Positions 1-64,000 of a DNA stretch of 64,000 nt are shown one piece after another. The position numbers were made by a program, and so were the translations under genes. The stretch is from Comamonas odontotermitis. GTDB taxonomy: Bacteria; Pseudomonadota; Gammaproteobacteria; Burkholderiales; Burkholderiaceae_C. Under the pieces are notes generated by a model, which was not told the origin of the DNA, searched no databases, and saw only the letters and a list, made by a program, of their open reading frames with translations. Numbering within the stretch: position 1 is the stretch's first letter; the number at the start of each line of letters is the position of its first letter. Location: positions 1 through 64,000 of the forward strand of contig NZ_JACHKZ010000005.1 in assembly GCF_014207855.1 (NCBI RefSeq). The letters are read 5' to 3'.

Positions 1-2
1 TT

Positions 3-92
3 GAGCGACAGGTGGCCGAGCTCAATATCCGGGCATCCATCCTCAATCGCTTCACCGAGCTGGGCACGCCCCAAACGGTGGCCGTGGCATAA
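3..92 (+). CDS. IS5-family transposase, C-terminal fragment at window edge
   Basis: An open frame enters from the left edge and reads ERQVAELNIRASILNRFTEL before ending with LGTPQTVAVA and TAA at 90-92. This resembles the C-terminal tail of IS5-family DDE transposases, which end in a short helical QVAELxxRxxxLNxFTxLG segment close to the right inverted repeat. The catalytic residues lie outside the window. It belongs to the element whose end is at 146. Confidence 0.65.
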   Translation, partial: ERQVAELNIRASILNRFTELGTPQTVAVA

Positions 93-128
93 CTACGTCT
101 GGGGTTTGGGGAGACTCAGTCTCAAACC

Positions 129-146
129 GATTTATGCAACAAAGCC
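129..146. repeat. Terminal inverted repeat (right end) of the IS5-family element
   Basis: The 18 bases gatttatgcaacaaagcc form the right terminus. The matching left repeat is outside the window, so the target duplication cannot be confirmed. IS903-group elements usually duplicate 9 bp, so the bases after 146 (acatcaagg) would be expected again left of the element. Confidence 0.7.
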
Positions 147-173
147 ACATCAAGGGACAAATATGGCATCGAA

Positions 174-575
174 GTGATGCTATCAATTTTAGCCAGAAAT
201 AATTTTTTGGCTGATTCTCTTTCCGAATCAGCCAAAAAACAAATTCATGATGACGTATACACCAACAAGCCGGAAATTACTGGATTTATCGGCGATCTTG
301 GATTAGCCGATGTCTACAGGTATGAAAACTGGCTCGGAACTCTAAAGACTTTTTCCAAAAATGATGAGGACTTTGTTAAAAATTTGAATGAAATCATTTT
401 GAATGAAATGACAGACCCCAGAGAAACATTGGGAATACGCTCTATGGTCGATAATCATAATTACTTGGAAAAACTAAGTAAAGAAGCCAAAGATAAGTAT
501 TTATATTATATTGATAATTACATTAAAAGCTATTCCAGCAATGAGAAAGCCTCGTATATCAACAGCAAGAAATAA
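174..575 (+). CDS. Hypothetical AT-rich protein, probably 5'-truncated by the IS
   Basis: This is a 133-residue, charged, probably soluble helical protein rich in Lys, Asn and Ser. I do not recognise its family. The nominal start is GTG at 174, directly before ATG at 177, with no convincing ribosome binding site. The frame is open without a stop back to the IS end at 146 (TSRDKYGIEV precedes the first Met), so the natural start was probably upstream and removed by the insertion. Its AT-rich codon use contrasts with the GC-rich chromosome and suggests horizontal acquisition. It could be a remnant of an immunity or defence-type gene, but nothing in the sequence proves that. Confidence 0.5.
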   Translation: MMLSILARNNFLADSLSESAKKQIHDDVYTNKPEITGFIGDLGLADVYRYENWLGTLKTFSKNDEDFVKNLNEIILNEMTDPRETLGIRSMVDNHNYLEKLSKEAKDKYLYYIDNYIKSYSSNEKASYINSKK

Positions 576-912
576 TATCCGCTTCCTTACAATATCTCTC
601 AGCCATACATGGGCGCCAGAGAGGTTTTTTGCTGAATTACTCGCCCCTACAAAATGTACTCGGCGCTTACATGGGCACATAGCTCCGCTATTTCAGCGTT
701 TCGCTGTCTAAAGGCTGATGGCACAACCCAGCAAGCGTAATTTGCGATTGAGACAAAGTGCCGAACTACAGGTTCGAGCCCATTCAAGCCCCCACAGATC
801 AACGGCAAGCCAATCTTGGCCAGTTACTCAACGACGCAGATTGCATTTTGTGCACGCGCTCCATCCAGTGTGGCGGCGCCAACGCGCAGCAATCTGGTGC
901 GAACTCGCCCGT
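576..912. other. Non-coding stretch after the truncated ORF
   Basis: No frame here looks like a gene. Two small adjacent inverted repeats are visible near 680-706 (atagc-tcc-gctat and cagcg-ttt-cgctg). A tRNA T-arm-like string (ggttcgagccc) occurs near 771, but no cloverleaf can be built around it. Composition shifts from AT-rich to GC-rich across the interval, consistent with a junction between acquired and native DNA. Confidence 0.4.
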
Positions 913-1650
913 TCAGGACTGTTTCTTTTCCGTGCGGCGTCTCGCCAGAAATGCCGCAAATCCCAAGATTCCAATGGTGGCAGCGCCGGCAGCACCAGCG
1001 CCAACAGGAACAGGTGTCACCGCTGGAGTTGGGGGCGGCGGCGGTGGGGGAGGAGGAGGAGGTGGCGGAGCGGCGTCATCAATGCACACGCGCGTGACTC
1101 CGCCTCCACTTGTATCGTTAACGAGCATGTTCAGCTTCAATGCGCTGATCCATTGATTTGCAGACACCTTCACTTTCGCGGAGCCATTAAATGCCGGAGC
1201 AGGCGCCAAGGTTATCGCGCCTGATTGCTGTACAAGGGTTTCAGTGCCCGAGGCACCAGCCGGCAACGGAGTCTGCACAATATCTGTATCGGTAAAGGCA
1301 TATGCCTGACCATCCAGATCCACAGAGAATGTGTCGCCGGGCTGGAAGACATCCAGATCCACATTGATGGAACTTGCCAATACCGGATGGCTGAAACTGT
1401 AGGTGCAGGAAATAGTTGTGCTCTGTAGCTGCCCAAGCGCAACCCCATCGTATGGGTAGCCCGGCCCCAGGATCGTACTGACCGGGTTGTAAACGCCATT
1501 GGTCGGATCATTGTCGCACCCCGATTCCGTGACGGCGCCATATGTACCAGGCAGTGCCAAGCACTGCTGTGCGGCATTTGCCAGCTGCATGACAGGCAAA
1601 GCAAAACCAACCAGCACGGCACATTTGGATAGCTTCAAATTCAATGGCAT
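913..1650 (-). CDS. Secreted protein with proline tract and C-terminal sorting-type tail
   Basis: This is a 245-residue exported protein. The ATG at 1650 is preceded by GAGG at a good distance and gives an N-terminal signal peptide (hydrophobic segment ending at ANA, cleavage before AQQC). The body is rich in Thr, Ser and Gly with paired cysteines. A tract of 13 prolines follows, then a hydrophobic helix (GAATIGILGFAAFLA) and a basic end (RRRTEKK). That tripartite end resembles IPTL/PEP-CTERM sorting tails, although the IPTL motif itself is degenerate here. Such tails hold proteins in the inner membrane until an exosortase-like enzyme processes them. The body has no recognised domain. Confidence 0.7.
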   Translation of the reverse strand: MPLNLKLSKCAVLVGFALPVMQLANAAQQCLALPGTYGAVTESGCDNDPTNGVYNPVSTILGPGYPYDGVALGQLQSTTISCTYSFSHPVLASSINVDLDVFQPGDTFSVDLDGQAYAFTDTDIVQTPLPAGASGTETLVQQSGAITLAPAPAFNGSAKVKVSANQWISALKLNMLVNDTSGGGVTRVCIDDAAPPPPPPPPPPPPPTPAVTPVPVGAGAAGAATIGILGFAAFLARRRTEKKQS

Positions 1651-1935
1651 ACCCAACCTCGCTAGATATGTAAGCAATTTATAAATACTATCTAAATATC
1701 ACAGGCCAGGGAACTGCAATTGCCCACTAGCAGCAGCATCAATTGCCAATGAAGCCGAGGTGATGTAGAGGCGTTGGAGCGGCCATTGCGAGTGTTTTCT
1801 CGCCGCGCTGCCAAGTGTTGCGCCCACGTTCTTTGGCCGTGGTCTTCCAGGACGAGTATCCATTGCGCCGGTCTGCCTTGGGTATGGTGAGCAAACCGTC
1901 GCTCTTCCACATTCGTTGATCGCGCTGCCTTTGGC
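1651..1935. other. Interval with no supported gene
   Basis: The AT-rich bases at 1655-1700 are the probable promoter region of the minus-strand secreted protein. The remainder has an open minus-strand frame ending near 1739, but its composition and lack of a start signal do not support a gene. It could be decayed coding sequence. Confidence 0.35.
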
Positions 1936-2331
1936 TCAGTCTGGGAAGCGCTCCACATGCAATTCGCCGCGCCGTCCTGCATAGCTCACATGCCGCCCTG
2001 CAATCCAAACGGTGTACCCAACACAGCCAGCACGTTGGGTCAGCAGCTTGAACTCAGGGTACATCACACGGCCTTGTTGCGCCCCCAGAATGGCTGCACG
2101 CACACCGTCCTGATCAAAGGCGTCAGCAATGGGCGCTTCAGGCAAGGCAAATTCGAATGCAAAGTTTTCCCCATTTGCAAGAAAGTACGTCGCACGGGCC
2201 GTTCGGTAGTCGACGTGGTACGACTCGACGCCCACGCCCATCAGCTGGGTGATCACTTGGCCAAAGTGAATCTCTCCGGCATTGGATGCGTCAAATGTGG
2301 ACTGAATGACGGAACGGGGATCAAGGCTCAT
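1936..2331 (-). CDS. DUF1398 family protein
   Basis: This 131-residue soluble protein is of the DUF1398 (YbcV-like) family. The N-terminus SLDPRSVIQSTFDASNAGEI, the following HFGQVITQLMGVGVESYHVDY and the C-terminal GCVGYTVWIAGRHVSYAGRRG segment are characteristic. The function is unknown; relatives are often annotated as phage envelope protein without evidence. AGGAAAAACG precedes the ATG. It lies 42 bp downstream of the marR-type gene on the same strand, so the two are probably cotranscribed. Confidence 0.75.
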   Translation of the reverse strand: MSLDPRSVIQSTFDASNAGEIHFGQVITQLMGVGVESYHVDYRTARATYFLANGENFAFEFALPEAPIADAFDQDGVRAAILGAQQGRVMYPEFKLLTQRAGCVGYTVWIAGRHVSYAGRRGELHVERFPD

Positions 2332-2373
2332 CGTTTTTCCTGTTTGAAAGAGTCAATCGAAGCTAATGCGGGG

Positions 2374-2844
2374 TCAGGAGACGGGAATGGTCTGAAACCG
2401 GTGGTGCTGCACCAGGGCTTTCATCAGCCCCATGAGGATGCGGCGGTCCTGCGCTTCGAGATGTCCAAAGAAATGGTCGTCATTCGCATCCGCTAATTCC
2501 GCCAACTCGGGCACCAACTTCATTCCCGCAGCTGTCAACACCAGGTATTGCTCCCGGAGATCTCCGTCTTTGTAATGCCTTGCTGCCAGGCCCTTTTCTT
2601 CAAGCCTGGAGACAATTTTTGAAGCGGCCCCCTTGGTCATGCCCAGGGCCTGTATCAGTTCCATATGTCTGGTTTCAGGTTGAGTCCAGAGCGTGCGCAA
2701 CGCCACCCATTCGGTCACGGACACGCCTTTGACTTCAAGCATCTGCTGGAAGCGGCCAGATACATGGTTGGACACAAACCGCATCCAGAAGCCCAGATGG
2801 GCGTCCAACGGGGAAGGGGTTATCGGCGCCGGGCTGTCAGGCAT
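2374..2844 (-). CDS. MarR family transcriptional regulator
   Basis: This 156-residue winged-helix regulator has an N-terminal dimerisation helix (LDAHLGFWMRFVSNHVSGRF), a helix-turn-helix around residues 55-85 (MELIQALGMTKGAASKIVSR) and a wing (LEEKGLAARHYKDGDLREQY). MarR proteins bind short palindromes and usually repress their own operon until they bind a small ligand. AGGAG lies just upstream of the ATG. A perfect 14-bp palindrome begins 27 bp upstream. It is the first gene of a probable pair with the DUF1398 gene. Confidence 0.88.
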   Translation of the reverse strand: MPDSPAPITPSPLDAHLGFWMRFVSNHVSGRFQQMLEVKGVSVTEWVALRTLWTQPETRHMELIQALGMTKGAASKIVSRLEEKGLAARHYKDGDLREQYLVLTAAGMKLVPELAELADANDDHFFGHLEAQDRRILMGLMKALVQHHRFQTIPVS

Positions 2845-2871
2845 CCATTCTCCTTGAAAGACCGCATTTTA

Positions 2872-2885
2872 GTTTCCATGGAAAC
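2872..2885. promoter_or_regulatory. Candidate MarR operator
   Basis: gtttccatggaaac is a perfect 14-bp palindrome immediately upstream of the ribosome binding site of the marR gene. Placement between promoter and start codon fits autorepression. This is an inference from symmetry and position. Confidence 0.45.
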
Positions 2886-3271
2886 CTGCGTCAATAACAC
2901 AGAGAGCCGAGTGTGGCTTTCGCCCCCAACCCCATGTGAAAGCGGGCGCCCACGCCTCGCAGTGCGTGAATGCGCTGCAGGCCACGCGCCCGTGCTTCCG
3001 CCTGGATTCGTTTTCCCTTCAGATTCGTCTGTCTGCCAAAGCGGGCTGCAGCACTTGCACTGGCTGCAAGTTCTTGCGGGTACAGACCAGACAGCTCCCG
3101 CTTTTGATAGCGAAATGCAACACAAATGATTTAATTTTTAAATTAATCATTGTTTTATGATAAATTTAATCACTTCTCTCAACCGTGTTCGCTGCATTCC
3201 AAAGCAATACGAAATGCCTTGGCAATACGTGCTGAATGCATTGCGATCACTGCATAGCACAGGTCTCTTCA
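2886..3271. other. Intergenic region with AT-rich promoter segment
   Basis: No gene is supported. The sequence at 3122-3177 is very AT-rich, in contrast to its surroundings, and contains an imperfect inverted repeat with atgatt/aatcat arms at 3125-3149. This is a plausible promoter region for the downstream secreted protein and a plausible H-NS-like silencer target. Confidence 0.4.
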
Positions 3272-4561
3272 ATGATTCTTCATCGTTACAGGCAAGCGCT
3301 GTCTATGGGGCTGGTTCTGACCGCTCCACTTGCGAGCCATGCCCAACTGGTTCTGCGGCCAGCTTCCGCCCTTCCGATCCCGACCTTCACCTGCGCCAAT
3401 GCCGCTGACCCACTGCTCACTGCCGATGCTTTGAAGAATCCGGGCCAGGCATTGAACACCAATGCTGTCAGTGTGGTGGATCGCGGCAATCAGCAACGCT
3501 GGGCTTACGCATTCGATCCAGCCAACCCTGGCTCTCACACCATTCCGAAGGCAACCGCGGGAAGCACCGAGCAGATCCCCACCTCGTACACCCGCGCGGG
3601 AAACACGCCTCCGTCCGACTTGAGCAGCCTGTCTTCCATGGCCTGGCAGTACTTTTCGGGGCGTGAGGTTTTTGCGTATGGCGGTGGCACTGCAACAGCC
3701 CCCCAGCTCGGCACAGGGCAGTCTTTGACGTCGGTCGGTTTCTATCTGTCAAACCCCAACGGCGGGGCGGCGGCCAACCAGACCCGCTTTCTGCAGTTCC
3801 AGTTCTATCTCGCGCCTGAGGTCGACCCCGCCACCTATCAGCTGACATTGAACGCGGTGTCTGCCGATGACCAGGTTCTGCGTTACTACCTCAATGGCAC
3901 GGCCTGGCAAAGCGCAGGGACCCAGCTAGGCGGTGGGGCTACCGCTGACCAGCAATGGCGCACCGGCCTCAATACGTTGACGGTGGCATTGTTTGACACG
4001 ATCTCCTCAGCCACCCGCCTGGCAGTGGGTGGTGCTACCGCTTCTAACTGCGCTGCCGTGATGCGGACCTTGGGTGTGTCTCTTGCCGTTCAGGCACCGG
4101 TCATAACACCCGAGCAAACCGAGACATTCACAGGGGTCGCCACTGCAACGCCGTCAGGCGGCGGCGCTGCAGGCCCACTGCCGGCCGGAACCTCCGTCAC
4201 AGTGACGCTGACGGGCCCCAATGGCTTTACCGCCACCCAAACCACAACCGTGGTGGGCAATGACGGCCAATACAGCATCATCTGGCCTGCTGGGCTTGCG
4301 CAAGGCAACTATGAGGCGATTGCCAGCCTTACAGCGCAACCTGCGGTCCAGTCCACGCTTGGCTCTTTTGAGGTGCGGGTAGAGACACCACCTCCTCCTC
4401 CGCCGCCGCCACCACCACCTCCTCCTCCACCGCCCCCGCCACCACCGCCTCCTCCTGCCCCAACTGCACCGCAGGCGGTTCCGGCTCTGGGTTCATTCGG
4501 GTTGATGGGCCTTTCATCTCTGTTGGCCTGGGTTGCCTTTGCCCGAAGACGCCGCATTTAA
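3272..4561 (+). CDS. IPTL-CTERM-type surface protein with 23-proline tract
   Basis: This is a 429-residue secreted protein. The ATG at 3272 gives a compact signal peptide (hydrophobic core LSMGLVLTAPL, cleavage after SHA); an in-frame ATG at 3236 would bury it. The region around residues 270-365 looks like an Ig-like fold (TFTGVATATPSGG, SVTVTLTGPNGF, QYSIIWPAGLAQGNYEAIASL). A run of 23 prolines encoded by mixed codons follows, then a sorting-type end: VPALGSFGLMGLSSLLAWVAF followed by ARRRR. This matches the IPTLxxWG-CTERM pattern (motif, membrane helix, basic tail). A terminator follows directly. Confidence 0.8.
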   Translation: MILHRYRQALSMGLVLTAPLASHAQLVLRPASALPIPTFTCANAADPLLTADALKNPGQALNTNAVSVVDRGNQQRWAYAFDPANPGSHTIPKATAGSTEQIPTSYTRAGNTPPSDLSSLSSMAWQYFSGREVFAYGGGTATAPQLGTGQSLTSVGFYLSNPNGGAAANQTRFLQFQFYLAPEVDPATYQLTLNAVSADDQVLRYYLNGTAWQSAGTQLGGGATADQQWRTGLNTLTVALFDTISSATRLAVGGATASNCAAVMRTLGVSLAVQAPVITPEQTETFTGVATATPSGGGAAGPLPAGTSVTVTLTGPNGFTATQTTTVVGNDGQYSIIWPAGLAQGNYEAIASLTAQPAVQSTLGSFEVRVETPPPPPPPPPPPPPPPPPPPPPPPAPTAPQAVPALGSFGLMGLSSLLAWVAFARRRRI

Positions 4562-4567
4562 TTCATA

Positions 4568-4590
4568 AAGCCACCTTCGGGTGGTTTTTT
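4568..4590 (+). terminator. Rho-independent terminator
   Basis: A ccacc-ttcg-ggtgg hairpin with flanking A/T pairing is followed by six Ts, just after the stop codon of the preceding secreted-protein gene. Confidence 0.8.
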
Positions 4591-4834
4591 ATTGACTGAA
4601 TGACTGCGGACGATTGGCATGCCATTACCACCCAACAGAACAAATCATGGGAATCTGCAGAGATTACTCACCAAGAGAGCATCTGACAGGATGTGTAAAT
4701 ACGCCCTCGCATTCCTAATGAAAACCCTCGTGAATCATTAACAATTCTTTATTAATATGCTTCTTATTCGACAAAGATATAATTCATAAAATAATAAGTT
4801 ACTATTGATAAATTAACTAAAATTGGAAATATAT

Positions 4835-6490
4835 ATGAATATTTTGAGAAATACTGTTGCTTGCGCATCGTTGCTGGTGGCAATGAGCGTGAACGCGCAA
4901 ACAACCACCCTATATGCTCAGAATTTCAACAGCCCTGCCACAACGGCGTGCCCCGATTGGGGCGGTGCGGGTTCGGCAAGCAGCTTGTCGACCGACTACA
5001 ACGGCGCAGGGCAAACTGGCTCAGCCACGTTCAGCCAAATTGGAACTGCAGATCGCGTGTGCTGGGGAAGCCCAGGCCTCAATACCGATCCAGAAGGAAC
5101 CGCAACGCCCTATTCCGGAGGGTTTGCCCGCAATGGGTCTGTGGTGGAGTCTTGGGCAATCGCCTTTGATCCTCAAGGGAAGCCCTTCATCAACGGGCAA
5201 CTCGATCTTGCACACATAACACCGGGCAATTTGAATGGCATTGCTACACCGCTGACGAACTACCCTGGCACAGCCAGCAGCGTTCCAATGGCGTTGCGCT
5301 TTTTCCGAATTCCGGCTGGCAGCAGTTTCAACCTCGCGGCCGGGGCAAGCACTGCAGTGGGTACCCCGGCCAATCCGGCCAATGTGATGATTGCGGGCGT
5401 AGCACAGACGCCGCTCCCTGAATCAGGCATGGTCGCAGTCACAAAAGACGGCAGTTACTCTCGCTATGCTGCCGATTGGAATGTGCACCAGTTTTCTGTA
5501 GATACAAGCAGTTTCGGGGTGGGCGACCAGCTCGCGATTGTGGGAACCGTGATCGATAACTTGACTTATATCGTTTTTGACAACTTGGTCATCACTGCCG
5601 CCTCGGCCCCCGTTCAGCCACCCAGCATCAGCAAGCATTTTGGAGCGCCGCAGGTAAATCCAGGGCAGTCGACTACGCTGACCATTGACATCACGGGCAA
5701 TGGCATCAACTCCGTCAATGGCCTCACGGTGACCGACAACCTGCCTGCACCAGTGGTCGTTGGCAATGGTGGCGTCATCGCCAACTCTTGTGGCGGCACA
5801 CTGGCTGCAACTGCGGGCAGCAACCAGATTCAGTTGACCAACGGTGTACTGCCAGCCGCAGGCTGCCAGCTTCAAGTAGAGGTGCAGTGGCCCATGGCTG
5901 CTGTGGCGCAATGTTCGGGTTCAGCGGTGACAAACACCATTGTCGACGGCACAGATTTCACCGTTGGTGCTACCACGACTGCGGGAACAAATGCCCAGGC
6001 AACGCTTGCCTGCCCGGCACCTCCAGCGCCTCCTGTCGCCTCTGTAAACTGCACCCCGAAGACGCTGGTGGATGCTGCGGGTCAAAGCGCCGTCTGCGCC
6101 ATCACACTCAACGTGTCCCAGCCTGCAGATTTGACAATCAACCTGCAGCCACCCACTGCCAGCCCTCGCTACCAAAGCACCTGCCTCAATACGATTGTGA
6201 TTCCTGCAGGTGCGACCAGTGCGACTTGCACTATTACAGCTACTGCCAATACCGAACCGAGCGACGGTGATGTAACGGCAACGATAGCGATTGTTGATTC
6301 GGCCTCTTCACCAACTCCATCCTATGTGGTGGGCACCCGGTCAGATAGCGTGCTGATTGGAAACGACGATGTACCACTCCCGCCAAGCACACCTTCGCCA
6401 GTTCCTTCACTGCATGTGCTGGCACTCCTTGCCCTCTCACTCGCCCTTGCTGGCCTTGGAGTATTCAGAGTGCGCAGTCACCAAGACTGA
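4835..6490 (+). CDS. IPTL-CTERM-type secreted protein with DUF11-like repeat domain
   Basis: This is a 551-residue exported protein. The ATG at 4835 (GGAAA upstream) gives a signal peptide cleaved after VNA. Residues about 25-265 form a beta-rich module. Residues about 268-375 (PSISKHFGAPQVNPGQSTTL, then NGLTVTDNLPAPVVV) match the conserved extracellular repeat type formerly called DUF11/DUF7933. A cysteine-paired beta domain follows. The end, SPVPSLHVLALLALSLALAG then a short basic tail, is a divergent IPTL-type sorting signal. About 240 bp of AT-rich DNA upstream is the probable promoter region. The role is unknown; a cell-surface or matrix protein is inferred. Confidence 0.78.
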   Translation: MNILRNTVACASLLVAMSVNAQTTTLYAQNFNSPATTACPDWGGAGSASSLSTDYNGAGQTGSATFSQIGTADRVCWGSPGLNTDPEGTATPYSGGFARNGSVVESWAIAFDPQGKPFINGQLDLAHITPGNLNGIATPLTNYPGTASSVPMALRFFRIPAGSSFNLAAGASTAVGTPANPANVMIAGVAQTPLPESGMVAVTKDGSYSRYAADWNVHQFSVDTSSFGVGDQLAIVGTVIDNLTYIVFDNLVITAASAPVQPPSISKHFGAPQVNPGQSTTLTIDITGNGINSVNGLTVTDNLPAPVVVGNGGVIANSCGGTLAATAGSNQIQLTNGVLPAAGCQLQVEVQWPMAAVAQCSGSAVTNTIVDGTDFTVGATTTAGTNAQATLACPAPPAPPVASVNCTPKTLVDAAGQSAVCAITLNVSQPADLTINLQPPTASPRYQSTCLNTIVIPAGATSATCTITATANTEPSDGDVTATIAIVDSASSPTPSYVVGTRSDSVLIGNDDVPLPPSTPSPVPSLHVLALLALSLALAGLGVFRVRSHQD

Positions 6491-6563
6491 ACATGAAACC
6501 GCCTCAGGGCCGATGCCAGTCAGCTAGGCCTTGAGCGACTGTCCCTCAGTCCACCAAAAACGT

Positions 6564-6591
6564 AAAAGGAGCGCATTTCGCGCTCCTTTTT
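6564..6591 (+). terminator. Strong rho-independent terminator
   Basis: aaaaggagcgc and gcgctcctttt pair around a 5-base loop and are followed by further Ts. The A/T-flanked stem would work in both directions. Confidence 0.85.
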
Positions 6592-6885
6592 CATGGTTTT
6601 CGGAGGTTGCAAGTCCTTAGCTGGCAGGCATTGGCCTTCAGGTGGGCTATTCATGGTGCGCCTCCCGATTTGGACTATCCAAGAGGCTGTTTCTCCCACC
6701 CCAGGCCAAGCGCCATACGGCCCCCAATTGCACAGGCTGCGAAAGGTACAACGCCAAACCCAAAGATGGCCCAGAAGGATAGAGGCATCAGGAAATCCGC
6801 TGATTGTCAATAAAAGTCAAAGGAAATTCAGATCTTTAATAGTTTTATACAATTTGACTTTCAATTCCGGAGAGGGATGGGTCCA
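6592..6885. other. Intergenic region; possible mini-ORF remnant on the minus strand
   Basis: The minus strand at 6675-6788 reads a 37-codon ORF that starts MPLSFWAIFGFGVVPFAACA and ends GWEKQPLG, with one hydrophobic helix and no good ribosome binding site. It may be the tail of a decayed membrane protein or chance. The AT-rich segment 6805-6865 is the likely promoter region for the next secreted-protein gene. Confidence 0.35.
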
Positions 6886-8085
6886 ATGAAAAAGCATAAC
6901 TTGGCGATGGGAGCAATTCTCTTCGCTACATTCCACGCATACGGTGCAGAAATTACGGTAACTGCCAATTCCAATTATTTTGCCAATTGGAGTTTCAGCG
7001 ATTTTCAACCTCCCGCACAATCTCTGTACTACTACGATGGATCAGGAAACAGAGGCGCTAATGCTTTACCGACCGGGGGTGGGCAGAATGTTGGAGCTCT
7101 GGCAGGTAACCCCTTGACATGGACAGTGCCAGAGCAGGATGCCACAAAAATCACTGCGGGGGTTTTCACCACCAATCGCAATACTTTTGGTACCAATCTC
7201 CCTGCTGGCCTATTTGGCTCCGTCCCCACACCCAATCCTGGCCAGGGCTTTCTGAACAGAGGCATTGGACAGTTCAGCACCGCCAAGCCATTCGCACCAG
7301 GCACCACATTCTTCTTCCAGGATTTTGACAATACGGAAACAGCAGAATATCGCTTCTATGACTGTGCTGGAGTTCAGGTGGATGCTGGTGATTTTGATTT
7401 TCTGAAAATATCCACCATCAATACCCCCAACCACTCCCTGCAAGGAAGCGCACCCAATCGGTATTGGACGGCGTCAGCGGTCGTAGCCAATGATCCCAAT
7501 ACGGTGAGTGGCATTACCATCAAGGCCAATAATGTCTGCCGTATCGATATATCCGGCACCCGCCCTGCCGGCACCGGAGGCAGTGTCAACTACTTCCTGG
7601 GCTCACCGCCCAATGTTGTGCCCACCGCGGCTCCGGCCATCTCTGGCACCATGCAGGTGGGATCGGTTGTGACAGGAACATATGCCTATGCGGACAACGA
7701 GTCTGATGTGGAAAACCCAACTGGTACCACGTATAAATTCGTCACCAGTCCCAATGCCAGCATCGCAAGCTCCAGCGAAGGCACCACCGTGGCAAGCGGA
7801 ACAACCGGGGGAGCCTCGGCAAACGTGCCTTACACGCTTGCGGGAGCCGATGTGAATATGTATATCTATTACTGCGTCACCCCCGCTGCTCAAACCGGGG
7901 CGTCCCCCGGGGTCGAAGTATGTACCGCAGCATCGGGCCCGGTCGCCGACAAGCCAACCCCACCGGTACCGCCAACCCCAGCCGCCCCAGCCAATGTTCC
8001 GACATTGGGTGAATGGGGGGTGATGGGGCTCTCATCGCTCATTGCCATGTTTGGACTTCTGCGCATGCGCAGACGCCAGAGTTGA
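6886..8085 (+). CDS. IPTL-CTERM surface protein
   Basis: This is a 399-residue exported protein. GGAGAGGG lies about 9 nt before the ATG at 6886, which gives a signal peptide (MKKHNLAMGAILFATFHAYGA). An in-frame ATG at 6877 sits on top of the ribosome binding site and is less likely. The N-terminal 230 residues are beta-rich with a Cys pair; residues about 240-360 look like a repeat domain (PAISGTMQVGSVVTGTYAYA). The end is a textbook IPTL-CTERM tail: VPTLGEWGVMGLSSLIAMFG followed by LLRMRRR. Membrane retention with later sortase-like processing is expected from the family; the biological role is unknown. Confidence 0.85.
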   Translation: MKKHNLAMGAILFATFHAYGAEITVTANSNYFANWSFSDFQPPAQSLYYYDGSGNRGANALPTGGGQNVGALAGNPLTWTVPEQDATKITAGVFTTNRNTFGTNLPAGLFGSVPTPNPGQGFLNRGIGQFSTAKPFAPGTTFFFQDFDNTETAEYRFYDCAGVQVDAGDFDFLKISTINTPNHSLQGSAPNRYWTASAVVANDPNTVSGITIKANNVCRIDISGTRPAGTGGSVNYFLGSPPNVVPTAAPAISGTMQVGSVVTGTYAYADNESDVENPTGTTYKFVTSPNASIASSSEGTTVASGTTGGASANVPYTLAGADVNMYIYYCVTPAAQTGASPGVEVCTAASGPVADKPTPPVPPTPAAPANVPTLGEWGVMGLSSLIAMFGLLRMRRRQS

Positions 8086-8092
8086 TTGACGC

Positions 8093-8121
8093 AAAAAAGA
8101 CCGCTGCAAAGCGGTCTTTTT
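8093..8121. terminator. Bidirectional terminator between convergent genes
   Basis: agaccgc and gcggtct arms are flanked by an A-run and a T-run. It serves the plus-strand surface protein and the minus-strand ArsC-like gene, which converge here. Confidence 0.85.
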
Positions 8122-8140
8122 GCCTCTATGGATTGTGCTG

Positions 8141-8497
8141 CTATAAAATTTCTAGCACCAGTTCTGGTGGGCGGCACAGGCGGGCGCCCTTGCCGGTCAC
8201 CACGATGGGGCGGTTGAGCAACATGGGATGCGCGGCGATATGGTCGATGAGCTGCGCATCGCTCCATCGGGGGTCGTCCAGACCCAGCTCCTGGTAGATC
8301 GCCTCTTTGCTGCGCATGACATCGCGCACCGGCACTCCCAGTTGCGCAATCAATGCGGCCAACTGCTGTGCATTCAGAGGTTGCTGGAGGTAATCCACCA
8401 CCTGCGGCGCGATGCCGCGCTCCTGCAGAAGAGCGAGTGCGCCGCGCGAATTGCTGCAGCGCGCATTGTGGTAGATGGTGGCAGTAGTTGGGGACAT
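8141..8497 (-). CDS. ArsC-family arsenate reductase-like protein
   Basis: This 118-residue protein has a thioredoxin-like fold of the glutaredoxin-dependent ArsC family. The N-terminal IYHNARCSNSRGALALLQER carries the active-site Cys in the expected HNxRCSxSR context, and the C-terminal LLNRPIVVTGKGARLCRPPE matches the substrate-binding part. The family reduces arsenate using glutathione/glutaredoxin, but many members (YffB/Spx-like) do other thiol chemistry. No ars operon genes are near. It sits 12 bp downstream of a small uncharacterised gene and probably shares its transcript. Confidence 0.82.
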   Translation of the reverse strand: MSPTTATIYHNARCSNSRGALALLQERGIAPQVVDYLQQPLNAQQLAALIAQLGVPVRDVMRSKEAIYQELGLDDPRWSDAQLIDHIAAHPMLLNRPIVVTGKGARLCRPPELVLEIL

Positions 8498-8509
8498 GGC
8501 CCCATCTTA

Positions 8510-8914
8510 TTACAGGGAGGCTTCCAGCTCCGGCATGATGATGCGCGCCTTGGTGAGCGCCATGCCGAGGTTTGCCGTGCGGCGGCATACAAAGACGGCC
8601 ACATACTCCTCGTTGGTCTTGCCCCGGATGAAGATGTGCAGCAGGTTGTCGCTGTTGACGATGATTTCCTGGAAATAGTGGTGGCCATCATCAGCCAGGC
8701 CGCGCGACTTTTTGAACATGCGCTCGATCATCGAGACATTGGGGCCGTTGAACAGATCTGCCGTTGCAGCCGCAACCAGATCAATAACCTCGCGTGGGTG
8801 CGAATCCACGGTGCGGATTGCCAGCAGCATGCCACTGGCAACGTCCACATAGCCTGCGGCCAGGCACTCCGGTACAAACGATGCGACCTTCTGTAGAACT
8901 GCATCCATCGACAT
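8510..8914 (-). CDS. Conserved hypothetical protein, possibly roadblock/LC7-like
   Basis: This 134-residue soluble protein has alternating helix and strand (AGYVDVASGMLLAIRTVDSH, then VIDLVAAATADLF, NLLHIFIRGKTNEEYVAVFV). The order helix-strand-strand-helix-strands is reminiscent of roadblock/LC7 modules that regulate small GTPases, but I cannot show homology. The start at 8914 is preceded by AAGGAAAG; an upstream in-frame ATG at 8938 has no such site. It lies 78 bp downstream of the ATPase-phosphatase fusion and 12 bp upstream of the arsC-like gene, all on the minus strand. Confidence 0.55.
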   Translation of the reverse strand: MSMDAVLQKVASFVPECLAAGYVDVASGMLLAIRTVDSHPREVIDLVAAATADLFNGPNVSMIERMFKKSRGLADDGHHYFQEIIVNSDNLLHIFIRGKTNEEYVAVFVCRRTANLGMALTKARIIMPELEASL

Positions 8915-8992
8915 ATAGCTTTCCTTCTCGTAAAACATGGCGCGTGCATGCCGCCAGCCCCTGCCAGCGCCGCACCATCGCGCCCCTATCCG

Positions 8993-10426
8993 TTAGCCCA
9001 TTTTTTCCAGCAGCATGGCTTCGTAGGCTGCCAGGATGTTCTCCTGCAACTGCGACTGCACGAACTGCGATTCAATGGCGCGCACACGGCGCAAAGACTC
9101 CTCTGCAGTGATGCCTTCAAATACCAGCCAGGCCGCCAGCACCGTGCCGGTGCGGCCCAGGCCTGCCAGGCAGTGCACCGCAAGCACCTCGCCGCCCAAC
9201 AGCAGACGCTTCATCTTGAGCATCAGCATCTGCAGTTGTGCGACCGTAGGCGGCTCGCGGTCGTAGACGGGAAGATGGACGTTCCGCAGCCCATTGCGCA
9301 CGAGCGCGGCCTGGTCCACATCCTTTTCCGTCAATGAGATCAACACGGTCACGCCACAGCGCTTGAGCGCCTGCAGATCGATGTCGATGGCATTGACGAC
9401 ACCCGGCAAGGGGGTTCCCGCCAGCTTGCCCGGCACCAACCAGGCAAATCCGCGCGGGCCCCGCGACTCGGGAACAAAGGTTTCGGCAGCCAGCACAGGG
9501 TTTGCCAATGCCAGATCGGGCAATACAGCGCGCTGGCTCAGGCGTGCGGCCTGCTCTGCCGTTGCGGCTGCCGGAACAGGGGGTGCTTGCACCGCTTCTA
9601 CCTGCATCGCCTGCTCCACCGTGATCTCCGGCGCCAGCACCGAGCAGCTGCCGCTGCGCACGAATTGCTGGCCCGCTGGCGAATACGGGCCAGCAAAAAA
9701 GGCTTCGGCTGCGTTCGATTCCTGCACCGTCCCCCCCGCGAGCAACAGCACGCGGTCTGCCACCGTGGCGGCATGGCGCTGGTTGTGGGTAACAAACAGG
9801 ATGGCCCGCTCCTGCCCTATGCGCTTGAGCAGTTCCAGCAGCAAGTAAGCGTCGTACTCGTCCAAGTCGGCTGTAGGCTCGTCCACCATCAGCAAGGCGG
9901 GGTCTGCCGCCACCTCACGCAAAATGGCGATGGCGCGCTGTTGAACCGCAGGCAGCTCTACTGCAGGGGTAGCAAGCTCGGCTTTCAACTCCGAAAACCC
10001 CATCCCATCCAGAAAATCACTGCACCACACGCTGCGCTCCCGCGCAGATTGCGAGCCCGCGCGCCGAAACTCGGTGAGCGAATCCTGCACGCTCGCCAGC
10101 ATCAGCCGTGCATGCTGGCGCACCATGCGCGGGCGATGCGTTTCAGTGAGTGGGTGGCCCGCATAGCGCACACCGCCCCATTGGCGAAAGCGCGGATTTT
10201 CGTCGTTCACTCCAGCGAGGCTGCGCAACAGGCTCGATTTGCCACCACCTACGGGGCCCATCAAAGCCGTGATCGTGCGTGGCGCCATCTGCAGGTTCAA
10301 CGCCGAGAGGATGACCTTGTCTCCGTAGGCCACGCCCCAGTTGTCTGTTTCCAGAGCAGGTATTTGTTGAGACACACGTGCTATGCCGCTGAGCGGCGCT
10401 TTCTTGATCCACCGGGCACACAGCAT
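8993..10426 (-). CDS. ABC-type ATPase fused to a dual-specificity/tyrosine phosphatase domain
   Basis: This 477-residue cytoplasmic protein has two enzymatic parts. Residues about 25-250 are an ABC nucleotide-binding domain: Walker A GPVGGGKSS with Lys63, Walker B LLMVDEP, D-loop, and H-loop FVTHN. The signature LSGGQ is replaced by ELPAVQQRAIA. An Ala/Pro-rich linker (about 255-320) follows. Residues about 325-477 are a cysteine phosphatase: GPRGFAWLVPGKLAG, a probable general-acid Asp in PVYDREPP, and the P-loop HCLAGLGRTG with Cys419 and Arg425 (CX5R). The ATPase most resembles PstB-type importer subunits, yet no permease is adjacent. A phosphorylation-controlled ATPase is an inference. 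ATG at 10426 is used; TTG at 10429 is adjacent. Confidence 0.85.
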   Translation of the reverse strand: MLCARWIKKAPLSGIARVSQQIPALETDNWGVAYGDKVILSALNLQMAPRTITALMGPVGGGKSSLLRSLAGVNDENPRFRQWGGVRYAGHPLTETHRPRMVRQHARLMLASVQDSLTEFRRAGSQSARERSVWCSDFLDGMGFSELKAELATPAVELPAVQQRAIAILREVAADPALLMVDEPTADLDEYDAYLLLELLKRIGQERAILFVTHNQRHAATVADRVLLLAGGTVQESNAAEAFFAGPYSPAGQQFVRSGSCSVLAPEITVEQAMQVEAVQAPPVPAAATAEQAARLSQRAVLPDLALANPVLAAETFVPESRGPRGFAWLVPGKLAGTPLPGVVNAIDIDLQALKRCGVTVLISLTEKDVDQAALVRNGLRNVHLPVYDREPPTVAQLQMLMLKMKRLLLGGEVLAVHCLAGLGRTGTVLAAWLVFEGITAEESLRRVRAIESQFVQSQLQENILAAYEAMLLEKMG

Positions 10427-10495
10427 CAAAACCAGTACCGCCCGCCGAGCACCAGTCGCTGAATTTTTCCGGGATTATAGAAAGCAGAGATCTGA

Positions 10496-10519
10496 AAAAG
10501 AGTATTTAAATACTCTTTT
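10496..10519. repeat. 24-bp perfect palindrome
   Basis: aaaagagtattt is followed directly by its reverse complement aaatactctttt. As RNA it would form an AT-rich hairpin with a U-tail in either direction, so it may terminate fbpB transcripts. As DNA it could be an operator for the downstream fusion gene. Confidence 0.6.
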
Positions 10520-10571
10520 GGATAGATGAAAAGTTACAAAATAAACAAATGGAGATTTTTAATGCCGATGC

Positions 10572-10585
10572 TTGATATACATCAA
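10572..10585. promoter_or_regulatory. Perfect FNR/Anr-type box (TTGAT-N4-ATCAA)
   Basis: ttgatatacatcaa matches the oxygen-responsive FNR/Anr/Dnr consensus exactly. Its centre is about 150 bp upstream of the fusion gene start and it lies just past the fbpB stop codon. The flanking g/c extends the palindrome (gcttgat...atcaagc). Activation of the fusion gene under low oxygen is inferred. Confidence 0.6.
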
Positions 10586-10589
10586 GCTT

Positions 10590-12221
10590 TTATCTTTTCC
10601 CCGTACGGATCGTGCGAATCAGCAGTACCACCGGCACCAGCCCCACCAGTACCAGGGCCAGCGATGGCAGGGCGGCCTCGCCCAGCCGCTCGTCGCGTGC
10701 CAACTGGTAGGCCACCACGGCCAGGGTGTCGCTGTTGAAGGGCCGCAGCACCATGGTGGCCGGCAGCTCCTTCATCACATCGACAAACACCAGAAGCGCA
10801 GCCGTGAAGGCGGAGCGGCGCAACAGCGGCCAGTGCACTCGCGTGAGCAGGCCCAGGCTGCTGGTGCCGAGCATGCGCGCCGATTCGTCCAGGCTGTTGG
10901 GAATACGTGTGTAGCCGCTTTGCAGCGACTGCAGCGCTATCGCGGTAAATCGCACCAGATAGGCCCAGACAATGCCCGCTGCAGTGGCCGTGATCCAGGC
11001 CGGAAAGCCCCATTGCGGCGCCCACTGCTGCACCCACCCCACAGGAAGCAGCAGGCCCACCACAATGACGGCGCCCGGCACCGCGTAACCCAGGCTGATG
11101 AGTGCAACCAGTGCGCGCGTGAACCAATCGCGGCTGCGCCGGGCCGAAAATGCCGCCAGCAGCGCAATCGCCACGGCCAGCACGGCGGTGATGGCGCCAA
11201 AGCGGATGCTGTTGCCCGCCCATTGCAAGAAGCGGTCAAATGGGATGACCGACCAATCGGCCGCCAGGGGCCTCAGCATGAAAAGCACCGGCGCCACAAA
11301 ACCCAGCAATACCGGCAACCCGCACAGCAGCCATGCAAGCGCACTGCGCATGCCCGTCAACTTCTGGGGCTGCGCTTCCGCAGACGATGCCCGCCCTACG
11401 CCGCTCGTTACAAAGCGCATGCGGCGCTGGGCGCGCAGCTCCAGCTGCAGCACCACCAGCACGAGCACCAGCAGCATGGTGGCCAGTTGCGCAGCGGCCG
11501 TGCGGTTCTCCATCGACAGCCAAGCCTTGTAGATACCCGTGGTAAAGGTCTGAATGCCGAAATAGCTGACAACGCCAAAGTCGGCCAGGGTTTCCATCAC
11601 CACCAGCGCAACCCCCGCCACCACTGCAGGCCGCGCCATCGGCAGGGCCACGGTGCGGATGCGCCTGCCCATGGGAGCGCCCAGCAGGCGAGCCGCTTCC
11701 ATCAGGTGCGCGGCGCGCTCCGAGAGCGCGGTGCGCGCCAGCAGGTACACATAGGGGTAGAGCGCCACCACGAACACCAGCACCGCGCCGCCCAGCGAGC
11801 GAATTTCGGGCAGAAGACGCCCTTCCAGCCCAAAACTGGCGCGCAAGCCACTTTGCAGCGGGCCACTGAACTGCAGAAAGTCAGTATAGGCGTAGGCGGT
11901 GACGTAGGCTGGCATGGCCAGCGGCAGCAGCAGCAGCCATTCAAAGGTCTTGCGGCCCCGAAAATCAAACAGGGTGACCACTGCTGCGCACACCGTCCCC
12001 ACCAGTGCCGCGCCCACGGCCACCATCAGGCCCAGGGCTATGGTGGTCTGCAGATAACCCGGCAGCACCGTGGCAAACATCTCGCGCACGATGGCAAAGG
12101 CATCGGCGTCGTTGCCGATTCCGGGCAGCCATGCGCTGAAAACGGTGACAACCGGCAGCACCAGCGCAAATGCGATGACGAGCAGCAGACACTGGCGACG
12201 GATGCGGGCAAGGTTTTGCAA
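10590..12221 (-). CDS. fbpB: Iron(III) ABC transporter permease FbpB/AfuB
   Basis: This 543-residue inner-membrane permease is a tandem fusion of two BPD-type permease halves, as is normal for the ferric-iron FbpB/AfuB family, with roughly 12 membrane segments. The N-terminal half carries WLLLLPLAMPAYVTAYAYTD and a first EAA-like loop (LMEAARLLGAPMGRRIRTVA). The second half has DESARMLGTSSLGLLTRVHW. Both loops contact the ATPase. It is divergent from fbpC with a 71-80 bp shared promoter region, rather than in the usual fbpABC order. No binding-protein gene is present in the window. Confidence 0.88.
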   Translation of the reverse strand: MQNLARIRRQCLLLVIAFALVLPVVTVFSAWLPGIGNDADAFAIVREMFATVLPGYLQTTIALGLMVAVGAALVGTVCAAVVTLFDFRGRKTFEWLLLLPLAMPAYVTAYAYTDFLQFSGPLQSGLRASFGLEGRLLPEIRSLGGAVLVFVVALYPYVYLLARTALSERAAHLMEAARLLGAPMGRRIRTVALPMARPAVVAGVALVVMETLADFGVVSYFGIQTFTTGIYKAWLSMENRTAAAQLATMLLVLVLVVLQLELRAQRRMRFVTSGVGRASSAEAQPQKLTGMRSALAWLLCGLPVLLGFVAPVLFMLRPLAADWSVIPFDRFLQWAGNSIRFGAITAVLAVAIALLAAFSARRSRDWFTRALVALISLGYAVPGAVIVVGLLLPVGWVQQWAPQWGFPAWITATAAGIVWAYLVRFTAIALQSLQSGYTRIPNSLDESARMLGTSSLGLLTRVHWPLLRRSAFTAALLVFVDVMKELPATMVLRPFNSDTLAVVAYQLARDERLGEAALPSLALVLVGLVPVVLLIRTIRTGKR

Positions 12222-12288
12222 ATGCGAATCAACCTGAATAAAAGCTGGCGATTCTACCTGCCGGCAATCGTCCGCGGTGCCCGCCCTC

Positions 12289-12294
12289 TACAAT
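12289..12294 (+). promoter_or_regulatory. Putative -10 box (TACAAT) for leaderless fbpC
   Basis: TACAAT ends 7 nt before the ATG at 12302, so transcription would begin at or next to the A of the start codon. No ribosome binding site is visible. This is inferred from spacing only. Confidence 0.4.
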
Positions 12295-12301
12295 GCAAAC
12301 C

Positions 12302-13354
12302 ATGTTTCTAGAGGTCTCTCAACTCGATGTGCGTTATGCCGGCCGCGCGCAGGCCGCTGTCAATCAGGTGTCGCTGCAGCTGCAGGCCGGTGATATCGGC
12401 GTATTGATCGGGCCATCGGGCTGCGGCAAAACCACCTTGTTGCGCGCGGTGGCGGGGCTGGAGCCCATCAGCCATGGCGAGATCCGGTTGAATGGCGCCA
12501 TCGTCAGCTCCAGTGCAGGCAGCCTGCCACCTGAAAAACGCCGCATAGGCATGGTATTCCAGGATTACGCCCTCTTTCCGCACCTGAGCGTGGGCAAGAA
12601 CGTGGCGTTTGGCATTCACCACCTGCCCAAGGCAGAACAGTTGCAGCGTGTGCATGAGGTGCTGAGCCTGGTGGGCCTGGAAGGCAGCGCCGTACGCTAC
12701 CCGCATGAACTCTCGGGCGGCCAGCAGCAGCGCGTGGCCTTGGCGCGTGCCCTGGCGCCGCGCCCGCAGCTGATGCTGCTCGATGAGCCGTTCTCCAACC
12801 TGGACGTTGATCTGCGTGAGCGCCTGGCGTATGAGCTGCGCGACATTCTGAAGGCCGCTGGCGCCACCGCCCTGTTCGTGACCCACGACCAGCTGGAGGC
12901 CTTTGCCATTGGAGACCAGATCGGCGTGATGGAACATGGCCGCCTGCACCAGTGGGCCAGCGCCGCTACCCTGTACCGCGAGCCTGCCAGCCGTTTTGTG
13001 GCCGATTTCATCGGCCATGGCGCCTTTGTACCCGCCACACCCGTGCAGGGGCCGCAGGGCTGGCAATGGCAGACGCCTCTGGGCTCCATCGCCACCGTGC
13101 AGACAACGCAGCCTGATGGCCCCTGCGATATGCTGCTGCGCGCCAGTGAAGTCGTGCTGGACGCCAACTCCCCCCACCATGGCACCTTGCTGCGCAAGTC
13201 CTTTCGCGGCTCTCAGTACCTGTATACCCTGGCACTGACAGATGAGTTGCAGGTATACGCGCAAGTACCCAGCCAGCTGGACCACCCCATTGGCACACGC
13301 TTGGGGCTGCGTGCCCAACCGGTCAATCTGGTGCACTTTCCCAGTGCAATCTGA
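12302..13354 (+). CDS. fbpC: Iron(III) ABC transporter ATP-binding protein FbpC
   Basis: This 350-residue ATPase energises ferric iron uptake with FbpB. It has Walker A GPSGCGKTT near residue 38, the Q-loop (MVFQDYALFPHLSVGKNVAF), signature LSGGQQQRVALARAL, Walker B LMLLDEP and the switch His in FVTHDQ. The C-terminal 120 residues form the TOBE-type regulatory domain of this family. I chose ATG 12302 (MFLEVSQL) over ATG 12293 because a -10-like TACAAT overlaps the latter. Divergence from fbpB suggests joint control from the short shared promoter; no clear Fur box was identified by eye. Confidence 0.9.
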   Translation: MFLEVSQLDVRYAGRAQAAVNQVSLQLQAGDIGVLIGPSGCGKTTLLRAVAGLEPISHGEIRLNGAIVSSSAGSLPPEKRRIGMVFQDYALFPHLSVGKNVAFGIHHLPKAEQLQRVHEVLSLVGLEGSAVRYPHELSGGQQQRVALARALAPRPQLMLLDEPFSNLDVDLRERLAYELRDILKAAGATALFVTHDQLEAFAIGDQIGVMEHGRLHQWASAATLYREPASRFVADFIGHGAFVPATPVQGPQGWQWQTPLGSIATVQTTQPDGPCDMLLRASEVVLDANSPHHGTLLRKSFRGSQYLYTLALTDELQVYAQVPSQLDHPIGTRLGLRAQPVNLVHFPSAI

Positions 13355-13410
13355 AAAAACGGACTCCAGCGCGCACCAGGTATGCACCTGGCAATCAAAA
13401 TAGATAGCAA

Positions 13411-14184
13411 TCAGCGCTGAACCTGCCGAAGCCGATCAACTTCGCCATGCAAGGCGTCTGACCAGTCGCGGCGGTTGCGGCCCTGCGCGTGCTGTGGCGT
13501 GCCGTAGCGCAGTTGCGCCACCAGCGGCGGAGCAGTCACAGTACGCCAGATCGAGCCCAACAGGCTCTCGTCGCCCACGTAGCTCGGCGCGCTGCTCATC
13601 TGGCCGGTGCGCTTGTCGTAAAAGCACAGGCCCAGGGGCTGCACTTCGGACTCTGCCGCAATGGCGGCCTGCAGCAGGTTGGCATGGAAGGGCAGCAGCG
13701 CCGCGCCATCGCCCGTGGTGCCTTCCGGAAAGATCGCCACCATATCGCCATTGCGAATGGCTTCTTCCATGCGGGTTACGGTGCGCATGGCGTCTCGGCG
13801 CGATGTGCGCTCGATGAACAACGTGCCCGCCGCGCTCGCCAGGCTTCCAATCACAGGCCAGGCCTTGACATCCGATTTGGATACAAAGCGGCAATGCTTG
13901 CTCGCATGGATGGCCGGAATATCGAGCCACGACAGATGGTTGGCCACCAGCAGCAGCGGCCCGTGGCTGGGCACCGGGCCCAGCACCTGCAACTCCACGC
14001 CCGCATACCGCAACATCTGGCCAGCCCAACGCTCCACCTCCCGGTTGCGCTCTGCATGGCTCAGCCTGTCAAAGCGGCGCCAGATGGTGAAGACCCCTGA
14101 AACAATGTGTACGCCCAACCGACCCAGGCGAACAACCCCAACCACCTTGCGACGCCAACCTGCCATGCCTGTCTGTCCCGTCAA
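13411..14184 (-). CDS. plsC: 1-acyl-sn-glycerol-3-phosphate acyltransferase
   Basis: This 257-residue membrane-associated enzyme transfers an acyl chain to lysophosphatidate, giving phosphatidate for phospholipid synthesis. The HX4D catalytic motif is in VANHLSWLD, the substrate motif in GTLFIERTSRRDA and FPEGTT later. The TTG at 14184 overlaps the ruvX stop; the ATG at 14166 is an alternative start. It is the last gene of a tightly packed minus-strand set yqgE-ruvX-plsC. Confidence 0.88.
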   Translation of the reverse strand: MTGQTGMAGWRRKVVGVVRLGRLGVHIVSGVFTIWRRFDRLSHAERNREVERWAGQMLRYAGVELQVLGPVPSHGPLLLVANHLSWLDIPAIHASKHCRFVSKSDVKAWPVIGSLASAAGTLFIERTSRRDAMRTVTRMEEAIRNGDMVAIFPEGTTGDGAALLPFHANLLQAAIAAESEVQPLGLCFYDKRTGQMSSAPSYVGDESLLGSIWRTVTAPPLVAQLRYGTPQHAQGRNRRDWSDALHGEVDRLRQVQR

Positions 14185-14639
14185 TCGTTGGAAATATCTG
14201 TTGCAGGCAGTGGCGGTGCAGCCGTGTCCAGGCTACGCATGAACTGCTCCAGAATGATGCATGCCGAGGCCGCATCGGCATCCCGTGCGCCGTTGGCCAA
14301 GGCCTCGGTGGTGCTGTAGCGCTCATCCACCTCGAACACCGGCAACCCAAAGCGGCCACGCAGCTGGCGCGCAAACCGCAAGGCGTTGTCCGTGTTCTCA
14401 TGTGCCGCGCCGTCGGGGTGGTAGGGCACGCCCACCACCAGCGCATCCGGCTGCCACTGGCGGATCAGGCCTTCCATGGGTGCAAAGCGCGCTTTGCCTT
14501 CGGCCTGGATGGTGGGTAGTGGCCGCGCCGTGCCGAGCATGCGTGTGCCGTAGGCCGCTCCCGTGCGCTTCATGCCGTAGTCAAAGGCGACAAAGCTCTG
14601 CATCTGCCGGGCAGCAGCCAGGCTGGCAGCATCGCTCAT
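14181..14639 (-). CDS. ruvX: RuvX/YqgF family nuclease-like protein
   Basis: This 152-residue RNase H-fold protein is of the YqgF/RuvX family, linked to pre-16S rRNA processing and proposed earlier as a Holliday-junction resolvase. The motif FVAFDYGMKRTGAAYG carries the first catalytic Asp, DALVVGVPYHPDG the middle strand, and VFEVDERYSTTEA the Glu/Asp of the active site. The DADAASACIILEQFM segment supplies the last acidic residue. Its ATG overlaps the yqgE stop as ATGA, a translationally coupled pair found widely in proteobacteria. Confidence 0.92.
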   Translation of the reverse strand: MSDAASLAAARQMQSFVAFDYGMKRTGAAYGTRMLGTARPLPTIQAEGKARFAPMEGLIRQWQPDALVVGVPYHPDGAAHENTDNALRFARQLRGRFGLPVFEVDERYSTTEALANGARDADAASACIILEQFMRSLDTAAPPLPATDISND

Positions 14640-15244
14640 GCGCGCCCCGCTGCAGCAGACAGCGCCCAGGGCTGAACTCCCAAAAGCCCCAATGCCATGT
14701 CGTAGCGCTGCTCGATCGGGGTATCGAAAATGACCTGGGTGTTGGCGTTCACCGTCAACCAGGCGTTTTCCGTGATTTCGGATTCCAACTGGCCTTCGCC
14801 CCACGAGGAATAGCCCAGCGACACGAGCACGCGCCGGGGGCCAGCCCCGGTGGACAGGGCTTCGAGCACATCGCGCGAAGTGGTCATCTCCAGCCCGCCG
14901 GGAATCGTCAGGGTGGAAGCGTAGGCCGATTCATCGCCTGCACTCGCATCGAGCACGATGCGGTCATGCAGTACAAAGCCACGCTCGGTATGCACCGGCC
15001 CGCCCTGGAACACAGGTTCCTGGTGCAGATCATCACGGCGCAGCAGCAGATCCACCTTGTCAAACAGCTTGCCCATGGTGATATCCGAGGGCTTGTTGAT
15101 GATGATGCCCAGTGCCCCCTTGTCACTGTGCTCGCAGACGTAGACCACACTACGGCTGAACATCTCGTCCTGCATGCCGGGCATGGCAATCAGGAAGTGG
15201 TGTGTCAGGTTCAGGGTCTCGGAAGTCTCGGTCTCGGCGCTCAT
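14636..15244 (-). CDS. yqgE: YqgE/AlgH family protein
   Basis: This 202-residue protein of the DUF179 family has the typical opening NLTHHFLIAMPGMQDEMFSR, the core VYVCEHSDKGALGIIINKPS and GGPVHTERGFVLH. The biochemical role is unknown; AlgH was named for an effect on alginate in Pseudomonas. The start at 15244 (MSAETET) matches family length; the frame upstream is open but lacks conservation. It is the first gene of yqgE-ruvX-plsC. Confidence 0.92.
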   Translation of the reverse strand: MSAETETSETLNLTHHFLIAMPGMQDEMFSRSVVYVCEHSDKGALGIIINKPSDITMGKLFDKVDLLLRRDDLHQEPVFQGGPVHTERGFVLHDRIVLDASAGDESAYASTLTIPGGLEMTTSRDVLEALSTGAGPRRVLVSLGYSSWGEGQLESEITENAWLTVNANTQVIFDTPIEQRYDMALGLLGVQPWALSAAAGRA

Positions 15245-15367
15245 GCAGCCATTGTACGGGTAGCCTTTAGGCCCTGAAGCGGCAAGTGCTCTGGCCATGG
15301 GCCGATCTGCAGAAATCCGCAGCTCCCTTCCTTGACGCCTGTCAACTTGACCCATGAAGCGGTGCAA

Positions 15368-15393
15368 CAAAAAAGGCCGCATCGCTGCGGCCC
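15368..15393 (-). terminator. Rho-independent terminator after chpA
   Basis: Read on the minus strand, aagggccgc-agcgat-gcggcctt is followed by a run of Ts immediately downstream of the chpA stop. It closes the pil chemosensory operon. Confidence 0.85.
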
Positions 15394-15408
15394 TTGTCTT
15401 GCGAGGGG

Positions 15409-18400
15409 TCAGGCCCCCAAGGCGCCATCTGGGGCGTGGTGAGCAGTGCCTTCGGCAGCATCGGCGGCCTTGATTTCACTGTCGAGCACATACTGGCGCA
15501 CCAACGACAGCAGCACTTCGTCCGCATAGGGCTTGCCCAGGTAATGGTCTACACCCAGGCTGGCCGCATGCTCGCGGTGCTTGTCGGCAATGCGCGATGT
15601 GATCATCACCACCGGCAGGTCCTTGAGCGCATCATCGCCGCGAATCTCGCGCACCAGCTCAAAGCCGTCCATGCGCGGCATTTCGATGTCGGACAGCACC
15701 ATGACTGGGCGTTCTTCCCGCAGACGGTCCAGCGCCTGCAACCCATCAGCAGCCAGAGCCACCCGGTAGCCTTCGCGCTGCAGCAGGCGCTGCGTCACTC
15801 GGCGCACGGTGATCGAGTCGTCCACCACCAGCACCAGCGGCGTCTGTACCACCTGCTCAGCCAACGCCCGCACGGGAGCCTTGGCCACTTCAGGATGCAC
15901 CGCAGCCTTGGCAATGCGCTCTGCCACCTGATCGCCGTACACGGTATACAGTGCCACGGGGTTGTAGATCAGCACGATCGCGCCCGAAGCCAGTACCGAC
16001 ATACCCGCCAGACCCGGCAGGCGCGCCAGTTGCGGCCCGAGGTTCTTGACCACCACTTCCTGGTTGCCCAGCACTTCGTCCACATGCACTGCCAGCCGCT
16101 TGGCGGCAGAGCGCAGAATGACGACTGCACTGGTCTTCTCCGGCACTTCATTGCTGCGCAGATCGCCTTGCAGCAGTGCACCCGCGTAGTAGTACGGCAA
16201 CTGGTCGTCGTTGTCCTGATAAACGCCGCTGGAATGCGCCTTGTCTATCGTGTCCTGCGATACCCGGCGGACATACTCGACCAGGTTGGCAGGCACGCCA
16301 AACTTGATGGCGCCCGCACGCATCATCACCACCTGCGTCACCGCCGTGGTCAGGGGCATCACCATCTGGAAGGTGGTACCGCGGCCCTGGTCCGATGTGG
16401 TGACGATGTGACCGCCCAGCGACTGGATTTCGGTACGCACCACGTCCATGCCGATGCCGCGGCCCGAAATATCGGACACCGCCGCCGCCGTGGAAAAACC
16501 GGGCGCAAAGATCAGCTGTGCGGCCTTTTGCACATCGACCGCCTCTTCCATCGTCACGAGGCCCTGCTGCACCGCTTTCTGGCGAATCTTCTCAAGCTGC
16601 AGGCCCGCGCCATCGTCCTTGAACGAGACGGCAATGTCATTGCCTTCCTGCTTCACATCGACCGTGATGGTGCCGATGGCAGGTTTGCCATGGCGCTTGC
16701 GCAATTCTGGCGATTCGATGCCGTGGGCCACGCTGTTGCGCAGCAAGTGCTCGAACGCCGGGGTCACCCGATCCAGCACGCCACGGTCGATTTCAATCGC
16801 GCCACCGGCAATGTCCAGCTTGACCTGCTTGCCCAGCTCCTTGGAAATCTGCCGCACGATGGCATACAGCCGCTCGGAAATCGAGTCAAACTCCACCATG
16901 CGCGTGCGCAGCAGATCACGCTGCAGCTCGCGGGCCTGTCGGCCCTGGGCAATCAGGTCGTCTTCCGCCCCTTCAGCCGTGCGCTGCAGATTGCGCTGCA
17001 CGGTAGCCACGTCGTTGACCGACTCGGCCATCATCCGGGTGAGCTCCTGCACACGGGTGAAACGGTCGAACTCCAGCGGATCAAAGCCCAGGTCGGTATC
17101 CTTGGCCTGCGCCATGCGCGACTGCATCTGCGACTCGGCCTGCACTTCCACGTCGCGCAGCAAGCTGCGCAGACGCTCCAGATTGGCCGACATGTCCTTG
17201 ATCGACGAGCGAATGTTGGACAGGCGCATGTCCAGGCGGGAGCGGGCAATCAGCACCTCGCCAGCTTCGTTGACCAAACGGTCCAGCAGCTGCGAGCGAA
17301 CCCGTACCGACTGCCCGGCGGCCACCCGCACCGGCGCCATGCGCAGCACCAGGGGCTTGTGGTGAATGCCTGGGCTCGGTTGTGCCGATGGCTCGCTCGC
17401 CATGGCACCGGCCTCCTCTTCCTGCGGCGCAGGCGCACTGGCCACCACTTCGGCAACCACCGCACCCATATCCGAGGCATGGGCCGCTTGCTGAGGCAGC
17501 GCACCTTCGGCCAATACCTGGTTGCCGCGCTGCTGCAAGCCGACAAACTCATGCTGCAGGCCGTCATAACGGCCCAGCAAGGTTTCGATGTCTTGCGTGG
17601 TCAGGTTTTCCGTGCCGATGTCTTCAACCTCGGACTCCATGCGGTGCGACATTTCGCCCAGGCGCATGGCTCCGGCAAGACGCGCACTGCCCTTGAGCGT
17701 GTGCAGATGGCGCAGCACCTCTCCACGCGGAGGCAGGTAGTTCGGATCCGCAGACCATTCGCGCAGCGCCGTACCCAGCTTGGGCAGCAGGTCCTGGGCT
17801 TCCTCTTCAAATATCAGGAACAGGTCTGGATCGATTACGTCATGCACGTCCATCGAATCGTCCAGGCCCAGGCTTGCAGGCCGTGCATCGCTGATCAGCG
17901 GCTGAGAGGCTGCACGGGCGATGTGCGCCTCCTGGTCCAACTCGGCCAGATCGCTGGCAGGGCCATCCTGCATTTCATAGGGAGGATGCAGTGCGGAGTC
18001 GATTTCCTGGTTGGCAATGTCGTGCAGGTCTTTGAGCACGATATCGTTGGCAGGTTTGATAAAGCCCGCGGCCACCTGGTGCAGGAGCTTGCGGATCTCG
18101 GAGCCCGCCGCCTGGAATATATTGAGCCAGGCCACCTCGGGGTGCGACGCGTTTTGTATATGCGCCAGGGCATGCTCCAATGCGCGCCCCAACTCCGACA
18201 AGGAGTGGAAGCCCACGGTGGACGAACTGCCAGCCAATGAATGTGCATAGGCAATGGCATCTTCCGGAAAGTGCCGGTTGGGGTTTTGCGCCCAGGCGTA
18301 CAGCACTTTCTCCAGGCTGTGCGACCACTCTTCTGCCTCTGTGAGATAAACGTTGAAAAGCGCGGTGCTGACACCCAGTGCGTTCGTCACCTCTTCGCTG

Positions 18401-21400
18401 GATTCCACCGCCGGGCCGCTCTGCGCCTCTGCCGCAGAAGCTGCGGCCTCAATGCCTGCAACGGGCTGCGCCTCTTGTGCAGGTTGTGCAGGGGGCGCTG
18501 CAAAACTGCCCAGCTCAAGGGACGGCAATTCCAGCGGAAGCTTTTCTGGAGCGGCCACTGGCAATGCGAGGGCTTGTGGCTCTTCGACAAACTCGATGCT
18601 GTCGTCCATCGCCACAAAGCCAACGCCCGAGTCCTGCGGCTCCTGCGGAGCCACGGGGGCCGCCGGCACCTGCTCTTGCGCCATGGCCTGGGCAAACTCG
18701 GCAAAGTCGACTTCTTCCGCACTTTCAGGTGCAGATGCAGCAATCACTTCATGGGTTGCCCCAGTCTCGGGAGCAGCGGCAGGCTCCAGATTCAGATCCA
18801 GACCTTCCAGGGGCCATTCCAGGGCGACTGCGGGCTCTTGGGCCTGGAGCCGTGGAGCATCCGGCGCCTCGTCAACCAAGGCAGGCTCTGCCTCTGGCAG
18901 GGTATCGGCGTGAGCCGCAGGTTCCTGCCTCGCGTCAAACGCGGAGTCCAGCGACAGCTCCGGCAACTCCAGCGGCAGCACCATCGTCTGCTCCGGATCC
19001 GGGAATGCGACATCTGCCGGAGCCTCTTCTGGCTGCAGTGCATCAACTTCAGTCGCAGCACCCACACCGGCCTGACCAGGCATTACCAGCGGAATGTGGG
19101 TGCCATCCAAGCGCATCGCGTCCGCAGAGATGCGGAAGATGTCCGGGTTCCAGGTCGAGTTGCGCTCGGCACCTATGTCTTCCGCCCAGCGGCCAAATCC
19201 GTCCAGGGCTTCGGTGCTGAGGGCCAGCAATCCGGCATTCGCGGGCCGGTGTTCTGCCAGCCAGGTATTGAGCACCTGTTCCATGGACCAGGCCGCTTCG
19301 CCAAATTGCATCAGTCCCACCATGCGGGAGCTGCCCTTGAGCGTGTGGAAGGCCCGGCGCAATGTGGTCAGCGCTTCTGTATCGGTCGCATCGCGGCGCA
19401 GGGCCTGCAAGGCCTGGCCACCGGTCTGTACCACGCTCTGCGCTTCTTCCAGGAAGATGCCGAGCAGCTCATCATCGAGCTCCTCCTGCTGAACAGGGAC
19501 TGCAGGCGCAGCCTGGACTGCCGGCGCAAACATCTGCAGGTCCGGAGCCAATACAGCAGGCGCCGCAGGTGGCGCAGATGTCAAATCAAACAGCGGGGCG
19601 GGGATGGTAGGCGCAAAGTGGAAGGAGTCATCTTCCATCGCCTGATCGGCTGCAGGCCGCGATGGCTGCGGCTGCGCCACATGGCCTGCCTTCTGGCTAC
19701 CCATGACGATTCGCAGCTCGCCACTTGCCGCATCAAACAGAAACAGCTTGCGCGCCAGAGTCCGCTGGTAACCCAGCATGTCGAGCAGGAAACCCAGTGC
19801 GCCGAGGCTGTTGCCCAGTTTCTCGAAAACTGCAGGCTTGTCTTCGTCACTGATCTGGCCAACCGCCAATTGCTCCACCACAGACCGGAAATGCTGGGTG
19901 GCAGCTGCGGCCTGATCAAGACCCAGCACCGACAGCACGCCGCGCATCTGCGACATGGAGCCCGTGACTGACCCCAGCATCGACACATCTTCCGGGTTGC
20001 GGAAGTACTGATCGAGGTGCTTTTCAACCTCGGCCAGAGTCGAGCGCAGCTCATCGACCACACTACCCATGGTCTGGTGATCGCTGACCTTGCGGTACAG
20101 CTCTTCCACCCAGGGCTCCAGCGGCTCGGGCGCTGCACCGGACAGCACATGGTCGAGACGCTGAGCCAGACGGCTGGCCCGCTCGCGCATCAGCACGGGC
20201 TTGACATCCAGCGACTCCAGATTGGCCTGCAGGTACAGAATGGAAGTGGCAACCTCCATCGCCAGTGGTGCAGACGGAACTGCGCTGGTGGACAGCAACC
20301 GCTCCGCTACCCGGCCCAATGCGGCGCCCAGTTCGTCGGCCCCCACATGCAATTTGTGCAGAGATTCACGAATCAGGTGGAACTGGTCGGCAACAGGCTT
20401 GATCTTGTAGCGGTCACCATCTGCGAGCGAAGACCACAGCTCGGCAGCAGACTCGATACGCTTGCGCGCCTGAGCCAGCACTGCCGGATCGAACAGTCCA
20501 AAGCGCTCCTGCGTGTAGTTGACGCCTTGCAGATCGCTGCTTTGCAGACTGGCACGTACCGCCTGCAGTACCCGGGCCTCGGACTCTTCGGCGCCTTGCG
20601 CCACAGCGCAGAAAAAATTGAGCTCATGCAGCAGTGCCTGATCCACATCGGAGCTGCCTTTGGCCTGCAAGGCAAACTGCATGATGACACGCGACGCGGA
20701 GCGTTTGACATACAGGTCCGGTACCAGCAGCTTATGCGCCAAGCCATCAAAAAAGCCGGATGCCACTTTCCAGAACAACCGCAGAGGCGCTTTGGTCTGC
20801 CCTTGTGCAATGCCCTGGCACACGGCCTTCAGATCACGGGCAGCGCCGCTGTCCGCTGATTTGATGATGTGCAGCATGCCCGCGTCCAGGCGCTCACGTG
20901 CGCTCCGGTCCAGTGCAAGCACCGCCACTGCGTCGGTCTTTGGCTCCTGCTGGTTGGCATCTCCATGCCACAGGTCAGCCGGGTGCACACGGTCCTGCCC
21001 CACCAGCTCCTGCATTTCCTTGTACTGTGGAAACAGCGCCACAAACGAAACCGGGCGCGCCTTGAGCACATGGCCCAGGTATTCCAGCAACGCAAACGAG
21101 GTGCGCTCCATCAACGCGACCGCCTTTTCGGTGCAAAGATGCGGCTTTTGGGCAAAACGCTGGGTAGCGCCTTCCATCAGGCCGACCAATTGCGCCGCCT
21201 GCTCCACGCCCACCATTTGCAGAGCGCCCTGCACCTGGTGCAGGTTCTGGCGGGCAACACGGATGCCCGTCGCGTCAATGGCCTCCAGGTCAGACGCCTT
21301 GGCAGCCTCTACATCCCGAATGTAACGATTGAGCGCCTTGACTGTGGATTCCAGCGAACGGCGAACCTCATCGCTGATCCACGCCAATGGCCCAAGATCC

Positions 21401-21453
21401 CTCTCTTCTGTTTGCACTGCGTTTTCCGCTTTATTTTCGATAGCCATAGACAT
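15409..21453 (-). CDS. chpA: Type IV pilus chemosensory hybrid histidine kinase ChpA/PilL
   Basis: This 2014-residue CheA-like kinase controls type IV pilus twitching. An N-terminal degenerate Hpt-like segment (HQVQGALQMVG near 65) and further helical modules come first. Three Hpt domains with intact His follow: His703 (FHTLKGSSRMVG), His1071 (AHSLAGSSSTVG) and His1251 (LHTLKGSARLAG). Then come a dimerisation/HATPase core (LLRNSVAHGIE, DDGAGL, GRGIGMDVVRTEIQSLGGHI), a CheW-like domain, and a receiver domain with phosphoacceptor Asp1922 in LSDIEMPRMDG. Glu/Pro/Ala-rich linkers separate modules. GGGGAC precedes the ATG. It ends the operon pilG-pilH-pilI-pilJ-chpA. Confidence 0.93.
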   Translation of the reverse strand: MSMAIENKAENAVQTEERDLGPLAWISDEVRRSLESTVKALNRYIRDVEAAKASDLEAIDATGIRVARQNLHQVQGALQMVGVEQAAQLVGLMEGATQRFAQKPHLCTEKAVALMERTSFALLEYLGHVLKARPVSFVALFPQYKEMQELVGQDRVHPADLWHGDANQQEPKTDAVAVLALDRSARERLDAGMLHIIKSADSGAARDLKAVCQGIAQGQTKAPLRLFWKVASGFFDGLAHKLLVPDLYVKRSASRVIMQFALQAKGSSDVDQALLHELNFFCAVAQGAEESEARVLQAVRASLQSSDLQGVNYTQERFGLFDPAVLAQARKRIESAAELWSSLADGDRYKIKPVADQFHLIRESLHKLHVGADELGAALGRVAERLLSTSAVPSAPLAMEVATSILYLQANLESLDVKPVLMRERASRLAQRLDHVLSGAAPEPLEPWVEELYRKVSDHQTMGSVVDELRSTLAEVEKHLDQYFRNPEDVSMLGSVTGSMSQMRGVLSVLGLDQAAAATQHFRSVVEQLAVGQISDEDKPAVFEKLGNSLGALGFLLDMLGYQRTLARKLFLFDAASGELRIVMGSQKAGHVAQPQPSRPAADQAMEDDSFHFAPTIPAPLFDLTSAPPAAPAVLAPDLQMFAPAVQAAPAVPVQQEELDDELLGIFLEEAQSVVQTGGQALQALRRDATDTEALTTLRRAFHTLKGSSRMVGLMQFGEAAWSMEQVLNTWLAEHRPANAGLLALSTEALDGFGRWAEDIGAERNSTWNPDIFRISADAMRLDGTHIPLVMPGQAGVGAATEVDALQPEEAPADVAFPDPEQTMVLPLELPELSLDSAFDARQEPAAHADTLPEAEPALVDEAPDAPRLQAQEPAVALEWPLEGLDLNLEPAAAPETGATHEVIAASAPESAEEVDFAEFAQAMAQEQVPAAPVAPQEPQDSGVGFVAMDDSIEFVEEPQALALPVAAPEKLPLELPSLELGSFAAPPAQPAQEAQPVAGIEAAASAAEAQSGPAVESSEEVTNALGVSTALFNVYLTEAEEWSHSLEKVLYAWAQNPNRHFPEDAIAYAHSLAGSSSTVGFHSLSELGRALEHALAHIQNASHPEVAWLNIFQAAGSEIRKLLHQVAAGFIKPANDIVLKDLHDIANQEIDSALHPPYEMQDGPASDLAELDQEAHIARAASQPLISDARPASLGLDDSMDVHDVIDPDLFLIFEEEAQDLLPKLGTALREWSADPNYLPPRGEVLRHLHTLKGSARLAGAMRLGEMSHRMESEVEDIGTENLTTQDIETLLGRYDGLQHEFVGLQQRGNQVLAEGALPQQAAHASDMGAVVAEVVASAPAPQEEEAGAMASEPSAQPSPGIHHKPLVLRMAPVRVAAGQSVRVRSQLLDRLVNEAGEVLIARSRLDMRLSNIRSSIKDMSANLERLRSLLRDVEVQAESQMQSRMAQAKDTDLGFDPLEFDRFTRVQELTRMMAESVNDVATVQRNLQRTAEGAEDDLIAQGRQARELQRDLLRTRMVEFDSISERLYAIVRQISKELGKQVKLDIAGGAIEIDRGVLDRVTPAFEHLLRNSVAHGIESPELRKRHGKPAIGTITVDVKQEGNDIAVSFKDDGAGLQLEKIRQKAVQQGLVTMEEAVDVQKAAQLIFAPGFSTAAAVSDISGRGIGMDVVRTEIQSLGGHIVTTSDQGRGTTFQMVMPLTTAVTQVVMMRAGAIKFGVPANLVEYVRRVSQDTIDKAHSSGVYQDNDDQLPYYYAGALLQGDLRSNEVPEKTSAVVILRSAAKRLAVHVDEVLGNQEVVVKNLGPQLARLPGLAGMSVLASGAIVLIYNPVALYTVYGDQVAERIAKAAVHPEVAKAPVRALAEQVVQTPLVLVVDDSITVRRVTQRLLQREGYRVALAADGLQALDRLREERPVMVLSDIEMPRMDGFELVREIRGDDALKDLPVVMITSRIADKHREHAASLGVDHYLGKPYADEVLLSLVRQYVLDSEIKAADAAEGTAHHAPDGALGA

Positions 21454-21497
21454 GCAACAGTCCCCGATTTCGGGTCAAAAATGAACAACAGACGCGG

Positions 21498-23759
21498 TCA
21501 AGCAATCTTGAATCGCGCCACGGACTGTCGCAGCTCCTCAGCCATCTGCGACAGTTCGCGCACCTGCTGCGCCGTAGTGCGGGTGCCATCACTGGTCTGC
21601 TCCGTCACTGCAAAAATATGCTGGATATTCTCGGCCACTTCGTTGGCCTGCACAGCTTCATCCGATGCCGAGCGGGAAATCTGCAGAATCAGCTCCGCCA
21701 GTCGACGCGACACGCGGTCAATCTCGGCCAGCGCAGTACCTGCGCTGTCGGACAGGCGAGCGCCTTCCACCACACCCTGGGTGGAGCGTTCCATAGCGGC
21801 CACGGCGTCCTGCGTGTCGGTCTGAATCGCCTTCACCAGCACAGAAATCTGGCGCGTCGCATCTGCAGAGCGCTCCGCCAGACGCTGCACTTCTTCAGCC
21901 ACCACCGAGAAGCCCCGGCCCGCTTCGCCGGCCGATGCGGCTTGAATGGCCGCATTGAGCGCCAGCACGTTGGTCTGCTCGGTAATGTCCGAAATCAGAT
22001 CCGTGATTTCGCCAATTTCCTGCGAAGACTCGCCCAGGCGCTTGATGCGCTTGGAGGTATCCTGAATCTGGTCGCGGATGGAGTTCATGCCGCCGATGGA
22101 GTTTTCCACGGCCTTCAAGCCCGATTCCGCCGCCAGCAGCGACTGGCGCGCCACCGAAGCCGATTCCTGCGCCTGCGAGGACACCTGGTTAATGCGCGTT
22201 GCCATGTCCAGAATGGACTTGCCGGTTTCGCGGATTTCGCGCAGCTGCTCGGTCGAAGCCGCCAGCAGTTCGGTCGATGTGGAATCGACGGTCGATGTGG
22301 TGTGCGCCACACGGGTGGCCGTGTTCTGCACGCTGCCCACCAGCATGCGCAACTCTTCCACGGTGTAGTTCACGGAGTCGGCAATGGCGCCCGTGATGTC
22401 TTCGGTCACGGTGGCTTCCTGCGTCAGGTCACCTTCAGCCACCGATTGCAGCTCGTTCATCAAGCGCAGAATGGCTGCCTGGTTGGCGTCATTCAGACGC
22501 TTGGCTTCCTGCTCCTGGCGCGTGGCGTCCTGTTGCAGGATTTCCGCAGCGCGGCGGCGGTTGGCAGAGTCAATCAGCTGCAGGCGCACCAGGCCCCAGC
22601 CACCCAGGCCCACCAGCAAAGCAGCCAGCACAATGCCGACCAGGTACAGCCAGACCCGGTTGGAGCCGCTGTTCAAATCAGCCTGCAGGGTATTGAGGCG
22701 CTGACGCATTGGCTCGCTGGCCGACTGGATCGATACTTCGGCTTCGCGTGCCTCCGAAATGCCCTTGAGGTTGCCCAGCACGGCCGAGCCGTCTTTCAAG
22801 GTGGTCTCGTATTGGGTGCTGAGCGCCAGCAGTTTTTCACGCACGGCGCCATCACGCGCAGCGCCCAGGCGGAGTTCGCCGCTGCCATTGAGCAGGCCGC
22901 TCACCAGCTCCTTGAAGGTGTTCAAATCCTTGCCCAGCAGGAAAACAGCTTCTGCACTGGCACCCGAGCCCGACTGGAAATCGCTCGAAGACTTGGCGAT
23001 ACGCTGTGTCAGCATGGTCAGCTGGCTGGATGCAGCGATTTCTGCCGTCGGCGCCCCCTGCTGCAGCTTCAGGCTGACGACAGCCTCGCTCAACTCCAGC
23101 AGATTCTGCGTGTTCCTGTGGATGGCCTGCAAGGCTTTGCTCATGGAGATGAGCGCATCCTTTTGCTTGATGATCACATCGCTCTTGGCCGCCGTGCGGT
23201 TGGCATCCTCCACCAGAGGGTCCAGCGTCTCGGCGTACGAATCCGACAAGGCCTTGATGCCCAGTTCGTCATCGCCCGACTTCAGGCCCAGCACGTTCTG
23301 CTTGAGCATGCTCGAGCTCTCGGCCACATCGGCAAACGACTGCTCATTGCCGTTGAGCGCCTGACCCACCGCCTTGGCCAGCCGTTGCGACTGGGTAAGC
23401 GCCTGCCCCGTTGCAGACAATTGCCCCGTCACCGTACGCGACTGCAAAATGGCCCACACCGCCAGCGCAAAGAACACGACCAGGCCGCCAATCACGACCG
23501 CCAGCAGCGTTTTCTGGTGCTTGGACGCAGGTGCAGTTCCCAGTACGGGCAGGGTGATGGGGTCATCGCCACTGGTGCTGCCCTCCACCAACTGATCCAT
23601 ATACTCGTTGCTGGAGACTATTGCTGAGTCAGCTGGCGCCACAACGGCATCGCCGGTGGAGCCTTCGGACAGCATGACCTGGTCGCCATCCGGGAAAATG
23701 CTGACACCAGGTTCTGGCGCTGCCGCATCTTCTTTGCGTTTGAAAAGTTTGCTAAACAT
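21498..23759 (-). CDS. pilJ: Type IV pilus methyl-accepting chemoreceptor PilJ
   Basis: This 753-residue inner-membrane chemoreceptor has one membrane helix near residue 85 ([20 protein letters not shown]), a large helical PilJ-type sensory domain, and a second helix near residue 355 ([20 protein letters not shown]). A HAMP-like region and a coiled-coil signalling domain with the hairpin tip [20 protein letters not shown] follow. It would signal through PilI to ChpA. The acidic N-terminal 80 residues precede the first helix and are cytoplasmic. Confidence 0.93.
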
Positions 23760-23798
23760 ACAGAGTGGTTATGGTCAGAGGGTGGCAGGCGGGCGGCG

Positions 23799-24326
23799 CT
23801 ATGCCGTGATGTCGAGAAAGTCAGGCGCATTGGCCAGCAACTGCAGATTCAGCTCCTGCCATTGTTCGCCGCTGGCTGTGGTGTAGAGGGCACCAAAGAA
23901 TTCAGGCGCCGCATCGCCTGCGTCGCTGGAATGCTGGAAATCGGCAACGCCGCGCAGGCCCCCCAACTGCTCCACGAAAAGCGCCGCATTGACGCCCATC
24001 ATCGGATTGAGTGCGACCACAGAGGCTTCGGCAAATACCTGCTCGCTCCGGGCAATGGGCAGGCCCAGCATGCGAGCGAGGTCAACCACCGTCAACAAAA
24101 TGCCCCGGATGCTGGTGACTCCCAGCATCCAGGGCTTGGTGTAAGGAACCGGCTCCACGCCGCTCCAGCCCACCACTTCGCCGGATTGGCTCAGAGGCAG
24201 CAAGAAGTTCTTGTCGCTGATCTTGACTGCCAGCCATGATGCGCCCACAGCAGTCTGTGTACGCGCCTGGCTCAAACGATCTGCCAGGCGAGCCTGCAGA
24301 TCCCGTAGGTCTTCGCGTTGTGCCAT
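23799..24326 (-). CDS. pilI: CheW-like adaptor PilI
   Basis: This 175-residue CheW-domain scaffold couples PilJ to ChpA. FLLPLSQSGEVVGWSGVEPV and VTSIRGILLTVVDLARMLGL are the characteristic CheW strands. It starts 3 bp after pilH ends, consistent with tight operon packing. Confidence 0.9.
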   Translation of the reverse strand: MAQREDLRDLQARLADRLSQARTQTAVGASWLAVKISDKNFLLPLSQSGEVVGWSGVEPVPYTKPWMLGVTSIRGILLTVVDLARMLGLPIARSEQVFAEASVVALNPMMGVNAALFVEQLGGLRGVADFQHSSDAGDAAPEFFGALYTTASGEQWQELNLQLLANAPDFLDITA

Positions 24327-24329
24327 GCC

Positions 24330-24695
24330 TTATCCCAATGCCTCGATCTTGGCCTTGAGTTCGGCCGGGTCCACCGGTTTGGTCACATAGCCGCGGGCGC
24401 CCTGGCGCATACCCCAGACGCGGTCGGTTTCCTGATTCTTGCTGGTGCACATGATGATCGGAATATCCGCATAGTCCGGGTTGCGCGTGATCGAGCGTGT
24501 GAGCTGGAAGCCGTTTTGCCCGGGCATCACCACGTCCATCAGGATCAGGTCAGGGCGCTCTTCTGCCAGACGCTGCATCGCCTCGTCCGAATTCTGTGCC
24601 GTGCGCACCACCATGCCGTGACGCATCAACAGGTCGCTCAAGAACATCAACTCGGTCTTGGAGTCGTCGACGATTAAAACTTTTTGAATAGGCAC
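24330..24695 (-). CDS. pilH: Response regulator PilH
   Basis: This 121-residue stand-alone CheY-type receiver has the phosphoacceptor Asp in LILMDVVMPGQNG, the acidic pair in VLIVDDSKTE, the Thr/Ser switch in IIMCTSKNQE and the Lys in VTKPVDP. In Pseudomonas, PilH opposes PilG in setting pilus retraction and extension. It lies second in the pil operon. Confidence 0.9.
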   Translation of the reverse strand: MPIQKVLIVDDSKTELMFLSDLLMRHGMVVRTAQNSDEAMQRLAEERPDLILMDVVMPGQNGFQLTRSITRNPDYADIPIIMCTSKNQETDRVWGMRQGARGYVTKPVDPAELKAKIEALG

Positions 24696-24704
24696 AGCCC
24701 CTCC

Positions 24705-25091
24705 TTACCGCACGGCGACAAAGCGTCCGACGGTTTCCAGCAATTGGTCTTTGGTAAATGGTTTGGTGAGGTAGTCTTCGCAGCCCACCATGCGCCCCCG
24801 GGCCTTGTCGAACACACCGTCCTTGGACGACAGCATGACCACGGGCGTGGAAGCAAAGGATTCATTGCGCTTGACGATGGCGCAGGTCTGGTAGCCATCA
24901 AGCTTGGGCATCAGGATGTCGCAAAACACCATATCCGGCTTGAAATCGTTGATCTTGGAGAGTGCATCAAAGCCATCTTCCGCCAACAGCACCTCATAGC
25001 CACCTTGCTTGAGGAAGATCTCGGCACTGCGGCGTATGGTATTGCTATCGTCAACCACCAAGACCTTGAAATTTTCTGCGGATGCTGTCAC
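24705..25091 (-). CDS. pilG: Response regulator PilG
   Basis: This 128-residue CheY-like receiver has the acidic pair in VLVVDDSNTIRRS, Asp in MVFCDILMPKLDG, Ser in VVMLSSKDG and Lys in LTKPFTK. PilG signals from ChpA to the pilus extension machinery. It is the first gene of the operon, so the promoter should lie in 25092-25330. Confidence 0.9.
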   Translation of the reverse strand: MTASAENFKVLVVDDSNTIRRSAEIFLKQGGYEVLLAEDGFDALSKINDFKPDMVFCDILMPKLDGYQTCAIVKRNESFASTPVVMLSSKDGVFDKARGRMVGCEDYLTKPFTKDQLLETVGRFVAVR

Positions 25092-25181
25092 CGGCCACTC
25101 TCCTCACCTAAAGTGTGAAATGCAAATGCACACGGCAGCAAAGGCTGACAACACCCCTCCCACCCGGCTCGCATAGATGTG

Positions 25182-25199
25182 AATCGCATGGATGCGATT
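25182..25199. promoter_or_regulatory. 8-2-8 inverted repeat between pilG and thiD
   Basis: aatcgcat-gg-atgcgatt lies in the divergent promoter region about 90 bp upstream of pilG. It could be an operator or a weak hairpin. There is no known regulator to assign. Confidence 0.35.
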
Positions 25200-25379
25200 T
25201 TCTTTCGACGGAACGGCGTCCGTTTTGGCGCATTTTGCACCACAACGCGTACACTGGACCCGTCACCCCTGCTCTTAATTTTGAAAAGCTTACATAGCCT
25301 TTAAATAGAATGCAACGATTGTAGCTTTTCAACACCGATGGTTGTGGTTCCTGCGGCACTGTGCCATACCCTCTTGACT

Positions 25380-26279
25380 ATGACATCTCCTTTGACAACT
25401 GTGCCCGAATCCACCGCCAGCGAAAGCACGCTGGCCGCGTCCATCGACACCGTCAGCATTCTGTGCATCAACGCCAACGATCCCATTGGCGCAGGCGGTA
25501 TCAATTGCGACAGCCTGGCTGTGGCCTCCATGGGGGGCCACCCCTGCACCGTGGCGACAGGCACCCTGGTGCGCGACACCCTGGACACCCTGGATTTTTA
25601 TGCCCTGCCCGATGATGCAGTGCAACATCAGGCCCAGACCGTGTTGCAGGACATCCCTATCCGCGCCATCAAGATCGGCTTTCTGGGCTCGATCGGCAAT
25701 GTGCGGGTTTGCGCGGAAGTGACCAATGACTATCCGGACATCCCCGTGGTGGCCTATGTCTCCAGCATGGCCTGGTGGGACGGCGCGCTGATCGAGGATT
25801 ACCTGGACGCCTATGAAGAGCTGCTGCTGCCGCAGGTGACCGTGCTGGTGGGCGCCTACGGCCAGCTGTGGCGCTGGCTGCTGCCGGAGCGCACCTCCGA
25901 GCACCCGCCCACGCCGCGCGACATTGCCCGCGCCGCGGCCGAGCATGCCGTCCCCTTTGTACTGGTCACCGGCATACCCCGCAAAGACCAGCATGTGGAA
26001 AACGTGCTCGCATCACCCGACACCATTTATGGCAGCGGCGAGTTTGAGCTGTTTGAAACCGAATATCTGGGCGCGGGCGACACCCTGAGCGCCGCACTGA
26101 CCGCCCTGCTTGCCACCGAGGTTCCGCTGAGCGATGCCACGGCAGAAGCCATGACGTACCTCGACAAGTGCCTGGAAGGCGGCCTGCGCCCGGGCATGGG
26201 CAAGACGATCCCGGACCGCCTGTTCTGGGTACATGCCGATGACGACGAAGACGCTGGCCCAGCAGCCGATGCGCCCTGA
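25380..26279 (+). CDS. thiD: Hydroxymethylpyrimidine/phosphomethylpyrimidine kinase
   Basis: This 299-residue ribokinase-fold enzyme phosphorylates HMP and HMP-P in thiamine biosynthesis. The opening ILCINANDPIGAGGINCDSL matches the ThiD GxDPSGGAGI region in divergent form, IRAIKIGFLGS is the family IKxGxLG strand, and EYLGAGDTLSAALTALLA contains the GAGD anion hole with catalytic Asp. The start at 25380 (MTSPLTT) fits better than 25338. The C-terminal acidic tail is variable. No TPP riboswitch was seen upstream. Pairing with hemL just downstream is common in Burkholderiales. Confidence 0.8.
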   Translation: MTSPLTTVPESTASESTLAASIDTVSILCINANDPIGAGGINCDSLAVASMGGHPCTVATGTLVRDTLDTLDFYALPDDAVQHQAQTVLQDIPIRAIKIGFLGSIGNVRVCAEVTNDYPDIPVVAYVSSMAWWDGALIEDYLDAYEELLLPQVTVLVGAYGQLWRWLLPERTSEHPPTPRDIARAAAEHAVPFVLVTGIPRKDQHVENVLASPDTIYGSGEFELFETEYLGAGDTLSAALTALLATEVPLSDATAEAMTYLDKCLEGGLRPGMGKTIPDRLFWVHADDDEDAGPAADAP

Positions 26280-26397
26280 CTGGCGCAAAGACACCCTGTA
26301 CAAAGCAGCGCACAATGCAGGGGCGCCTCTCTGATCTGAGCGCCTTCCCTCCAGCCTGTTGGCCGAAAATACCCGGCGAACTCTCTTTTGACACGCT

Positions 26398-27696
26398 ATG
26401 ACCATCGATAAAAACGCCCAGTTGTTTGAACGCGCACGCCAGGTGATTCCCGGCGGCGTCAACTCGCCCGTGCGCGCCTTCAATGCCGTGGGCGGCACCC
26501 CGCCCTTTATTGCCCGCGCACAAGGGGCCTATCTGTGGGATGCCAACGGCAAACAGTATGTGGACTACATCGGCTCCTGGGGGCCGATGATCCTGGGCCA
26601 TGGTCAGGCCGATGTGGTGCAGGCCGTGCAGGCCGCCTTGCTGGATGGTTTTTCCTTCGGCGCCCCCACCGAGCGCGAAGTGGCACTGTCCGAGGCCATT
26701 CTCAGGCTCATTCCGTCGATGGAGATGGTGCGCCTGGTGAGCTCCGGCACCGAAGCCGGCATGAGCGCCATCCGTCTGGCGCGGGGCTACACCGGCCGCA
26801 ACAAGCTCATCAAGTTCAATGGCTGCTACCACGGCCATGCCGATGCGCTACTGGTCAAGGCAGGCTCGGGCCTGGCTACCTTTGGCGCATCCTCGTCCGC
26901 AGGCGTGCCCGCCGAAGTGGTGCAGGACACCGTTGTACTGGAGTACAACGACATCGCCCAGCTCGAAGAAGCCTTTGCCAAGTACGAGGGCCAGATCGCC
27001 TGCGTGATGATGGAGCCGATTGCCGGCAACATGAATTTCGTGCGCGCCACCCCTGAGTTCACCCTGCGCATCCGTCAGCTGTGCGACGCGCACGGTGCGC
27101 TGATGATCTATGACGAGGTGATGACGGGTTTCCGCGTGGCCCTGGGCGGCGCGCAAAGCATCTACGCGCAGCAGCTCCCCGGCTTTCAGCCCGACATCAC
27201 GGTCATGGGCAAGGTGATCGGCGGCGGCATGCCCATGGCCGCCTTCGGCGCGCGCCGCGAAATCATGGAAAAACTCTCGCCCCTGGGCCCGGTCTACCAG
27301 GCGGGCACCCTCTCGGGCAACCCGATTGCCACGGCCTGCGGCCTCAAGACGCTGGAGCTGATCAGCCAGCCGGGCTTTCATGAACGCCTGCACGCGCAGA
27401 CCGGCAAGCTGATGGCAGGCATCAAGGCAGAGGCCGATGCCGCTGGCATTCCTTTCTGCGTAGACCACCAGGGCGGCCTGTTCGGCTTCTTCCTGCTGCC
27501 CGAGCTGCCCAGCAACTACGATGCGGTGATGAAGAGCGACAAGCCGCTGTTCAACAAATTCTTCCACGGCATGCTCGCGCGCGGCCACTACTTTGCGCCC
27601 GCACTGTACGAGGCAGGTTTTGTCAGCAGCGCGCACACCGATGCAGACATCACGTCCACCATCGAAGCCGCCCGCGAAGTGTTCAAAACACTTTAA
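26398..27696 (+). CDS. hemL: Glutamate-1-semialdehyde 2,1-aminomutase
   Basis: This 432-residue PLP enzyme makes 5-aminolevulinate in the C5 haem pathway. Its length is standard. The N-terminus [20 protein letters not shown] and [18 protein letters not shown] are diagnostic. Lys272 in [17 protein letters not shown] is the PLP Schiff-base lysine and DEVMTGFR precedes it. It lies 118 bp downstream of thiD on the same strand and ends before a strong convergent terminator. Confidence 0.96.
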
Positions 27697-27751
27697 AACT
27701 GCCATGGCGCTTACCTGACAGGCGCCACCAGCTCTCAAAAAGAGAGCAAAA

Positions 27752-27779
27752 CAAAAGCCCCGGCACGCCGGGGCTTTGT
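27752..27779. terminator. Bidirectional terminator between hemL and BI-1 gene
   Basis: caaaagccccggc and gccggggctttg pair across two bases, with A and T runs on each side. It terminates both converging transcripts. Confidence 0.85.
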
Positions 27780-27797
27780 TCATGGAGAAAACGCCGC

Positions 27798-28508
27798 TCA
27801 GTCGTCGTTGCCGGTGAGGGACATGATCAGACGCAGCACATACCAGAACAGCAGCGCCACCGATGCGAACAGGTGCAATGCAGCGCCTGCGGGACGGTCA
27901 GCGGGGTAGTGGTGGATGATCTGCGAGGTGTCATACAGCACGCAGGCGCCAGCGAACAGGATCATGGCGCCGGAGAACCACACGCCCAACTTGAAGCCAA
28001 ACAGCACGCCCGCGATGATCACGCCGATCGCCACCAGACCGCCAATCTTCAGAAAGCCGCCCAGGAAGGAGAAATCGGTCTTGCTGGTGAAAGCGGTGAA
28101 GGTGAGGCCCGCCACCAAGGCCAGGGTGGCAATGGCTGCAGCCTGAATGGCGCCTGGGGCGATGATGCTTGCCATGGCCAGCATGGGGGCGAAGATCAGG
28201 GCTTCCGCCACCACATAACCACCCAGCGCCAGCATCTGCACGCTGTTGCTTTCGGAATTGTCAGCCGCATTGGTGGCAAGCCAGCCCACCACCATGAACG
28301 CCCCCATCACGCCCAGCCAGGCCCACTTGCTGGCGCCCAGCATCTTGAGCATGGCAAACGATGCGCCGCTCGCATACAGGCCAAACGACAGCACGGCAAA
28401 CAGCAGCACGGCGACTGCCAGATAGCTGTAGGCGGCCTTGATAAATTGGCCGCGGGTCTGCGCCTCGGGCACTCCACCGCCGTGACCGGCGTATTCGGGA
28501 AAGTTCAT
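27798..28508 (-). CDS. Bax inhibitor-1/YccA family membrane protein
   Basis: This 236-residue protein has about seven membrane helices, matching the BI-1/YccA/YbhL family, whose members are proposed calcium-leak channels or FtsH modulators. The C-terminal VLYDTSQIIHHYPADRPAGA, then LHLFASVALLFWYVLRLI is the family signature with conserved Asp. The ATG has GGAGG directly upstream on the minus strand. Confidence 0.9.
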   Translation of the reverse strand: MNFPEYAGHGGGVPEAQTRGQFIKAAYSYLAVAVLLFAVLSFGLYASGASFAMLKMLGASKWAWLGVMGAFMVVGWLATNAADNSESNSVQMLALGGYVVAEALIFAPMLAMASIIAPGAIQAAAIATLALVAGLTFTAFTSKTDFSFLGGFLKIGGLVAIGVIIAGVLFGFKLGVWFSGAMILFAGACVLYDTSQIIHHYPADRPAGAALHLFASVALLFWYVLRLIMSLTGNDD

Positions 28509-28654
28509 GCATCCTCCTTTGGTTTCTCTGCGTTGCAGGCGGGGCCCCGATCGTTGCCCCTGGTGCGCCGCAGTATCGCAGATTTGCTTTACAAAAGTAC
28601 AGGCTTTTCACCCTTGCCGTACGGGCATTGCCTCCTGCATGGATTGCCACGCAG

Positions 28655-28678
28655 CAAAAAGCCCGCATGCAGCGGGCT
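28655..28678 (-). terminator. Terminator after the cytochrome c gene
   Basis: On the minus strand, agcccgc-tgcat-gcgggct is followed by TTTTT just after the cytochrome stop. It separates the dusB-fis-purH-cytochrome group from the BI-1 gene. Confidence 0.75.
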
Positions 28679-28696
28679 GGGCTGGCGGACGAAGTC

Positions 28697-29161
28697 TCAG
28701 CGCTTGTCAGTATCAGACTTGGCTGACGGCTTGAGTGCCATCAACCACCCGGCCATCAGCTCGGCCTGCTCCTGGGTAATTTGCGGATGGCGGGGCATCA
28801 CCACGCGGCCCCACTCCCCCACGCTGCCTTCGCGGATTTTGCCCGCCAGGTACTGAACCCCGTCGGGCCGATCGCCGTAGCGCTTGGCAATGGTCATGAA
28901 ACCGGGGCCCACCACGTCCAGATCCATGGTGTGGCAACGCATGCAGTCGCTGCTTTTCGTCACCAGATCGCGCCCTTGCTGCAGTGCGGGGCTGGCCGCA
29001 ATGGCTTGCTCGACCGCCACCACCTCCGGCTTGGGCCGCAGGATCAGGCGTCCGATGTTGAACATTCCCAGCCCCACCACCAGCGCAAAGCCCACAATCG
29101 CAACGCCCCACCAGCGCGAGCGGCGGGGTTGGTCATCTCTCTCTTCTCGTGTATCGCTCAT
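28697..29161 (-). CDS. Membrane-anchored c-type cytochrome
   Basis: This 154-residue protein has an N-terminal membrane helix (WWGVAIVGFALVVGLGMFNI) and a single haem-binding CMRCH motif near residue 78. The axial Met is probably in RVVMPRHPQI. This is a class I cytochrome c domain on the periplasmic side of the inner membrane, likely an electron carrier. ATG 29161 (MSDTREERDD) is preferred over the earlier in-frame ATG at 29239. It follows purH by 86 bp on the same strand. Confidence 0.85.
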   Translation of the reverse strand: MSDTREERDDQPRRSRWWGVAIVGFALVVGLGMFNIGRLILRPKPEVVAVEQAIAASPALQQGRDLVTKSSDCMRCHTMDLDVVGPGFMTIAKRYGDRPDGVQYLAGKIREGSVGEWGRVVMPRHPQITQEQAELMAGWLMALKPSAKSDTDKR

Positions 29162-29247
29162 GGATGCCTCAATTGACACGCTTGCCCGCCGCGAGGCCAG
29201 CCTTCCCGCAGAAAGGTTGGCTGGCGGGGCCGGTATCAATCAATGAA

Positions 29248-30846
29248 TCAGTGCCTGAAGTGGCGCACGCCGGTGAACACCATGGCCACGCCGCGCTCAT
29301 TGGCGGCGTCGATCACCTCCTGGTCGCGCATGGAGCCACCGGGCTGGGCCACGCAGGTTGCGCCCGCATCTACCACCACGTCCAGGCCGTCGCGGAACGG
29401 GAAGAAGGCATCGCTCGCCACCACGGTGTTCTGCAGCGACAGCTTGGCGGCATCGGCCTTGATGGAGGCGATGCGTGCCGAATCCAGGCGCGACATCTGG
29501 CCCGCGCCCACGCCCATGGTCATGCCCCTCTTGCAGAACACGATGGCGTTGGACTTGACGTACTTGGCCACCTTCCAGGCAAACAGCAGATCGTTCAGCT
29601 CTTCAGGGGTGGGCTGCTTGACGGTGACGACCTTCAGGTCGGCCAGCTGCAGCTCATGGTTGTCAGCGGTCTGCAGCAGCAGGCCCGAGCCCACGCGCTT
29701 GGATTCGACGGCGTTGCGGCCCTGGTCCCAGGCGCGCTCACCGCCGGCTGGCAAGGCAATCTTCATCAGACGCACATTGACCTTGGCCTTGAAGATTTCC
29801 AGCGCCTCGGCACTGAAGTCAGGCGCCATCAGCACTTCGACGAACTGCTTGGAGACGGCTTCGGCCGCAGCCTTGTCCACTGTGCGGTTGAAGGCGATGA
29901 TGCCGCCAAATGCGCTGGTAGGATCGGTCTGGAAGGCCTTGGCGTAGGCTTCGTGCGCATCCTTGCCGATGGCCACGCCGCAGGGGTTGGCATGCTTGAC
30001 GATCACGCAGGCGGGCACGTCAAAGCTCTTGACGCATTCCCAGGCCGCATCGGCATCGGCGATGTTGTTGTACGAGAGCTCCTTGCCCTGCAACTGCACG
30101 CCGGTCACCAGCGAGCCAGGGGCGGGATACAGATCACGGTACAGCGCCGCCTGCTGGTGGCTGTTTTCGCCGTAGCGCAGATCCTGCACCTTGATGAAGT
30201 GGCCATTGCTCTGGCCTGCGAACAGCGCGCGCTCGGGCACATACGCTTCGCTCAGCTTCTCTTCTTCAAACTTGACGCTCGACAAATAATCGCTGATCGC
30301 GCCATCGTACTGGGCGATGCGGTTGAAGGCAGCCACGGACAGCGCAAAGCGCAGCTTGTCGGACAGCTTGCCCGCGCCCTTCAACTCAGCCAGCACGGCG
30401 TCGTACTGGTCGGCAGCCGTGACCACGCCCACGTCCTTCCAGTTCTTGGCGGCAGAGCGCACCATGGCCGGGCCGCCAATGTCGATGTTCTCGATGGCAT
30501 CGGCCAGCGTGCAGCCCGCCTTGGCCACGGTGGCCTCGAACGGATAGAGGTTCACCACCAGCAGATCGATGGTCTCGATGCCGTGCTCCTGGAGCGCTGC
30601 CATGTGCTCGGGCAACTCGCGGCGCGCCAGCAGGCCGCCATGCACCTTGGGGTGCAAAGTCTTGACGCGGCCATCCAGCATCTCGGGGAACTGGGTCACC
30701 TCGGCCACCTCGGTCACCGGCAGGCCCACGCCCGCCAGCAGCTTGGCCGTGCCGCCGGTGGACAGCAGCTGCACACCCAGGCCGTGCAGCGCCTGCGCAA
30801 ACTCCACAATGCCGGTCTTGTCAGAAACGGAAATCAGTGCTTTCAT
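29248..30846 (-). CDS. purH: Bifunctional AICAR formyltransferase/IMP cyclohydrolase
   Basis: This 532-residue enzyme catalyses the last two steps of IMP synthesis. The N-terminal MGS-like cyclohydrolase domain begins [20 protein letters not shown] and includes [17 protein letters not shown]. The formyltransferase domain includes [26 protein letters not shown] and the C-terminal [20 protein letters not shown]. The start at 30846 is the conserved Met; an upstream in-frame start would add a non-conserved extension. It lies downstream of dusB-fis. Confidence 0.96.
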
Positions 30847-30868
30847 GGCAATCACTCTATAAATAAAA

Positions 30869-30915
30869 ACAGGCTCTAGCGCTTGCACCGATTGCGCAAG
30901 CCGCTATAAATTTGA
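30869..30915. repeat. Intergenic repeat-like element between fis and purH
   Basis: The sequence includes ctctagcgcttgcaccgatt followed by gcgcaagccgctataaattt. It belongs to the same loose family as the element at 56882 (agcgctt near gcgc, plus an AT-rich gctat...gat end) and can fold as agcgcttgc/gcgcaag. Confidence 0.4.
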
Positions 30916-30921
30916 TAGATT

Positions 30922-31155
30922 TCAAAGCATCTTGTGCTCAACCAGCTTCTTGCGCAGGGTGTTGCGGTTCAGGCCCAGCCATTCGGCTGCGCGCGACTGG
31001 TTGTTGTCTGCGTGGTTCATCACCACTTCCAGCATGGGGCGCTCCACCATGCGCACTACCATCTCGTACACGCGGTCTGGCACTTCGCCCTCCAGATCCT
31101 GAAAATACGTCTGCAGGCTTTCGCGCACGGACTGCTCAATCGTCGTCTTGCTCAT
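30922..31155 (-). CDS. fis: Fis family DNA-binding protein
   Basis: This 77-residue nucleoid-associated regulator is of Fis type. The C-terminal helix-turn-helix is NQSRAAEWLGLNRNTLRKKL. RMVERPMLEVVMNHADNNQS is the Fis-family core. It is shorter than the 98-residue E. coli protein, as is usual in betaproteobacteria. ATG 31155 overlaps the dusB stop (ATGA), giving the classic dusB-fis operon. Confidence 0.92.
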   Translation of the reverse strand: MSKTTIEQSVRESLQTYFQDLEGEVPDRVYEMVVRMVERPMLEVVMNHADNNQSRAAEWLGLNRNTLRKKLVEHKML

Positions 31156-32219
31156 ACACAATCACTCGTTGTTGCTTGGGCATCGGCTCCCTCGCCGGCC
31201 CCTGGCGCTGCCCCGCTGGCAGGCAGGCGATCCATCTGCTGCCCCAGGGCATCCAGATAATCGGCCACCGCCTGCCATTGCGCAGCGCTGTTCTCTATTA
31301 GATTCATCTCGCGCCGAAACGCGTCCCCTCCGGGCAGATCGCGCACGTACCACGCGATGTGCTTGCGCGCAGAACGCACACCCGTGCTCTCTCCGTACAG
31401 CGCGTAGTGGTGCTGCAGATGCGCCAGCAGGTGCCTGCGCAGCTCGGCCACCAGTGGCGGCGCCAGGTGTTCGCCCGTCTGCAGGAAATGCACGATCTCC
31501 CGAAAAATCCAGGGCCGCCCCTGGGCAGCCCGCCCCACCATCACGGCGTCCGCACCGGTGTAGGCAAGCACATCGCGCGCCTTCTCGGGGCTGGTGATAT
31601 CGCCATTGGCCACCACGGGCACGCCCACAGCCGCCTTGACGGCACGGATCGTGTCGTACTCGGCAAAACCTTTGTAGCCCTGCTCGCGCGTGCGGCCATG
31701 CACGGTCAGCATCTGGATGCCGACCTGCTCGAACTGCCGCGCCAGCGTGATGGCGTTCCTGTGCTCATCGCTCCAGCCGGTGCGCATCTTGAGGGTGACA
31801 GGCACCTTGAACGGCGCTGCCGCCTCCACCACCGCCGCAGCAATCTCCACCGCCAACGGCTCGTTCTGCATCAGCGCCGAGCCCGCCCATTTGTTGCACA
31901 CCTTCTTGGCCGGGCAACCCATGTTGATGTCGATGATCTGCGCGCCGCGCTCGATGTTGTAGACCGCAGCCTCGGCCATCATGAGCGCATCGGTGCCAGC
32001 AATCTGCACCGAGATCGGCCCCGGCTCGCCCGCGTGGTTGGCGCGGCGGCTGGTCTTCAAGCTGTCCCATAGATCCTTGCGGCTCGTCACCATCTCGCTG
32101 ACCGCATAGCCCGCCCCCAGCGCCTTGCACAGCTGGCGGAAGGGCCGGTCCGTCACACCCGCCATGGGTGCCACAAACACGTTGTTGGCCAATTGATAGG
32201 AACCGATGCGCACAGACAT
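31152..32219 (-). CDS. dusB: tRNA-dihydrouridine synthase B
   Basis: This 355-residue FMN enzyme reduces specific uridines in the tRNA D-loop. The TIM-barrel opening NNVFVAPMAGVTDRPFRQLC, the catalytic Cys in MGCPAKKVCNKWAGSALMQN, HGRTREQGYKG and VMVGRAAQGRPWIF (phosphate binding) are diagnostic. It is the first gene of dusB-fis. Confidence 0.95.
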   Translation of the reverse strand: MSVRIGSYQLANNVFVAPMAGVTDRPFRQLCKALGAGYAVSEMVTSRKDLWDSLKTSRRANHAGEPGPISVQIAGTDALMMAEAAVYNIERGAQIIDINMGCPAKKVCNKWAGSALMQNEPLAVEIAAAVVEAAAPFKVPVTLKMRTGWSDEHRNAITLARQFEQVGIQMLTVHGRTREQGYKGFAEYDTIRAVKAAVGVPVVANGDITSPEKARDVLAYTGADAVMVGRAAQGRPWIFREIVHFLQTGEHLAPPLVAELRRHLLAHLQHHYALYGESTGVRSARKHIAWYVRDLPGGDAFRREMNLIENSAAQWQAVADYLDALGQQMDRLPASGAAPGAGEGADAQATTSDCV

Positions 32220-32409
32220 GGGGAAAAGACAAAAGCGCGCTCCAAAAACAGGGGCGCCGTAGCTTGGATGGTTTGGGGAAGAGAGCGATTGTACCTGCTC
32301 AAAAAATCAGCAAGCACCAAATCAACCCGGTTGACACCGTATTCATCCTGATATTTTTTTGCTGCAGGGCCGCAGCTGCATGAAAAGCCCTCACGCCAGA
32401 GCCGCGGGC

Positions 32410-32415
32410 TACACT
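32410..32415 (+). promoter_or_regulatory. Putative -10 box (TACACT) for a leaderless start
   Basis: TACACT ends 7 nt before ATG 32423 and no ribosome binding site is present, so a leaderless transcript is plausible. Confidence 0.35.
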
Positions 32416-32422
32416 GGCGCGC

Positions 32423-32986
32423 ATGGAAGTGTGGATGCATCAACTGCTGCAATGGCTGGCCCTGCCCCAGTTCGGGCTCAGCACCGTCTTTATCGTGGCG
32501 CTGGTATCGGCAACGCTGCTGCCGCTGGGGTCCGAGCCCGCAGTGGCAGGCCTGCTGCAGCTCAACCCTGATCTGTTCTGGCAGGCCATTCTGGTGGCGA
32601 CGGCGGGCAACACCTTGGGCGGAGCCATCAGCTGGTGGACCGGCATGCTGGCCCACAAGGCGTGGCGCAAGGCACGCAGCCTGCGCCATGCACAAGACCC
32701 CGGGCACGAACCCAAGCAGCAGAGCGCCGCCGCGCCTGCGCAGGCCCCGCACCAGCGCAGCCGCCACCAGCGCATCGCCCGCGTCTGGCTGCGCAAGTTT
32801 GGCGCCAAGGCCTGCCTGCTGAGCTGGCTGCCCGTGGTAGGCGATCCGATCTGCGCCATTGCAGGCTGGCTGCGCCTGCCGTTCTGGCCCTGCGTCTTCT
32901 ATATGGCCATCGGCAAATTCCTGCGCTACCTCGTCATGACCGCCACCATCCTGCACTTCTGGCCCGCAGGCTCGCTCACCGGCTGA
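32423..32986 (+). CDS. YqaA-family (DedA/SNARE-associated) membrane protein
   Basis: This 187-residue inner-membrane protein resembles YqaA: PLGSEPAVAGLLQLNPDLFW, ATAGNTLGGAISWWTGM, and the terminal WLPVVGDPICAIAGWLRLPF motif typical of small DedA-like proteins. A charged, Gln/Ala-rich loop (about 85-118) is inserted between helices and is longer than in most relatives. The exact function is unknown; DedA proteins act in lipid carrier flipping and membrane homeostasis. It is convergent with the next gene, ending one base before that gene's last base. Confidence 0.82.
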   Translation: MEVWMHQLLQWLALPQFGLSTVFIVALVSATLLPLGSEPAVAGLLQLNPDLFWQAILVATAGNTLGGAISWWTGMLAHKAWRKARSLRHAQDPGHEPKQQSAAAPAQAPHQRSRHQRIARVWLRKFGAKACLLSWLPVVGDPICAIAGWLRLPFWPCVFYMAIGKFLRYLVMTATILHFWPAGSLTG

Positions 32987-33688
32987 TCAGGGCAGAAACT
33001 TCGGCGAGAGCAGGCGCAGGCCGATGGATACCCAGTGACCGCCTTCGCCGCCAAAGCGGTTGCCGTAGGTGGCGTCCACCTGCACCCGGTCGGGCACCAG
33101 CCAGTGACGCAGGCCCACCTGGTAATACGGCTTGCCCACGCCCTGGCGGTAGGTTTCTGCCACCAGCCAGTTGGTGTCCGACAGCTGCGTCTCGGAGCCC
33201 AGGCCCCAGGTGAGGCGGTTGTTGTGCGTGCCCTGCTCCCGCAACCAGCCCACATTGGTGTGCAGCACCAGCCGGTCGTCCGCAAACGAAAAGCTGGCGG
33301 GCACATAGGCATAGGTATCGTGGCCGCCGCCCGAACCGGGGCGCGGGTCGCGCGACACACCAACGGCCAGGCCATAGCCCCAGCCATTGGTTTCCAGCGG
33401 TTTGAACAGCGTCTTGCCCTGAATCAATTGCGCACTGCGTCGCATGCCGCCGTCCTCGCGCGTCCAGGCGCCGCCCAGCGTCACCTCCAGGTTGCCCGTG
33501 AAGTTGCAGGCGGGCTGTGCCCACAGTTCGGTATGGCCATCCGTGCGCTTGGCCCAGCTCTCCAGCTGGCACGATTTGTCGTCCACCACCCGCGCATCGT
33601 CTGTATTCATGGGGCGGGCCGCATGGGCCATCAACGGTGCGGTGCACACGGCGGCCACCAGGCCATGCATCCAGGGGGTCCAACGCAT
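32987..33688 (-). CDS. Conserved exported protein, probable outer-membrane beta-barrel
   Basis: This 233-residue protein has a signal peptide (WMHGLVAAVCTAPLMAHA) after a start at 33688 that has a perfect AAGGAG site 6 nt upstream. The mature part is made of alternating amphipathic strands (GGAWTREDGGMRRSAQLIQG, GYGLAVGVSRD, AYVPASFSFADDRLVLHTN, VGLRHWLVPDRVQVDATYG, VSIGLRLLSPKFLP) and ends near a C-terminal aromatic strand, all consistent with an outer-membrane barrel. I do not recognise a specific family. Confidence 0.7.
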   Translation of the reverse strand: MRWTPWMHGLVAAVCTAPLMAHAARPMNTDDARVVDDKSCQLESWAKRTDGHTELWAQPACNFTGNLEVTLGGAWTREDGGMRRSAQLIQGKTLFKPLETNGWGYGLAVGVSRDPRPGSGGGHDTYAYVPASFSFADDRLVLHTNVGWLREQGTHNNRLTWGLGSETQLSDTNWLVAETYRQGVGKPYYQVGLRHWLVPDRVQVDATYGNRFGGEGGHWVSIGLRLLSPKFLP

Positions 33689-33962
33689 AAAAAACTCCTT
33701 CGCGCATCCGCAGCCAGCGTGCCCGGCCCGTCCGCCCACCAGCACGCACCGCGCGGCGTGCGTGCTTCCTTGATTGATTTGCCGCGGATTATAGGGAGCG
33801 CGTACAGGCTTCTACTGCGCCAGCAAAGGCATGGCACCAAACAGCAACAGCTGGGGGCCACCCGCCCAGATGCCACACGGATGACACACTGCAGGCGTAT
33901 GGCGCAGGAATGGCGATACCGAGCCTCGCCCCACCACAAAGGCCGTCCGCGCCAGCGCCCGC

Positions 33963-34955
33963 CTAATCCACCCGCAAGCGCAGCTGCCGTGCCACAGCAC
34001 CGTAGCGGTCGATATCGGCCGCAATGACCTCGCCAAACTGCGCCGCGCTTTGCGTTACTGGCGTATAGCCTTGTTCCCGCAGCGATTGCTGCATGGCGGG
34101 CTCAGCCAGAATCTGCGCCAGCACGGCATGCATGCGTTGCACCAGGGCATCGCTGGTAGCAGCGGGCGCGAGCAGGCCGTGCCACTGTTCGACAGCAAAA
34201 CCGGCAGCCCCTTGCTCGGCCACCGTGGGCACCTGCGGCCACTGCGCAAGGCGCTGGGGCGCGGTGATGGCAATGGCACGCACACGGCCCGCCTCGATCA
34301 GCGGCGCAGCGCTGCTGGCCGTCACCACACCCAGAGGCACTTGGCCTGCAGCCAGTGCCGTAATGGCTGGCCCGCAGCCCTTGTAGGGCACATGCTGCAA
34401 ATGCATTTGCGCGGCCTGCGCCAGCATTTCGCCAGCCATGTGCTGCGGCGTGCCGTTGCCGCACGATGCAAACGGCAGATCCTGCAATTGCGCTGCGGCC
34501 CGCGCGTCGGCCAGGCTGTGCAGCGCGCTTGCCTGCGGCACCACCAGCACCGAGGCAATCGTGCCCACGTTGAAGACTGCCTTGAAATCTTGTCGCGGGT
34601 CAAAATCGAGCTGCTGGTAAACCGCCGGGTTGATGGCGAACGAGCTGTTGACCATCAACAATGTGGCGCCGTCTCCCGCCGCTTCGGCCACATGGCGCGC
34701 GCCGATGTTGCCGCTGGCACCGGGCCGGTTTTCTACCACCACGCTCTGGCCAATGCGCTGCTGCAATGCGGCGCCCAGCTTGCGCGCCAGCAGATCGGTG
34801 CCTCCACCGGGCGGAAAGGTCACGACGATGGTGATCGGCCTGTCAAAACGGGCTGCCGCCATGGTGCTGCCGCCCAGCCACAGGCCCGCAGCCATGCAGG
34901 CCACGGTGGCGGCTGCAACCCACCACCAGGAAATGCGTTTGGGAAATTGGGGCAT
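33963..34955 (-). CDS. Bug/TctC-family tripartite transporter substrate-binding protein
   Basis: This 330-residue periplasmic receptor is of the TctC (Bug) family, greatly expanded in Burkholderiales. Start 34955 has GGAGG 7 nt upstream and gives a signal/anchor helix. FPPGGGTDLLARKLGAALQQ, VENRPGASGNIGARHVAEAA and PYKGCGPAITALAAGQVPLG are family hallmarks for carboxylate binding. No TctAB membrane subunits are adjacent, which is usual for orphan Bugs. It lies 43 bp downstream of nadC, so the ligand might be a pyridine carboxylate, but that is a guess. Confidence 0.88.
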   Translation of the reverse strand: MPQFPKRISWWWVAAATVACMAAGLWLGGSTMAAARFDRPITIVVTFPPGGGTDLLARKLGAALQQRIGQSVVVENRPGASGNIGARHVAEAAGDGATLLMVNSSFAINPAVYQQLDFDPRQDFKAVFNVGTIASVLVVPQASALHSLADARAAAQLQDLPFASCGNGTPQHMAGEMLAQAAQMHLQHVPYKGCGPAITALAAGQVPLGVVTASSAAPLIEAGRVRAIAITAPQRLAQWPQVPTVAEQGAAGFAVEQWHGLLAPAATSDALVQRMHAVLAQILAEPAMQQSLREQGYTPVTQSAAQFGEVIAADIDRYGAVARQLRLRVD

Positions 34956-34998
34956 GGTGCGCCTCCTTGCAAGGTGTATGTGCCGCACTGCGGCAGGT

Positions 34999-35868
34999 TC
35001 AGGCATCAAGGCCGATATCCAGCACCTTGGCGCTGTGCGTCAGCCAACCCACGGCAATCTGGTCCACCCCGGTCGCAGCAATTTGCGGCGCTGTCTCGGG
35101 CGTGATGCGGCCCGAGGCCTCGGTCACCGCCTTGCCTTTGCACATGGCCACGGCCGTGCGCAGCGTCTCCAGGTCCATGTTGTCCAGCAGCACTACGTCA
35201 ACGCCCAGCTGCAGGGCGGATTCCAGCTGCGCGAGTGTGTCCACTTCCAGCTCGATCTTCACCATATGGCCCACGCCCGCCCGGGCGCGGCCCACGGCGG
35301 TGGCCACATCGCCTGCCAGGGCAATGTGGTTGTCCTTGATGAGCACAGCATCGTCCAGACCAAAGCGGTGATTGCTGCCACCACCCACGCGCACCGCGTA
35401 CTTCTGCAGCGCGCGCAGGCCCGGCATGGTCTTGCGCGTGCAGGTGACCCGCGTGCCGTAGGGCCGAATCGCCTGGGCGATCGAGTGGGTGGCGCTGGCC
35501 ACGCCGCTCAGGTGGCACAGGTAGTTCAGCGCCGTGCGTTCGGCCGTCAGAATGGCGCGGCTCTTGCCGCTGATGCGGGCGATCTCCATGCCCGGCGCCA
35601 GCACCGTGCCATCGCCGCACAGCGGCTCGAACAGCAGGCCGCTGTCGAGCAGATGAAAGGCCAGCCGCGCCAGATCCAGCCCCGCCAATACACCCTCTTG
35701 CCGCGCCACGAGGCGCAGGCTGTCCTTGGCATCGGCGGGCACGATGGTGTCCGTCGTCAGATCGCCAGCGCGGCCCAGGTCTTCGAGCAAGGCCATGCGC
35801 ACCAGCGGCTCCAGCATCACATCGGGCAAAGGGGGAACCGGCAGTGCGGCAATCTCATTAATGCTCAT
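34999..35868 (-). CDS. nadC: Nicotinate-nucleotide pyrophosphorylase (quinolinate phosphoribosyltransferase)
   Basis: This 289-residue enzyme converts quinolinate and PRPP to nicotinate mononucleotide in de novo NAD synthesis. Diagnostic motifs are TRKTMPGLRALQKYAVRVGG, GGSNHRFGLDDAVLIKDNHI and the ELEVDTLAQ/LLDNMDLE strands that hold the phosphate. Upstream lies a long inverted repeat, and 242 bp further up is a NadQ-type regulator on the same strand. Confidence 0.94.
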   Translation of the reverse strand: MSINEIAALPVPPLPDVMLEPLVRMALLEDLGRAGDLTTDTIVPADAKDSLRLVARQEGVLAGLDLARLAFHLLDSGLLFEPLCGDGTVLAPGMEIARISGKSRAILTAERTALNYLCHLSGVASATHSIAQAIRPYGTRVTCTRKTMPGLRALQKYAVRVGGGSNHRFGLDDAVLIKDNHIALAGDVATAVGRARAGVGHMVKIELEVDTLAQLESALQLGVDVVLLDNMDLETLRTAVAMCKGKAVTEASGRITPETAPQIAATGVDQIAVGWLTHSAKVLDIGLDA

Positions 35869-35924
35869 TTTGAGTATTTAAAGGGTAAAAAAGGGGCACA
35901 GCGAGTCTTGCTCGTTGCGCACTT

Positions 35925-35949
35925 ATTTATGCTAAATATGAGCATAAAT
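35925..35949. promoter_or_regulatory. Candidate NAD-repressor operator upstream of nadC
   Basis: atttatgct and agcataaat are perfect 9-base arms separated by 7 bases, centred about 69 bp upstream of the nadC start. With a NadQ-like regulator gene next door, this is the obvious candidate binding site. The assignment is inferred from symmetry and context. Confidence 0.55.
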
Positions 35950-35972
35950 ATTGTCAAGGCTTGACCCTTTGA

Positions 35973-36110
35973 ACGTATCCCAAGCAACACCTTGCGGAAG
36001 ACCATTTCTGGCAACTGCGGGCGGGCGTCTACAGCACCAACCTGCAGCGCTGGTTCGAAAATGGCAGTGAAATATGGCTTCCGCAGCTATCTTTTCTGAA
36101 TAAACAATGA
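35973..36110 (+). pseudogene. Possible 3' remnant of an unknown gene
   Basis: After an in-frame stop at 35970-35972, 45 codons read TYPKQHLAEDHFWQLRAGVY, STNLQRWFENGSEIWLPQLS and FLNKQ, ending in TGA at 36108. The amino-acid mix looks like real protein, but there is no start codon and no upstream coding DNA, only the nadC operator region. It could be a gene tail left by rearrangement, or chance. The family is not recognised. Confidence 0.25.
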
Positions 36111-37076
36111 TCAGCTGCGCGCCAGAGGCAGCTTGTTGCCGGCAATGGCCCGTTCCATCAGCACATTGCGGCGAAAGCGGAACAACTTGGCGGGCCGGCC
36201 CGCGCCCGCCGTGCTCATGTGGCCGGTGTCTTCCACCAGGGCCTGCTGCTCGATCAGGCGGCGAAAGTTCTGCTTGTGCAGGCTGCGCCCGGCCAGGGCT
36301 TCCACCGTCTGCTGCAGTTGCAGCAGCGAAAAACTGTCCGCCATCAGCTCATAAACCACGGGGCGGTACTTGATCTTGGCCCGCAGGCGCGCCATGCCGG
36401 TGGCCAGAATGCGGCGGTGGTCGTTGCGCATGGCAAGGCCCAGCAGTGGGCGGTCTGCGGAGGCTGCCACGCCGTCACGCCGGGCTTCGGCCACCAGGCC
36501 AGCTTCAAACAGCAACTCGTAGCGCTGCAGCACCAGCTCTTCGTTCCAATCGCAGCCCTCCAGGCCAAAAGTGACACTGACGCGCTCCCATCGAGCGCTT
36601 GCAGCTACTTTTTCAGGAGCGCCATCGCTCCATGCGCGCAAGGCGGGCGCAATGCACTGGCTGAGAAGGGCGGGCGCGCCGTTGCGCCAGTCTTCCCAGG
36701 GGAAATAGCGGTACCAGTCCTGCCAGCCCGGCTGGGCATCCCCCGCATTATCCAGCTCGCGCGTGAGCGCCAGGTAGCTGATCGAGATGGCGCGCATGCC
36801 CACCTCTTGCGAGCGGTCGCGGTCGGCAAAGGTGTAGAGCTGCTCGACAAAACCCAGCGGGTGGTGGGTCTGCGTCTCCACCCAGGCCCGCAGGCTGGCC
36901 TGCAGCGAGCGGTGGTTGGCGGTGAACGGCCCCGCAGGCAGGGCGTCTCCGCCTTGCGTCGTCAGAATGCGCGGCTGGCCGCCCGTCACCGCCACCAGCA
37001 CCGCCACCAGATCGGCCTGCACCGAATGCTGCTCCCGCTCGGCAGCGCTCAGCGCAGTGGAGGCAAAGGCATTCAT
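36111..37076 (-). CDS. nadQ: NadQ/NrtR-type Nudix-related transcriptional regulator
   Basis: This 321-residue protein has an N-terminal Nudix-like domain (VQADLVAVLVAVTGGQPRIL, LYTFADRDRS, ISISYLALTRE) lacking an obvious catalytic Nudix box. A C-terminal winged helix follows (VYELMADSFSLLQLQQTVEA, LHKQNFRRLIEQQALVEDTG, RPAKLFRFRR). This is the architecture of NAD-biosynthesis repressors of the NadQ/NrtR group. Start 37076 fits the family; the frame upstream is open but unconserved. Residues around 157-170 (GAPEKVAASARWE) coincide with a copy of the local intergenic repeat and look like an in-frame insertion. Confidence 0.75.
   Translation of the reverse strand: MNAFASTALSAAEREQHSVQADLVAVLVAVTGGQPRILTTQGGDALPAGPFTANHRSLQASLRAWVETQTHHPLGFVEQLYTFADRDRSQEVGMRAISISYLALTRELDNAGDAQPGWQDWYRYFPWEDWRNGAPALLSQCIAPALRAWSDGAPEKVAASARWERVSVTFGLEGCDWNEELVLQRYELLFEAGLVAEARRDGVAASADRPLLGLAMRNDHRRILATGMARLRAKIKYRPVVYELMADSFSLLQLQQTVEALAGRSLHKQNFRRLIEQQALVEDTGHMSTAGAGRPAKLFRFRRNVLMERAIAGNKLPLARS
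36585..36620. repeat. Repeat-family copy embedded in the nadQ coding region
   Basis: Read on the minus strand, tgaaaaagtagctgcaagcg continues as ctcgatggga. This resembles the intergenic elements in the window that carry tagctgc-nn-gcgctt. It is in frame within nadQ. Confidence 0.4.
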
Positions 37077-37246
37077 GGCGGCGGCGGATGGGGTCACCAG
37101 GCAATACTTTCTGAGGAATTCGTTGGGATGGCTCGGACCGCGCGATGGCGCAGAGGTCGCGGAGGTTGCGATCAGGCTCCGCTGCGCGCGATTAACGGCT
37201 ATCTTATAACGGCTTGCAGCGGCATTGCGCCGCGCTATCCGGCAAC

Positions 37247-37275
37247 AAAAAAGCCCGCTGGCAATGCAGCGGGCT
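37247..37275 (-). terminator. Terminator after ychF
   Basis: On the minus strand, agcccgctgc-attgc-cagcgggct is followed by a run of six Ts, about 60 bp downstream of the ychF stop. Confidence 0.8.
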
Positions 37276-37336
37276 GGGGCAGTTTTTGCGCTGCCAGCGC
37301 ATGGGCAACACGCTGGCAATCCAACAACGGGGTCAA

Positions 37337-38431
37337 TCAAACATTGAACAGGAAGTTCAGCACATCGCCGTCCTTGACGATGTATTCCTTGCCTTCGGCG
37401 CGCATCTTGCCCGCTTCCTTGGCGCCCTGTTCACCCTTGAACTGGATGTAGTCGTCAAACGAGATGGTCTGCGCACGGATGAAGCCGCGCTCGAAGTCGC
37501 CGTGGATCACGCCAGCAGCCTGCGGGGCGGTGGCGCCCACGGGCACGGTCCAGGCGCGCACTTCCTTCACCCCTGCCGTGAAGTAGGTCTGCAGGCCCAG
37601 CAGCTTGAAGCCCGCGCGGATCAGGCGGTTGAGGCCGGGCTCTTCCAGGCCCATTTCTTCGAGGAACATGTCGCGGTCTTCGTCGCTCATTTCCGACATT
37701 TCGGCCTCGATCTTGGCGCAGATGGCCACCACGGGCGCGCCCTGGGCTTCGGCGTAGGCCTTGAGGCTGTCGAGCAACGGGTTGTTTTCAAAACCGTCTT
37801 CGCTGACGTTGCCCACAAACATGGCAGGCTTGGCGGTAATCAGGCAGAACTGCTTGAGCAGCGGTGCGTCTTCCTTGGACACGGGCACGATGCGGGCAGG
37901 CTTGCCTTCGTTGAGTACGGCCTGGATGGGCGTGAGCAGCGAGACCAGCTTGGCCGCCTCCTTGTCGTTGCCCGACTTGGCGGCCTTGCTGTAGCGGTTG
38001 AGCGCTTTTTCGACGGTGGCGAGGTCGGCCAGGCACAGCTCGGTCTGGATGACTTCGATATCGGCAATCGGATCGACCTTGTTGGCCACGTGGATCACGT
38101 TGGGATCTTCAAAGCAGCGCACCACGTTCACGATGGCATCGGTTTCGCGGATGTGGGCCAGGAACTGGTTGCCCAGGCCTTCGCCCTTGGAGGCGCCAGC
38201 CACGAGGCCTGCAATGTCCACAAACTCCACGATGGCGGGAACGACACGCTCGGGCTCGACGATCTTGGACAGCTCGTCCAAGCGCGGATCGGGAACCTCC
38301 ACCACGCCGGTATTGGGTTCGATGGTGCAGAAAGGATAGTTCTCGGCGGCAATTCCAGCCTTGGTCAACGCATTAAAAAGGGTGGACTTGCCAACGTTTG
38401 GCAAACCGACGATGCCGCATTTGAGGCTCAT
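37337..38431 (-). CDS. ychF: Ribosome-binding ATPase YchF
   Basis: This 364-residue P-loop protein is of the Obg-related YchF/Ola1 family and hydrolyses ATP rather than GTP. Walker A is in [40 protein letters not shown] is the G3 region with the switch, and the family-typical NPNVIH-like stretch follows. The C-terminal TGS-like domain ([20 protein letters not shown]) ends VLNFLFNV, as in orthologues. It is a housekeeping single-gene unit with its own terminator. Confidence 0.95.
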
Positions 38432-38617
38432 GGCAGTGCTTTCTCTATTCTTTCGGACAAACCCGGTATTTTAAGCCGAAGCGGTTTTGCGGGCGGCACC
38501 GGGGCATATTCAGCCCGTTCACCGCCATCTGCAGCGTAAGCTGCGTCAACTCAAAAACAATAGCAACAGGCGCTCCCCCTCTGGCCGCTGCAATTGTTTT
38601 CTCAGTAAATCCGATGC

Positions 38618-39499
38618 TCAATCAAACTGCAGCGCGCCGCCTACCCGGTCGCCCACCCGCAGCAGGCCGCCCGCGCCCGCAGGCACGATGGCATTCATGC
38701 CAAAGGTGACAGCGCCATCGAGCCGGTCGTCATGGCGGTAGGTCTGCAAGGTGTCGGTCACACTGGTGCCGCTTTGCGATGTGGCCGGGTCGATATCCGG
38801 GATGGGGCAACGCGCGCAGGGCTTGACCAGCGGCAAATCCAGCCACTGGCGGCTGTCCGCCTCGCCCTGGTGCACCGCCAGCGCCTCGATGCGGTCTTCG
38901 TCGTGCGACTGAAAGCCCTGCACCACAATGTTGGCGCGAAAGCGGTGGGCCACCACCACAGTGTGGCCGCCCTGCGTCAACCGCTCGTTCAGCTCATCCA
39001 CCGAGGCCTGGCTGACCACCAGGATTGGATAACCATCGGCAAACTGCGTGGGCGCATCGGCGCCGCGCGTCCACTTCTTGCTGGCCAGGCGCTGCGCCTG
39101 CGGCGCCATGCGCACCAGCGAGCATTCCTTCTGCAGAAACTGGCTGAACCAGGCGTTGATGGCGTCTGGCGCCTGCAGCGCGGGCACATGGTCGTCCCAC
39201 ACACGCACCCTGCGCTCAGGGCCGGTGAACGCCATGTCCACGGTCAAGGGCGCCATGCCAGGGGCCGTCACCGTCATCACGCCGCCTTCGATTGCAGGCT
39301 GCACCAGCACCATGCGGGCGATCTCGCGCTGCGTGATGAATTCACCCCGCGCATCCACCAGCATGAAGGCGCGGTCGTGCTCCAGGCCCGTGGGTAGCAG
39401 GCGCGCACTTTGCACCGCAATACCCGCGCAGGACTTGATCGGGAAGATCCACAACTGGCCAATCTGGCCGGTCACGTCGAAGAAATCGGTGTCTACCAT
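38618..39499 (-). CDS. MOSC domain-containing protein (YcbX-like)
   Basis: This 293-residue protein has an N-terminal MOSC-N beta barrel (LWIFPIKSCAGIAVQSARLL) and a C-terminal MOSC domain (RFRANIVVQG, the metal-ligand Cys in LPLVKPCARCPIPDIDPATS). The family binds molybdenum cofactor and detoxifies N-hydroxylated compounds in E. coli (YcbX). ATG 39499 starts the conserved part. It is divergent from the UbiH-like gene. Confidence 0.88.
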   Translation of the reverse strand: MVDTDFFDVTGQIGQLWIFPIKSCAGIAVQSARLLPTGLEHDRAFMLVDARGEFITQREIARMVLVQPAIEGGVMTVTAPGMAPLTVDMAFTGPERRVRVWDDHVPALQAPDAINAWFSQFLQKECSLVRMAPQAQRLASKKWTRGADAPTQFADGYPILVVSQASVDELNERLTQGGHTVVVAHRFRANIVVQGFQSHDEDRIEALAVHQGEADSRQWLDLPLVKPCARCPIPDIDPATSQSGTSVTDTLQTYRHDDRLDGAVTFGMNAIVPAGAGGLLRVGDRVGGALQFD

Positions 39500-39568
39500 G
39501 GTCGTACTCTTGTTTGATTCTTGGCAAACCACACTGTAACGAGTAAATGGTCCGCGCTCCACGCCTAC

Positions 39569-39574
39569 TACAAT
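39569..39574 (+). promoter_or_regulatory. Putative -10 box (TACAAT) for near-leaderless UbiH-like gene
   Basis: TACAAT ends 9 nt before the ATG at 39584, leaving room for at most a few leader bases and no ribosome binding site. Confidence 0.35.
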
Positions 39575-39583
39575 AGTCCGCCT

Positions 39584-40735
39584 ATGGCTTCTGAATTCGA
39601 TGTTTGTATCCGCGGCGCCGGCATTGTGGGCCGCAGCCTGGCCTTGCTGCTGGCGCGCGAGCGCATGCGTGTCGCGCTGGTCGATACCGCGCCCTCGCCC
39701 GGCAACAGCGGCCATGGCGATGTGCGGGCCTATGCGCTCAACCAGCTCTCGCGCGAAGTGCTGCAATCGGTGCGCAGCTGGCCCGAAAGCGCCTACGCCA
39801 CCCCCGTCACCCGCATGGATGTGTATGGCGATGCGGGCGGCGAAGTGCATTTTGAAGCCGAACGCCAAGGCGTCGATGCCCTCAACTGGATCGTGGACGT
39901 ACCCGCGCTGGAAGCCCAGCTCGCCGCCGCCGTGCGCTACCAGCCCATGGTGGAAGTGGTGGCAAGCCCGGTGAACGCGAGCCTCACGGTGGTGTGCGAA
40001 GGCAAGCACAGCCGTACCCGCGAAGAGTTTGGCGTCGAATTTGCCACCATGCCCTACCACCAGACGGCCATTGCCACCCGCGCCCAGTGCGAAGTGCTGC
40101 ATGGCCAGGCCGCACGCCAGTGGTTCTCGCCAGCAGGCGACATCCTGGCCTTCTTGCCGCTGGGCGGTGTGGGCGCCAGCGAAGTCGCCGTGGTCTGGTC
40201 GCTGCCCGAAAAGCAGGTGCCCGCCCTCAAGGCGCTGACCGATACCGAATTTGCCGACGCGCTGCAATCAGCCAGCCAGGGAGCGCTGGGGCGCCTCACG
40301 GTGGTGGCCGAGCGCGCCGCCTGGCCCCTGCAGCAATCGGTGGCGCGCCAATGGTGCGGCCCCATGCCCGGCAGCGATGCCCTGCGCGAGCCCGCCAGCT
40401 GGGTGCTGGCCGGAGACAGCGCCCATGCCGTGCACCCGCTGGCGGGCCAGGGCCTGAACCTGGGCATGGCCGATGTGGCGGCGCTTGCACGGCTGCTGAC
40501 TGGCGAAGACGCCCGCTGGCGCCACCTGGGCGATCTGCGCCTGCTGCGCCGCTACGAACGTGAGCGCAAGGCGCGCCTGGCGCCCATTGGCCTGGCCATG
40601 GACGGTATCCAACAATTGTTTACACGGGCTGAACTGCCACTGGCCAACCTGCGCAACTGGGGCATGAGCGGCTTTGAGCACAGTGGCCCGCTCAAGGCCT
40701 GGGTCACCCGTCAGGCCATGGGTGTGAACTTTTAG
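39584..40735 (+). CDS. UbiH/UbiF/COQ6-family FAD-dependent monooxygenase
   Basis: This 383-residue flavoprotein hydroxylase is of the ubiquinone-biosynthesis type. It has an N-terminal FAD fold (FDVCIRGAGIVGRSLALLLA; the first Gly of GxGxxG is Arg-Gly here), a central DG-like region, and the hallmark second FAD motif LAGDSAHAVHPLAGQGLNLG. It would hydroxylate a polyprenyl-benzoquinol ring or act as a VisC-like relative; which position cannot be told. A leaderless or nearly leaderless start at 39584 is suggested by TACAAT. dsbC follows 75 bp later. Confidence 0.85.
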   Translation: MASEFDVCIRGAGIVGRSLALLLARERMRVALVDTAPSPGNSGHGDVRAYALNQLSREVLQSVRSWPESAYATPVTRMDVYGDAGGEVHFEAERQGVDALNWIVDVPALEAQLAAAVRYQPMVEVVASPVNASLTVVCEGKHSRTREEFGVEFATMPYHQTAIATRAQCEVLHGQAARQWFSPAGDILAFLPLGGVGASEVAVVWSLPEKQVPALKALTDTEFADALQSASQGALGRLTVVAERAAWPLQQSVARQWCGPMPGSDALREPASWVLAGDSAHAVHPLAGQGLNLGMADVAALARLLTGEDARWRHLGDLRLLRRYERERKARLAPIGLAMDGIQQLFTRAELPLANLRNWGMSGFEHSGPLKAWVTRQAMGVNF

Positions 40736-40810
40736 CGCACTTGCGGTACAAACCTGTGTTGGCCCGCTCATCCGGGCCTTTGGATTGTTTGAACTTAAAG
40801 AAAGACTCTC

Positions 40811-41524
40811 ATGCGATTTCTCTCTACCGTGTTGGCCAGTGCTGCCATGGCGGCCAGTTTCAGCGCCAGCGCGCAAGAAGACGTCATCCGCAAGACTCTG
40901 GCAGAACGCATTCCCCAGTTGCAAAAGATTGAAGAAGTCAGCGCCACGCCCATGCAGGGCCTGTACGAAGTGCGCATTGGCACCGATGTGTTCTACAGCG
41001 ATGCCAAGGGCAACTACCTGATCCAAGGCGAGCTGATCGACACCCAGGCCCACCGCAACCTCACCGAAGACCGCATCAACAAGCTCACGGCAGTGGATTT
41101 CAACAGCCTGAACCTGAAAGACGCGATCAAGACCGTCAAGGGCAATGGCTCGCGCAAGATTGCCGTATTTGAAGACCCGAACTGCGGCTACTGCAAGCGC
41201 TTTGAAAAGGACCTGCAGAACGTCAAGGACGTGACGGTCTACACCTTCCTCTACCCCATCCTGAGCCCCGATTCGGTCGAAAAATCGCGCAACATCTGGT
41301 GCGCCAAAGACTCGGCCAAGGAATGGGCCAGCCACATGCTCAAGGGCACCGAAGCCCCTGCCGCCGCCGCCAGTTGCGACGTAACGGCCCTGCAGCGCAA
41401 CATGGAATTTGGCCGCAAGTACAAGATCACCGGCACGCCCACCATCTTCTTTGCCGACGGCTCGCGCGTCCCCGGCGCCATTGGTGCCGAAGACCTGGAA
41501 AAGCGCCTGAAGACCATCAAGTAA
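40811..41524 (+). CDS. dsbC: Thiol:disulfide interchange protein DsbC
   Basis: This 237-residue periplasmic disulfide isomerase has a signal peptide cleaved after ASA, an N-terminal dimerisation domain (IGTDVFYSDAKGNYLIQGEL) and a thioredoxin domain with active site Cys125-Gly-Tyr-Cys128 in FEDPNCGYCKRFEKDL. The cis-Pro loop is in ITGTPTIFFADG. It corrects wrong disulfides using electrons from DsbD. A terminator follows. Confidence 0.94.
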   Translation: MRFLSTVLASAAMAASFSASAQEDVIRKTLAERIPQLQKIEEVSATPMQGLYEVRIGTDVFYSDAKGNYLIQGELIDTQAHRNLTEDRINKLTAVDFNSLNLKDAIKTVKGNGSRKIAVFEDPNCGYCKRFEKDLQNVKDVTVYTFLYPILSPDSVEKSRNIWCAKDSAKEWASHMLKGTEAPAAAASCDVTALQRNMEFGRKYKITGTPTIFFADGSRVPGAIGAEDLEKRLKTIK

Positions 41525-41555
41525 GCAGGTGCTCCGCCAGGAGAACACGCGAGAA

Positions 41556-41579
41556 CAAGGCCCTGCGGGGCCTTTTTTT
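41556..41579 (+). terminator. Terminator after dsbC
   Basis: aaggccc-tgc-ggggcctt is followed by seven Ts. Confidence 0.85.
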
Positions 41580-41682
41580 ATGGCTGCGCAGCCCCCAGAT
41601 GAAAAGCGCCATTCCGAGAAGACGGCGGGCACCTTCTGCCTGCCTATACTGCGCAAATACCCTCAGCCACCCGGCCCAGCCC

Positions 41683-43554
41683 ATGAAAAAAAGCATTCCC
41701 GTTGCAGCAGCCAATGCCATCCAGTACACCATCACGCCGGTGGATCTGAACGCCCACCTGTACGAAGTGGTCGTCAATATCCCCGATCCCCAGCCGCAGC
41801 AGACCGTATCGCTGCCAGTGTGGATACCCGGCAGCTACCTGGTGCGCGAATTCTCCAAGAACCTGCAGGACATGACAGCCAGCCAGGGCGGGCAGATGGT
41901 CGATGCCGTCCAGCAGAACAAGAACACCTGGAAAATCGACGCCAGCGCGGGCGTGCCGCTCACGCTCAGCTACCAGATTTGCGCCTACGACAGCTCGGTG
42001 CGCACCGCATGGCTGGATGCGAGCCGCGGCTTTTTCAACGGCACCAGCGTGTTTGTGCGCGTGCACGGAGCAGAGCAGCGGCTGCAGGTGCTGCACATCG
42101 AGGCCCCCGCCAGCCAGCCGCGCTGGCAGGTGGCCACCGGCTTGACTGCCATCAAGACCCACAAGAATGGATTTGGCCGCTACCACGCTGCCAGCTACGA
42201 CGAACTGGCGGACTGCCCGGTAGAGATGGGCGCATTCTGGAGCGCGGAGTTCACCGCCCACGGCGTGCCCCACCGCTTTGTGGTGGCGGGCGCAGCGGCC
42301 AGTTTTGATGGCGAGCGCCTGATTGCCGACACCAAGAAGATCTGCGAGACCGAGATCCGCCTGTGGCACCCCAAGGGCAAGCCGCCGTTCGAGCGCTATG
42401 TGTTCATGCTCAACGTGATGGACGACAACTACGGCGGGCTGGAGCACCGCAACTCCACAGCCCTCATCTGCGGCCGGCGCGACCTGCCGCGCAAGGGCCA
42501 GGGCGCCGATGCTAACAAGGCCGGCAGCGGTTACACCACCTTGCTCGGCCTGATCAGCCATGAATACTTCCACACCTGGAACGTCAAGCGCCTGCGCCCC
42601 ATCGAGCTGGCCAGCTACGACTACGAGCGTGAGAACTACACCGAGCTGCTCTGGTTCTTTGAAGGCTTTACCAGCTACTACGACGACCTGATCCTGCGCC
42701 GCGCAGGCCTGCTGGACAACGCCGAATACCTGAAGCTCCTGAACAAGACCATCAACCAGGTGCTGCAGACCCCCGGCCGCCATGTGCAAAGCGTGGCCGA
42801 GGCCAGCTACGACGCCTGGGTCAAGTACTACCGCCAGGACGAAAACACGCCCAACGCCACCGTCAGCTACTACACCAAGGGCTCGCTGGTGGCGCTGTGC
42901 CTCGATTTGAGCCTGCGCCGCGAAGGCAGCACCACGCTCGATCATGTGATGCGCGCGCTCTACAAGCAATGCAAGGGCGGCCCGATGCGCGAGCAGGATC
43001 TGCTGGACGTGCTGCACACCCTGACAGGCCACAGCTGGACAGCCGATATCACCGCCTGGGTGCATGGCAGGCTTGACCTGCCCGTTGCTGCACTGCTGCA
43101 GGCGCACGGCGTGCAGTGCAAGGGCGATACGCCGCAGATCGCCCAGCAGCTGGGCCTGCGCGTGAGCGAGGGCGCAGCCGGTATCGGCGTCAAGGTCGTG
43201 CTGCGCGGCGGCCCCGCCGAAGCCGCAGGCATGATGGCCGGTGACGAGTGGCTTGGCATCGAGCCCGTGCAGGCCACCGCCCAGGCGGCTGGCTGGCGGT
43301 TGACCAAGCTTGACGACCTGTTGCTGTACGCAGGAGAGGCCAGCGAAGTGCTCGCCCTCGTCGCCCGCGACAAGCGCCTGCTGCGCCTGCCGCTGCAACT
43401 GCCTGCCGCTACGGCCCCACAAGTGTCAAAAGCGGCAGCCAAAGCGACAGAAAAAGGCCGAAAATCTGCCACAAAAACCGCCACTGCTGCAGATACGGTC
43501 ACTCTTTCTGTCGCCGATGAAAAATCGGTCAGCCGCTGGCTGGATGGGCGCTAG
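41683..43554 (+). CDS. M61 family metallopeptidase with PDZ domain
   Basis: This 623-residue zinc peptidase is of the glycyl-aminopeptidase (M61) family. An N-terminal beta domain (LPVWIPGSYLVREFSKNLQD) precedes a gluzincin-like catalytic domain with the zinc motif His293-Glu-Tyr-Phe-His297 in LISHEYFHTWNVKRLRP and the third-ligand region ELLWFFEGFTSYYDDL. A C-terminal PDZ (VVLRGGPAEAAGMMAGDEWL) and a basic, Ala/Lys-rich tail follow. No signal peptide is seen, so it is probably cytoplasmic. ATG 41683 is chosen; the open frame upstream reads through the dsbC 3' end. Confidence 0.9.
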   Translation: MKKSIPVAAANAIQYTITPVDLNAHLYEVVVNIPDPQPQQTVSLPVWIPGSYLVREFSKNLQDMTASQGGQMVDAVQQNKNTWKIDASAGVPLTLSYQICAYDSSVRTAWLDASRGFFNGTSVFVRVHGAEQRLQVLHIEAPASQPRWQVATGLTAIKTHKNGFGRYHAASYDELADCPVEMGAFWSAEFTAHGVPHRFVVAGAAASFDGERLIADTKKICETEIRLWHPKGKPPFERYVFMLNVMDDNYGGLEHRNSTALICGRRDLPRKGQGADANKAGSGYTTLLGLISHEYFHTWNVKRLRPIELASYDYERENYTELLWFFEGFTSYYDDLILRRAGLLDNAEYLKLLNKTINQVLQTPGRHVQSVAEASYDAWVKYYRQDENTPNATVSYYTKGSLVALCLDLSLRREGSTTLDHVMRALYKQCKGGPMREQDLLDVLHTLTGHSWTADITAWVHGRLDLPVAALLQAHGVQCKGDTPQIAQQLGLRVSEGAAGIGVKVVLRGGPAEAAGMMAGDEWLGIEPVQATAQAAGWRLTKLDDLLLYAGEASEVLALVARDKRLLRLPLQLPAATAPQVSKAAAKATEKGRKSATKTATAADTVTLSVADEKSVSRWLDGR

Positions 43555-43700
43555 GCAGCGATAGCGGCCCTTGAACAGGTACCTTGATGTGCCAAGTTGC
43601 CCCCCTGCTGCGCCGCAGCAGCAGGCTTGGTGTAGGATGCCTGACGAAATATGCAGGCGCCAGCGGGCCGCTGGTGCCAGACCAACCAAGGAGACAGACC

Positions 43701-44480
43701 GTGGCCTATGAAATGATCGAAGTGCGTGTCGAAGCCGAAAAGGTCGGCGTCATCACGCTCAACCGCCCCAAGGCACTGAATGCGCTCAACGACCAGCTGA
43801 TGAACGAGCTGGGCGACGCGCTCAAGCAGTTTGACGCCGACAAGCGCATTGGCTGCATGATCATCACCGGCAGCGAAAAGGCCTTTGCCGCGGGCGCCGA
43901 CATCGGTGCCATGGCCAAGTACAGCTTTGCCGATGCCTATGGCGGCGACTACATCACCCGCAACTGGGAAACCATCCGCTCCATCCGCAAGCCGGTGATT
44001 GCAGCGGTGTCCGGCTACGCGCTGGGCGGCGGCTGCGAGCTGGCCATGATGTGCGATTTCATCATCGCAGCCGACAACGCACGCTTTGGCCAGCCCGAGA
44101 TCAAGCTGGGCGTGATTCCCGGCGCCGGTGGCACGCAGCGCCTGCCGCGCGCCGTGGGCAAGGCCAAGGCCATGGACATGGCCCTGACCGGCCGCATGAT
44201 GAGCGCCGAAGAAGCCGAGCGCGCCAGCCTGGTCAGCCGCGTGGTGCCGCTGGACAAGCTGATGGAAGAAACCCTGGGCGCGGCCATCATCATCAGCGGC
44301 TTCTCGCAGCTGGCCGTGATGGCTGCCAAGGAATCGGTCAACCGCGCCTTTGAAGGCAGCCTCAACGATGGCGTGATGTTTGAGCGACGCCTGTTCCACG
44401 CGCTGTTTGCCACCAACGACCAGAAGGAAGGCATGGATGCCTTCGTGAACAAGCGCGAAGCCAAGTTCACGCACAGCTGA
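43701..44480 (+). CDS. Enoyl-CoA hydratase
   Basis: This 259-residue crotonase-fold enzyme hydrates enoyl-CoA in beta-oxidation. The oxyanion hole is in [12 protein letters not shown] and [20 protein letters not shown], the catalytic Glu in [24 protein letters not shown] at 43701 with GGAG 7 nt upstream gives the usual N-terminus ([20 protein letters not shown]). The earlier in-frame ATG at 43584 would add an unrelated 39 residues. Confidence 0.92.
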
Positions 44481-44548
44481 TCAATAACTGATTAATGGCT
44501 GGCCGATAGCTGACTGATAGCCGGTCGGGCATTTCAGGCACCAAAGAA

Positions 44549-44577
44549 AAACGCCGCATGACGCGGCGTTTTTTGCT
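44549..44577 (+). terminator. Terminator after the enoyl-CoA hydratase gene
   Basis: acgccgc-atgac-gcggcgt is followed by a T-run; A-rich on the other side, so it may also serve the convergent minus-strand gene. Confidence 0.8.
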
Positions 44578-44600
44578 TCCCCTCACACCCTCTCCCCATC

Positions 44601-45761
44601 TCAACTCAGAATCTGGCCATTCTGCGCCACCGTCACGATGTCGGTATAGGTATTGCCCTCTCGGGCGTCCTTGCCATAGCGAATACGCAGGCCACCCAGG
44701 TCGAAATCGCTCATGCTCTCCAGACCTGCGGTCACGCTGTCGCGGTCGACCCTTGCGCCTGCGCGGCGAATGCCTTCAGCCAGCACGCGGGCATCGGCAT
44801 AGCCTTCCAGGCTGACCAGCGAATCGCCGCTGAAATTGGATGCCCGCATGTCCGCACGATACTTGCGTGCCAGCTCGAACCGCTCTGCATTGGGTGGCGG
44901 CACGATCACCGAGAAAATCGGCCGCTCGGGCTGCTTGGCCATGGCGGCCAGATTGGGGGCGCTGCCGCCCAGGGACAGCGCAAAAGAGATTGCCGTGCCG
45001 CCCGCTGCGCGGTAGGCCTCATGGAAGGCAGGCAGCGTTCCCACCAGGCTCATGATCAGCACCTGCGCGGGCACGGCAGCCAGGGCCTTGGCGGCAGGGC
45101 CGACTTCGAGGCTGGCCGTACCGGGCGTGCTGGCAACGCCCACGGCCTTGATGTTGCGCCGCGCAAGCGCCGCATTGAAGCCATCGAGCACCGACAGACC
45201 AAACGGATCGTTGGGGTAGACCAGGGCGATCTGTTTTAGGTTGAGGGTGTCGGCAAAGCGCACCAGGCGCTCCAGTTCCACGTCGTAATTGGTGCGCACC
45301 CAGAACACGTTGTTGGCCCCGCGCTTGTGCAGCGCCGTGGTGCCCGAGTTGGGCCCAACGATGGGCACCGTGCGCACGGCATTCATCACCTCGGTGGTCT
45401 GGCGCGTACCCTGGGGGTGCAGCAAGGCCACCACGCCTGCATCCGAGGCAAACTTGAGCGCGTTTTCCTTGGCCTTGGCCGGGTTGAACTCGTCGTCAGC
45501 CATCACCAGCTCGACCTGGCGACCGTTGATGCCGCCCGCGCGGTTGATGGCATTGAAGCAGGCCTGCGCCCCCTGGAACAGACCCTGGCCATTGGGCTTT
45601 TCCACCCCGCTGTTGGCAAAGGTGGCTGCCACGCGGATGGGCGCGGACTGCGAGCGCGCAATGTACGGCGCTCCGGCAATCAGCGCCCCGGACGTCTGAA
45701 TCCATTGGCGGCGCGACCATTGCCGCTGCCCGGCTACCTTGTTCTTTTCTGGCGTCTGCAT
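44601..45761 (-). CDS. Tat-exported branched-chain amino acid-type ABC substrate-binding protein
   Basis: This 386-residue periplasmic binding protein is of the LivK/Leu-Ile-Val family. The signal has a twin-arginine motif (WSRRQWIQTSGALIAGAP), so Tat export is likely. The mature part carries NINRAGGINGRQVELVMADD-like and VALLHPQGTRQTTEVMNAV, PNSGTTALHKRGANNVFWVR segments typical of Peripla_BP_6. No permease or ATPase genes flank it, so it is an orphan receptor or sensor. The ligand is unknown. Confidence 0.87.
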   Translation of the reverse strand: MQTPEKNKVAGQRQWSRRQWIQTSGALIAGAPYIARSQSAPIRVAATFANSGVEKPNGQGLFQGAQACFNAINRAGGINGRQVELVMADDEFNPAKAKENALKFASDAGVVALLHPQGTRQTTEVMNAVRTVPIVGPNSGTTALHKRGANNVFWVRTNYDVELERLVRFADTLNLKQIALVYPNDPFGLSVLDGFNAALARRNIKAVGVASTPGTASLEVGPAAKALAAVPAQVLIMSLVGTLPAFHEAYRAAGGTAISFALSLGGSAPNLAAMAKQPERPIFSVIVPPPNAERFELARKYRADMRASNFSGDSLVSLEGYADARVLAEGIRRAGARVDRDSVTAGLESMSDFDLGGLRIRYGKDAREGNTYTDIVTVAQNGQILS

Positions 45762-46010
45762 GGCGCCTTCTCCTTGAGTGGTTTCTTGCGGAACCGTGGG
45801 CTATTTCCGTCCCAGCGGTCGATAAAGCAGGCGCCACTATTGGGAAAAGCCTACATATTGTCAACAAAAATTACATATGCGCGCATGATCTTTTACACAC
45901 TCGGGTTTGTCGTTATTGATGAATATCCGGGGCTATGCGAATCCGCATGGATGATCCATACGGCTGCCTGCAAAAGTGCCGCGAAATTTCTTCGGGCTGA
46001 AATTTCGATA
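45762..46010. other. Intergenic promoter region upstream of tRNA-Met and the orphan receptor
   Basis: No gene is supported. Visible elements are a 10-bp palindrome atgcgcgcat at 45877-45886 and a spaced inverted repeat cgaaattt...aaatttcg at 45982-46007, which overlaps the expected -35 area of the tRNA promoter. Confidence 0.4.
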
Positions 46011-46016
46011 TATAAT
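46011..46016 (+). promoter_or_regulatory. -10 box (TATAAT) of the first tRNA-Met
   Basis: A perfect TATAAT lies 11 bp before the mature 5' end of the tRNA. A matching -35 is not clear. Confidence 0.55.
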
Positions 46017-46027
46017 GGCGCTCTGCC

Positions 46028-46104
46028 GGTCGTATAGCTCAGTTGGTTAGAGCGCAGCATTCATAATGCTGATGTCGTAGGTTCAAGTCCCACTACGACC
46101 ACCA
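46028..46104 (+). tRNA. tRNA-Met (CAT anticodon), copy 1
   Basis: This 77-nt gene folds into a cloverleaf. The acceptor stem is ggtcgta/tacgacc, the D-arm is around gctcagttggttagagc, the anticodon loop is ttcataa with CAT, the T-arm contains ggttcaagtcc, and the CCA end is encoded. CAT can specify elongator Met, initiator Met or lysidine-modified Ile. The paired first acceptor base rules against an initiator; elongator Met is most likely, Ile2 not excluded. Confidence 0.93.
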
Positions 46105-46110
46105 GACAAC

Positions 46111-46145
46111 AAACCGCAGTGTTCGCAAGAGCACTGCGGTTTTTC
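46111..46145 (+). terminator. Terminator after tRNA-Met copy 1
   Basis: aaaccgcagtg and cactgcggttt arms with a 10-base loop are followed by Ts. Confidence 0.8.
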
Positions 46146-46281
46146 TTTGTGCAGATGCATTTCAGGCCTCAAAAATGCCGTTCGCTGGTACCTTGCCGTG
46201 CGCGTGCACCCTGCACCTGTGGCGAAAAAGAGCGCAATTGTGCCGCAGCGTGCCGACTTTGCCCCTACAATGCGCCCTCCT

Positions 46282-46358
46282 GGTCGTATAGCTCAGTTGG
46301 TTAGAGCGCAGCATTCATAATGCTGATGTCGTAGGTTCAAGTCCCACTACGACCACCA
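46282..46358 (+). tRNA. tRNA-Met (CAT anticodon), copy 2
   Basis: This 77-nt gene is identical to copy 1 in the mature region, including the encoded CCA, and carries the same CAT anticodon. A TACAAT box lies 10 bp upstream (46266-46271). The 3' flank (gacaacaaa followed by a ccgcagtg hairpin) is nearly the same as that of copy 1, indicating a tandem duplication that included the terminator. Confidence 0.93.
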
Positions 46359-46364
46359 GACAAC

Positions 46365-46400
46365 AAAGCCGCAGTGTTTGCACAGAACACTGCGGCTTTT
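46365..46400 (+). terminator. Terminator after tRNA-Met copy 2
   Basis: aaagccgcagtgtt and aacactgcggcttt pair around a 7-base loop and end in Ts. It is a diverged copy of the terminator behind copy 1. Confidence 0.8.
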
Positions 46401-46528
46401 GCTTTTGGTGTTGCGCGGCAACGCCGCCTGCCTCCACCAGATCGCCAGCAATTGCAGCGCAAGAATGTCGAGGCACGGAAAAAGCTGCGGCGTTACAGTG
46501 CAAGCATTCCATCTGACGGAAGCTTGCC

Positions 46529-47125
46529 ATGCAACACATCACTCTGCTCCCTACCCCGCCACGCGCGCCAGCGCAGTTGCACTACAGCGTGGTGCCCTGT
46601 TCGCTGGGGCTGGTGCTGATTGCTACCCGCAGCGATGCGCCCACCGCCCCTGGCCAGCGACTGCCGCCCCTGGCCGTGCTGTACTTTGGCGACGAGGCAG
46701 CGCCCCTGGTGGCAGAGCTGGCGCAGTGCTACCCCAAATCCGCCCTGGTGCACGACGACGCGGGCCTCGCCGCACTGGCGCAGGCCGTGCAAGCGGCGCT
46801 GCAGACGCCTGCGCTGGCAGCGCAGGTGCCCCTGGTGCTGGGGGGCACGGCGTTCCAGCAGAAGGTGTGGCAGGCCCTGTGCCAGATTCCGCCGGGCCAG
46901 ACCCGCAGCTACAGCGAACTGACGGCGCTTCTGGGTGACCCCAAGGCCGTGCGGGCCGTGGGCCGGGCCAATGGCGCCAATGAAATCTCGCTGCTGGTGC
47001 CCTGCCATCGGGTGATTGGCAAGAACGGCTCGCTCACCGGCTACCGCTGGGGGCTGGAGCGCAAGCATGCCTTGCTTGCCACCGAGGGGTTTGCCTCCCA
47101 GACGCAGCAAAAAGAGCTGATCTGA
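46529..47125 (+). CDS. ogt: Methylated-DNA--[protein]-cysteine S-methyltransferase
   Basis: This 198-residue suicide enzyme removes alkyl groups from O6-alkylguanine. The active-site PCHRV motif has Cys159, preceded by RAVGRANGANEISLLV and followed by GKNGSLTGYRWGLERK. The N-terminal domain is the short ribonuclease-like Ogt type, with no Ada regulatory part. It sits directly upstream of alkB, a repair pairing. Confidence 0.92.
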   Translation: MQHITLLPTPPRAPAQLHYSVVPCSLGLVLIATRSDAPTAPGQRLPPLAVLYFGDEAAPLVAELAQCYPKSALVHDDAGLAALAQAVQAALQTPALAAQVPLVLGGTAFQQKVWQALCQIPPGQTRSYSELTALLGDPKAVRAVGRANGANEISLLVPCHRVIGKNGSLTGYRWGLERKHALLATEGFASQTQQKELI

Positions 47126-47181
47126 TCAAAACCGCTAAAGCTTTCACCCCGTAGGCATAGCACGCTATCAAAATCATAGTA

Positions 47182-47847
47182 ATGCAAGACCTGTTCAGCA
47201 CTGACGACACCATTGACAGCCCAGCGTGGGAACGCATTGCCATCGGCAAGCAGGCCTGCGTGCTGCGCGGTTTTGCGCTGCGCTGGCAACAGGCCCTGCT
47301 CGATGAATTGACGCACATCACCAGCCAGGCGCCGTTTCGCCACCTCATCACCCCCGGCGGGCGCCACATGCAGGTGGCGATGACCAATTGCGGCCATTTC
47401 GGCTGGTACAGCGACCGACTGGGTTACCGCTATGTGCGGGCCGATCCGCTGAGCGGCCAGCCCTGGCCTGCCATGCCATCGAGCTTCATCGAACTGGCCG
47501 CGCAGGCCGCCGACGCAGCGGCGCTACCCGCCTTTGCGCCCAATGCCTGCCTCATCAACCGCTACACGGTGGGCACGCGCCTCACGCTGCACCAGGACGA
47601 AGGCGATGCCAGCCAACCGATCGTCTCCGTCTCGCTGGGCCTGCCCGCCATTTTTCTGTGGGGAGGCCATGAGCGCGGCGATGCCACGCAAAAACTGCCC
47701 CTGCAGCACGGCGACGTGGTGGTGTGGGGAGGCGTGGACCGCATGCGCTACCACGGCGTGATGCCGGTCAAGGACGGGGCAAGCCCCGTGGCGCATCCGC
47801 TGCTGGCGGGGCAACGGATCAACCTGACCTTCCGCCGCGCGGGCTGA
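47182..47847 (+). CDS. alkB: Alkylated DNA repair dioxygenase AlkB
   Basis: This 221-residue Fe(II)/2-oxoglutarate dioxygenase demethylates 1-methyladenine and 3-methylcytosine in DNA. The iron ligands are His137 and Asp139 in LTLHQDEGD and His191 in RYHGVMP; the 2-oxoglutarate arginines are in RINLTFRRAG at the C-terminus. NACLINRYTVGTRLTLH is the conserved substrate-lid region. It lies 56 bp after ogt on the same strand and is probably cotranscribed. Confidence 0.94.
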   Translation: MQDLFSTDDTIDSPAWERIAIGKQACVLRGFALRWQQALLDELTHITSQAPFRHLITPGGRHMQVAMTNCGHFGWYSDRLGYRYVRADPLSGQPWPAMPSSFIELAAQAADAAALPAFAPNACLINRYTVGTRLTLHQDEGDASQPIVSVSLGLPAIFLWGGHERGDATQKLPLQHGDVVVWGGVDRMRYHGVMPVKDGASPVAHPLLAGQRINLTFRRAG

Positions 47848-47863
47848 CCCGGCGCGCGGGCCA

Positions 47864-47897
47864 ACAAAAAAGCCCCGCGCGCGGTGCACGCGGGGCA
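47864..47897 (-). terminator. Terminator between alkB and the deaminase gene
   Basis: gccccgcg and cgcggggc arms flank a 9-base loop, with a T-run on the minus-strand side. It ends the minus-strand purine cluster and may also slow plus-strand readthrough. Confidence 0.7.
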
Positions 47898-47926
47898 ACA
47901 GGAGCCTGGCAATCTGCAGTACAGGG

Positions 47927-48418
47927 TCAGCCGGCAGAAACGGCCTTCTGCCACGCGTCGTACAGGTCTTCGCCCTCATCGCGCACCCGGTGGCTGACCA
48001 GCGCCATCTCGCGCTCGCCCTCTGGTTTGGCCAGTTGCTCGTAGCCGCGCGCGGCAGACAGGTCGTAGGGCTCGCCGTCTTCATTGGAGTAAGCGTAGTA
48101 CACCGTCTTCACGCCAGCCAGCAGCATGGCCGTGTAGCACATGGTGCAGGGGTAGCCGCTGGCGTACACCACCGCGCCCGACAGATCGGTGCTGCCCTGG
48201 GCCTTGGCGGCCATGCGTACCGCCTGCATTTCTGCGTGGGCGGACGGGTCGCACAGCTCGTCCACCTGGTTCACGGCCCGGGCCAGCACCCGGCCGTCCT
48301 TGACCAGCACGGCGCCAAAGGGCCAGGTCGCCTGCTTGCGGCCCTTGACGTTGCCCATGGCCAGTCGTATGGATTCGATCAGGTACTTGCCGGTGTCATT
48401 GTTGTGGTCGTTGCTCAT
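47927..48418 (-). CDS. Nucleoside deaminase, guanine-deaminase-like
   Basis: This 163-residue zinc enzyme is of the cytidine/deoxycytidylate deaminase superfamily. The zinc ligands and catalytic Glu are in DPSAHAEMQAVRMA and SGYPCTMCYTAML. The opening WPFGAVLVKDGRVLARAVNQ resembles the Bacillus guanine deaminase group. Placement next to hydroxyisourate hydrolases supports guanine-to-xanthine conversion feeding urate breakdown. ATG 48418 is chosen. Substrate is inferred from context. Confidence 0.78.
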   Translation of the reverse strand: MSNDHNNDTGKYLIESIRLAMGNVKGRKQATWPFGAVLVKDGRVLARAVNQVDELCDPSAHAEMQAVRMAAKAQGSTDLSGAVVYASGYPCTMCYTAMLLAGVKTVYYAYSNEDGEPYDLSAARGYEQLAKPEGEREMALVSHRVRDEGEDLYDAWQKAVSAG

Positions 48419-48449
48419 GAAATCATTCCCTCGGATGGAAAAACAAGGA

Positions 48450-48785
48450 TCAGCTGCCTCGGTAGGTGTTGAAGAACCATGGCGAGCACAGCATGGGTAC
48501 GTGGTAGTGCTGGGCCGCGTCAAAGATGGAAAAGCGCACCAGCACCTCGTCCGACAGGGCTGTGGGCTCCTTGAAATGCTCGCCAACGTAAAAGCGCAGC
48601 TCGAAATCACCGGTGCGCGCGGCGGCAGCTGCCATCATGGGCGCATCGGTGCGGCCATCGGCGTTGGTTCGCGTGCTGGTGAGGCGCTGCGCCGGGGTGT
48701 GCGCAAGGTCATACAACTCCACCCGCATGCCGCTGATGGGGCGGCCGGTGGTGAGGTTGAGTACATGGGTGCTGATGCCTGCCAT
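48450..48785 (-). CDS. 5-hydroxyisourate hydrolase
   Basis: This 111-residue transthyretin-related enzyme converts 5-hydroxyisourate to OHCU in urate degradation. The N-terminal GISTHVLNLTTGRPISGMRV with catalytic His, a conserved Arg in RVELYD or LTSTRTNADGR, and the C-terminal YHVPMLCSPWFFNTYRGS with the YRGS tetrapeptide are diagnostic. AAGGAA precedes the ATG at 48785. It is cytoplasmic. Confidence 0.93.
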   Translation of the reverse strand: MAGISTHVLNLTTGRPISGMRVELYDLAHTPAQRLTSTRTNADGRTDAPMMAAAAARTGDFELRFYVGEHFKEPTALSDEVLVRFSIFDAAQHYHVPMLCSPWFFNTYRGS

Positions 48786-48814
48786 GGCGTTCCTTTCGAT
48801 AGCGTTGCGGCGGC

Positions 48815-49384
48815 TCAACTGCCGCGCGAGTAGGTGTAGCTCCAGGGGCCGAACTGGATCGGCAGGTGGATGCGCTCTGCGGCATTGGTGATCTGAAAGC
48901 GCACCGGCAGCTTGGAGAGGAACGGCGGCCGCGGCAACTGGGCGCCCTTGGCGGCAAAATACGCATCCACATGCAGCAGCAGCTCGTAGCGGCCGGTGCG
49001 GTAGCTGTCGTCGATCAAAAGCGGCTCATCAGCACGGCCATTGGCGTTGATGGTGAAGCTGCGCACCAGCACATAAGCATCTCCATCCCAGCGCGAAAAA
49101 TCGATGCGCAGGCCGGTGGCGGCCATGCCGTGGTAGGTGTCGATGGTGTGCACCGTCAGCCGCGGGCTTGCACCATGCAGCACGATGGGGCCGGTGCCCT
49201 GCGCGGGCGCAGCAGGCGCATCGGCTGCCAGCGCACCCCGCGCAGCCACCAGGGCCGAGGCGCCCAAGGCAAGGCTACTCAGGGCAAACTGACGGCGCGC
49301 CGGAGCCTGGGGCAGGCCAATCTGGGGCAGGCCACCCTGGGGCTGGGCGCACTGTGGCGTGGAGGAATGTGATGTCTGGGTCAT
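48815..49384 (-). CDS. Exported transthyretin-like 5-hydroxyisourate hydrolase paralogue
   Basis: This 189-residue protein has an N-terminal export signal (ARRQFALSSLALGASALVAA), Tat-like by its RR and following hydrophobic stretch. A transthyretin/HIU-hydrolase fold follows (LTVHTIDTYHGMAATGLRID, HLPIQFGPWSYTYSRGS). The catalytic tail YRGS is replaced by YSRGS, and the His of the THV motif lies in TVHTIDT. It may act in the periplasm or be non-catalytic. GAGGAGA precedes ATG 49384. It is in operon with the cytoplasmic paralogue. Confidence 0.85.
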   Translation of the reverse strand: MTQTSHSSTPQCAQPQGGLPQIGLPQAPARRQFALSSLALGASALVAARGALAADAPAAPAQGTGPIVLHGASPRLTVHTIDTYHGMAATGLRIDFSRWDGDAYVLVRSFTINANGRADEPLLIDDSYRTGRYELLLHVDAYFAAKGAQLPRPPFLSKLPVRFQITNAAERIHLPIQFGPWSYTYSRGS

Positions 49385-49408
49385 GAACCGGTCTCCTCGG
49401 GTGCGGCC

Positions 49409-50752
49409 TCAGCGGCCCTGGCCTTTGCGGCGCTGCATGCGGGCAATGAAGGCAATGGCAAGAACCGCTGCGAGCGCTTCCACAATCGCCACCAGGTACA
49501 AGCCCGGCGCCACCTTGCCGGTGGATGCCTTGATCAGGCCCATCAGGTAAGGTGCGCCAAAACCTGCCAGATTGGCCACCGAATTGATCAGCGCCACACC
49601 CACGGCTGCGGCGCCTCCGCTCAGCAGCATATTGGGCATCTGCCAGAACACGGGAATCGCGCTCATCGTGCCGATGAGGGCCAGCACCATGGCCGTGAGC
49701 GCCAGCACCACCGGAATGCTGGCCATGCCCATGGTGATGGCCAGCGCCAGCATACCGGCAGCGCCCAGCAGGGCCGAGCCCGCAAAATGCCAGCGCACCT
49801 CGCCGCGCTGGTCCGAATGGCGGCCATTGAGCACCATGCCCGCAGCGCCCAGCAGATAGGCGGCGCCTGCGATCCAGCCCACTTCCATGGGGGTGGTAAA
49901 GCCCGCTTCTCGAATGACGGTCGGCATCCAGAAGGTCAGCGTGGAATTGGCGCACAGCAGACAGAAGAACACGGCAATCAGCAGCCACACCATGGGGTTG
50001 CCGAACAGGGTGCGCCAATCGCTGTCGCGCTCGCCCTGGGCTTTCTGGTCAAGCTCCAGCTGCTGGCGTACGATGGCGCGGTCCGCGTCGGTCAGCCACT
50101 TGGCCTGCTCGGGGCGGTCGGTCATGTAGAAATAGGCCACGACACCTGCCAGGACCGAAGGAATGCCTTCGATGATGAACAGCCACTGCCACCCGTGCAT
50201 GCCGTGGGCACCGGCCGTCCAGGTCATGATGCCGCCCGCCAGCGGGCCGCCCAGCACACCGGCAATGGCCGAGGCCGACATGAAGGTGCCAAACGCCTTG
50301 GCGCGGCGCTTCGATGGATACCAGTAGGTCAGGTACAGGATGACGCCGGGGTAGAACCCTGCCTCGAAGGCGCCCAGCAGAAAGCGCAGGATGTAGAACT
50401 GCGTGGGCGTCGTCACCCAGGCCTGCAGAATGCAGATGATGCCCCAGCCGATGGTGATGCGCATCACCGTCTTCTTGGCGCCGATCTTCTGCAGCAGCAT
50501 GTTGGAAGGCACCTCGAACAGGAAGTAGCCGATGAAGAAGATGCCCGCGCCCAGGCCGTAGACGGCTTCGCTGAACTTCAGGTCATCGAGCATCTGCAGC
50601 TTGGCAAAACCGATGTTGACGCGGTCCAGCCAGGCCAGCACCCACAGCACACCCAGAAAGGGCAACAGCCGCCAGGAGATCTTGGAATAGGTGGCGTCGA
50701 CCTCGTCGATGGAGGACGCCGCACCACTGAGGGGCACACTTTGAGCGTTCAT
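49409..50752 (-). CDS. MFS transporter, anion:cation symporter type
   Basis: This 447-residue major-facilitator carrier has about 12 membrane helices. LPFLGVLWVLAWLDRVNIGF is the typical ACS-family first helix and LGAFEAGFYPGVILYLTYWY the fourth. Relatives move organic anions such as tartrate, phthalate and allantoate. Position at the head of the urate operon suggests a urate or ureide carrier. ATG 50752 (AAGGA upstream) is preferred over the longer in-frame start. Confidence 0.86.
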   Translation of the reverse strand: MNAQSVPLSGAASSIDEVDATYSKISWRLLPFLGVLWVLAWLDRVNIGFAKLQMLDDLKFSEAVYGLGAGIFFIGYFLFEVPSNMLLQKIGAKKTVMRITIGWGIICILQAWVTTPTQFYILRFLLGAFEAGFYPGVILYLTYWYPSKRRAKAFGTFMSASAIAGVLGGPLAGGIMTWTAGAHGMHGWQWLFIIEGIPSVLAGVVAYFYMTDRPEQAKWLTDADRAIVRQQLELDQKAQGERDSDWRTLFGNPMVWLLIAVFFCLLCANSTLTFWMPTVIREAGFTTPMEVGWIAGAAYLLGAAGMVLNGRHSDQRGEVRWHFAGSALLGAAGMLALAITMGMASIPVVLALTAMVLALIGTMSAIPVFWQMPNMLLSGGAAAVGVALINSVANLAGFGAPYLMGLIKASTGKVAPGLYLVAIVEALAAVLAIAFIARMQRRKGQGR

Positions 50753-50820
50753 TGCAAGTCCTTGTCTCGGGAATTTGTAGTTGGGGTTTGCGAACGCTTG
50801 CATGGTCGCGGCTTGCGGCA

Positions 50821-50868
50821 ATATGCGAAACTAGCCAGCTGCTATGAGCCGCATAGCAAAACGCATAT
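50821..50868. promoter_or_regulatory. Nested inverted repeats, candidate LysR-type binding region
   Basis: In the 131-bp space between the MFS gene and the divergent lysR gene, gctatg-agccg-catagc (50841-50857) sits inside an outer pair atatgcg (50821) and cgcatat (50862). LysR regulators commonly bind interrupted dyads of this type in divergent promoters. Inferred. Confidence 0.45.
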
Positions 50869-50883
50869 TCATAGGGAAAACAC

Positions 50884-51816
50884 GTGTCTCGCAGCGAAGA
50901 TCCATTCGATACCTACCTGCTGCGTGTGCTATGCACATTGATCCATGAAAAGAGTGTGTCGCGCGCCGCCATACGGCTGAACCAGTCGCAACCGGCCATC
51001 AGTGCCGCGCTGCGGCGGCTGCGGGCCATCTTCAACGATCCGCTGCTGGTGCGTGACAAGAACCGCATGGTGCCCACGGCGCGGGCGCTGCAGGCGGTGG
51101 AGCAGGCGCGCGCTGCGCTGGGCCTGATCGATGGGCTACTCACCTCGGGCAAGGAGTTCGCTGCCGAGACCACGCAGCAGCGCTTTACCATTGCCACGCC
51201 CGACTACCTGGCGCCGCCCTTCATGGCGCGCGTCGTCCAGCTCATGCGCGCCCAGGCGCCCGGGGCGCGGCTTGCCATACTTCCGCTGGGGCAGAACTTC
51301 GACTACGAGCAGGCCCTGCAGAATGCCGAGGTGGACATCGTCATCGGCAACTGGCCCAGTCCGCCGGAGCACCTGCACATCTCCACGCTGATCGAGGACG
51401 AGGTGGTCTGCCTCATGGATGCCAGCCACCCGCTGGCCGCGCCGGAAGAGCTCACGGCAGAGCGCTACCTGCAGGCAGCGCATGTGGTGTTCACGCCCTA
51501 CTCGCCCGACCAGCGCGGGGTGGTGGAATCGAGCCTGGGCACCATGCGGGTGAGCCGCGACGGCCGCGTGCAATGCACCTACTTCTCGCAGGCCCCCGAT
51601 CTGCTGGTGGGCACCGACCTGCTGCTGACCACCAGCCGCCACTTCGCCGCCTACCACGCCCGGCGCCTGCCCCTGGCCATGCTGCCGCTGCCGGTGGGCA
51701 GCCGCACCATGCGCTTCTACCAGCTGTGGCATTCGTCGCGGCACCGCGATGCCTCCCATATCTGGCTGCGCGGCCTGCTGGGCCAGGCATCGCAGGCCTT
51801 GGCAGAGCGGGCGTAG
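50884..51816 (+). CDS. LysR family transcriptional regulator, divergent from urate operon
   Basis: This 310-residue LTTR has an N-terminal helix-turn-helix (SVSRAAIRLNQSQPAISAALRR in two parts) and a periplasmic-binding-like effector domain (TIATPDYLAPPFMARVVQLM). The start is GTG 50884. It lies between the minus-strand deaminase/HIUase/MFS operon and uraD, so it likely activates urate catabolism. The inducer is unknown. Confidence 0.88.
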   Translation: MSRSEDPFDTYLLRVLCTLIHEKSVSRAAIRLNQSQPAISAALRRLRAIFNDPLLVRDKNRMVPTARALQAVEQARAALGLIDGLLTSGKEFAAETTQQRFTIATPDYLAPPFMARVVQLMRAQAPGARLAILPLGQNFDYEQALQNAEVDIVIGNWPSPPEHLHISTLIEDEVVCLMDASHPLAAPEELTAERYLQAAHVVFTPYSPDQRGVVESSLGTMRVSRDGRVQCTYFSQAPDLLVGTDLLLTTSRHFAAYHARRLPLAMLPLPVGSRTMRFYQLWHSSRHRDASHIWLRGLLGQASQALAERA

Positions 51817-51884
51817 CCGGATGCTATACGGGCTATAACAAGCCAGGACTGTGAGGCGGGAGACGCGCTTTCTACACTGGCTCC

Positions 51885-52436
51885 ATGACTACCACCTCCA
51901 CCCACCCTACCCCTTCGCTCGACGAACTCAACACCATGGCGCACGGCGATTTCGTGGCCGCGCTTGGCGAAGTGTTCGAATATGCCCCCTGGGTTGCGGA
52001 GTCTGCTGCGCGCCAGCGCCCGTTTGCGGGCATTGACGCATTGCACGCCGCCATGCTGGCTGCCGTGCACGCCAGCCCGCGCGAGCAGGCGGTGCGCTTT
52101 CTCTGCGGTCACCCGGAGCTGTCGGCCAGCGCGGTACGCTCCGGCACGCTGACCAGCGACTCCCAGCAGGAGCAGCAAAGCGCCGGGCTGGGCGATCTGG
52201 AAAAGGAACAGGGCGAGCGCCTGGCAACACTGAACCAGACCTACCGCACGCGCCACGGCTTTCCATTCATTGCCTGCGTGCGCCACTACACACGCATGGG
52301 CCTCTTTGCCGAGTTGGCCTCACGCACCGAGCGCGACACCGAACAAGAATTTGCCGAAGCCCTGCGCCAGATCGGCTTCATCAGCCGCCTGCGCCTGGCG
52401 CAGCGCGTGCGCATGGGCAGCCTGCAGGCGGCGTGA
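51885..52436 (+). CDS. uraD: OHCU decarboxylase
   Basis: This 183-residue enzyme decarboxylates 2-oxo-4-hydroxy-4-carboxy-5-ureidoimidazoline to S-allantoin. The catalytic motif HPELSASAVRSGTLTSDS and the FPFIACVR stretch are diagnostic. TACACT ends 6 nt before the ATG with no ribosome binding site, suggesting a leaderless start. It completes the HIU hydrolase branch encoded on the other side of the lysR gene. Confidence 0.9.
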   Translation: MTTTSTHPTPSLDELNTMAHGDFVAALGEVFEYAPWVAESAARQRPFAGIDALHAAMLAAVHASPREQAVRFLCGHPELSASAVRSGTLTSDSQQEQQSAGLGDLEKEQGERLATLNQTYRTRHGFPFIACVRHYTRMGLFAELASRTERDTEQEFAEALRQIGFISRLRLAQRVRMGSLQAA

Positions 52437-52441
52437 GTCCA

Positions 52442-53353
52442 TCAGCCCTTTTCGGGCGGTGAACTTTCGCCACCACCGGCAAGCTCCTGCGAGAGCCAGT
52501 CGATGAAACTGCGCACCTTGGGTGCCAGGTAGCGGCGGCTGGTGTAGATCGCGTACAGGGTCACGGTAAGCGCACTCCATTGCGGCAGCACGCGCACCAG
52601 TTGCCCCTGGGCCACATCCGCATCCACCAGCCAGCCGGGCAGAAAGCCGATGCCCATGCCCGCGCGCACGGCGTGCAGGCTCAGGTTGGAATCATCGGAC
52701 AGCAGTGCCGGTGGCAGATGCAGGGGCACGCTGCGCCCGCCCTGGCTCAGTTGCAAAGGGCCCGTGGCCACATAGCTGGGTACCACGGCGGCGTGGCGCA
52801 TCAGGTCTGCGGGCTGCTGCGGGTGGCCCGTGCGCTGCAGGTAGGCAGGCGCCGCCACCAGGTAGAAAGGCACCTCGCACAGCGGGCGGGCAATCAGGTG
52901 CGGCGCGGGCTCGGTGGCGGCGCGCAGGGCCATGTCGTAGCCTGCGGTGGCCAGATCGATCTTGTGGTTGTCGAGGTGAATGTCCACCAGCACCTCGGGG
53001 TAGCGGGCGCGGTAGCTCGCCAGTATCTGGGCCATGCGGGGCGTGGCACACCACACCGGCGCGCTGATCTTGAGCTGGCCGCGCGGCGCCTGGTGGTGCT
53101 GGCCGATTTCCTGCGCTGCGGCGTCTAGCATCTCCAGCGCCTGGCTGCTTTGCGCATACCAGCGCTGGCCCGCTTCGGTCAGGCTCAGGTGGCGGCTGCT
53201 GCGGTTGAGCAGGCGTGCACCCAGGCGCTTTTCCAGCTGAGCCACATGCTTGCTGGCCATGGGCGCCGAGATATCGAGCCGCTGCGCGGCCAGCGCAAAA
53301 CTGCCGCTGTCCACCACCTGCCGGAACACTTGCATGCTGGTGAGCTGGTCCAT
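52442..53353 (-). CDS. LysR family transcriptional regulator, divergent from dioxygenase
   Basis: This 303-residue LTTR has the helix-turn-helix in SFALAAQRLDISAPMASKHV and an effector domain of the CrgA/DsdC subgroup (GQLKISAPVWCATPRMAQIL). It is convergent with uraD and divergent from the ring-cleavage dioxygenase gene, which it likely controls. A small palindrome lies immediately upstream of its start. Confidence 0.9.
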   Translation of the reverse strand: MDQLTSMQVFRQVVDSGSFALAAQRLDISAPMASKHVAQLEKRLGARLLNRSSRHLSLTEAGQRWYAQSSQALEMLDAAAQEIGQHHQAPRGQLKISAPVWCATPRMAQILASYRARYPEVLVDIHLDNHKIDLATAGYDMALRAATEPAPHLIARPLCEVPFYLVAAPAYLQRTGHPQQPADLMRHAAVVPSYVATGPLQLSQGGRSVPLHLPPALLSDDSNLSLHAVRAGMGIGFLPGWLVDADVAQGQLVRVLPQWSALTVTLYAIYTSRRYLAPKVRSFIDWLSQELAGGGESSPPEKG

Positions 53354-53356
53354 GGT

Positions 53357-53369
53357 TTCTTATCAAGAA
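53357..53369. promoter_or_regulatory. Candidate LysR operator
   Basis: ttctt-atc-aagaa is a 13-bp dyad just upstream of the lysR start and within the 88-bp divergent promoter shared with the dioxygenase gene. Inferred from symmetry. Confidence 0.4.
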
Positions 53370-53441
53370 ATTGATCCATGCATTTTAGGCTCTTGGTTTC
53401 CTGGATAAGCACCTCTACATTCATGGCAAGGAGTTTTTTCC

Positions 53442-54290
53442 ATGACCACCACTGTGACTGCCCCCGCTGTTTCTCCCGCCCCTGCGCACCCCCAACGGCT
53501 GCCCGTGTACTTCATCTCGCACGGCGGCGGCCCCTGGCCGTGGATGCCGCAGATGGCTCCGGCCTATGCGAACCTCGCCACGTCGCTGGCTGACATGCCG
53601 CGCCAGATCGGCCGCACGCCCAAGGCCGTGCTGATGGTGTCGGCCCACTGGGAAGAGCCCACCTTCACCGTGCAGGCCACGCCGCAGCCCGGCATGATCT
53701 ACGACTACGGCGGCTTTCCGCCCGAAACCTACCAGATCCATTACCGCTCGCACGGCTCACCCGCACTGGCGCAACGTGTGGCAGGGCTGCTCGCGCAGGC
53801 GGGCATTGCGGTCGAGGCAGACGCCGAGCGTGGCTACGACCATGGCATGTTCTCGCCAATGCGCGCCATCTACCCGGAGGCGAATGTGCCGGTGGTGCAG
53901 CTGTCGCTGCGGCGCGGGCTCGACCCCGCCGAGCACCTGGCGCTGGGCCGCGCACTGGCGGCCTTGCGCGATGAGGATGTGCTGATCATTGCCAGCGGCC
54001 TCTCGTACCACAACCTGCGTGCCTTTGGCCCGCAAGCGCACGCGCCAGCAAAAGCCTTTGACGACTGGCTGGCCGACACCATGCTGCAAGCCACCCCGGC
54101 CGAGCGCACGCAGCGCCTGATCGATTGGGAAGCCGCTCCTGCGGCCCGGCTGGCCCACCCGCGCGAAGAGCATCTGCTGCCGCTGATGGTGGCCGTGGGC
54201 GCTGCCGAGGGCGACCAGGCGGTGCGCGTGTACCATGAAGACGCTTTCATGGGCGGACTGGCGGTGTCGAGCTATCGTCTGGACGCTTGA
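53442..54290 (+). CDS. DODA-type extradiol dioxygenase family protein
   Basis: This 282-residue class III extradiol (LigB-type, YgiD/4,5-DOPA dioxygenase) protein uses a divalent metal held by conserved His residues: VYFISHGGGPWPWM, VSAHWEEPTFTV, RGYDHGMFSPMRAIYP and SGLSYHNLRAFG. It would cleave catecholic rings; substrate unknown. AAGGAG lies 8 nt before the ATG. Divergent LysR gene probably regulates it. Confidence 0.9.
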   Translation: MTTTVTAPAVSPAPAHPQRLPVYFISHGGGPWPWMPQMAPAYANLATSLADMPRQIGRTPKAVLMVSAHWEEPTFTVQATPQPGMIYDYGGFPPETYQIHYRSHGSPALAQRVAGLLAQAGIAVEADAERGYDHGMFSPMRAIYPEANVPVVQLSLRRGLDPAEHLALGRALAALRDEDVLIIASGLSYHNLRAFGPQAHAPAKAFDDWLADTMLQATPAERTQRLIDWEAAPAARLAHPREEHLLPLMVAVGAAEGDQAVRVYHEDAFMGGLAVSSYRLDA

Positions 54291-54401
54291 ACGCCAGCGT
54301 GATGGAGCCCGTTGGACGGGGGAGTTAAGGCGGCATATTCCGCCCTCTCCCTTCAACAACCACCCTCGCTCCCCGATCCACGCAGTTGGCTTCTCAAAAA
54401 A

Positions 54402-54437
54402 GTTGCAACATACAACTTAAAAGTTGTATATTGCAAC
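54402..54437. promoter_or_regulatory. 36-bp near-perfect palindrome, candidate operator of the MarR-GNAT gene
   Basis: gttgcaacatacaactt is followed by aa and then aagttgtatattgcaac. The 17-base arms match at 16 positions. It lies 18 bp upstream of the ATG, overlapping the space where the promoter must be. This strongly suggests autorepression by the MarR-domain protein. Confidence 0.65.
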
Positions 54438-54455
54438 CATATACAGGAGAGCCGT

Positions 54456-55430
54456 ATGACAGCAGACGCGACCTTGGTCAACGACATCCGCGCAGCATCG
54501 CGCTGCATGGTACGGGAATTGGGCTTCATGGCCAGCACGCTGGCGGCCACCCAGTATTCTGCATCGGCAGTCCATGCCCTGCTGGAGATTGAGGCGCGCG
54601 GCAGCATCACGGCAGCGCAATTGGCGGAGTTTCTGGGGCTGGACAAATCCAGCGTGAGCCGGATGGTGGCCAAGCTCGTAAAGAACGGCGAAGTGAACGA
54701 GCAGCCCTGTACCGATGACGCGCGTGCCAAGCAACTGCTGCTGACCGCACACGGCAGCCGCACGGTGGCAGACATCCACGCCTATGGCCAGATGCAGGTG
54801 CGCTCTGCCATGGCCCAGCTCAACCCATCGCAGCAGCAAGCTGTTGCCCAGGGGCTGTCGGCCTATGCAGGGGCACTGCAGGCGCACCGGCTGGGTGCCA
54901 AGGCAGGCCAGCCCACGGCCAACACCAGTACCGGCGCCATCACCGTGCACAGCGGCTACCGGCCGGGCGTGATTGGCCGCGTGGCGGAGATGCATGCGGC
55001 CTTCTACGCCCGGGATTGGGGCTTTGGCCAGTTCTTTGAAAGCAAGGTCGCCACCGGTGTTGCCGAATTCGCCGGGCGCCTGGCCGAGCCGGGCAATCAG
55101 ATCTGGACCGCCGTGCAGAACGACCGCATCGTCGGCTCCGTTGCCATTGACGGCCAGGACCTGGGCGACAACCAGGCCCACCTGCGCTGGTTCATTCTTG
55201 ATGACGGCTGCCGCGGCAGTGGCGTGGGCCGCCAGCTGATGGCGCAGGCCATGGCCTTTTGCGACCAGCGCGGCTTTGCGCGCACGCAGCTGTGGACGTT
55301 TCAGGGCCTGGATGCGGCGCGCAGGCTCTACGAATCCTTTGGCTTTGCGCTGGTGCATGAAGAAGCTGGCCAGCAATGGGGCTCCAAGGTGGTGGAGCAG
55401 CAGTTCACCCGCCGCCTGCACGGCGCCTAG
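54456..55430 (+). CDS. MarR-GNAT fusion: regulator with acetyltransferase domain
   Basis: This 324-residue two-domain protein has residues 1-145 as a MarR winged helix (ITAAQLAEFLGLDKSSVSRM, LVKNGEVNEQPCTDDARAKQ) and residues 165-320 as a GNAT acetyltransferase with acetyl-CoA loop (DDGCRGSGVGRQLMAQAMAF) and substrate strands. Such fusions are known in bacteria. AGGAG is 6 nt before ATG 54456. It begins a probable operon with an EamA exporter 7 bp downstream, suggesting control of efflux and possible acetylation of the effluxed compound. Confidence 0.88.
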   Translation: MTADATLVNDIRAASRCMVRELGFMASTLAATQYSASAVHALLEIEARGSITAAQLAEFLGLDKSSVSRMVAKLVKNGEVNEQPCTDDARAKQLLLTAHGSRTVADIHAYGQMQVRSAMAQLNPSQQQAVAQGLSAYAGALQAHRLGAKAGQPTANTSTGAITVHSGYRPGVIGRVAEMHAAFYARDWGFGQFFESKVATGVAEFAGRLAEPGNQIWTAVQNDRIVGSVAIDGQDLGDNQAHLRWFILDDGCRGSGVGRQLMAQAMAFCDQRGFARTQLWTFQGLDAARRLYESFGFALVHEEAGQQWGSKVVEQQFTRRLHGA

Positions 55431-55437
55431 GCGGCAC

Positions 55438-56319
55438 ATGCAGTCTCGCCAGCCCGCGCTGTGGGCAGCGGCCACCACCGGCATGCTGGTGGGCGCTGCC
55501 ATGGTGTCCACCAGCGCGGTATCGCCCGCAGCCTCTCCTGCCAGCCTTGCCTTTCTGCGCTATGCCATTGGGCTGGCCATTCTGGCGGGCCCCGCCCTGC
55601 TGGCGGCATGGCCCCGGTACCGCGCCCGCGATGCGCTGGCCATCGCCTCGCTCGGCGTGGCGCAGTTCGCGGTGCTGATCCTCTTGCTCAACCACGCGCT
55701 GGCGCGCCTGCCCGCATCGACCTGCGCCTTGGTGTTTGCCACCATGCCGCTGTTCACCCTGTGTCTGGCGGCCCTCTCGGGGCGCGAAACCTTCAGCATC
55801 CGCAAGCTGGTTGGCGTGCTGCTGGCCGTGTGCGGGGCGGCGGTCTTGCTGCTGGGCTCGGGGCGACATGCTGGCAGCGATGGTGCGCTGGATGGTTCTG
55901 GCATGGCGGCCCTGCTGGCAGCCACGCTGGTGGGGGCAGCCACCAGCATTCTGTACGGTCCCTATATGCGGCGGTATCCGGCGCTTCCCACCAGCAGCCT
56001 TGCCATGGGCGCAGCGGTGTTGTTTCTGGCGCTGTACTGCTCGCTGCAGGGCCAGCCCCTGGTGCCGGTGTTTTCTGCGGTGCAGTGGGGGCACGTGGTC
56101 TTCATTGGCCTGTCGAGCGGCCTGGGCTATTTTTGCCTGCTGTGGGCATTGGGCCGCCTCGATGCATCGCTCGTGATCGCATTCCAGACCCTGGGGCCCG
56201 TCACCGCCGCCGCGCTGGAGCTGGCCCTGTACCAGCGCATGCCCTCGCCTGCCCTGCTGGTGGCCATGGCCCTGGTGATGGCAGGCCTGATCGCCACCAC
56301 CAAGGGCGCCCGGCGGTAG
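55438..56319 (+). CDS. EamA family (DMT superfamily) transporter
   Basis: This 293-residue membrane protein has ten predicted helices in two EamA repeats (VSPAASPASLAFLRYAIGLA; second half VIAFQTLGPVTAAALELALY). Family members export metabolites or amino acids. It starts 7 bp after the MarR-GNAT stop and is surely cotranscribed, so expression is likely ligand-induced through that regulator. Confidence 0.88.
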   Translation: MQSRQPALWAAATTGMLVGAAMVSTSAVSPAASPASLAFLRYAIGLAILAGPALLAAWPRYRARDALAIASLGVAQFAVLILLLNHALARLPASTCALVFATMPLFTLCLAALSGRETFSIRKLVGVLLAVCGAAVLLLGSGRHAGSDGALDGSGMAALLAATLVGAATSILYGPYMRRYPALPTSSLAMGAAVLFLALYCSLQGQPLVPVFSAVQWGHVVFIGLSSGLGYFCLLWALGRLDASLVIAFQTLGPVTAAALELALYQRMPSPALLVAMALVMAGLIATTKGARR

Positions 56320-56421
56320 AAGAAGGCCCCGCTGCCAGCCATCTGCCCGCCAAGCCCCAGCGCCGGACTCTGGCACCATGCCCTTTTGTAGAATGCGGCC
56401 TTCAGCCCCTGGATATACACC

Positions 56422-56862
56422 ATGCAACGCTGCACAACACCAACCCCACACACCACCACACGCCTGCGCCGCCACTCCGCCGCCATGGCAACGGCCCTGA
56501 CCCTGGGCCTGGGATTGCTGGCCGCCGTGCCCGCACAAGCCCAGACCGCCACCTTCGCCCCTGTGCAAGGCCAGGTTCGCGCCTTTCCTCCACAAGCCCT
56601 GCGCGGCACCCTGGTGGTGAGCAGCACCAGCGAAGCCACGGTTGATGGCAAGCAGCTCCTGCTGGCTCCGGCATTCAAGCTCTACAACCCGCAAAACGCC
56701 ACGATCCGCCCCGGCACCGTGCAGGGCCAGGAGCTGAACGTGAACTACGTGATCGAAAAAGCCTCGGGCCGCCTGCACGCCGCCTGGATCTTGAACAGCG
56801 CAGAAGCCCAGCTCAAGCGCGACCGGGCGGACAACAGCTTCTGGAGCAGCCTGTTCCGGTAA
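56422..56862 (+). CDS. Conserved exported hypothetical protein
   Basis: This 146-residue protein has a signal sequence (basic start, hydrophobic TALTLGLGLLAAVPAQAQ, cleavage after AQA). The mature part is a small beta-rich domain (RAFPPQALRGTLVVSSTSEA, NATIRPGTVQGQELNVNYVI) and ends in an Arg/Phe-containing tail. I do not recognise a family. It is expected to be periplasmic. The neighbour miaB is unrelated in function. Confidence 0.65.
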   Translation: MQRCTTPTPHTTTRLRRHSAAMATALTLGLGLLAAVPAQAQTATFAPVQGQVRAFPPQALRGTLVVSSTSEATVDGKQLLLAPAFKLYNPQNATIRPGTVQGQELNVNYVIEKASGRLHAAWILNSAEAQLKRDRADNSFWSSLFR

Positions 56863-56881
56863 ACAGGCCTCGGTAAAAACT

Positions 56882-56930
56882 ACTCTTTTCATAGCTGCTG
56901 GCGCTTTCTAGATAAGCGCCGATGGCTGCT
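56882..56930. repeat. Comamonadaceae-type intergenic repeat
   Basis: The stretch contains catagctgctggcgctttct followed by agataagcgccgatggctgc, an imperfect dyad (ggcgctt/aagcgcc) with AT-rich flanks. Similar motifs occur at 27700-27735, 30869-30915 and 36585-36620. I recall such elements as common in Comamonas, Delftia and Acidovorax genomes. Confidence 0.5.
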
Positions 56931-56978
56931 TTGACCATAGCCTCGCTCGCCGGGGCCGTGGCGCTATGGATTTGCACC

Positions 56979-58307
56979 ATGTCTAAAAAAGTCTTCATCA
57001 AAACCTTTGGCTGCCAGATGAACGAGTACGACTCGGACAAGATGGCCGATGTGCTGGGCGCCGCCCAGGGGTACGAGCCCACCGACGACCCGGAGCAGGC
57101 CGACCTGATCCTGTTCAACACCTGCTCGGTGCGCGAGAAGGCGCAGGAGAAGGTGTTCAGCGACCTCGGCCGCGTCAAGCACCTCAAGGAAAAGGGCGTG
57201 CTCATTGGCGTGGGCGGCTGCGTGGCCAGCCAGGAAGGCAATGAGATCATCAAGCGCGCGCCCTATGTGGACGTGGTGTTCGGCCCGCAGACCCTGCACC
57301 GCCTGCCTGAGCTTTTGAACGCCCGCCAGGCCAAGGCCAAGCCGCAGGTCGACATCTCCTTCCCCGAGATCGAGAAGTTCGACCACCTGCCGCCCGCCCG
57401 GGTTGAAGGCGCCTCGGCCTTTGTCTCGATCATGGAAGGCTGCTCCAAGTACTGCAGCTATTGTGTCGTGCCCTACACGCGGGGCGAGGAAGTCAGCCGC
57501 CCCTTCGAGGACGTGCTGGTCGAGGTGGCTGGCCTGGCCGACCAGGGCGTCAAGGAAATCACGCTGCTGGGCCAGAACGTGAACGCCTACCTGGGCAAGA
57601 TGGGCGACACGGCCGAGATCGCAGACTTTGCGCTGCTGCTCGAATACGTAGCCGAAATCCCCGGTATCGAGCGCATTCGCTACACCACGAGCCACCCCAA
57701 TGAGTTCACGCCGCGCCTGATCGAAGCCTATGCCAAGCTGCCCAAGCTGGTCAGCCACCTGCATCTGCCCGTGCAGCACGGCTCGGACAAGATCCTGATG
57801 GCGATGAAGCGCGGCTATACCGCTATGGAATACAAGAGCACCATCCGCAAGCTGCGGGCCATCCGGCCCGATCTGGCCATGAGCAGCGACTTCATCGTGG
57901 GCTTCCCCGGCGAGACGGACGAAGACTTTCAGAAGATGATGAAGCTCATCCACGACGTGCGCTTTGACAACAGCTTCAGCTTCATCTTCAGCCCACGCCC
58001 GGGCACCCCTGCGGCCAACCTGCCCGACGAGACCCCGTACGACGTGAAGCTGCGCCGCCTGCAAGAGCTGCAGGCCGTCATCAACAACAACATCAAGGAA
58101 ATCAGCGAAGAGCGCCTGGGTACGGTGCAGCGCCTCCTGGTGGAAGGCAAGTCCAAACGCGACAACGGCGAGCTGATGGGCCGCACCGAATGCAACCGCG
58201 TGGTCAACTTCCCCGGCCAGGAACGCCTGATCGGCCAGATGGTCGATGTGAAGATCACCGAAGCCATGGCCTACACCTTGCGCGGCGAAGTGGTGATTGC
58301 GCAGTAA
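56979..58307 (+). CDS. miaB: tRNA-2-methylthio-N6-dimethylallyladenosine synthase MiaB
   Basis: This 442-residue radical SAM enzyme adds the methylthio group to i6A37 of tRNA. Three domains appear in order. First an N-terminal UPF0004 Fe-S domain ([40 protein letters not shown]). Then the radical SAM cluster in [20 protein letters not shown]. Then a C-terminal TRAM domain. ATG 56979 is chosen because family members start immediately before this [13 protein letters not shown] motif. Confidence 0.95.
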
Positions 58308-58329
58308 GACACTTGCCACAATCCCGCCC

Positions 58330-58354
58330 AAGCCGCCTGCACAGGCGGCTTTTT
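58330..58354 (+). terminator. Terminator after miaB
   Basis: agccgcctg-ca-caggcggct is followed by TTTTC, 23 bp after the miaB stop. Confidence 0.8.
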
Positions 58355-58637
58355 CATTGCTGCGCTGCTTCGGATGGGCGCGTTTGCAGCGGGCTGGTGG
58401 CTCCGCGGCGCCACCGCCATATCCTCGCGCGCCGAAACATCAACAATTTATTACAAATAATGGAGGTAGAAGAACTCATCTTTTGATAGCTACAAGCACC
58501 CAACAGACAATCGCCATGACCGTCTTTCGCCTCAAATCCAGCAGGCGCCTGGCGGTTACCCTGCCGGAAGCCCGGCCAGGGTCGGTAGCATGTGGGCTTC
58601 GCACAGAGAGACACACCACAGAAAGCGAGCTTGCACC
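58355..58637. other. Intergenic region before the repeat-protein gene
   Basis: No gene is supported. An AT-rich segment at 58435-58480 (caacaatttattacaaataa) followed by ggaggt may hold a promoter. A short repeat-like ttttgatagctacaagcac occurs at 58480-58499. Confidence 0.35.
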
Positions 58638-60953
58638 ATGGCTTCCGTTGCCGATCCTTCCACCGCATTGCACGGCGATGCGCTCGATGCCTATCTCGAC
58701 CATGTGGAAACCATTTTCGACAGCGACGACGAAGAAGCCCAGCCGCTCGACTGGCCCGCGCGCCAGTCGGCCGCGAGCGAACGCATGGACCAGCAGGCCA
58801 TGCAGCCCGATGACCTCGACCAGCTGCGACGCATCTACCGCCTGTGGTCCATGAGCGGCCAGCCTGCACGCGCCCTGGCCGCCGTGCAGCAGCACCAGGA
58901 GCGCCTGCTCGGCGACCTGAGCCACACCGCCCAGCGTGACGCCGCCGTCACCATGGCCATGATGCAGGCCGATGCGGCCGAGGACATCCGCGAACTGCCA
59001 CGCGAGCAATACCACAGCGTGGTGCACCATGCCATGCAAGCCGTGGACCAATGGGGCGCACAAGGCGATCCCGACCGCGCCTGGGGCTTCCTCGCCCGCC
59101 ATGCGCAGCAGGCCCAGGCTTTCGATCTGCAAGAGCAAATCTTGCGCAAACAGCACCAATACAAAAGCCAGCAGGCCGAGCGCGCCAGCTACCGCGCCTG
59201 GGACGACGCAGTCCTTGCCACCCGCCTGGGCGCCATCGAAGCGGCCAAAGGCAACCCCACATCGGCGCGCGATTTTGGCCACTACGCCTTTGCCAAACTG
59301 CAACAACCCGGCGCAGGGCAGGACATTGACACCAACGACTGGCTGCGCCTGGCCGACGACATCGTCACCCTCGCGCCCGATACCGTGGCCTCCTACAGCG
59401 AATGGACCCTGGCAAGCCTGCCTGCCGACGCCTCGCCCGGCACCCGGCGCGACACCCTGGCCCAGCTGGCACGCTTGCATGCGCACAGCCTCCACCGCCA
59501 GGGCCAGCTCGATGCCGCCATCGCCAAGGGCCTCGAAGGCCGCTTTGCGCTGGTGCAGGATGCCGACGATGCCATGAGCGCCACCTTGATCGAATGGCTG
59601 CTGCAGGCCGGGCGCCTGCCCGAGGCCGCGCACATGGCCTTTGAAAGCGCCTTGCACAGCCGCGGCACATCGCGCGAGGCGGCCTGCCGCCATGCCCTGG
59701 CCCACCTGGGCGAATCGGCGGGCGCCCCCTACTGGGCACTGACCCTGATGGCCGCCAGCGGCGAGGCCGAGCTGGCAGAGTTCCTGCCCGAAGGCATGGA
59801 GCCCGAGCAGGCCTTTGCCCACTATGGCGCCATCGTGCAGCAGCAAACGCCCAACCATCCGCTGTGGCGCCTGCTGCAAGGCAACCACCTGTTCGAAGCC
59901 GATCGCCACGCCGAGGCACTGCCGCTGCTGGAGGCGCTGAGCGAGCTGCCCCAGTACGCCAATGGCGAGCTCACATACCGGCTGTTCGTCGCACGCGCGC
60001 GCAGCATGGGCCTGCAGGCGGCGCTGAAAACGCCCTACATCCGCACCGACGCAGGCAGCTGGAACTATGCGATGGGCGTGCGCATGGACGACGACTGGCC
60101 CCTGAAGGAAGCACTGAACATTGCTGGCGACGCACTACCGGATGACTGGCCCTATGACGAGCTGCTGCGCTGGACCAAGCACTACTACGAAGCCGGCCAG
60201 GCGCGCTTTGAGCACTGGTTTGCCACCGGCCAGGGCAGCTACAAGGATGGCGACATCCACGACTACTCGATGCTGTGCAACAACCTGGCCATCAAATACC
60301 GCTACAACGACGAGAACTACGACGCCGCGCTTGCCCTGCACGCCAAAGGCATCGCCACCAGCCCGTTTGCCGAGCATTACAACGGCATCCTCTCTACCTA
60401 CATCGATACCGACAACTACCCCCAGATCATCGCAGCGGGTGAACAGCTGTGGCACTACAGCCGGGAGAACGGCTACAGCCGGCACAGCCCGTCTGACTAC
60501 TTTCCCAAGGTCGCCTATGCGCTCTACCAGCAAGGCCGCAACGTGGAAAACAGCATCTGGCTGGAGCGCCTGGACGAATGGTGGAACGCGCTGGACGGTG
60601 ACGACCAGCGCGAATCCCGCCACGACTACTTGAGCAGCCTGCTCAACCAGCTCGATTACTACTCGGACACCCATGGCGCCGAAGTGCTGCCGCGCCTGCA
60701 GGCCCTGCTGCCCGAGTTGCGCGAGCGCAAGAACGCCTACCTGCTGCGCCGGGCGGGCGATGCCATGCAGACATCTGGAACACGGCAGCAAGCCATGCAG
60801 CTCTACCAGGACGCGCAGCGTTTTTCCGCTGACAGCCACCCCGACGAGCGCAAGCGTCTGGAAGACAGCATTGCCGAGCTGGCGCCCAAGCTGGGTAAAG
60901 GCACGAGCAGCAACGCCGCAGACAGCAGCAAACCTTGGTGGAAGTTCTGGTAA
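58638..60953 (+). CDS. Large helical (TPR-like) repeat protein of unknown function
   Basis: This 771-residue soluble protein is almost entirely helical, with Ala/Leu-rich helix pairs spaced as in tetratricopeptide-like solenoids (LAQLARLHAHSLHRQGQLDA, LIEWLLQAGRLPEAAHMAFE, NHPLWRLLQGNHLFEADRHA). The first 60 residues are acidic. The C-terminus ends in a short aromatic tail KPWWKFW. There is no signal peptide or membrane helix. No family was recognised. It begins a run of four packed plus-strand genes with almost no intergenic space; it may scaffold the product of the next gene. Confidence 0.6.
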   Translation: MASVADPSTALHGDALDAYLDHVETIFDSDDEEAQPLDWPARQSAASERMDQQAMQPDDLDQLRRIYRLWSMSGQPARALAAVQQHQERLLGDLSHTAQRDAAVTMAMMQADAAEDIRELPREQYHSVVHHAMQAVDQWGAQGDPDRAWGFLARHAQQAQAFDLQEQILRKQHQYKSQQAERASYRAWDDAVLATRLGAIEAAKGNPTSARDFGHYAFAKLQQPGAGQDIDTNDWLRLADDIVTLAPDTVASYSEWTLASLPADASPGTRRDTLAQLARLHAHSLHRQGQLDAAIAKGLEGRFALVQDADDAMSATLIEWLLQAGRLPEAAHMAFESALHSRGTSREAACRHALAHLGESAGAPYWALTLMAASGEAELAEFLPEGMEPEQAFAHYGAIVQQQTPNHPLWRLLQGNHLFEADRHAEALPLLEALSELPQYANGELTYRLFVARARSMGLQAALKTPYIRTDAGSWNYAMGVRMDDDWPLKEALNIAGDALPDDWPYDELLRWTKHYYEAGQARFEHWFATGQGSYKDGDIHDYSMLCNNLAIKYRYNDENYDAALALHAKGIATSPFAEHYNGILSTYIDTDNYPQIIAAGEQLWHYSRENGYSRHSPSDYFPKVAYALYQQGRNVENSIWLERLDEWWNALDGDDQRESRHDYLSSLLNQLDYYSDTHGAEVLPRLQALLPELRERKNAYLLRRAGDAMQTSGTRQQAMQLYQDAQRFSADSHPDERKRLEDSIAELAPKLGKGTSSNAADSSKPWWKFW

Positions 60954-60957
60954 AGCC

Positions 60958-62088
60958 ATGAGCCATCAGGCAACGTACCTGGCGCGCAACGTCGTCAACG
61001 CGCCCGAGATCAAGACTCGCATTACCGAACGCAGCCAGCAACGGGGCGACAGCCAAGAGATCGCCACCTGGCTGCACAACCACTTCTACCGCTACGTGGT
61101 GGGCAACCTGCTGGCCCCGCCGCCTGCCGTGCAGCCCATCTACACCACCGACGACCTGCAGCAGCGCTACCGCAACGGCCCGCCCGCCTGGGCCATGGCC
61201 GTGGTGGCACGCGCTGCCTCCGCCCACCGGGATGGCGCCGAGCCCGCACTGTGGTGGATCAACCCCGAAAGCGATGCCGTCCTGGCGCTGGAGACGCGGC
61301 TGCTGGAATTTCTGCAGTCGCGCGTGGGCACATCGCTGGAAGGCAAGCTCATGCGCATCAACTGCCCCCAGGCCCTGGAGCGCTGGGAGCAGGAACACCG
61401 TGCGTTCGAAACCCGGCAACTGGCCGGCTGGCGCAGCCACAACCCGCAAGCGGTGGCGCCGCTATGGCAAGGCAGCAATGGAGAGTTTGTCGAACTGCTG
61501 CCAACCGCAGCCTTGCGCGAAGAAATGGCCTATGAGAGCCAGATGATGCGCCATTGCCTGGGCCAGTTTGCCAACCGCCGCCACCTGACAGGCGGCTATG
61601 GTGAACACTACGCCGAAAGCTGCGAGCAAGGTCGCATGCGCATCTTCAGCTACCGCACAGGGCAGCAGCAGCCGCGCATCACCATAAGCGCCTGGGTGCA
61701 GGACGATGGCCGCCTGCGCATCGACCAAATCAAGGGCAAGCAGAACCGCCCGCCCATCGACCGCTACCGCACCGATGTGCTCGGCTTTCTGAACCAACTG
61801 CCGACCAGCGAAGATACGCCCGATGACGCATTGGGCATGCGCCTGGTACGGGTGGCATCCCGCTGGCACGAGGTCGAAGCGCTGACGCAGGAATCCGACC
61901 AGCTGCACCTGTGGCAGCGCCAGCCCGGCCTGCTGCAGCATCTGCGCCAGCCCACGCCTTTGGTGCAATGGCTGGCCGCTGCGCGCGACAGCAGCGTTCT
62001 GGCAGGCCATGCCATCAGCCCCGCGCTGGCCTATGCCTTGCAGCAGGCGGGCAAACCGGTACCCGCAACGAAAGTGACAACACCATGA
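60958..62088 (+). CDS. PcfJ-like domain protein
   Basis: This 376-residue soluble protein starts 4 bp after the preceding stop. Residues about 190-270 contain MAYESQMMRHCLGQF, YAESCEQGRMRIFSYRTGQQ, RITISAWVQDDGRLRIDQIK and GKQNRPP, in the order His-Cys, G-x-IFSxR, TISA and IxQIKGxxN. That matches the PcfJ-like domain found in conjugative and mobile-element contexts, whose function is unclear. The N-terminal 180 residues and C-terminal 100 are family-unknown. The call rests on motif order and is moderately secure. Confidence 0.55.
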   Translation: MSHQATYLARNVVNAPEIKTRITERSQQRGDSQEIATWLHNHFYRYVVGNLLAPPPAVQPIYTTDDLQQRYRNGPPAWAMAVVARAASAHRDGAEPALWWINPESDAVLALETRLLEFLQSRVGTSLEGKLMRINCPQALERWEQEHRAFETRQLAGWRSHNPQAVAPLWQGSNGEFVELLPTAALREEMAYESQMMRHCLGQFANRRHLTGGYGEHYAESCEQGRMRIFSYRTGQQQPRITISAWVQDDGRLRIDQIKGKQNRPPIDRYRTDVLGFLNQLPTSEDTPDDALGMRLVRVASRWHEVEALTQESDQLHLWQRQPGLLQHLRQPTPLVQWLAAARDSSVLAGHAISPALAYALQQAGKPVPATKVTTP

Positions 62089-62750
62089 TCCAGATCACCT
62101 TTCTGGTCGTGGCGCTGTGGCTGGTGTGGAAGTGCATCCAGGCCTTCAGCCGCCAGTTTGGCAGCAGCGCGCCACGCAGCAGCAGCCTGCAAAAAGCCTA
62201 CCAGTTGGCGCCAGAGTACAACTGGGCTTTGGCGCTGGCGCACCCCATGGCCTTTCATGCCATCAAGGGCGGCTTTGCCGACAGCGACATGCCCGAGCCC
62301 ACCGATGGCCTGGCCGCTTCGCTGCGCCCCATGGCGCTGCACGAATTTGGCCTGCGCACCGACCTGGACAACGCCAGCGTGCGCCAGCAACTGCCCGATC
62401 TGCTGCGCACGCGCTGGTGGTGCTTCGACCTTGACAAACTGCAGCCCGGCGACGACCCGCGCGCTGCCATGGCCTTTGCCTGCGCGCGCATCAGCTTTTT
62501 TGTGCGCACTGCCGCCATGCTGGGCTGGCTGCCTGCTGATCAGCAGTGGCAGCTTTTGCAATTGAACGCCGCACGCGCCCGCGACTGCTTTGCCAGCTGG
62601 CAGGACTTTGGCCAGGCCTATGTGCAAGGCCGGGCGCAATGGGTGGCCAAGGGCCGGGCCGATGCCATGGGCCGGGCCATCAGCAGCGACGAACTGCACC
62701 AGTGGCTGCTGGACCCGTCCCACCCATGGTGCGCCTATGCCTGGCGCTGA
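62085..62750 (+). CDS. DUF1266 domain protein with N-terminal membrane helix
   Basis: This 221-residue protein starts at an ATG overlapping the previous stop (ATGA). A membrane helix occupies residues 1-18 (MIQITFLVVALWLVWKCIQA). The C-terminal half has the DUF1266 pattern (NAARARDCFASWQDFGQAYV, then QGRAQWVAKGRADAMGRAIS and DELHQWLLDPSHPW). DUF1266 proteins occur near DnaJ-like and toxin/immunity-type genes; function unknown. Translational coupling to the PcfJ-like gene suggests a joint role. Confidence 0.75.
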   Translation: MIQITFLVVALWLVWKCIQAFSRQFGSSAPRSSSLQKAYQLAPEYNWALALAHPMAFHAIKGGFADSDMPEPTDGLAASLRPMALHEFGLRTDLDNASVRQQLPDLLRTRWWCFDLDKLQPGDDPRAAMAFACARISFFVRTAAMLGWLPADQQWQLLQLNAARARDCFASWQDFGQAYVQGRAQWVAKGRADAMGRAISSDELHQWLLDPSHPWCAYAWR

Positions 62751-62760
62751 AGGTATCCAG

Positions 62761-63315
62761 GTGACCGCTCCACGCTTGCCGGATGCCGCGGCAGACCTGC
62801 AGGCAGCGCTCTTACGCTATTTCAGCGGCCCATGGCGCTTCACACGCACCATGCGGGGCGCCGACGAACTCGCCATTGGGGAGGCCGTGGGCGAGGCCCT
62901 GTTTCAGCCGGGCGATGCCAACCAGTTGCGCTACCAGGAGAGTGGACAGCTGCAGCTGGCAAATGGGGAGCGGCCGCTTTCCTTCTCGCGGCGCTTCAAC
63001 TACCGCATGGAAGGCGACACCGTGCGCGTTGATTTTGCAGACGGCCTGCAGGCCGGACAGCCCTACCAGCATTACCGCTACAACCCGCAGCAAAAGGCGC
63101 TGCTGCCGGTGCAAACCCACCTGTGCAATCTGGATCGCTACGACAGCCGCTACGAGTTGTTGGACGATACGCATTTCGACCTGCACACCCGCATTGAAGG
63201 GCCGCACAAGCACTACCTGCTGCATACACGCTATTGCCGATTGCACAAGATGGCAATCCCCTCGCCCGGCGAAGGCGTATTAGGGATAGTTTGCGGCCCG
63301 CCCCATTTGCCCTGA
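62761..63315 (+). CDS. DUF6314 family-like protein
   Basis: This 184-residue protein resembles DUF6314: SGPWRFTRTMRGADELAIGE, LRYQESGQLQLANGERPLSF, SRRFNYRMEGDTVRVDFADG and a HYLLHTRYCR end, a small beta-barrel family of unknown role. GTG 62761 has AAGG 7 nt upstream; an in-frame ATG at 62737 overlaps the previous gene by 14 bp. It is the last plus-strand gene of the group. Confidence 0.7.
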   Translation: MTAPRLPDAAADLQAALLRYFSGPWRFTRTMRGADELAIGEAVGEALFQPGDANQLRYQESGQLQLANGERPLSFSRRFNYRMEGDTVRVDFADGLQAGQPYQHYRYNPQQKALLPVQTHLCNLDRYDSRYELLDDTHFDLHTRIEGPHKHYLLHTRYCRLHKMAIPSPGEGVLGIVCGPPHLP

Positions 63316-63331
63316 CGCAGCATTCAGTTCG

Positions 63332-64000
63332 TTATCGAATCGGCGGATTATCTGGGTGATCTACGCGGGTCCAAACATGGCCATCAAAATACGCCAAATC
63401 TTTAAAACCAAAGCTCCAAAGAATTCCGTCCTTCGCTTCCAGAATATGGGTATCCTGCAGTTCAGGCTGCAAGCTGGTAGGGCAAGGCTCTATTTTCTTG
63501 ATCTGCGGATCGTAAACAAACAAACCCAGGTTTGACGCGAGATACAGCTTGCCTTCAAATACTTCGGCGCTGGTGAGATTCTGGTTGTCATCAATACTGG
63601 ATAGATCGGTAAAGCCCGCCTGGGCATTGCCATAGAGCAGCGTTCCGTTGTGCCCTAACAGAAATACTTCGCTGGCACTGATGACTTTGATGGCGTTGAT
63701 GAACTCATCTGTCGGCAACTGCAACTGCCTCCAGCGGCCATTGTGGTAATGCCAGCATTCATCGCCTACGGCATAAATGTCGTTTTCGCTACTGCCGTCG
63801 ATATCCACAAAATCAATGGCATCGTTTGCATCCAGCCAGCGATCAAACTCTTCGCCATCGCCTTCCGGTGGATCGCTGATGGGGGCCTGCCGCATGGGAC
63901 CAGCAAAGTCGAACCAGCTTCCGTCCAACACCTGCTGTGCCCCGGGCTCAAACCGATAGACTTGCCTGGATTGACCGCAGACATACAAGGCATTGCCAAT
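63332..64000 (-). CDS. Propeller-like repeat protein, N-terminus beyond window
   Basis: The minus-strand frame is open to the right edge and reads at least 222 residues with repeating short strands ending in aromatic-Asp turns (NDIYAVGDECWHYHNGRWRQ, SEVFLLGHNGTLLYGNAQAG, GKLYLASNLGLFVYDPQIKK, DGILWSFGFKDLAYFDGHVW). This periodicity of about 45 residues suggests a beta-propeller of kelch/WD/NHL type. I do not recognise a family. It is convergent with the DUF6314-like gene, with only 16 bp between the stops. Confidence 0.6.
   Translation of the reverse strand: MGNALYVCGQSRQVYRFEPGAQQVLDGSWFDFAGPMRQAPISDPPEGDGEEFDRWLDANDAIDFVDIDGSSENDIYAVGDECWHYHNGRWRQLQLPTDEFINAIKVISASEVFLLGHNGTLLYGNAQAGFTDLSSIDDNQNLTSAEVFEGKLYLASNLGLFVYDPQIKKIEPCPTSLQPELQDTHILEAKDGILWSFGFKDLAYFDGHVWTRVDHPDNPPIR

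Follow-up and report, generated by a model that had tools for sequence, protein, structure and literature searches.

A Signature-Lacking ABC Domain Fused to a Phosphatase Is Encoded beside a Predicted Roadblock/LC7-Fold Protein in Comamonas odontotermitis

Results

The Fusion Gene and Its Conservation

The window (the whole stretch of 64,000 nucleotides that was analyzed) carries on its minus strand a gene for a protein of 477 amino acids (8993..10426) in which an ABC nucleotide-binding domain is joined to a DSP/PTP-type phosphatase. It is followed on the same strand by a gene for a 134 amino acid protein (8510..8914), which from its predicted fold and its neighborhood is a probable partner with a Roadblock/LC7 fold. 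This neighbor was absent from the original prediction made for this DNA and is the strongest clue to function. We computed domains, motif conservation, the predicted Roadblock fold, gene neighborhood and co-occurrence. The reading that we consider fairly probable is a cytosolic two-gene module, derived from a MglA/Roadblock-like system, in which the ATP-bound domain gates the phosphatase and the Roadblock protein is the partner.

The minus strand is open from 10426 to 8993, giving 477 residues with no stop within, and the plus strand contains a stop in the same register. The proposal that an ABC ATPase and a CX5R phosphatase form one polypeptide was therefore borne out by a single stop-free frame. 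Candidate starts are ATG at 10426, TTG at 10429 or a later codon; the N-termini of homologues vary, all of them upstream of residue 25. The ABC domain covers residues 25-256 (9659..10354), with Walker A GPVGGGKS at residues 57-64 (10235..10258) and a degenerate signature LPAVQ, replacing LSGGQ, at residues 158-162 (9941..9955). The dual-specificity phosphatase domain covers residues 324-470 (9017..9457), with the HCX5R catalytic loop at residues 418-425 (9152..9175), all on the minus strand. The positions originally given for K63, Walker B, the H-loop, ELPAVQQRAIA and HCLAGLGRTG with C419/R425 were correct, and the Ala/Pro-rich linker expected between the domains was found at about residues 282-319, where the predicted model has low confidence. 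A promoter scan gave one site, at chance level, and six terminator-like sites were found versus 2.4 expected; none of these sites is used as evidence here.

A homologue search scored at least 859 homologues among the best 7997 candidates, and both GxxxxGK[ST] and HCX5R were present in 121/121 proteins (the query and the 120 homologues listed). When a single genome was scanned for each species, 201 relatives were obtained, from which 80 loci were kept. The weakest of these (L079-L088) were matched in the phosphatase part alone, in L079 with some of the linker as well, and stand outside the counts. The 74 loci examined are L009-L078 and L097-L100, where L098 repeats L053 and L099 repeats L036. 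Both domains were found in a single frame in 68 of the 74. A local frameshift or assembly artifact, which according to the original prediction would show as absence of the fusion from all relatives, is thus rejected. By record title, carriers belong to Comamonas, Delftia, Acidovorax, Hydrogenophaga, Rhodocyclaceae, Collimonas, Methylotenera, Stenotrophomonas, Frateuria, Xanthomonas, Acidocella and Myxococcota. The six loci without a one-frame fusion are L035, split over two frames, L067, L072, L075 and L078, which start at a contig edge, and L074, for which the phosphatase part alone was found.

Both halves are under purifying selection, with dN/dS of 0.06-0.31 for the ABC half and 0.04-0.18 for the phosphatase half in the 8 of 9 pairs that were usable (the ninth, L016/L017, was too similar). 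The residue counts given below refer to 69 aligned rows, i.e., the 68 one-frame loci and the window.

Some relatives differ in extent. Acidocella-type homologues (L031-L034, L064, L066, L068-L070) have longer open frames of 644-1147 amino acids stop to stop; L031, L066, L068 and L069 have a hydrophobic helix at the N-terminus and extended acidic or Pro-rich regions, and these longer forms are possibly membrane-anchored. An apparent three-way fusion with the Roadblock protein in Frateuria (L054, a frame of 676 amino acids) was rejected, since the fusion sits in a different frame of 523 amino acids. A Gly-Ser-Cys motif lies right behind the ABC domain (residues 259-261, window 9644-9652), with G259 in 69/69, S260 in 58/69 and C261 in 55/69 rows.

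The ABC Half Lacks LSGGQ

The nucleotide-binding domain has an ABC fold, and the Pfam model ABC_tran matched residues 41-186 with 52.8 bits compared to a cut-off of 25. K63 of Walker A is invariant together with G62 and S64 (each 69/69 rows). In Walker B, which reads LLMVDEPT in the window, D182 is present in 69/69 rows and the following E183 in 67/69. The Q-loop residue Q104 (67/69) and the H-loop residue H214 (63/69) are both present in the window, an aromatic A-loop residue is found in 58/69 rows, and the position of the D-loop Asp is variable.

The signature had been described as non-canonical, and LSGGQ was indeed found at that position in 0/69 rows, with both signature glycines likewise in 0/69. 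Among the 121 proteins (query and 120 listed homologues) none had LSGGQ there, most having L[SPT]xVQ instead; the letters LSGGQ occur in six of them near residue 70, away from the signature. The loss is not complete since the signature Ser remains in 23/69 rows, and of the surrounding residues the helix-start Leu is kept in 66/69 and R164 in 69/69. LSGGQ was present in 7/7 further ABC loci taken from this genome. As dN/dS is low in both halves, the missing signature is a property of the family and not of a decayed copy. Judged from the motif pattern, with the cis motifs kept and LSGGQ absent, cis ATP binding looks preserved and the trans element altered. With such an ABC half fused to a phosphatase, the protein is, as was first suggested, not a typical transporter subunit.

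Searched against PHROGs, the fusion gave generic ABC matches, one unnamed family and, over the phosphatase part, a family named thymidylate synthase (E 6e-7). PADLOC returned ATPase matches only (mad3, mad8, AriA).

The Phosphatase Half

Three Pfam phosphatase models matched within residues 324-468: PTP-SAK with 67 bits (cut-off 27), Tc-R-P with 71.1 bits (27) and DSPc with 36 bits (33.5). Close structure-chain matches were 25xa_A (E 2e-22) and DUSP23 (E 3e-14). H418, C419, R425 and T426 are each present in 69/69 rows, so that C419 and R425 of the HCLAGLGRTG loop are not only placed as predicted but invariant. The candidate for the general acid, D389, lies 30 residues upstream of C419 and is kept in 68/69 rows. 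The assignment of a phosphatase fold to the C-terminal half rests on sequence, since the VIA-align structure matches listed all fell on the ABC half.

The Predicted Roadblock/LC7 Neighbor

The ATG of the Roadblock gene is located 78 nt past the fusion stop, and purine-rich GAAGGA lies immediately 5' of it. The encoded protein had no match in Pfam (even at E 1), NCBIfam, PHROGs or PADLOC. The Pfam Robl_LC7 model did not recognize it, the own-genome match to PF03259 being only on contig C3, and its sequence profile found nothing significant in the PDB. The AlphaFold model (pLDDT 87, pTM 0.80) has the order alpha-beta-beta-alpha-alpha-beta-beta-beta-alpha. In a fold search with this model the best 50 PDB rows were all Roadblock/LC7 proteins or complexes (best E 1.6e-7), and the matches listed include MglB, MglC, LAMTOR/Ragulator and Roadblocks from Streptomyces and archaea. 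The protein is predicted from this model to have a Roadblock/LC7 fold as in MglB and LAMTOR.

A Roadblock relative was found in the flanks of 65/71 loci (70 and the window). For L044 the contig stops 181 nt past the match and the gene lies at the edge of another contig of the same genome; for L062 and L064 it is present elsewhere in the genome, L062 having a second fusion-Roadblock pair (L114); for L068-L070 it was not found anywhere in the genome. The Roadblock gene was on the strand of the fusion in 58/58 loci measured, and in 52/58 it came immediately after the fusion, at a distance of about -7 to +136 nt (Roadblock starts are estimated). It lies upstream in L036, L048, L071 and L073, and at longer gaps in L027 and L045. 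In Delftia sp. PS-11 (L014) two Roadblock copies flank the fusion (7139-7717 and 9492-9893).

Of the three parts, the Roadblock protein is conserved best, with a mean distance of 0.31 compared to 0.42 for the phosphatase and 0.57 for the ABC half. Its distances track those of the phosphatase (partial r 0.58) more than those of the ABC half (0.30). The ABC half as main Roadblock contact is therefore rather disfavored, the correlation favoring the phosphatase, if anything.

We found no clean rule by which loss of ATPase residues tracks loss of the Roadblock gene. L068-L070 carry H214Q in genomes with no Roadblock gene found, which fits a joint loss. Against it, L064 kept the residues and has no adjacent Roadblock gene, and among the few members that lost H214 or E183 yet keep an adjacent Roadblock gene, L029 and L077 lost H214. 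Because of these members, hydrolysis may be dispensable.

Small GTPases and the Wider Module

Small GTPase genes were found beside the fusion in 8/74 loci, in Pseudomonadota and Myxococcota. The GTPases are of the PF03029/Ras type (MglA-like) in L037, L050, L051, L097 and L100 and of the Arf type in L052, L055 and L076; Pfam matches were seen for L050, L051, L052, L055, L097 and L100. A GTPase gene also lies alongside the second pair of the L062 genome, and in L115 there is an overlap of 5 nt between the frames of GTPase and fusion. A Pfam-type Roadblock gene follows in 5/74 loci (L037, L050, L051, L074 and L100, Pfam-confirmed for L037 and L100).

No GTPase gene was found beside the module in the window, and coupling of the MglA/MglB type is not seen there. 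The own genome has a GTPase gene with an adjacent Pfam Roadblock gene on C3 and a further GTPase gene on C9, both unlinked to the module. The gene row on C3 (L112 5535-7666) encodes a helix-turn-helix-like protein, the Ras-type GTPase, the Pfam Roadblock and another small protein, Roadblock-like by eye.

In six of 397 Pseudomonadota genomes the phosphatase half was matched strongly, at E below 1e-15 (a threshold set post hoc). A Roadblock was present in 6/6 (Fisher 6e-8) and a GTPase in 6/6 (Fisher 2e-6), values that ignore relatedness, three of the six genomes being Comamonas, the genus of the window. Two of the six (G082 and G171) were counted on the phosphatase in open frames of 535 and 538 amino acids. 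Among the 397 genomes, the Roadblock went with a GTPase in 24/27 cases (Fisher 5e-23, also ignoring relatedness, the Roadblock-GTPase genomes being mostly from one family). A GTPase of this type had no match at E 1e-8 in 8/16 chosen fusion genomes and is thus not obligatory; some of these eight are MAGs and two are Myxococcota, a group with Arf-type GTPases at other loci.

In a midpoint-rooted tree, for which the rooting is tentative, the eight loci with a linked GTPase are all in the basal part, and ferredoxin-globin neighbors occur in both parts. On this ground the two-gene form of the window is tentatively read as derived. The ferredoxin-globin neighbors are proteins that combine a 2Fe-2S ferredoxin domain with a bacterial globin domain, some with a flavoreductase between them, or partial copies, located after the module in 10/74 loci (L027, L028, L030, L037, L041, L051, L065, L072, L074 and L100, by Pfam in L037, L041 and L065). 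They suggest an oxygen, NO or redox input to the module.

The same Roadblock family, often in tandem, is also present where the genome gave no match to the phosphatase half (L089, L092 at 12172-12999, L093, L095 and L096), and a globin gene lies near the Roadblock genes of L092. Close to the Roadblock genes of these genomes lies a protein whose C-terminal part is a calcineurin-like phosphoesterase and whose N-terminal half is kinase-like by eye; in L076 (10360-11760) this protein adjoins the fusion itself. The calcineurin-like protein is a second, unrelated phosphatase paired with the Roadblock family. In L090 and L091 a distant member of the family lies amid several large dynamin-like GTPases and a protein-kinase-like gene (by eye).

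Other Genes in the Window

An arsC-family gene (8141..8497, minus strand, TIGR00014 above cut-off) is located 12 nt downstream of the Roadblock gene, and it is possible that the two are co-transcribed. In L009-L012 too, such a gene comes right after the Roadblock gene; in other Comamonas-group loci it lies elsewhere in the flank. Further along, three consecutive plus-strand frames (3236-8085) each encode a putative secreted protein whose C-terminal tail is hydrophobic; IPTL-CTERM matches the third, and by eye the tails of the first two are similar.

Discussion

Proposed Function and Alternatives

In the reading we prefer, the ABC domain would bind ATP in cis, the A-loop, Walker A, Q-loop, Walker B with its Glu, and H-loop being kept. 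The glycines of the trans LSGGQ contact, which drives hydrolysis in canonical ABC dimers, appear lost, so the domain is probably an ATP-loaded regulatory domain and no transport motor. We infer the contact, the ATPase rate, the gating, the substrate and the derivation: the ABC domain would gate the tethered CX5R phosphatase, which may remove phosphate from a signaling protein. The Roadblock protein would be a dedicated partner whose dimer binds the fusion and sets its nucleotide state or position, by analogy to MglB and MglA. The module may derive from an operon of a small GTPase and Roadblocks, the lineage of the window presumably having a stripped two-gene form with the GTPases elsewhere in the genome. 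A coupling of phosphorylation and ATP use, as put forward originally, is plausible as a putative property of such a protein. A more specific version, in which the ABC domain is a G-protein-like switch, a Roadblock/LC7 dimer acts on it as activating or exchange factor, and the ATP state sets the phosphatase that resets a MglA-type polarity or pilus circuit, strikes us as rather unlikely.

Alternatively, the ABC half could be only a scaffold or ATP sensor attached to a constitutive phosphatase, with the Roadblock protein serving a small GTPase in trans and making no contact with the fusion. The ABC half is the fastest-evolving part, the Roadblock protein co-varies more with the phosphatase, LSGGQ is absent throughout and the D-loop Asp position varies; the own genome also has two small-GTPase genes, one with an adjacent Pfam Roadblock. 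However, K63 and D182 are invariant and the dN/dS of the ABC half indicates more constraint than a mere scaffold seems to need, and we regard this as improbable compared to a gated phosphatase.

A role of the module in regulating type IV pili or the Pil-Chp chemosensory pathway, with the phosphatase acting on a pilus or polarity protein, is similarly doubtful. PilT/PilU-family genes occur in the flanks of 14 fusion loci, which come from Xanthomonadaceae, Hydrogenophaga and one betaproteobacterial MAG, with two re-fetched loci excluded from the count. The window has, 5 kb off, a cluster (15409-25091) of CheA-, PilJ- and CheW-like genes (CheW-like by eye) with two response-regulator genes, and its CheA gene flanks 5 further loci. 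On the other hand, CheA, RuvX and AlgH genes form a common cluster of their own. The PilT-linked lineages lie near each other in the tree, so the link may be one inherited location. Elsewhere among the fusion loci, queries with PilT, PilU, ChpA and PilJ matched nothing comparable, L059-L061 giving just weak PilJ matches of about 31%. In the part of PMC9481161 that was covered, MglA is reported to stimulate type IV pili in Myxococcus. The pilus link is thus suggestive but not independent.

A PstB-like ATPase linking phosphate transport to phosphate signaling, as the original prediction considered, is very unlikely. TIGR00972 (PstB) is the best NCBIfam match of the ABC half, but with 117.2 bits compared to a cut-off of 343.2. 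The ABC half ranks 44th of 104 matches to this profile in its own genome; the link fails because 43 other places there fit better, the sole match above the cut-off (397 bits) being on another contig. Among the neighboring genes that were inspected, none was recognized as a pst gene. Even less credible is an unusual transporter formed with the iron-type permease (10590-12221, minus strand), which we take to be FbpB-like: it lies directly upstream on the same strand, but a divergent transporter ATPase gene with an intact LSGGQ (12293-13354) is located on its other side, and a permease query matched only 12 fusion loci, all from Comamonadaceae or Burkholderiaceae by record title. A polymorphic-toxin effector, as implied by the public NCBI name 'phosphatase domain-containing putative toxin' and by Tc-R-P being the best Pfam phosphatase model, has just as little to recommend it, given the conserved two-gene locus, the low dN/dS, an ABC domain and Roadblock partner unlike an exported toxin, the lack of delivery domains in a Pfam scan of the fusion, and no gene for toxin delivery being recognized in the neighborhoods inspected.

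A phosphatase gated by its ABC domain would exemplify, in nature, an ABC domain that serves as a switch rather than a motor. The conserved pairing of a Roadblock protein with a signature-less ABC ATPase would also extend Roadblock control to a further kind of NTPase, and the fusion is a candidate phosphatase for GTPase/Roadblock circuits. These observations give grounds for renaming a family now labeled in part 'putative toxin'. A description of the fusion was not found among the matches listed in the literature searched, a scope outside which most subscription journals fall, and a term search of the covered text of PMC9503650 and PMC7159879 gave nothing relevant.

Comparison with Known Systems

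We do not file the fusion as an ABC transporter ATPase, as PstB or as MglA/MglB, because a defining feature of each is missing in the window. It resembles PstB in its ABC fold and weak best profile match, but is far below the family cut-off, has no LSGGQ, and its genome has its own PstB elsewhere. The structure matches of the ABC half include PhnK and MlaF. PhnK/PhnL of the C-P lyase complex and MlaF-MlaB are ABC ATPases that work with an enzyme complex or a small regulatory protein; unlike the fusion, PhnK/PhnL and MlaF have a canonical signature and no fused phosphatase. The phosphatase half is like DUSP23 and SsoPTP (PTP-SAK, Tc-R-P) in its HCX5RTG loop and the Asp 30 residues before the Cys. 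The close matches among atypical DSPs are chains of about 150-162 residues, whereas here an ABC domain is attached.

Roadblock/LC7 proteins regulate NTPases in settings from bacterial polarity to the lysosomal Ragulator. The module differs from MglA/MglB in that the NTPase is ABC-type and phosphatase-fused, in the lack of an adjacent GTPase in the window and in a Roadblock protein that falls outside the Pfam model. The covered text of one survey predicts the Roadblock/LC7 superfamily to regulate NTPases, reports 404 of 488 MglA-clade sequences as coupled to MglB, and describes bacterial Roadblocks as coupled to small GTPases (PMC4316618). MglB is both activating and exchange factor for MglA according to the part of PMC11016934 that was covered. 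As in MglA/MglB, the Myxococcus Mgl system and the actinobacterial conservons, a Roadblock/LC7-fold partner is, by prediction, encoded here beside a P-loop NTPase, and as in small-GTPase/Roadblock systems, the pair has a small GTPase next to it in several relatives of the fusion, and in some a Pfam Roadblock.
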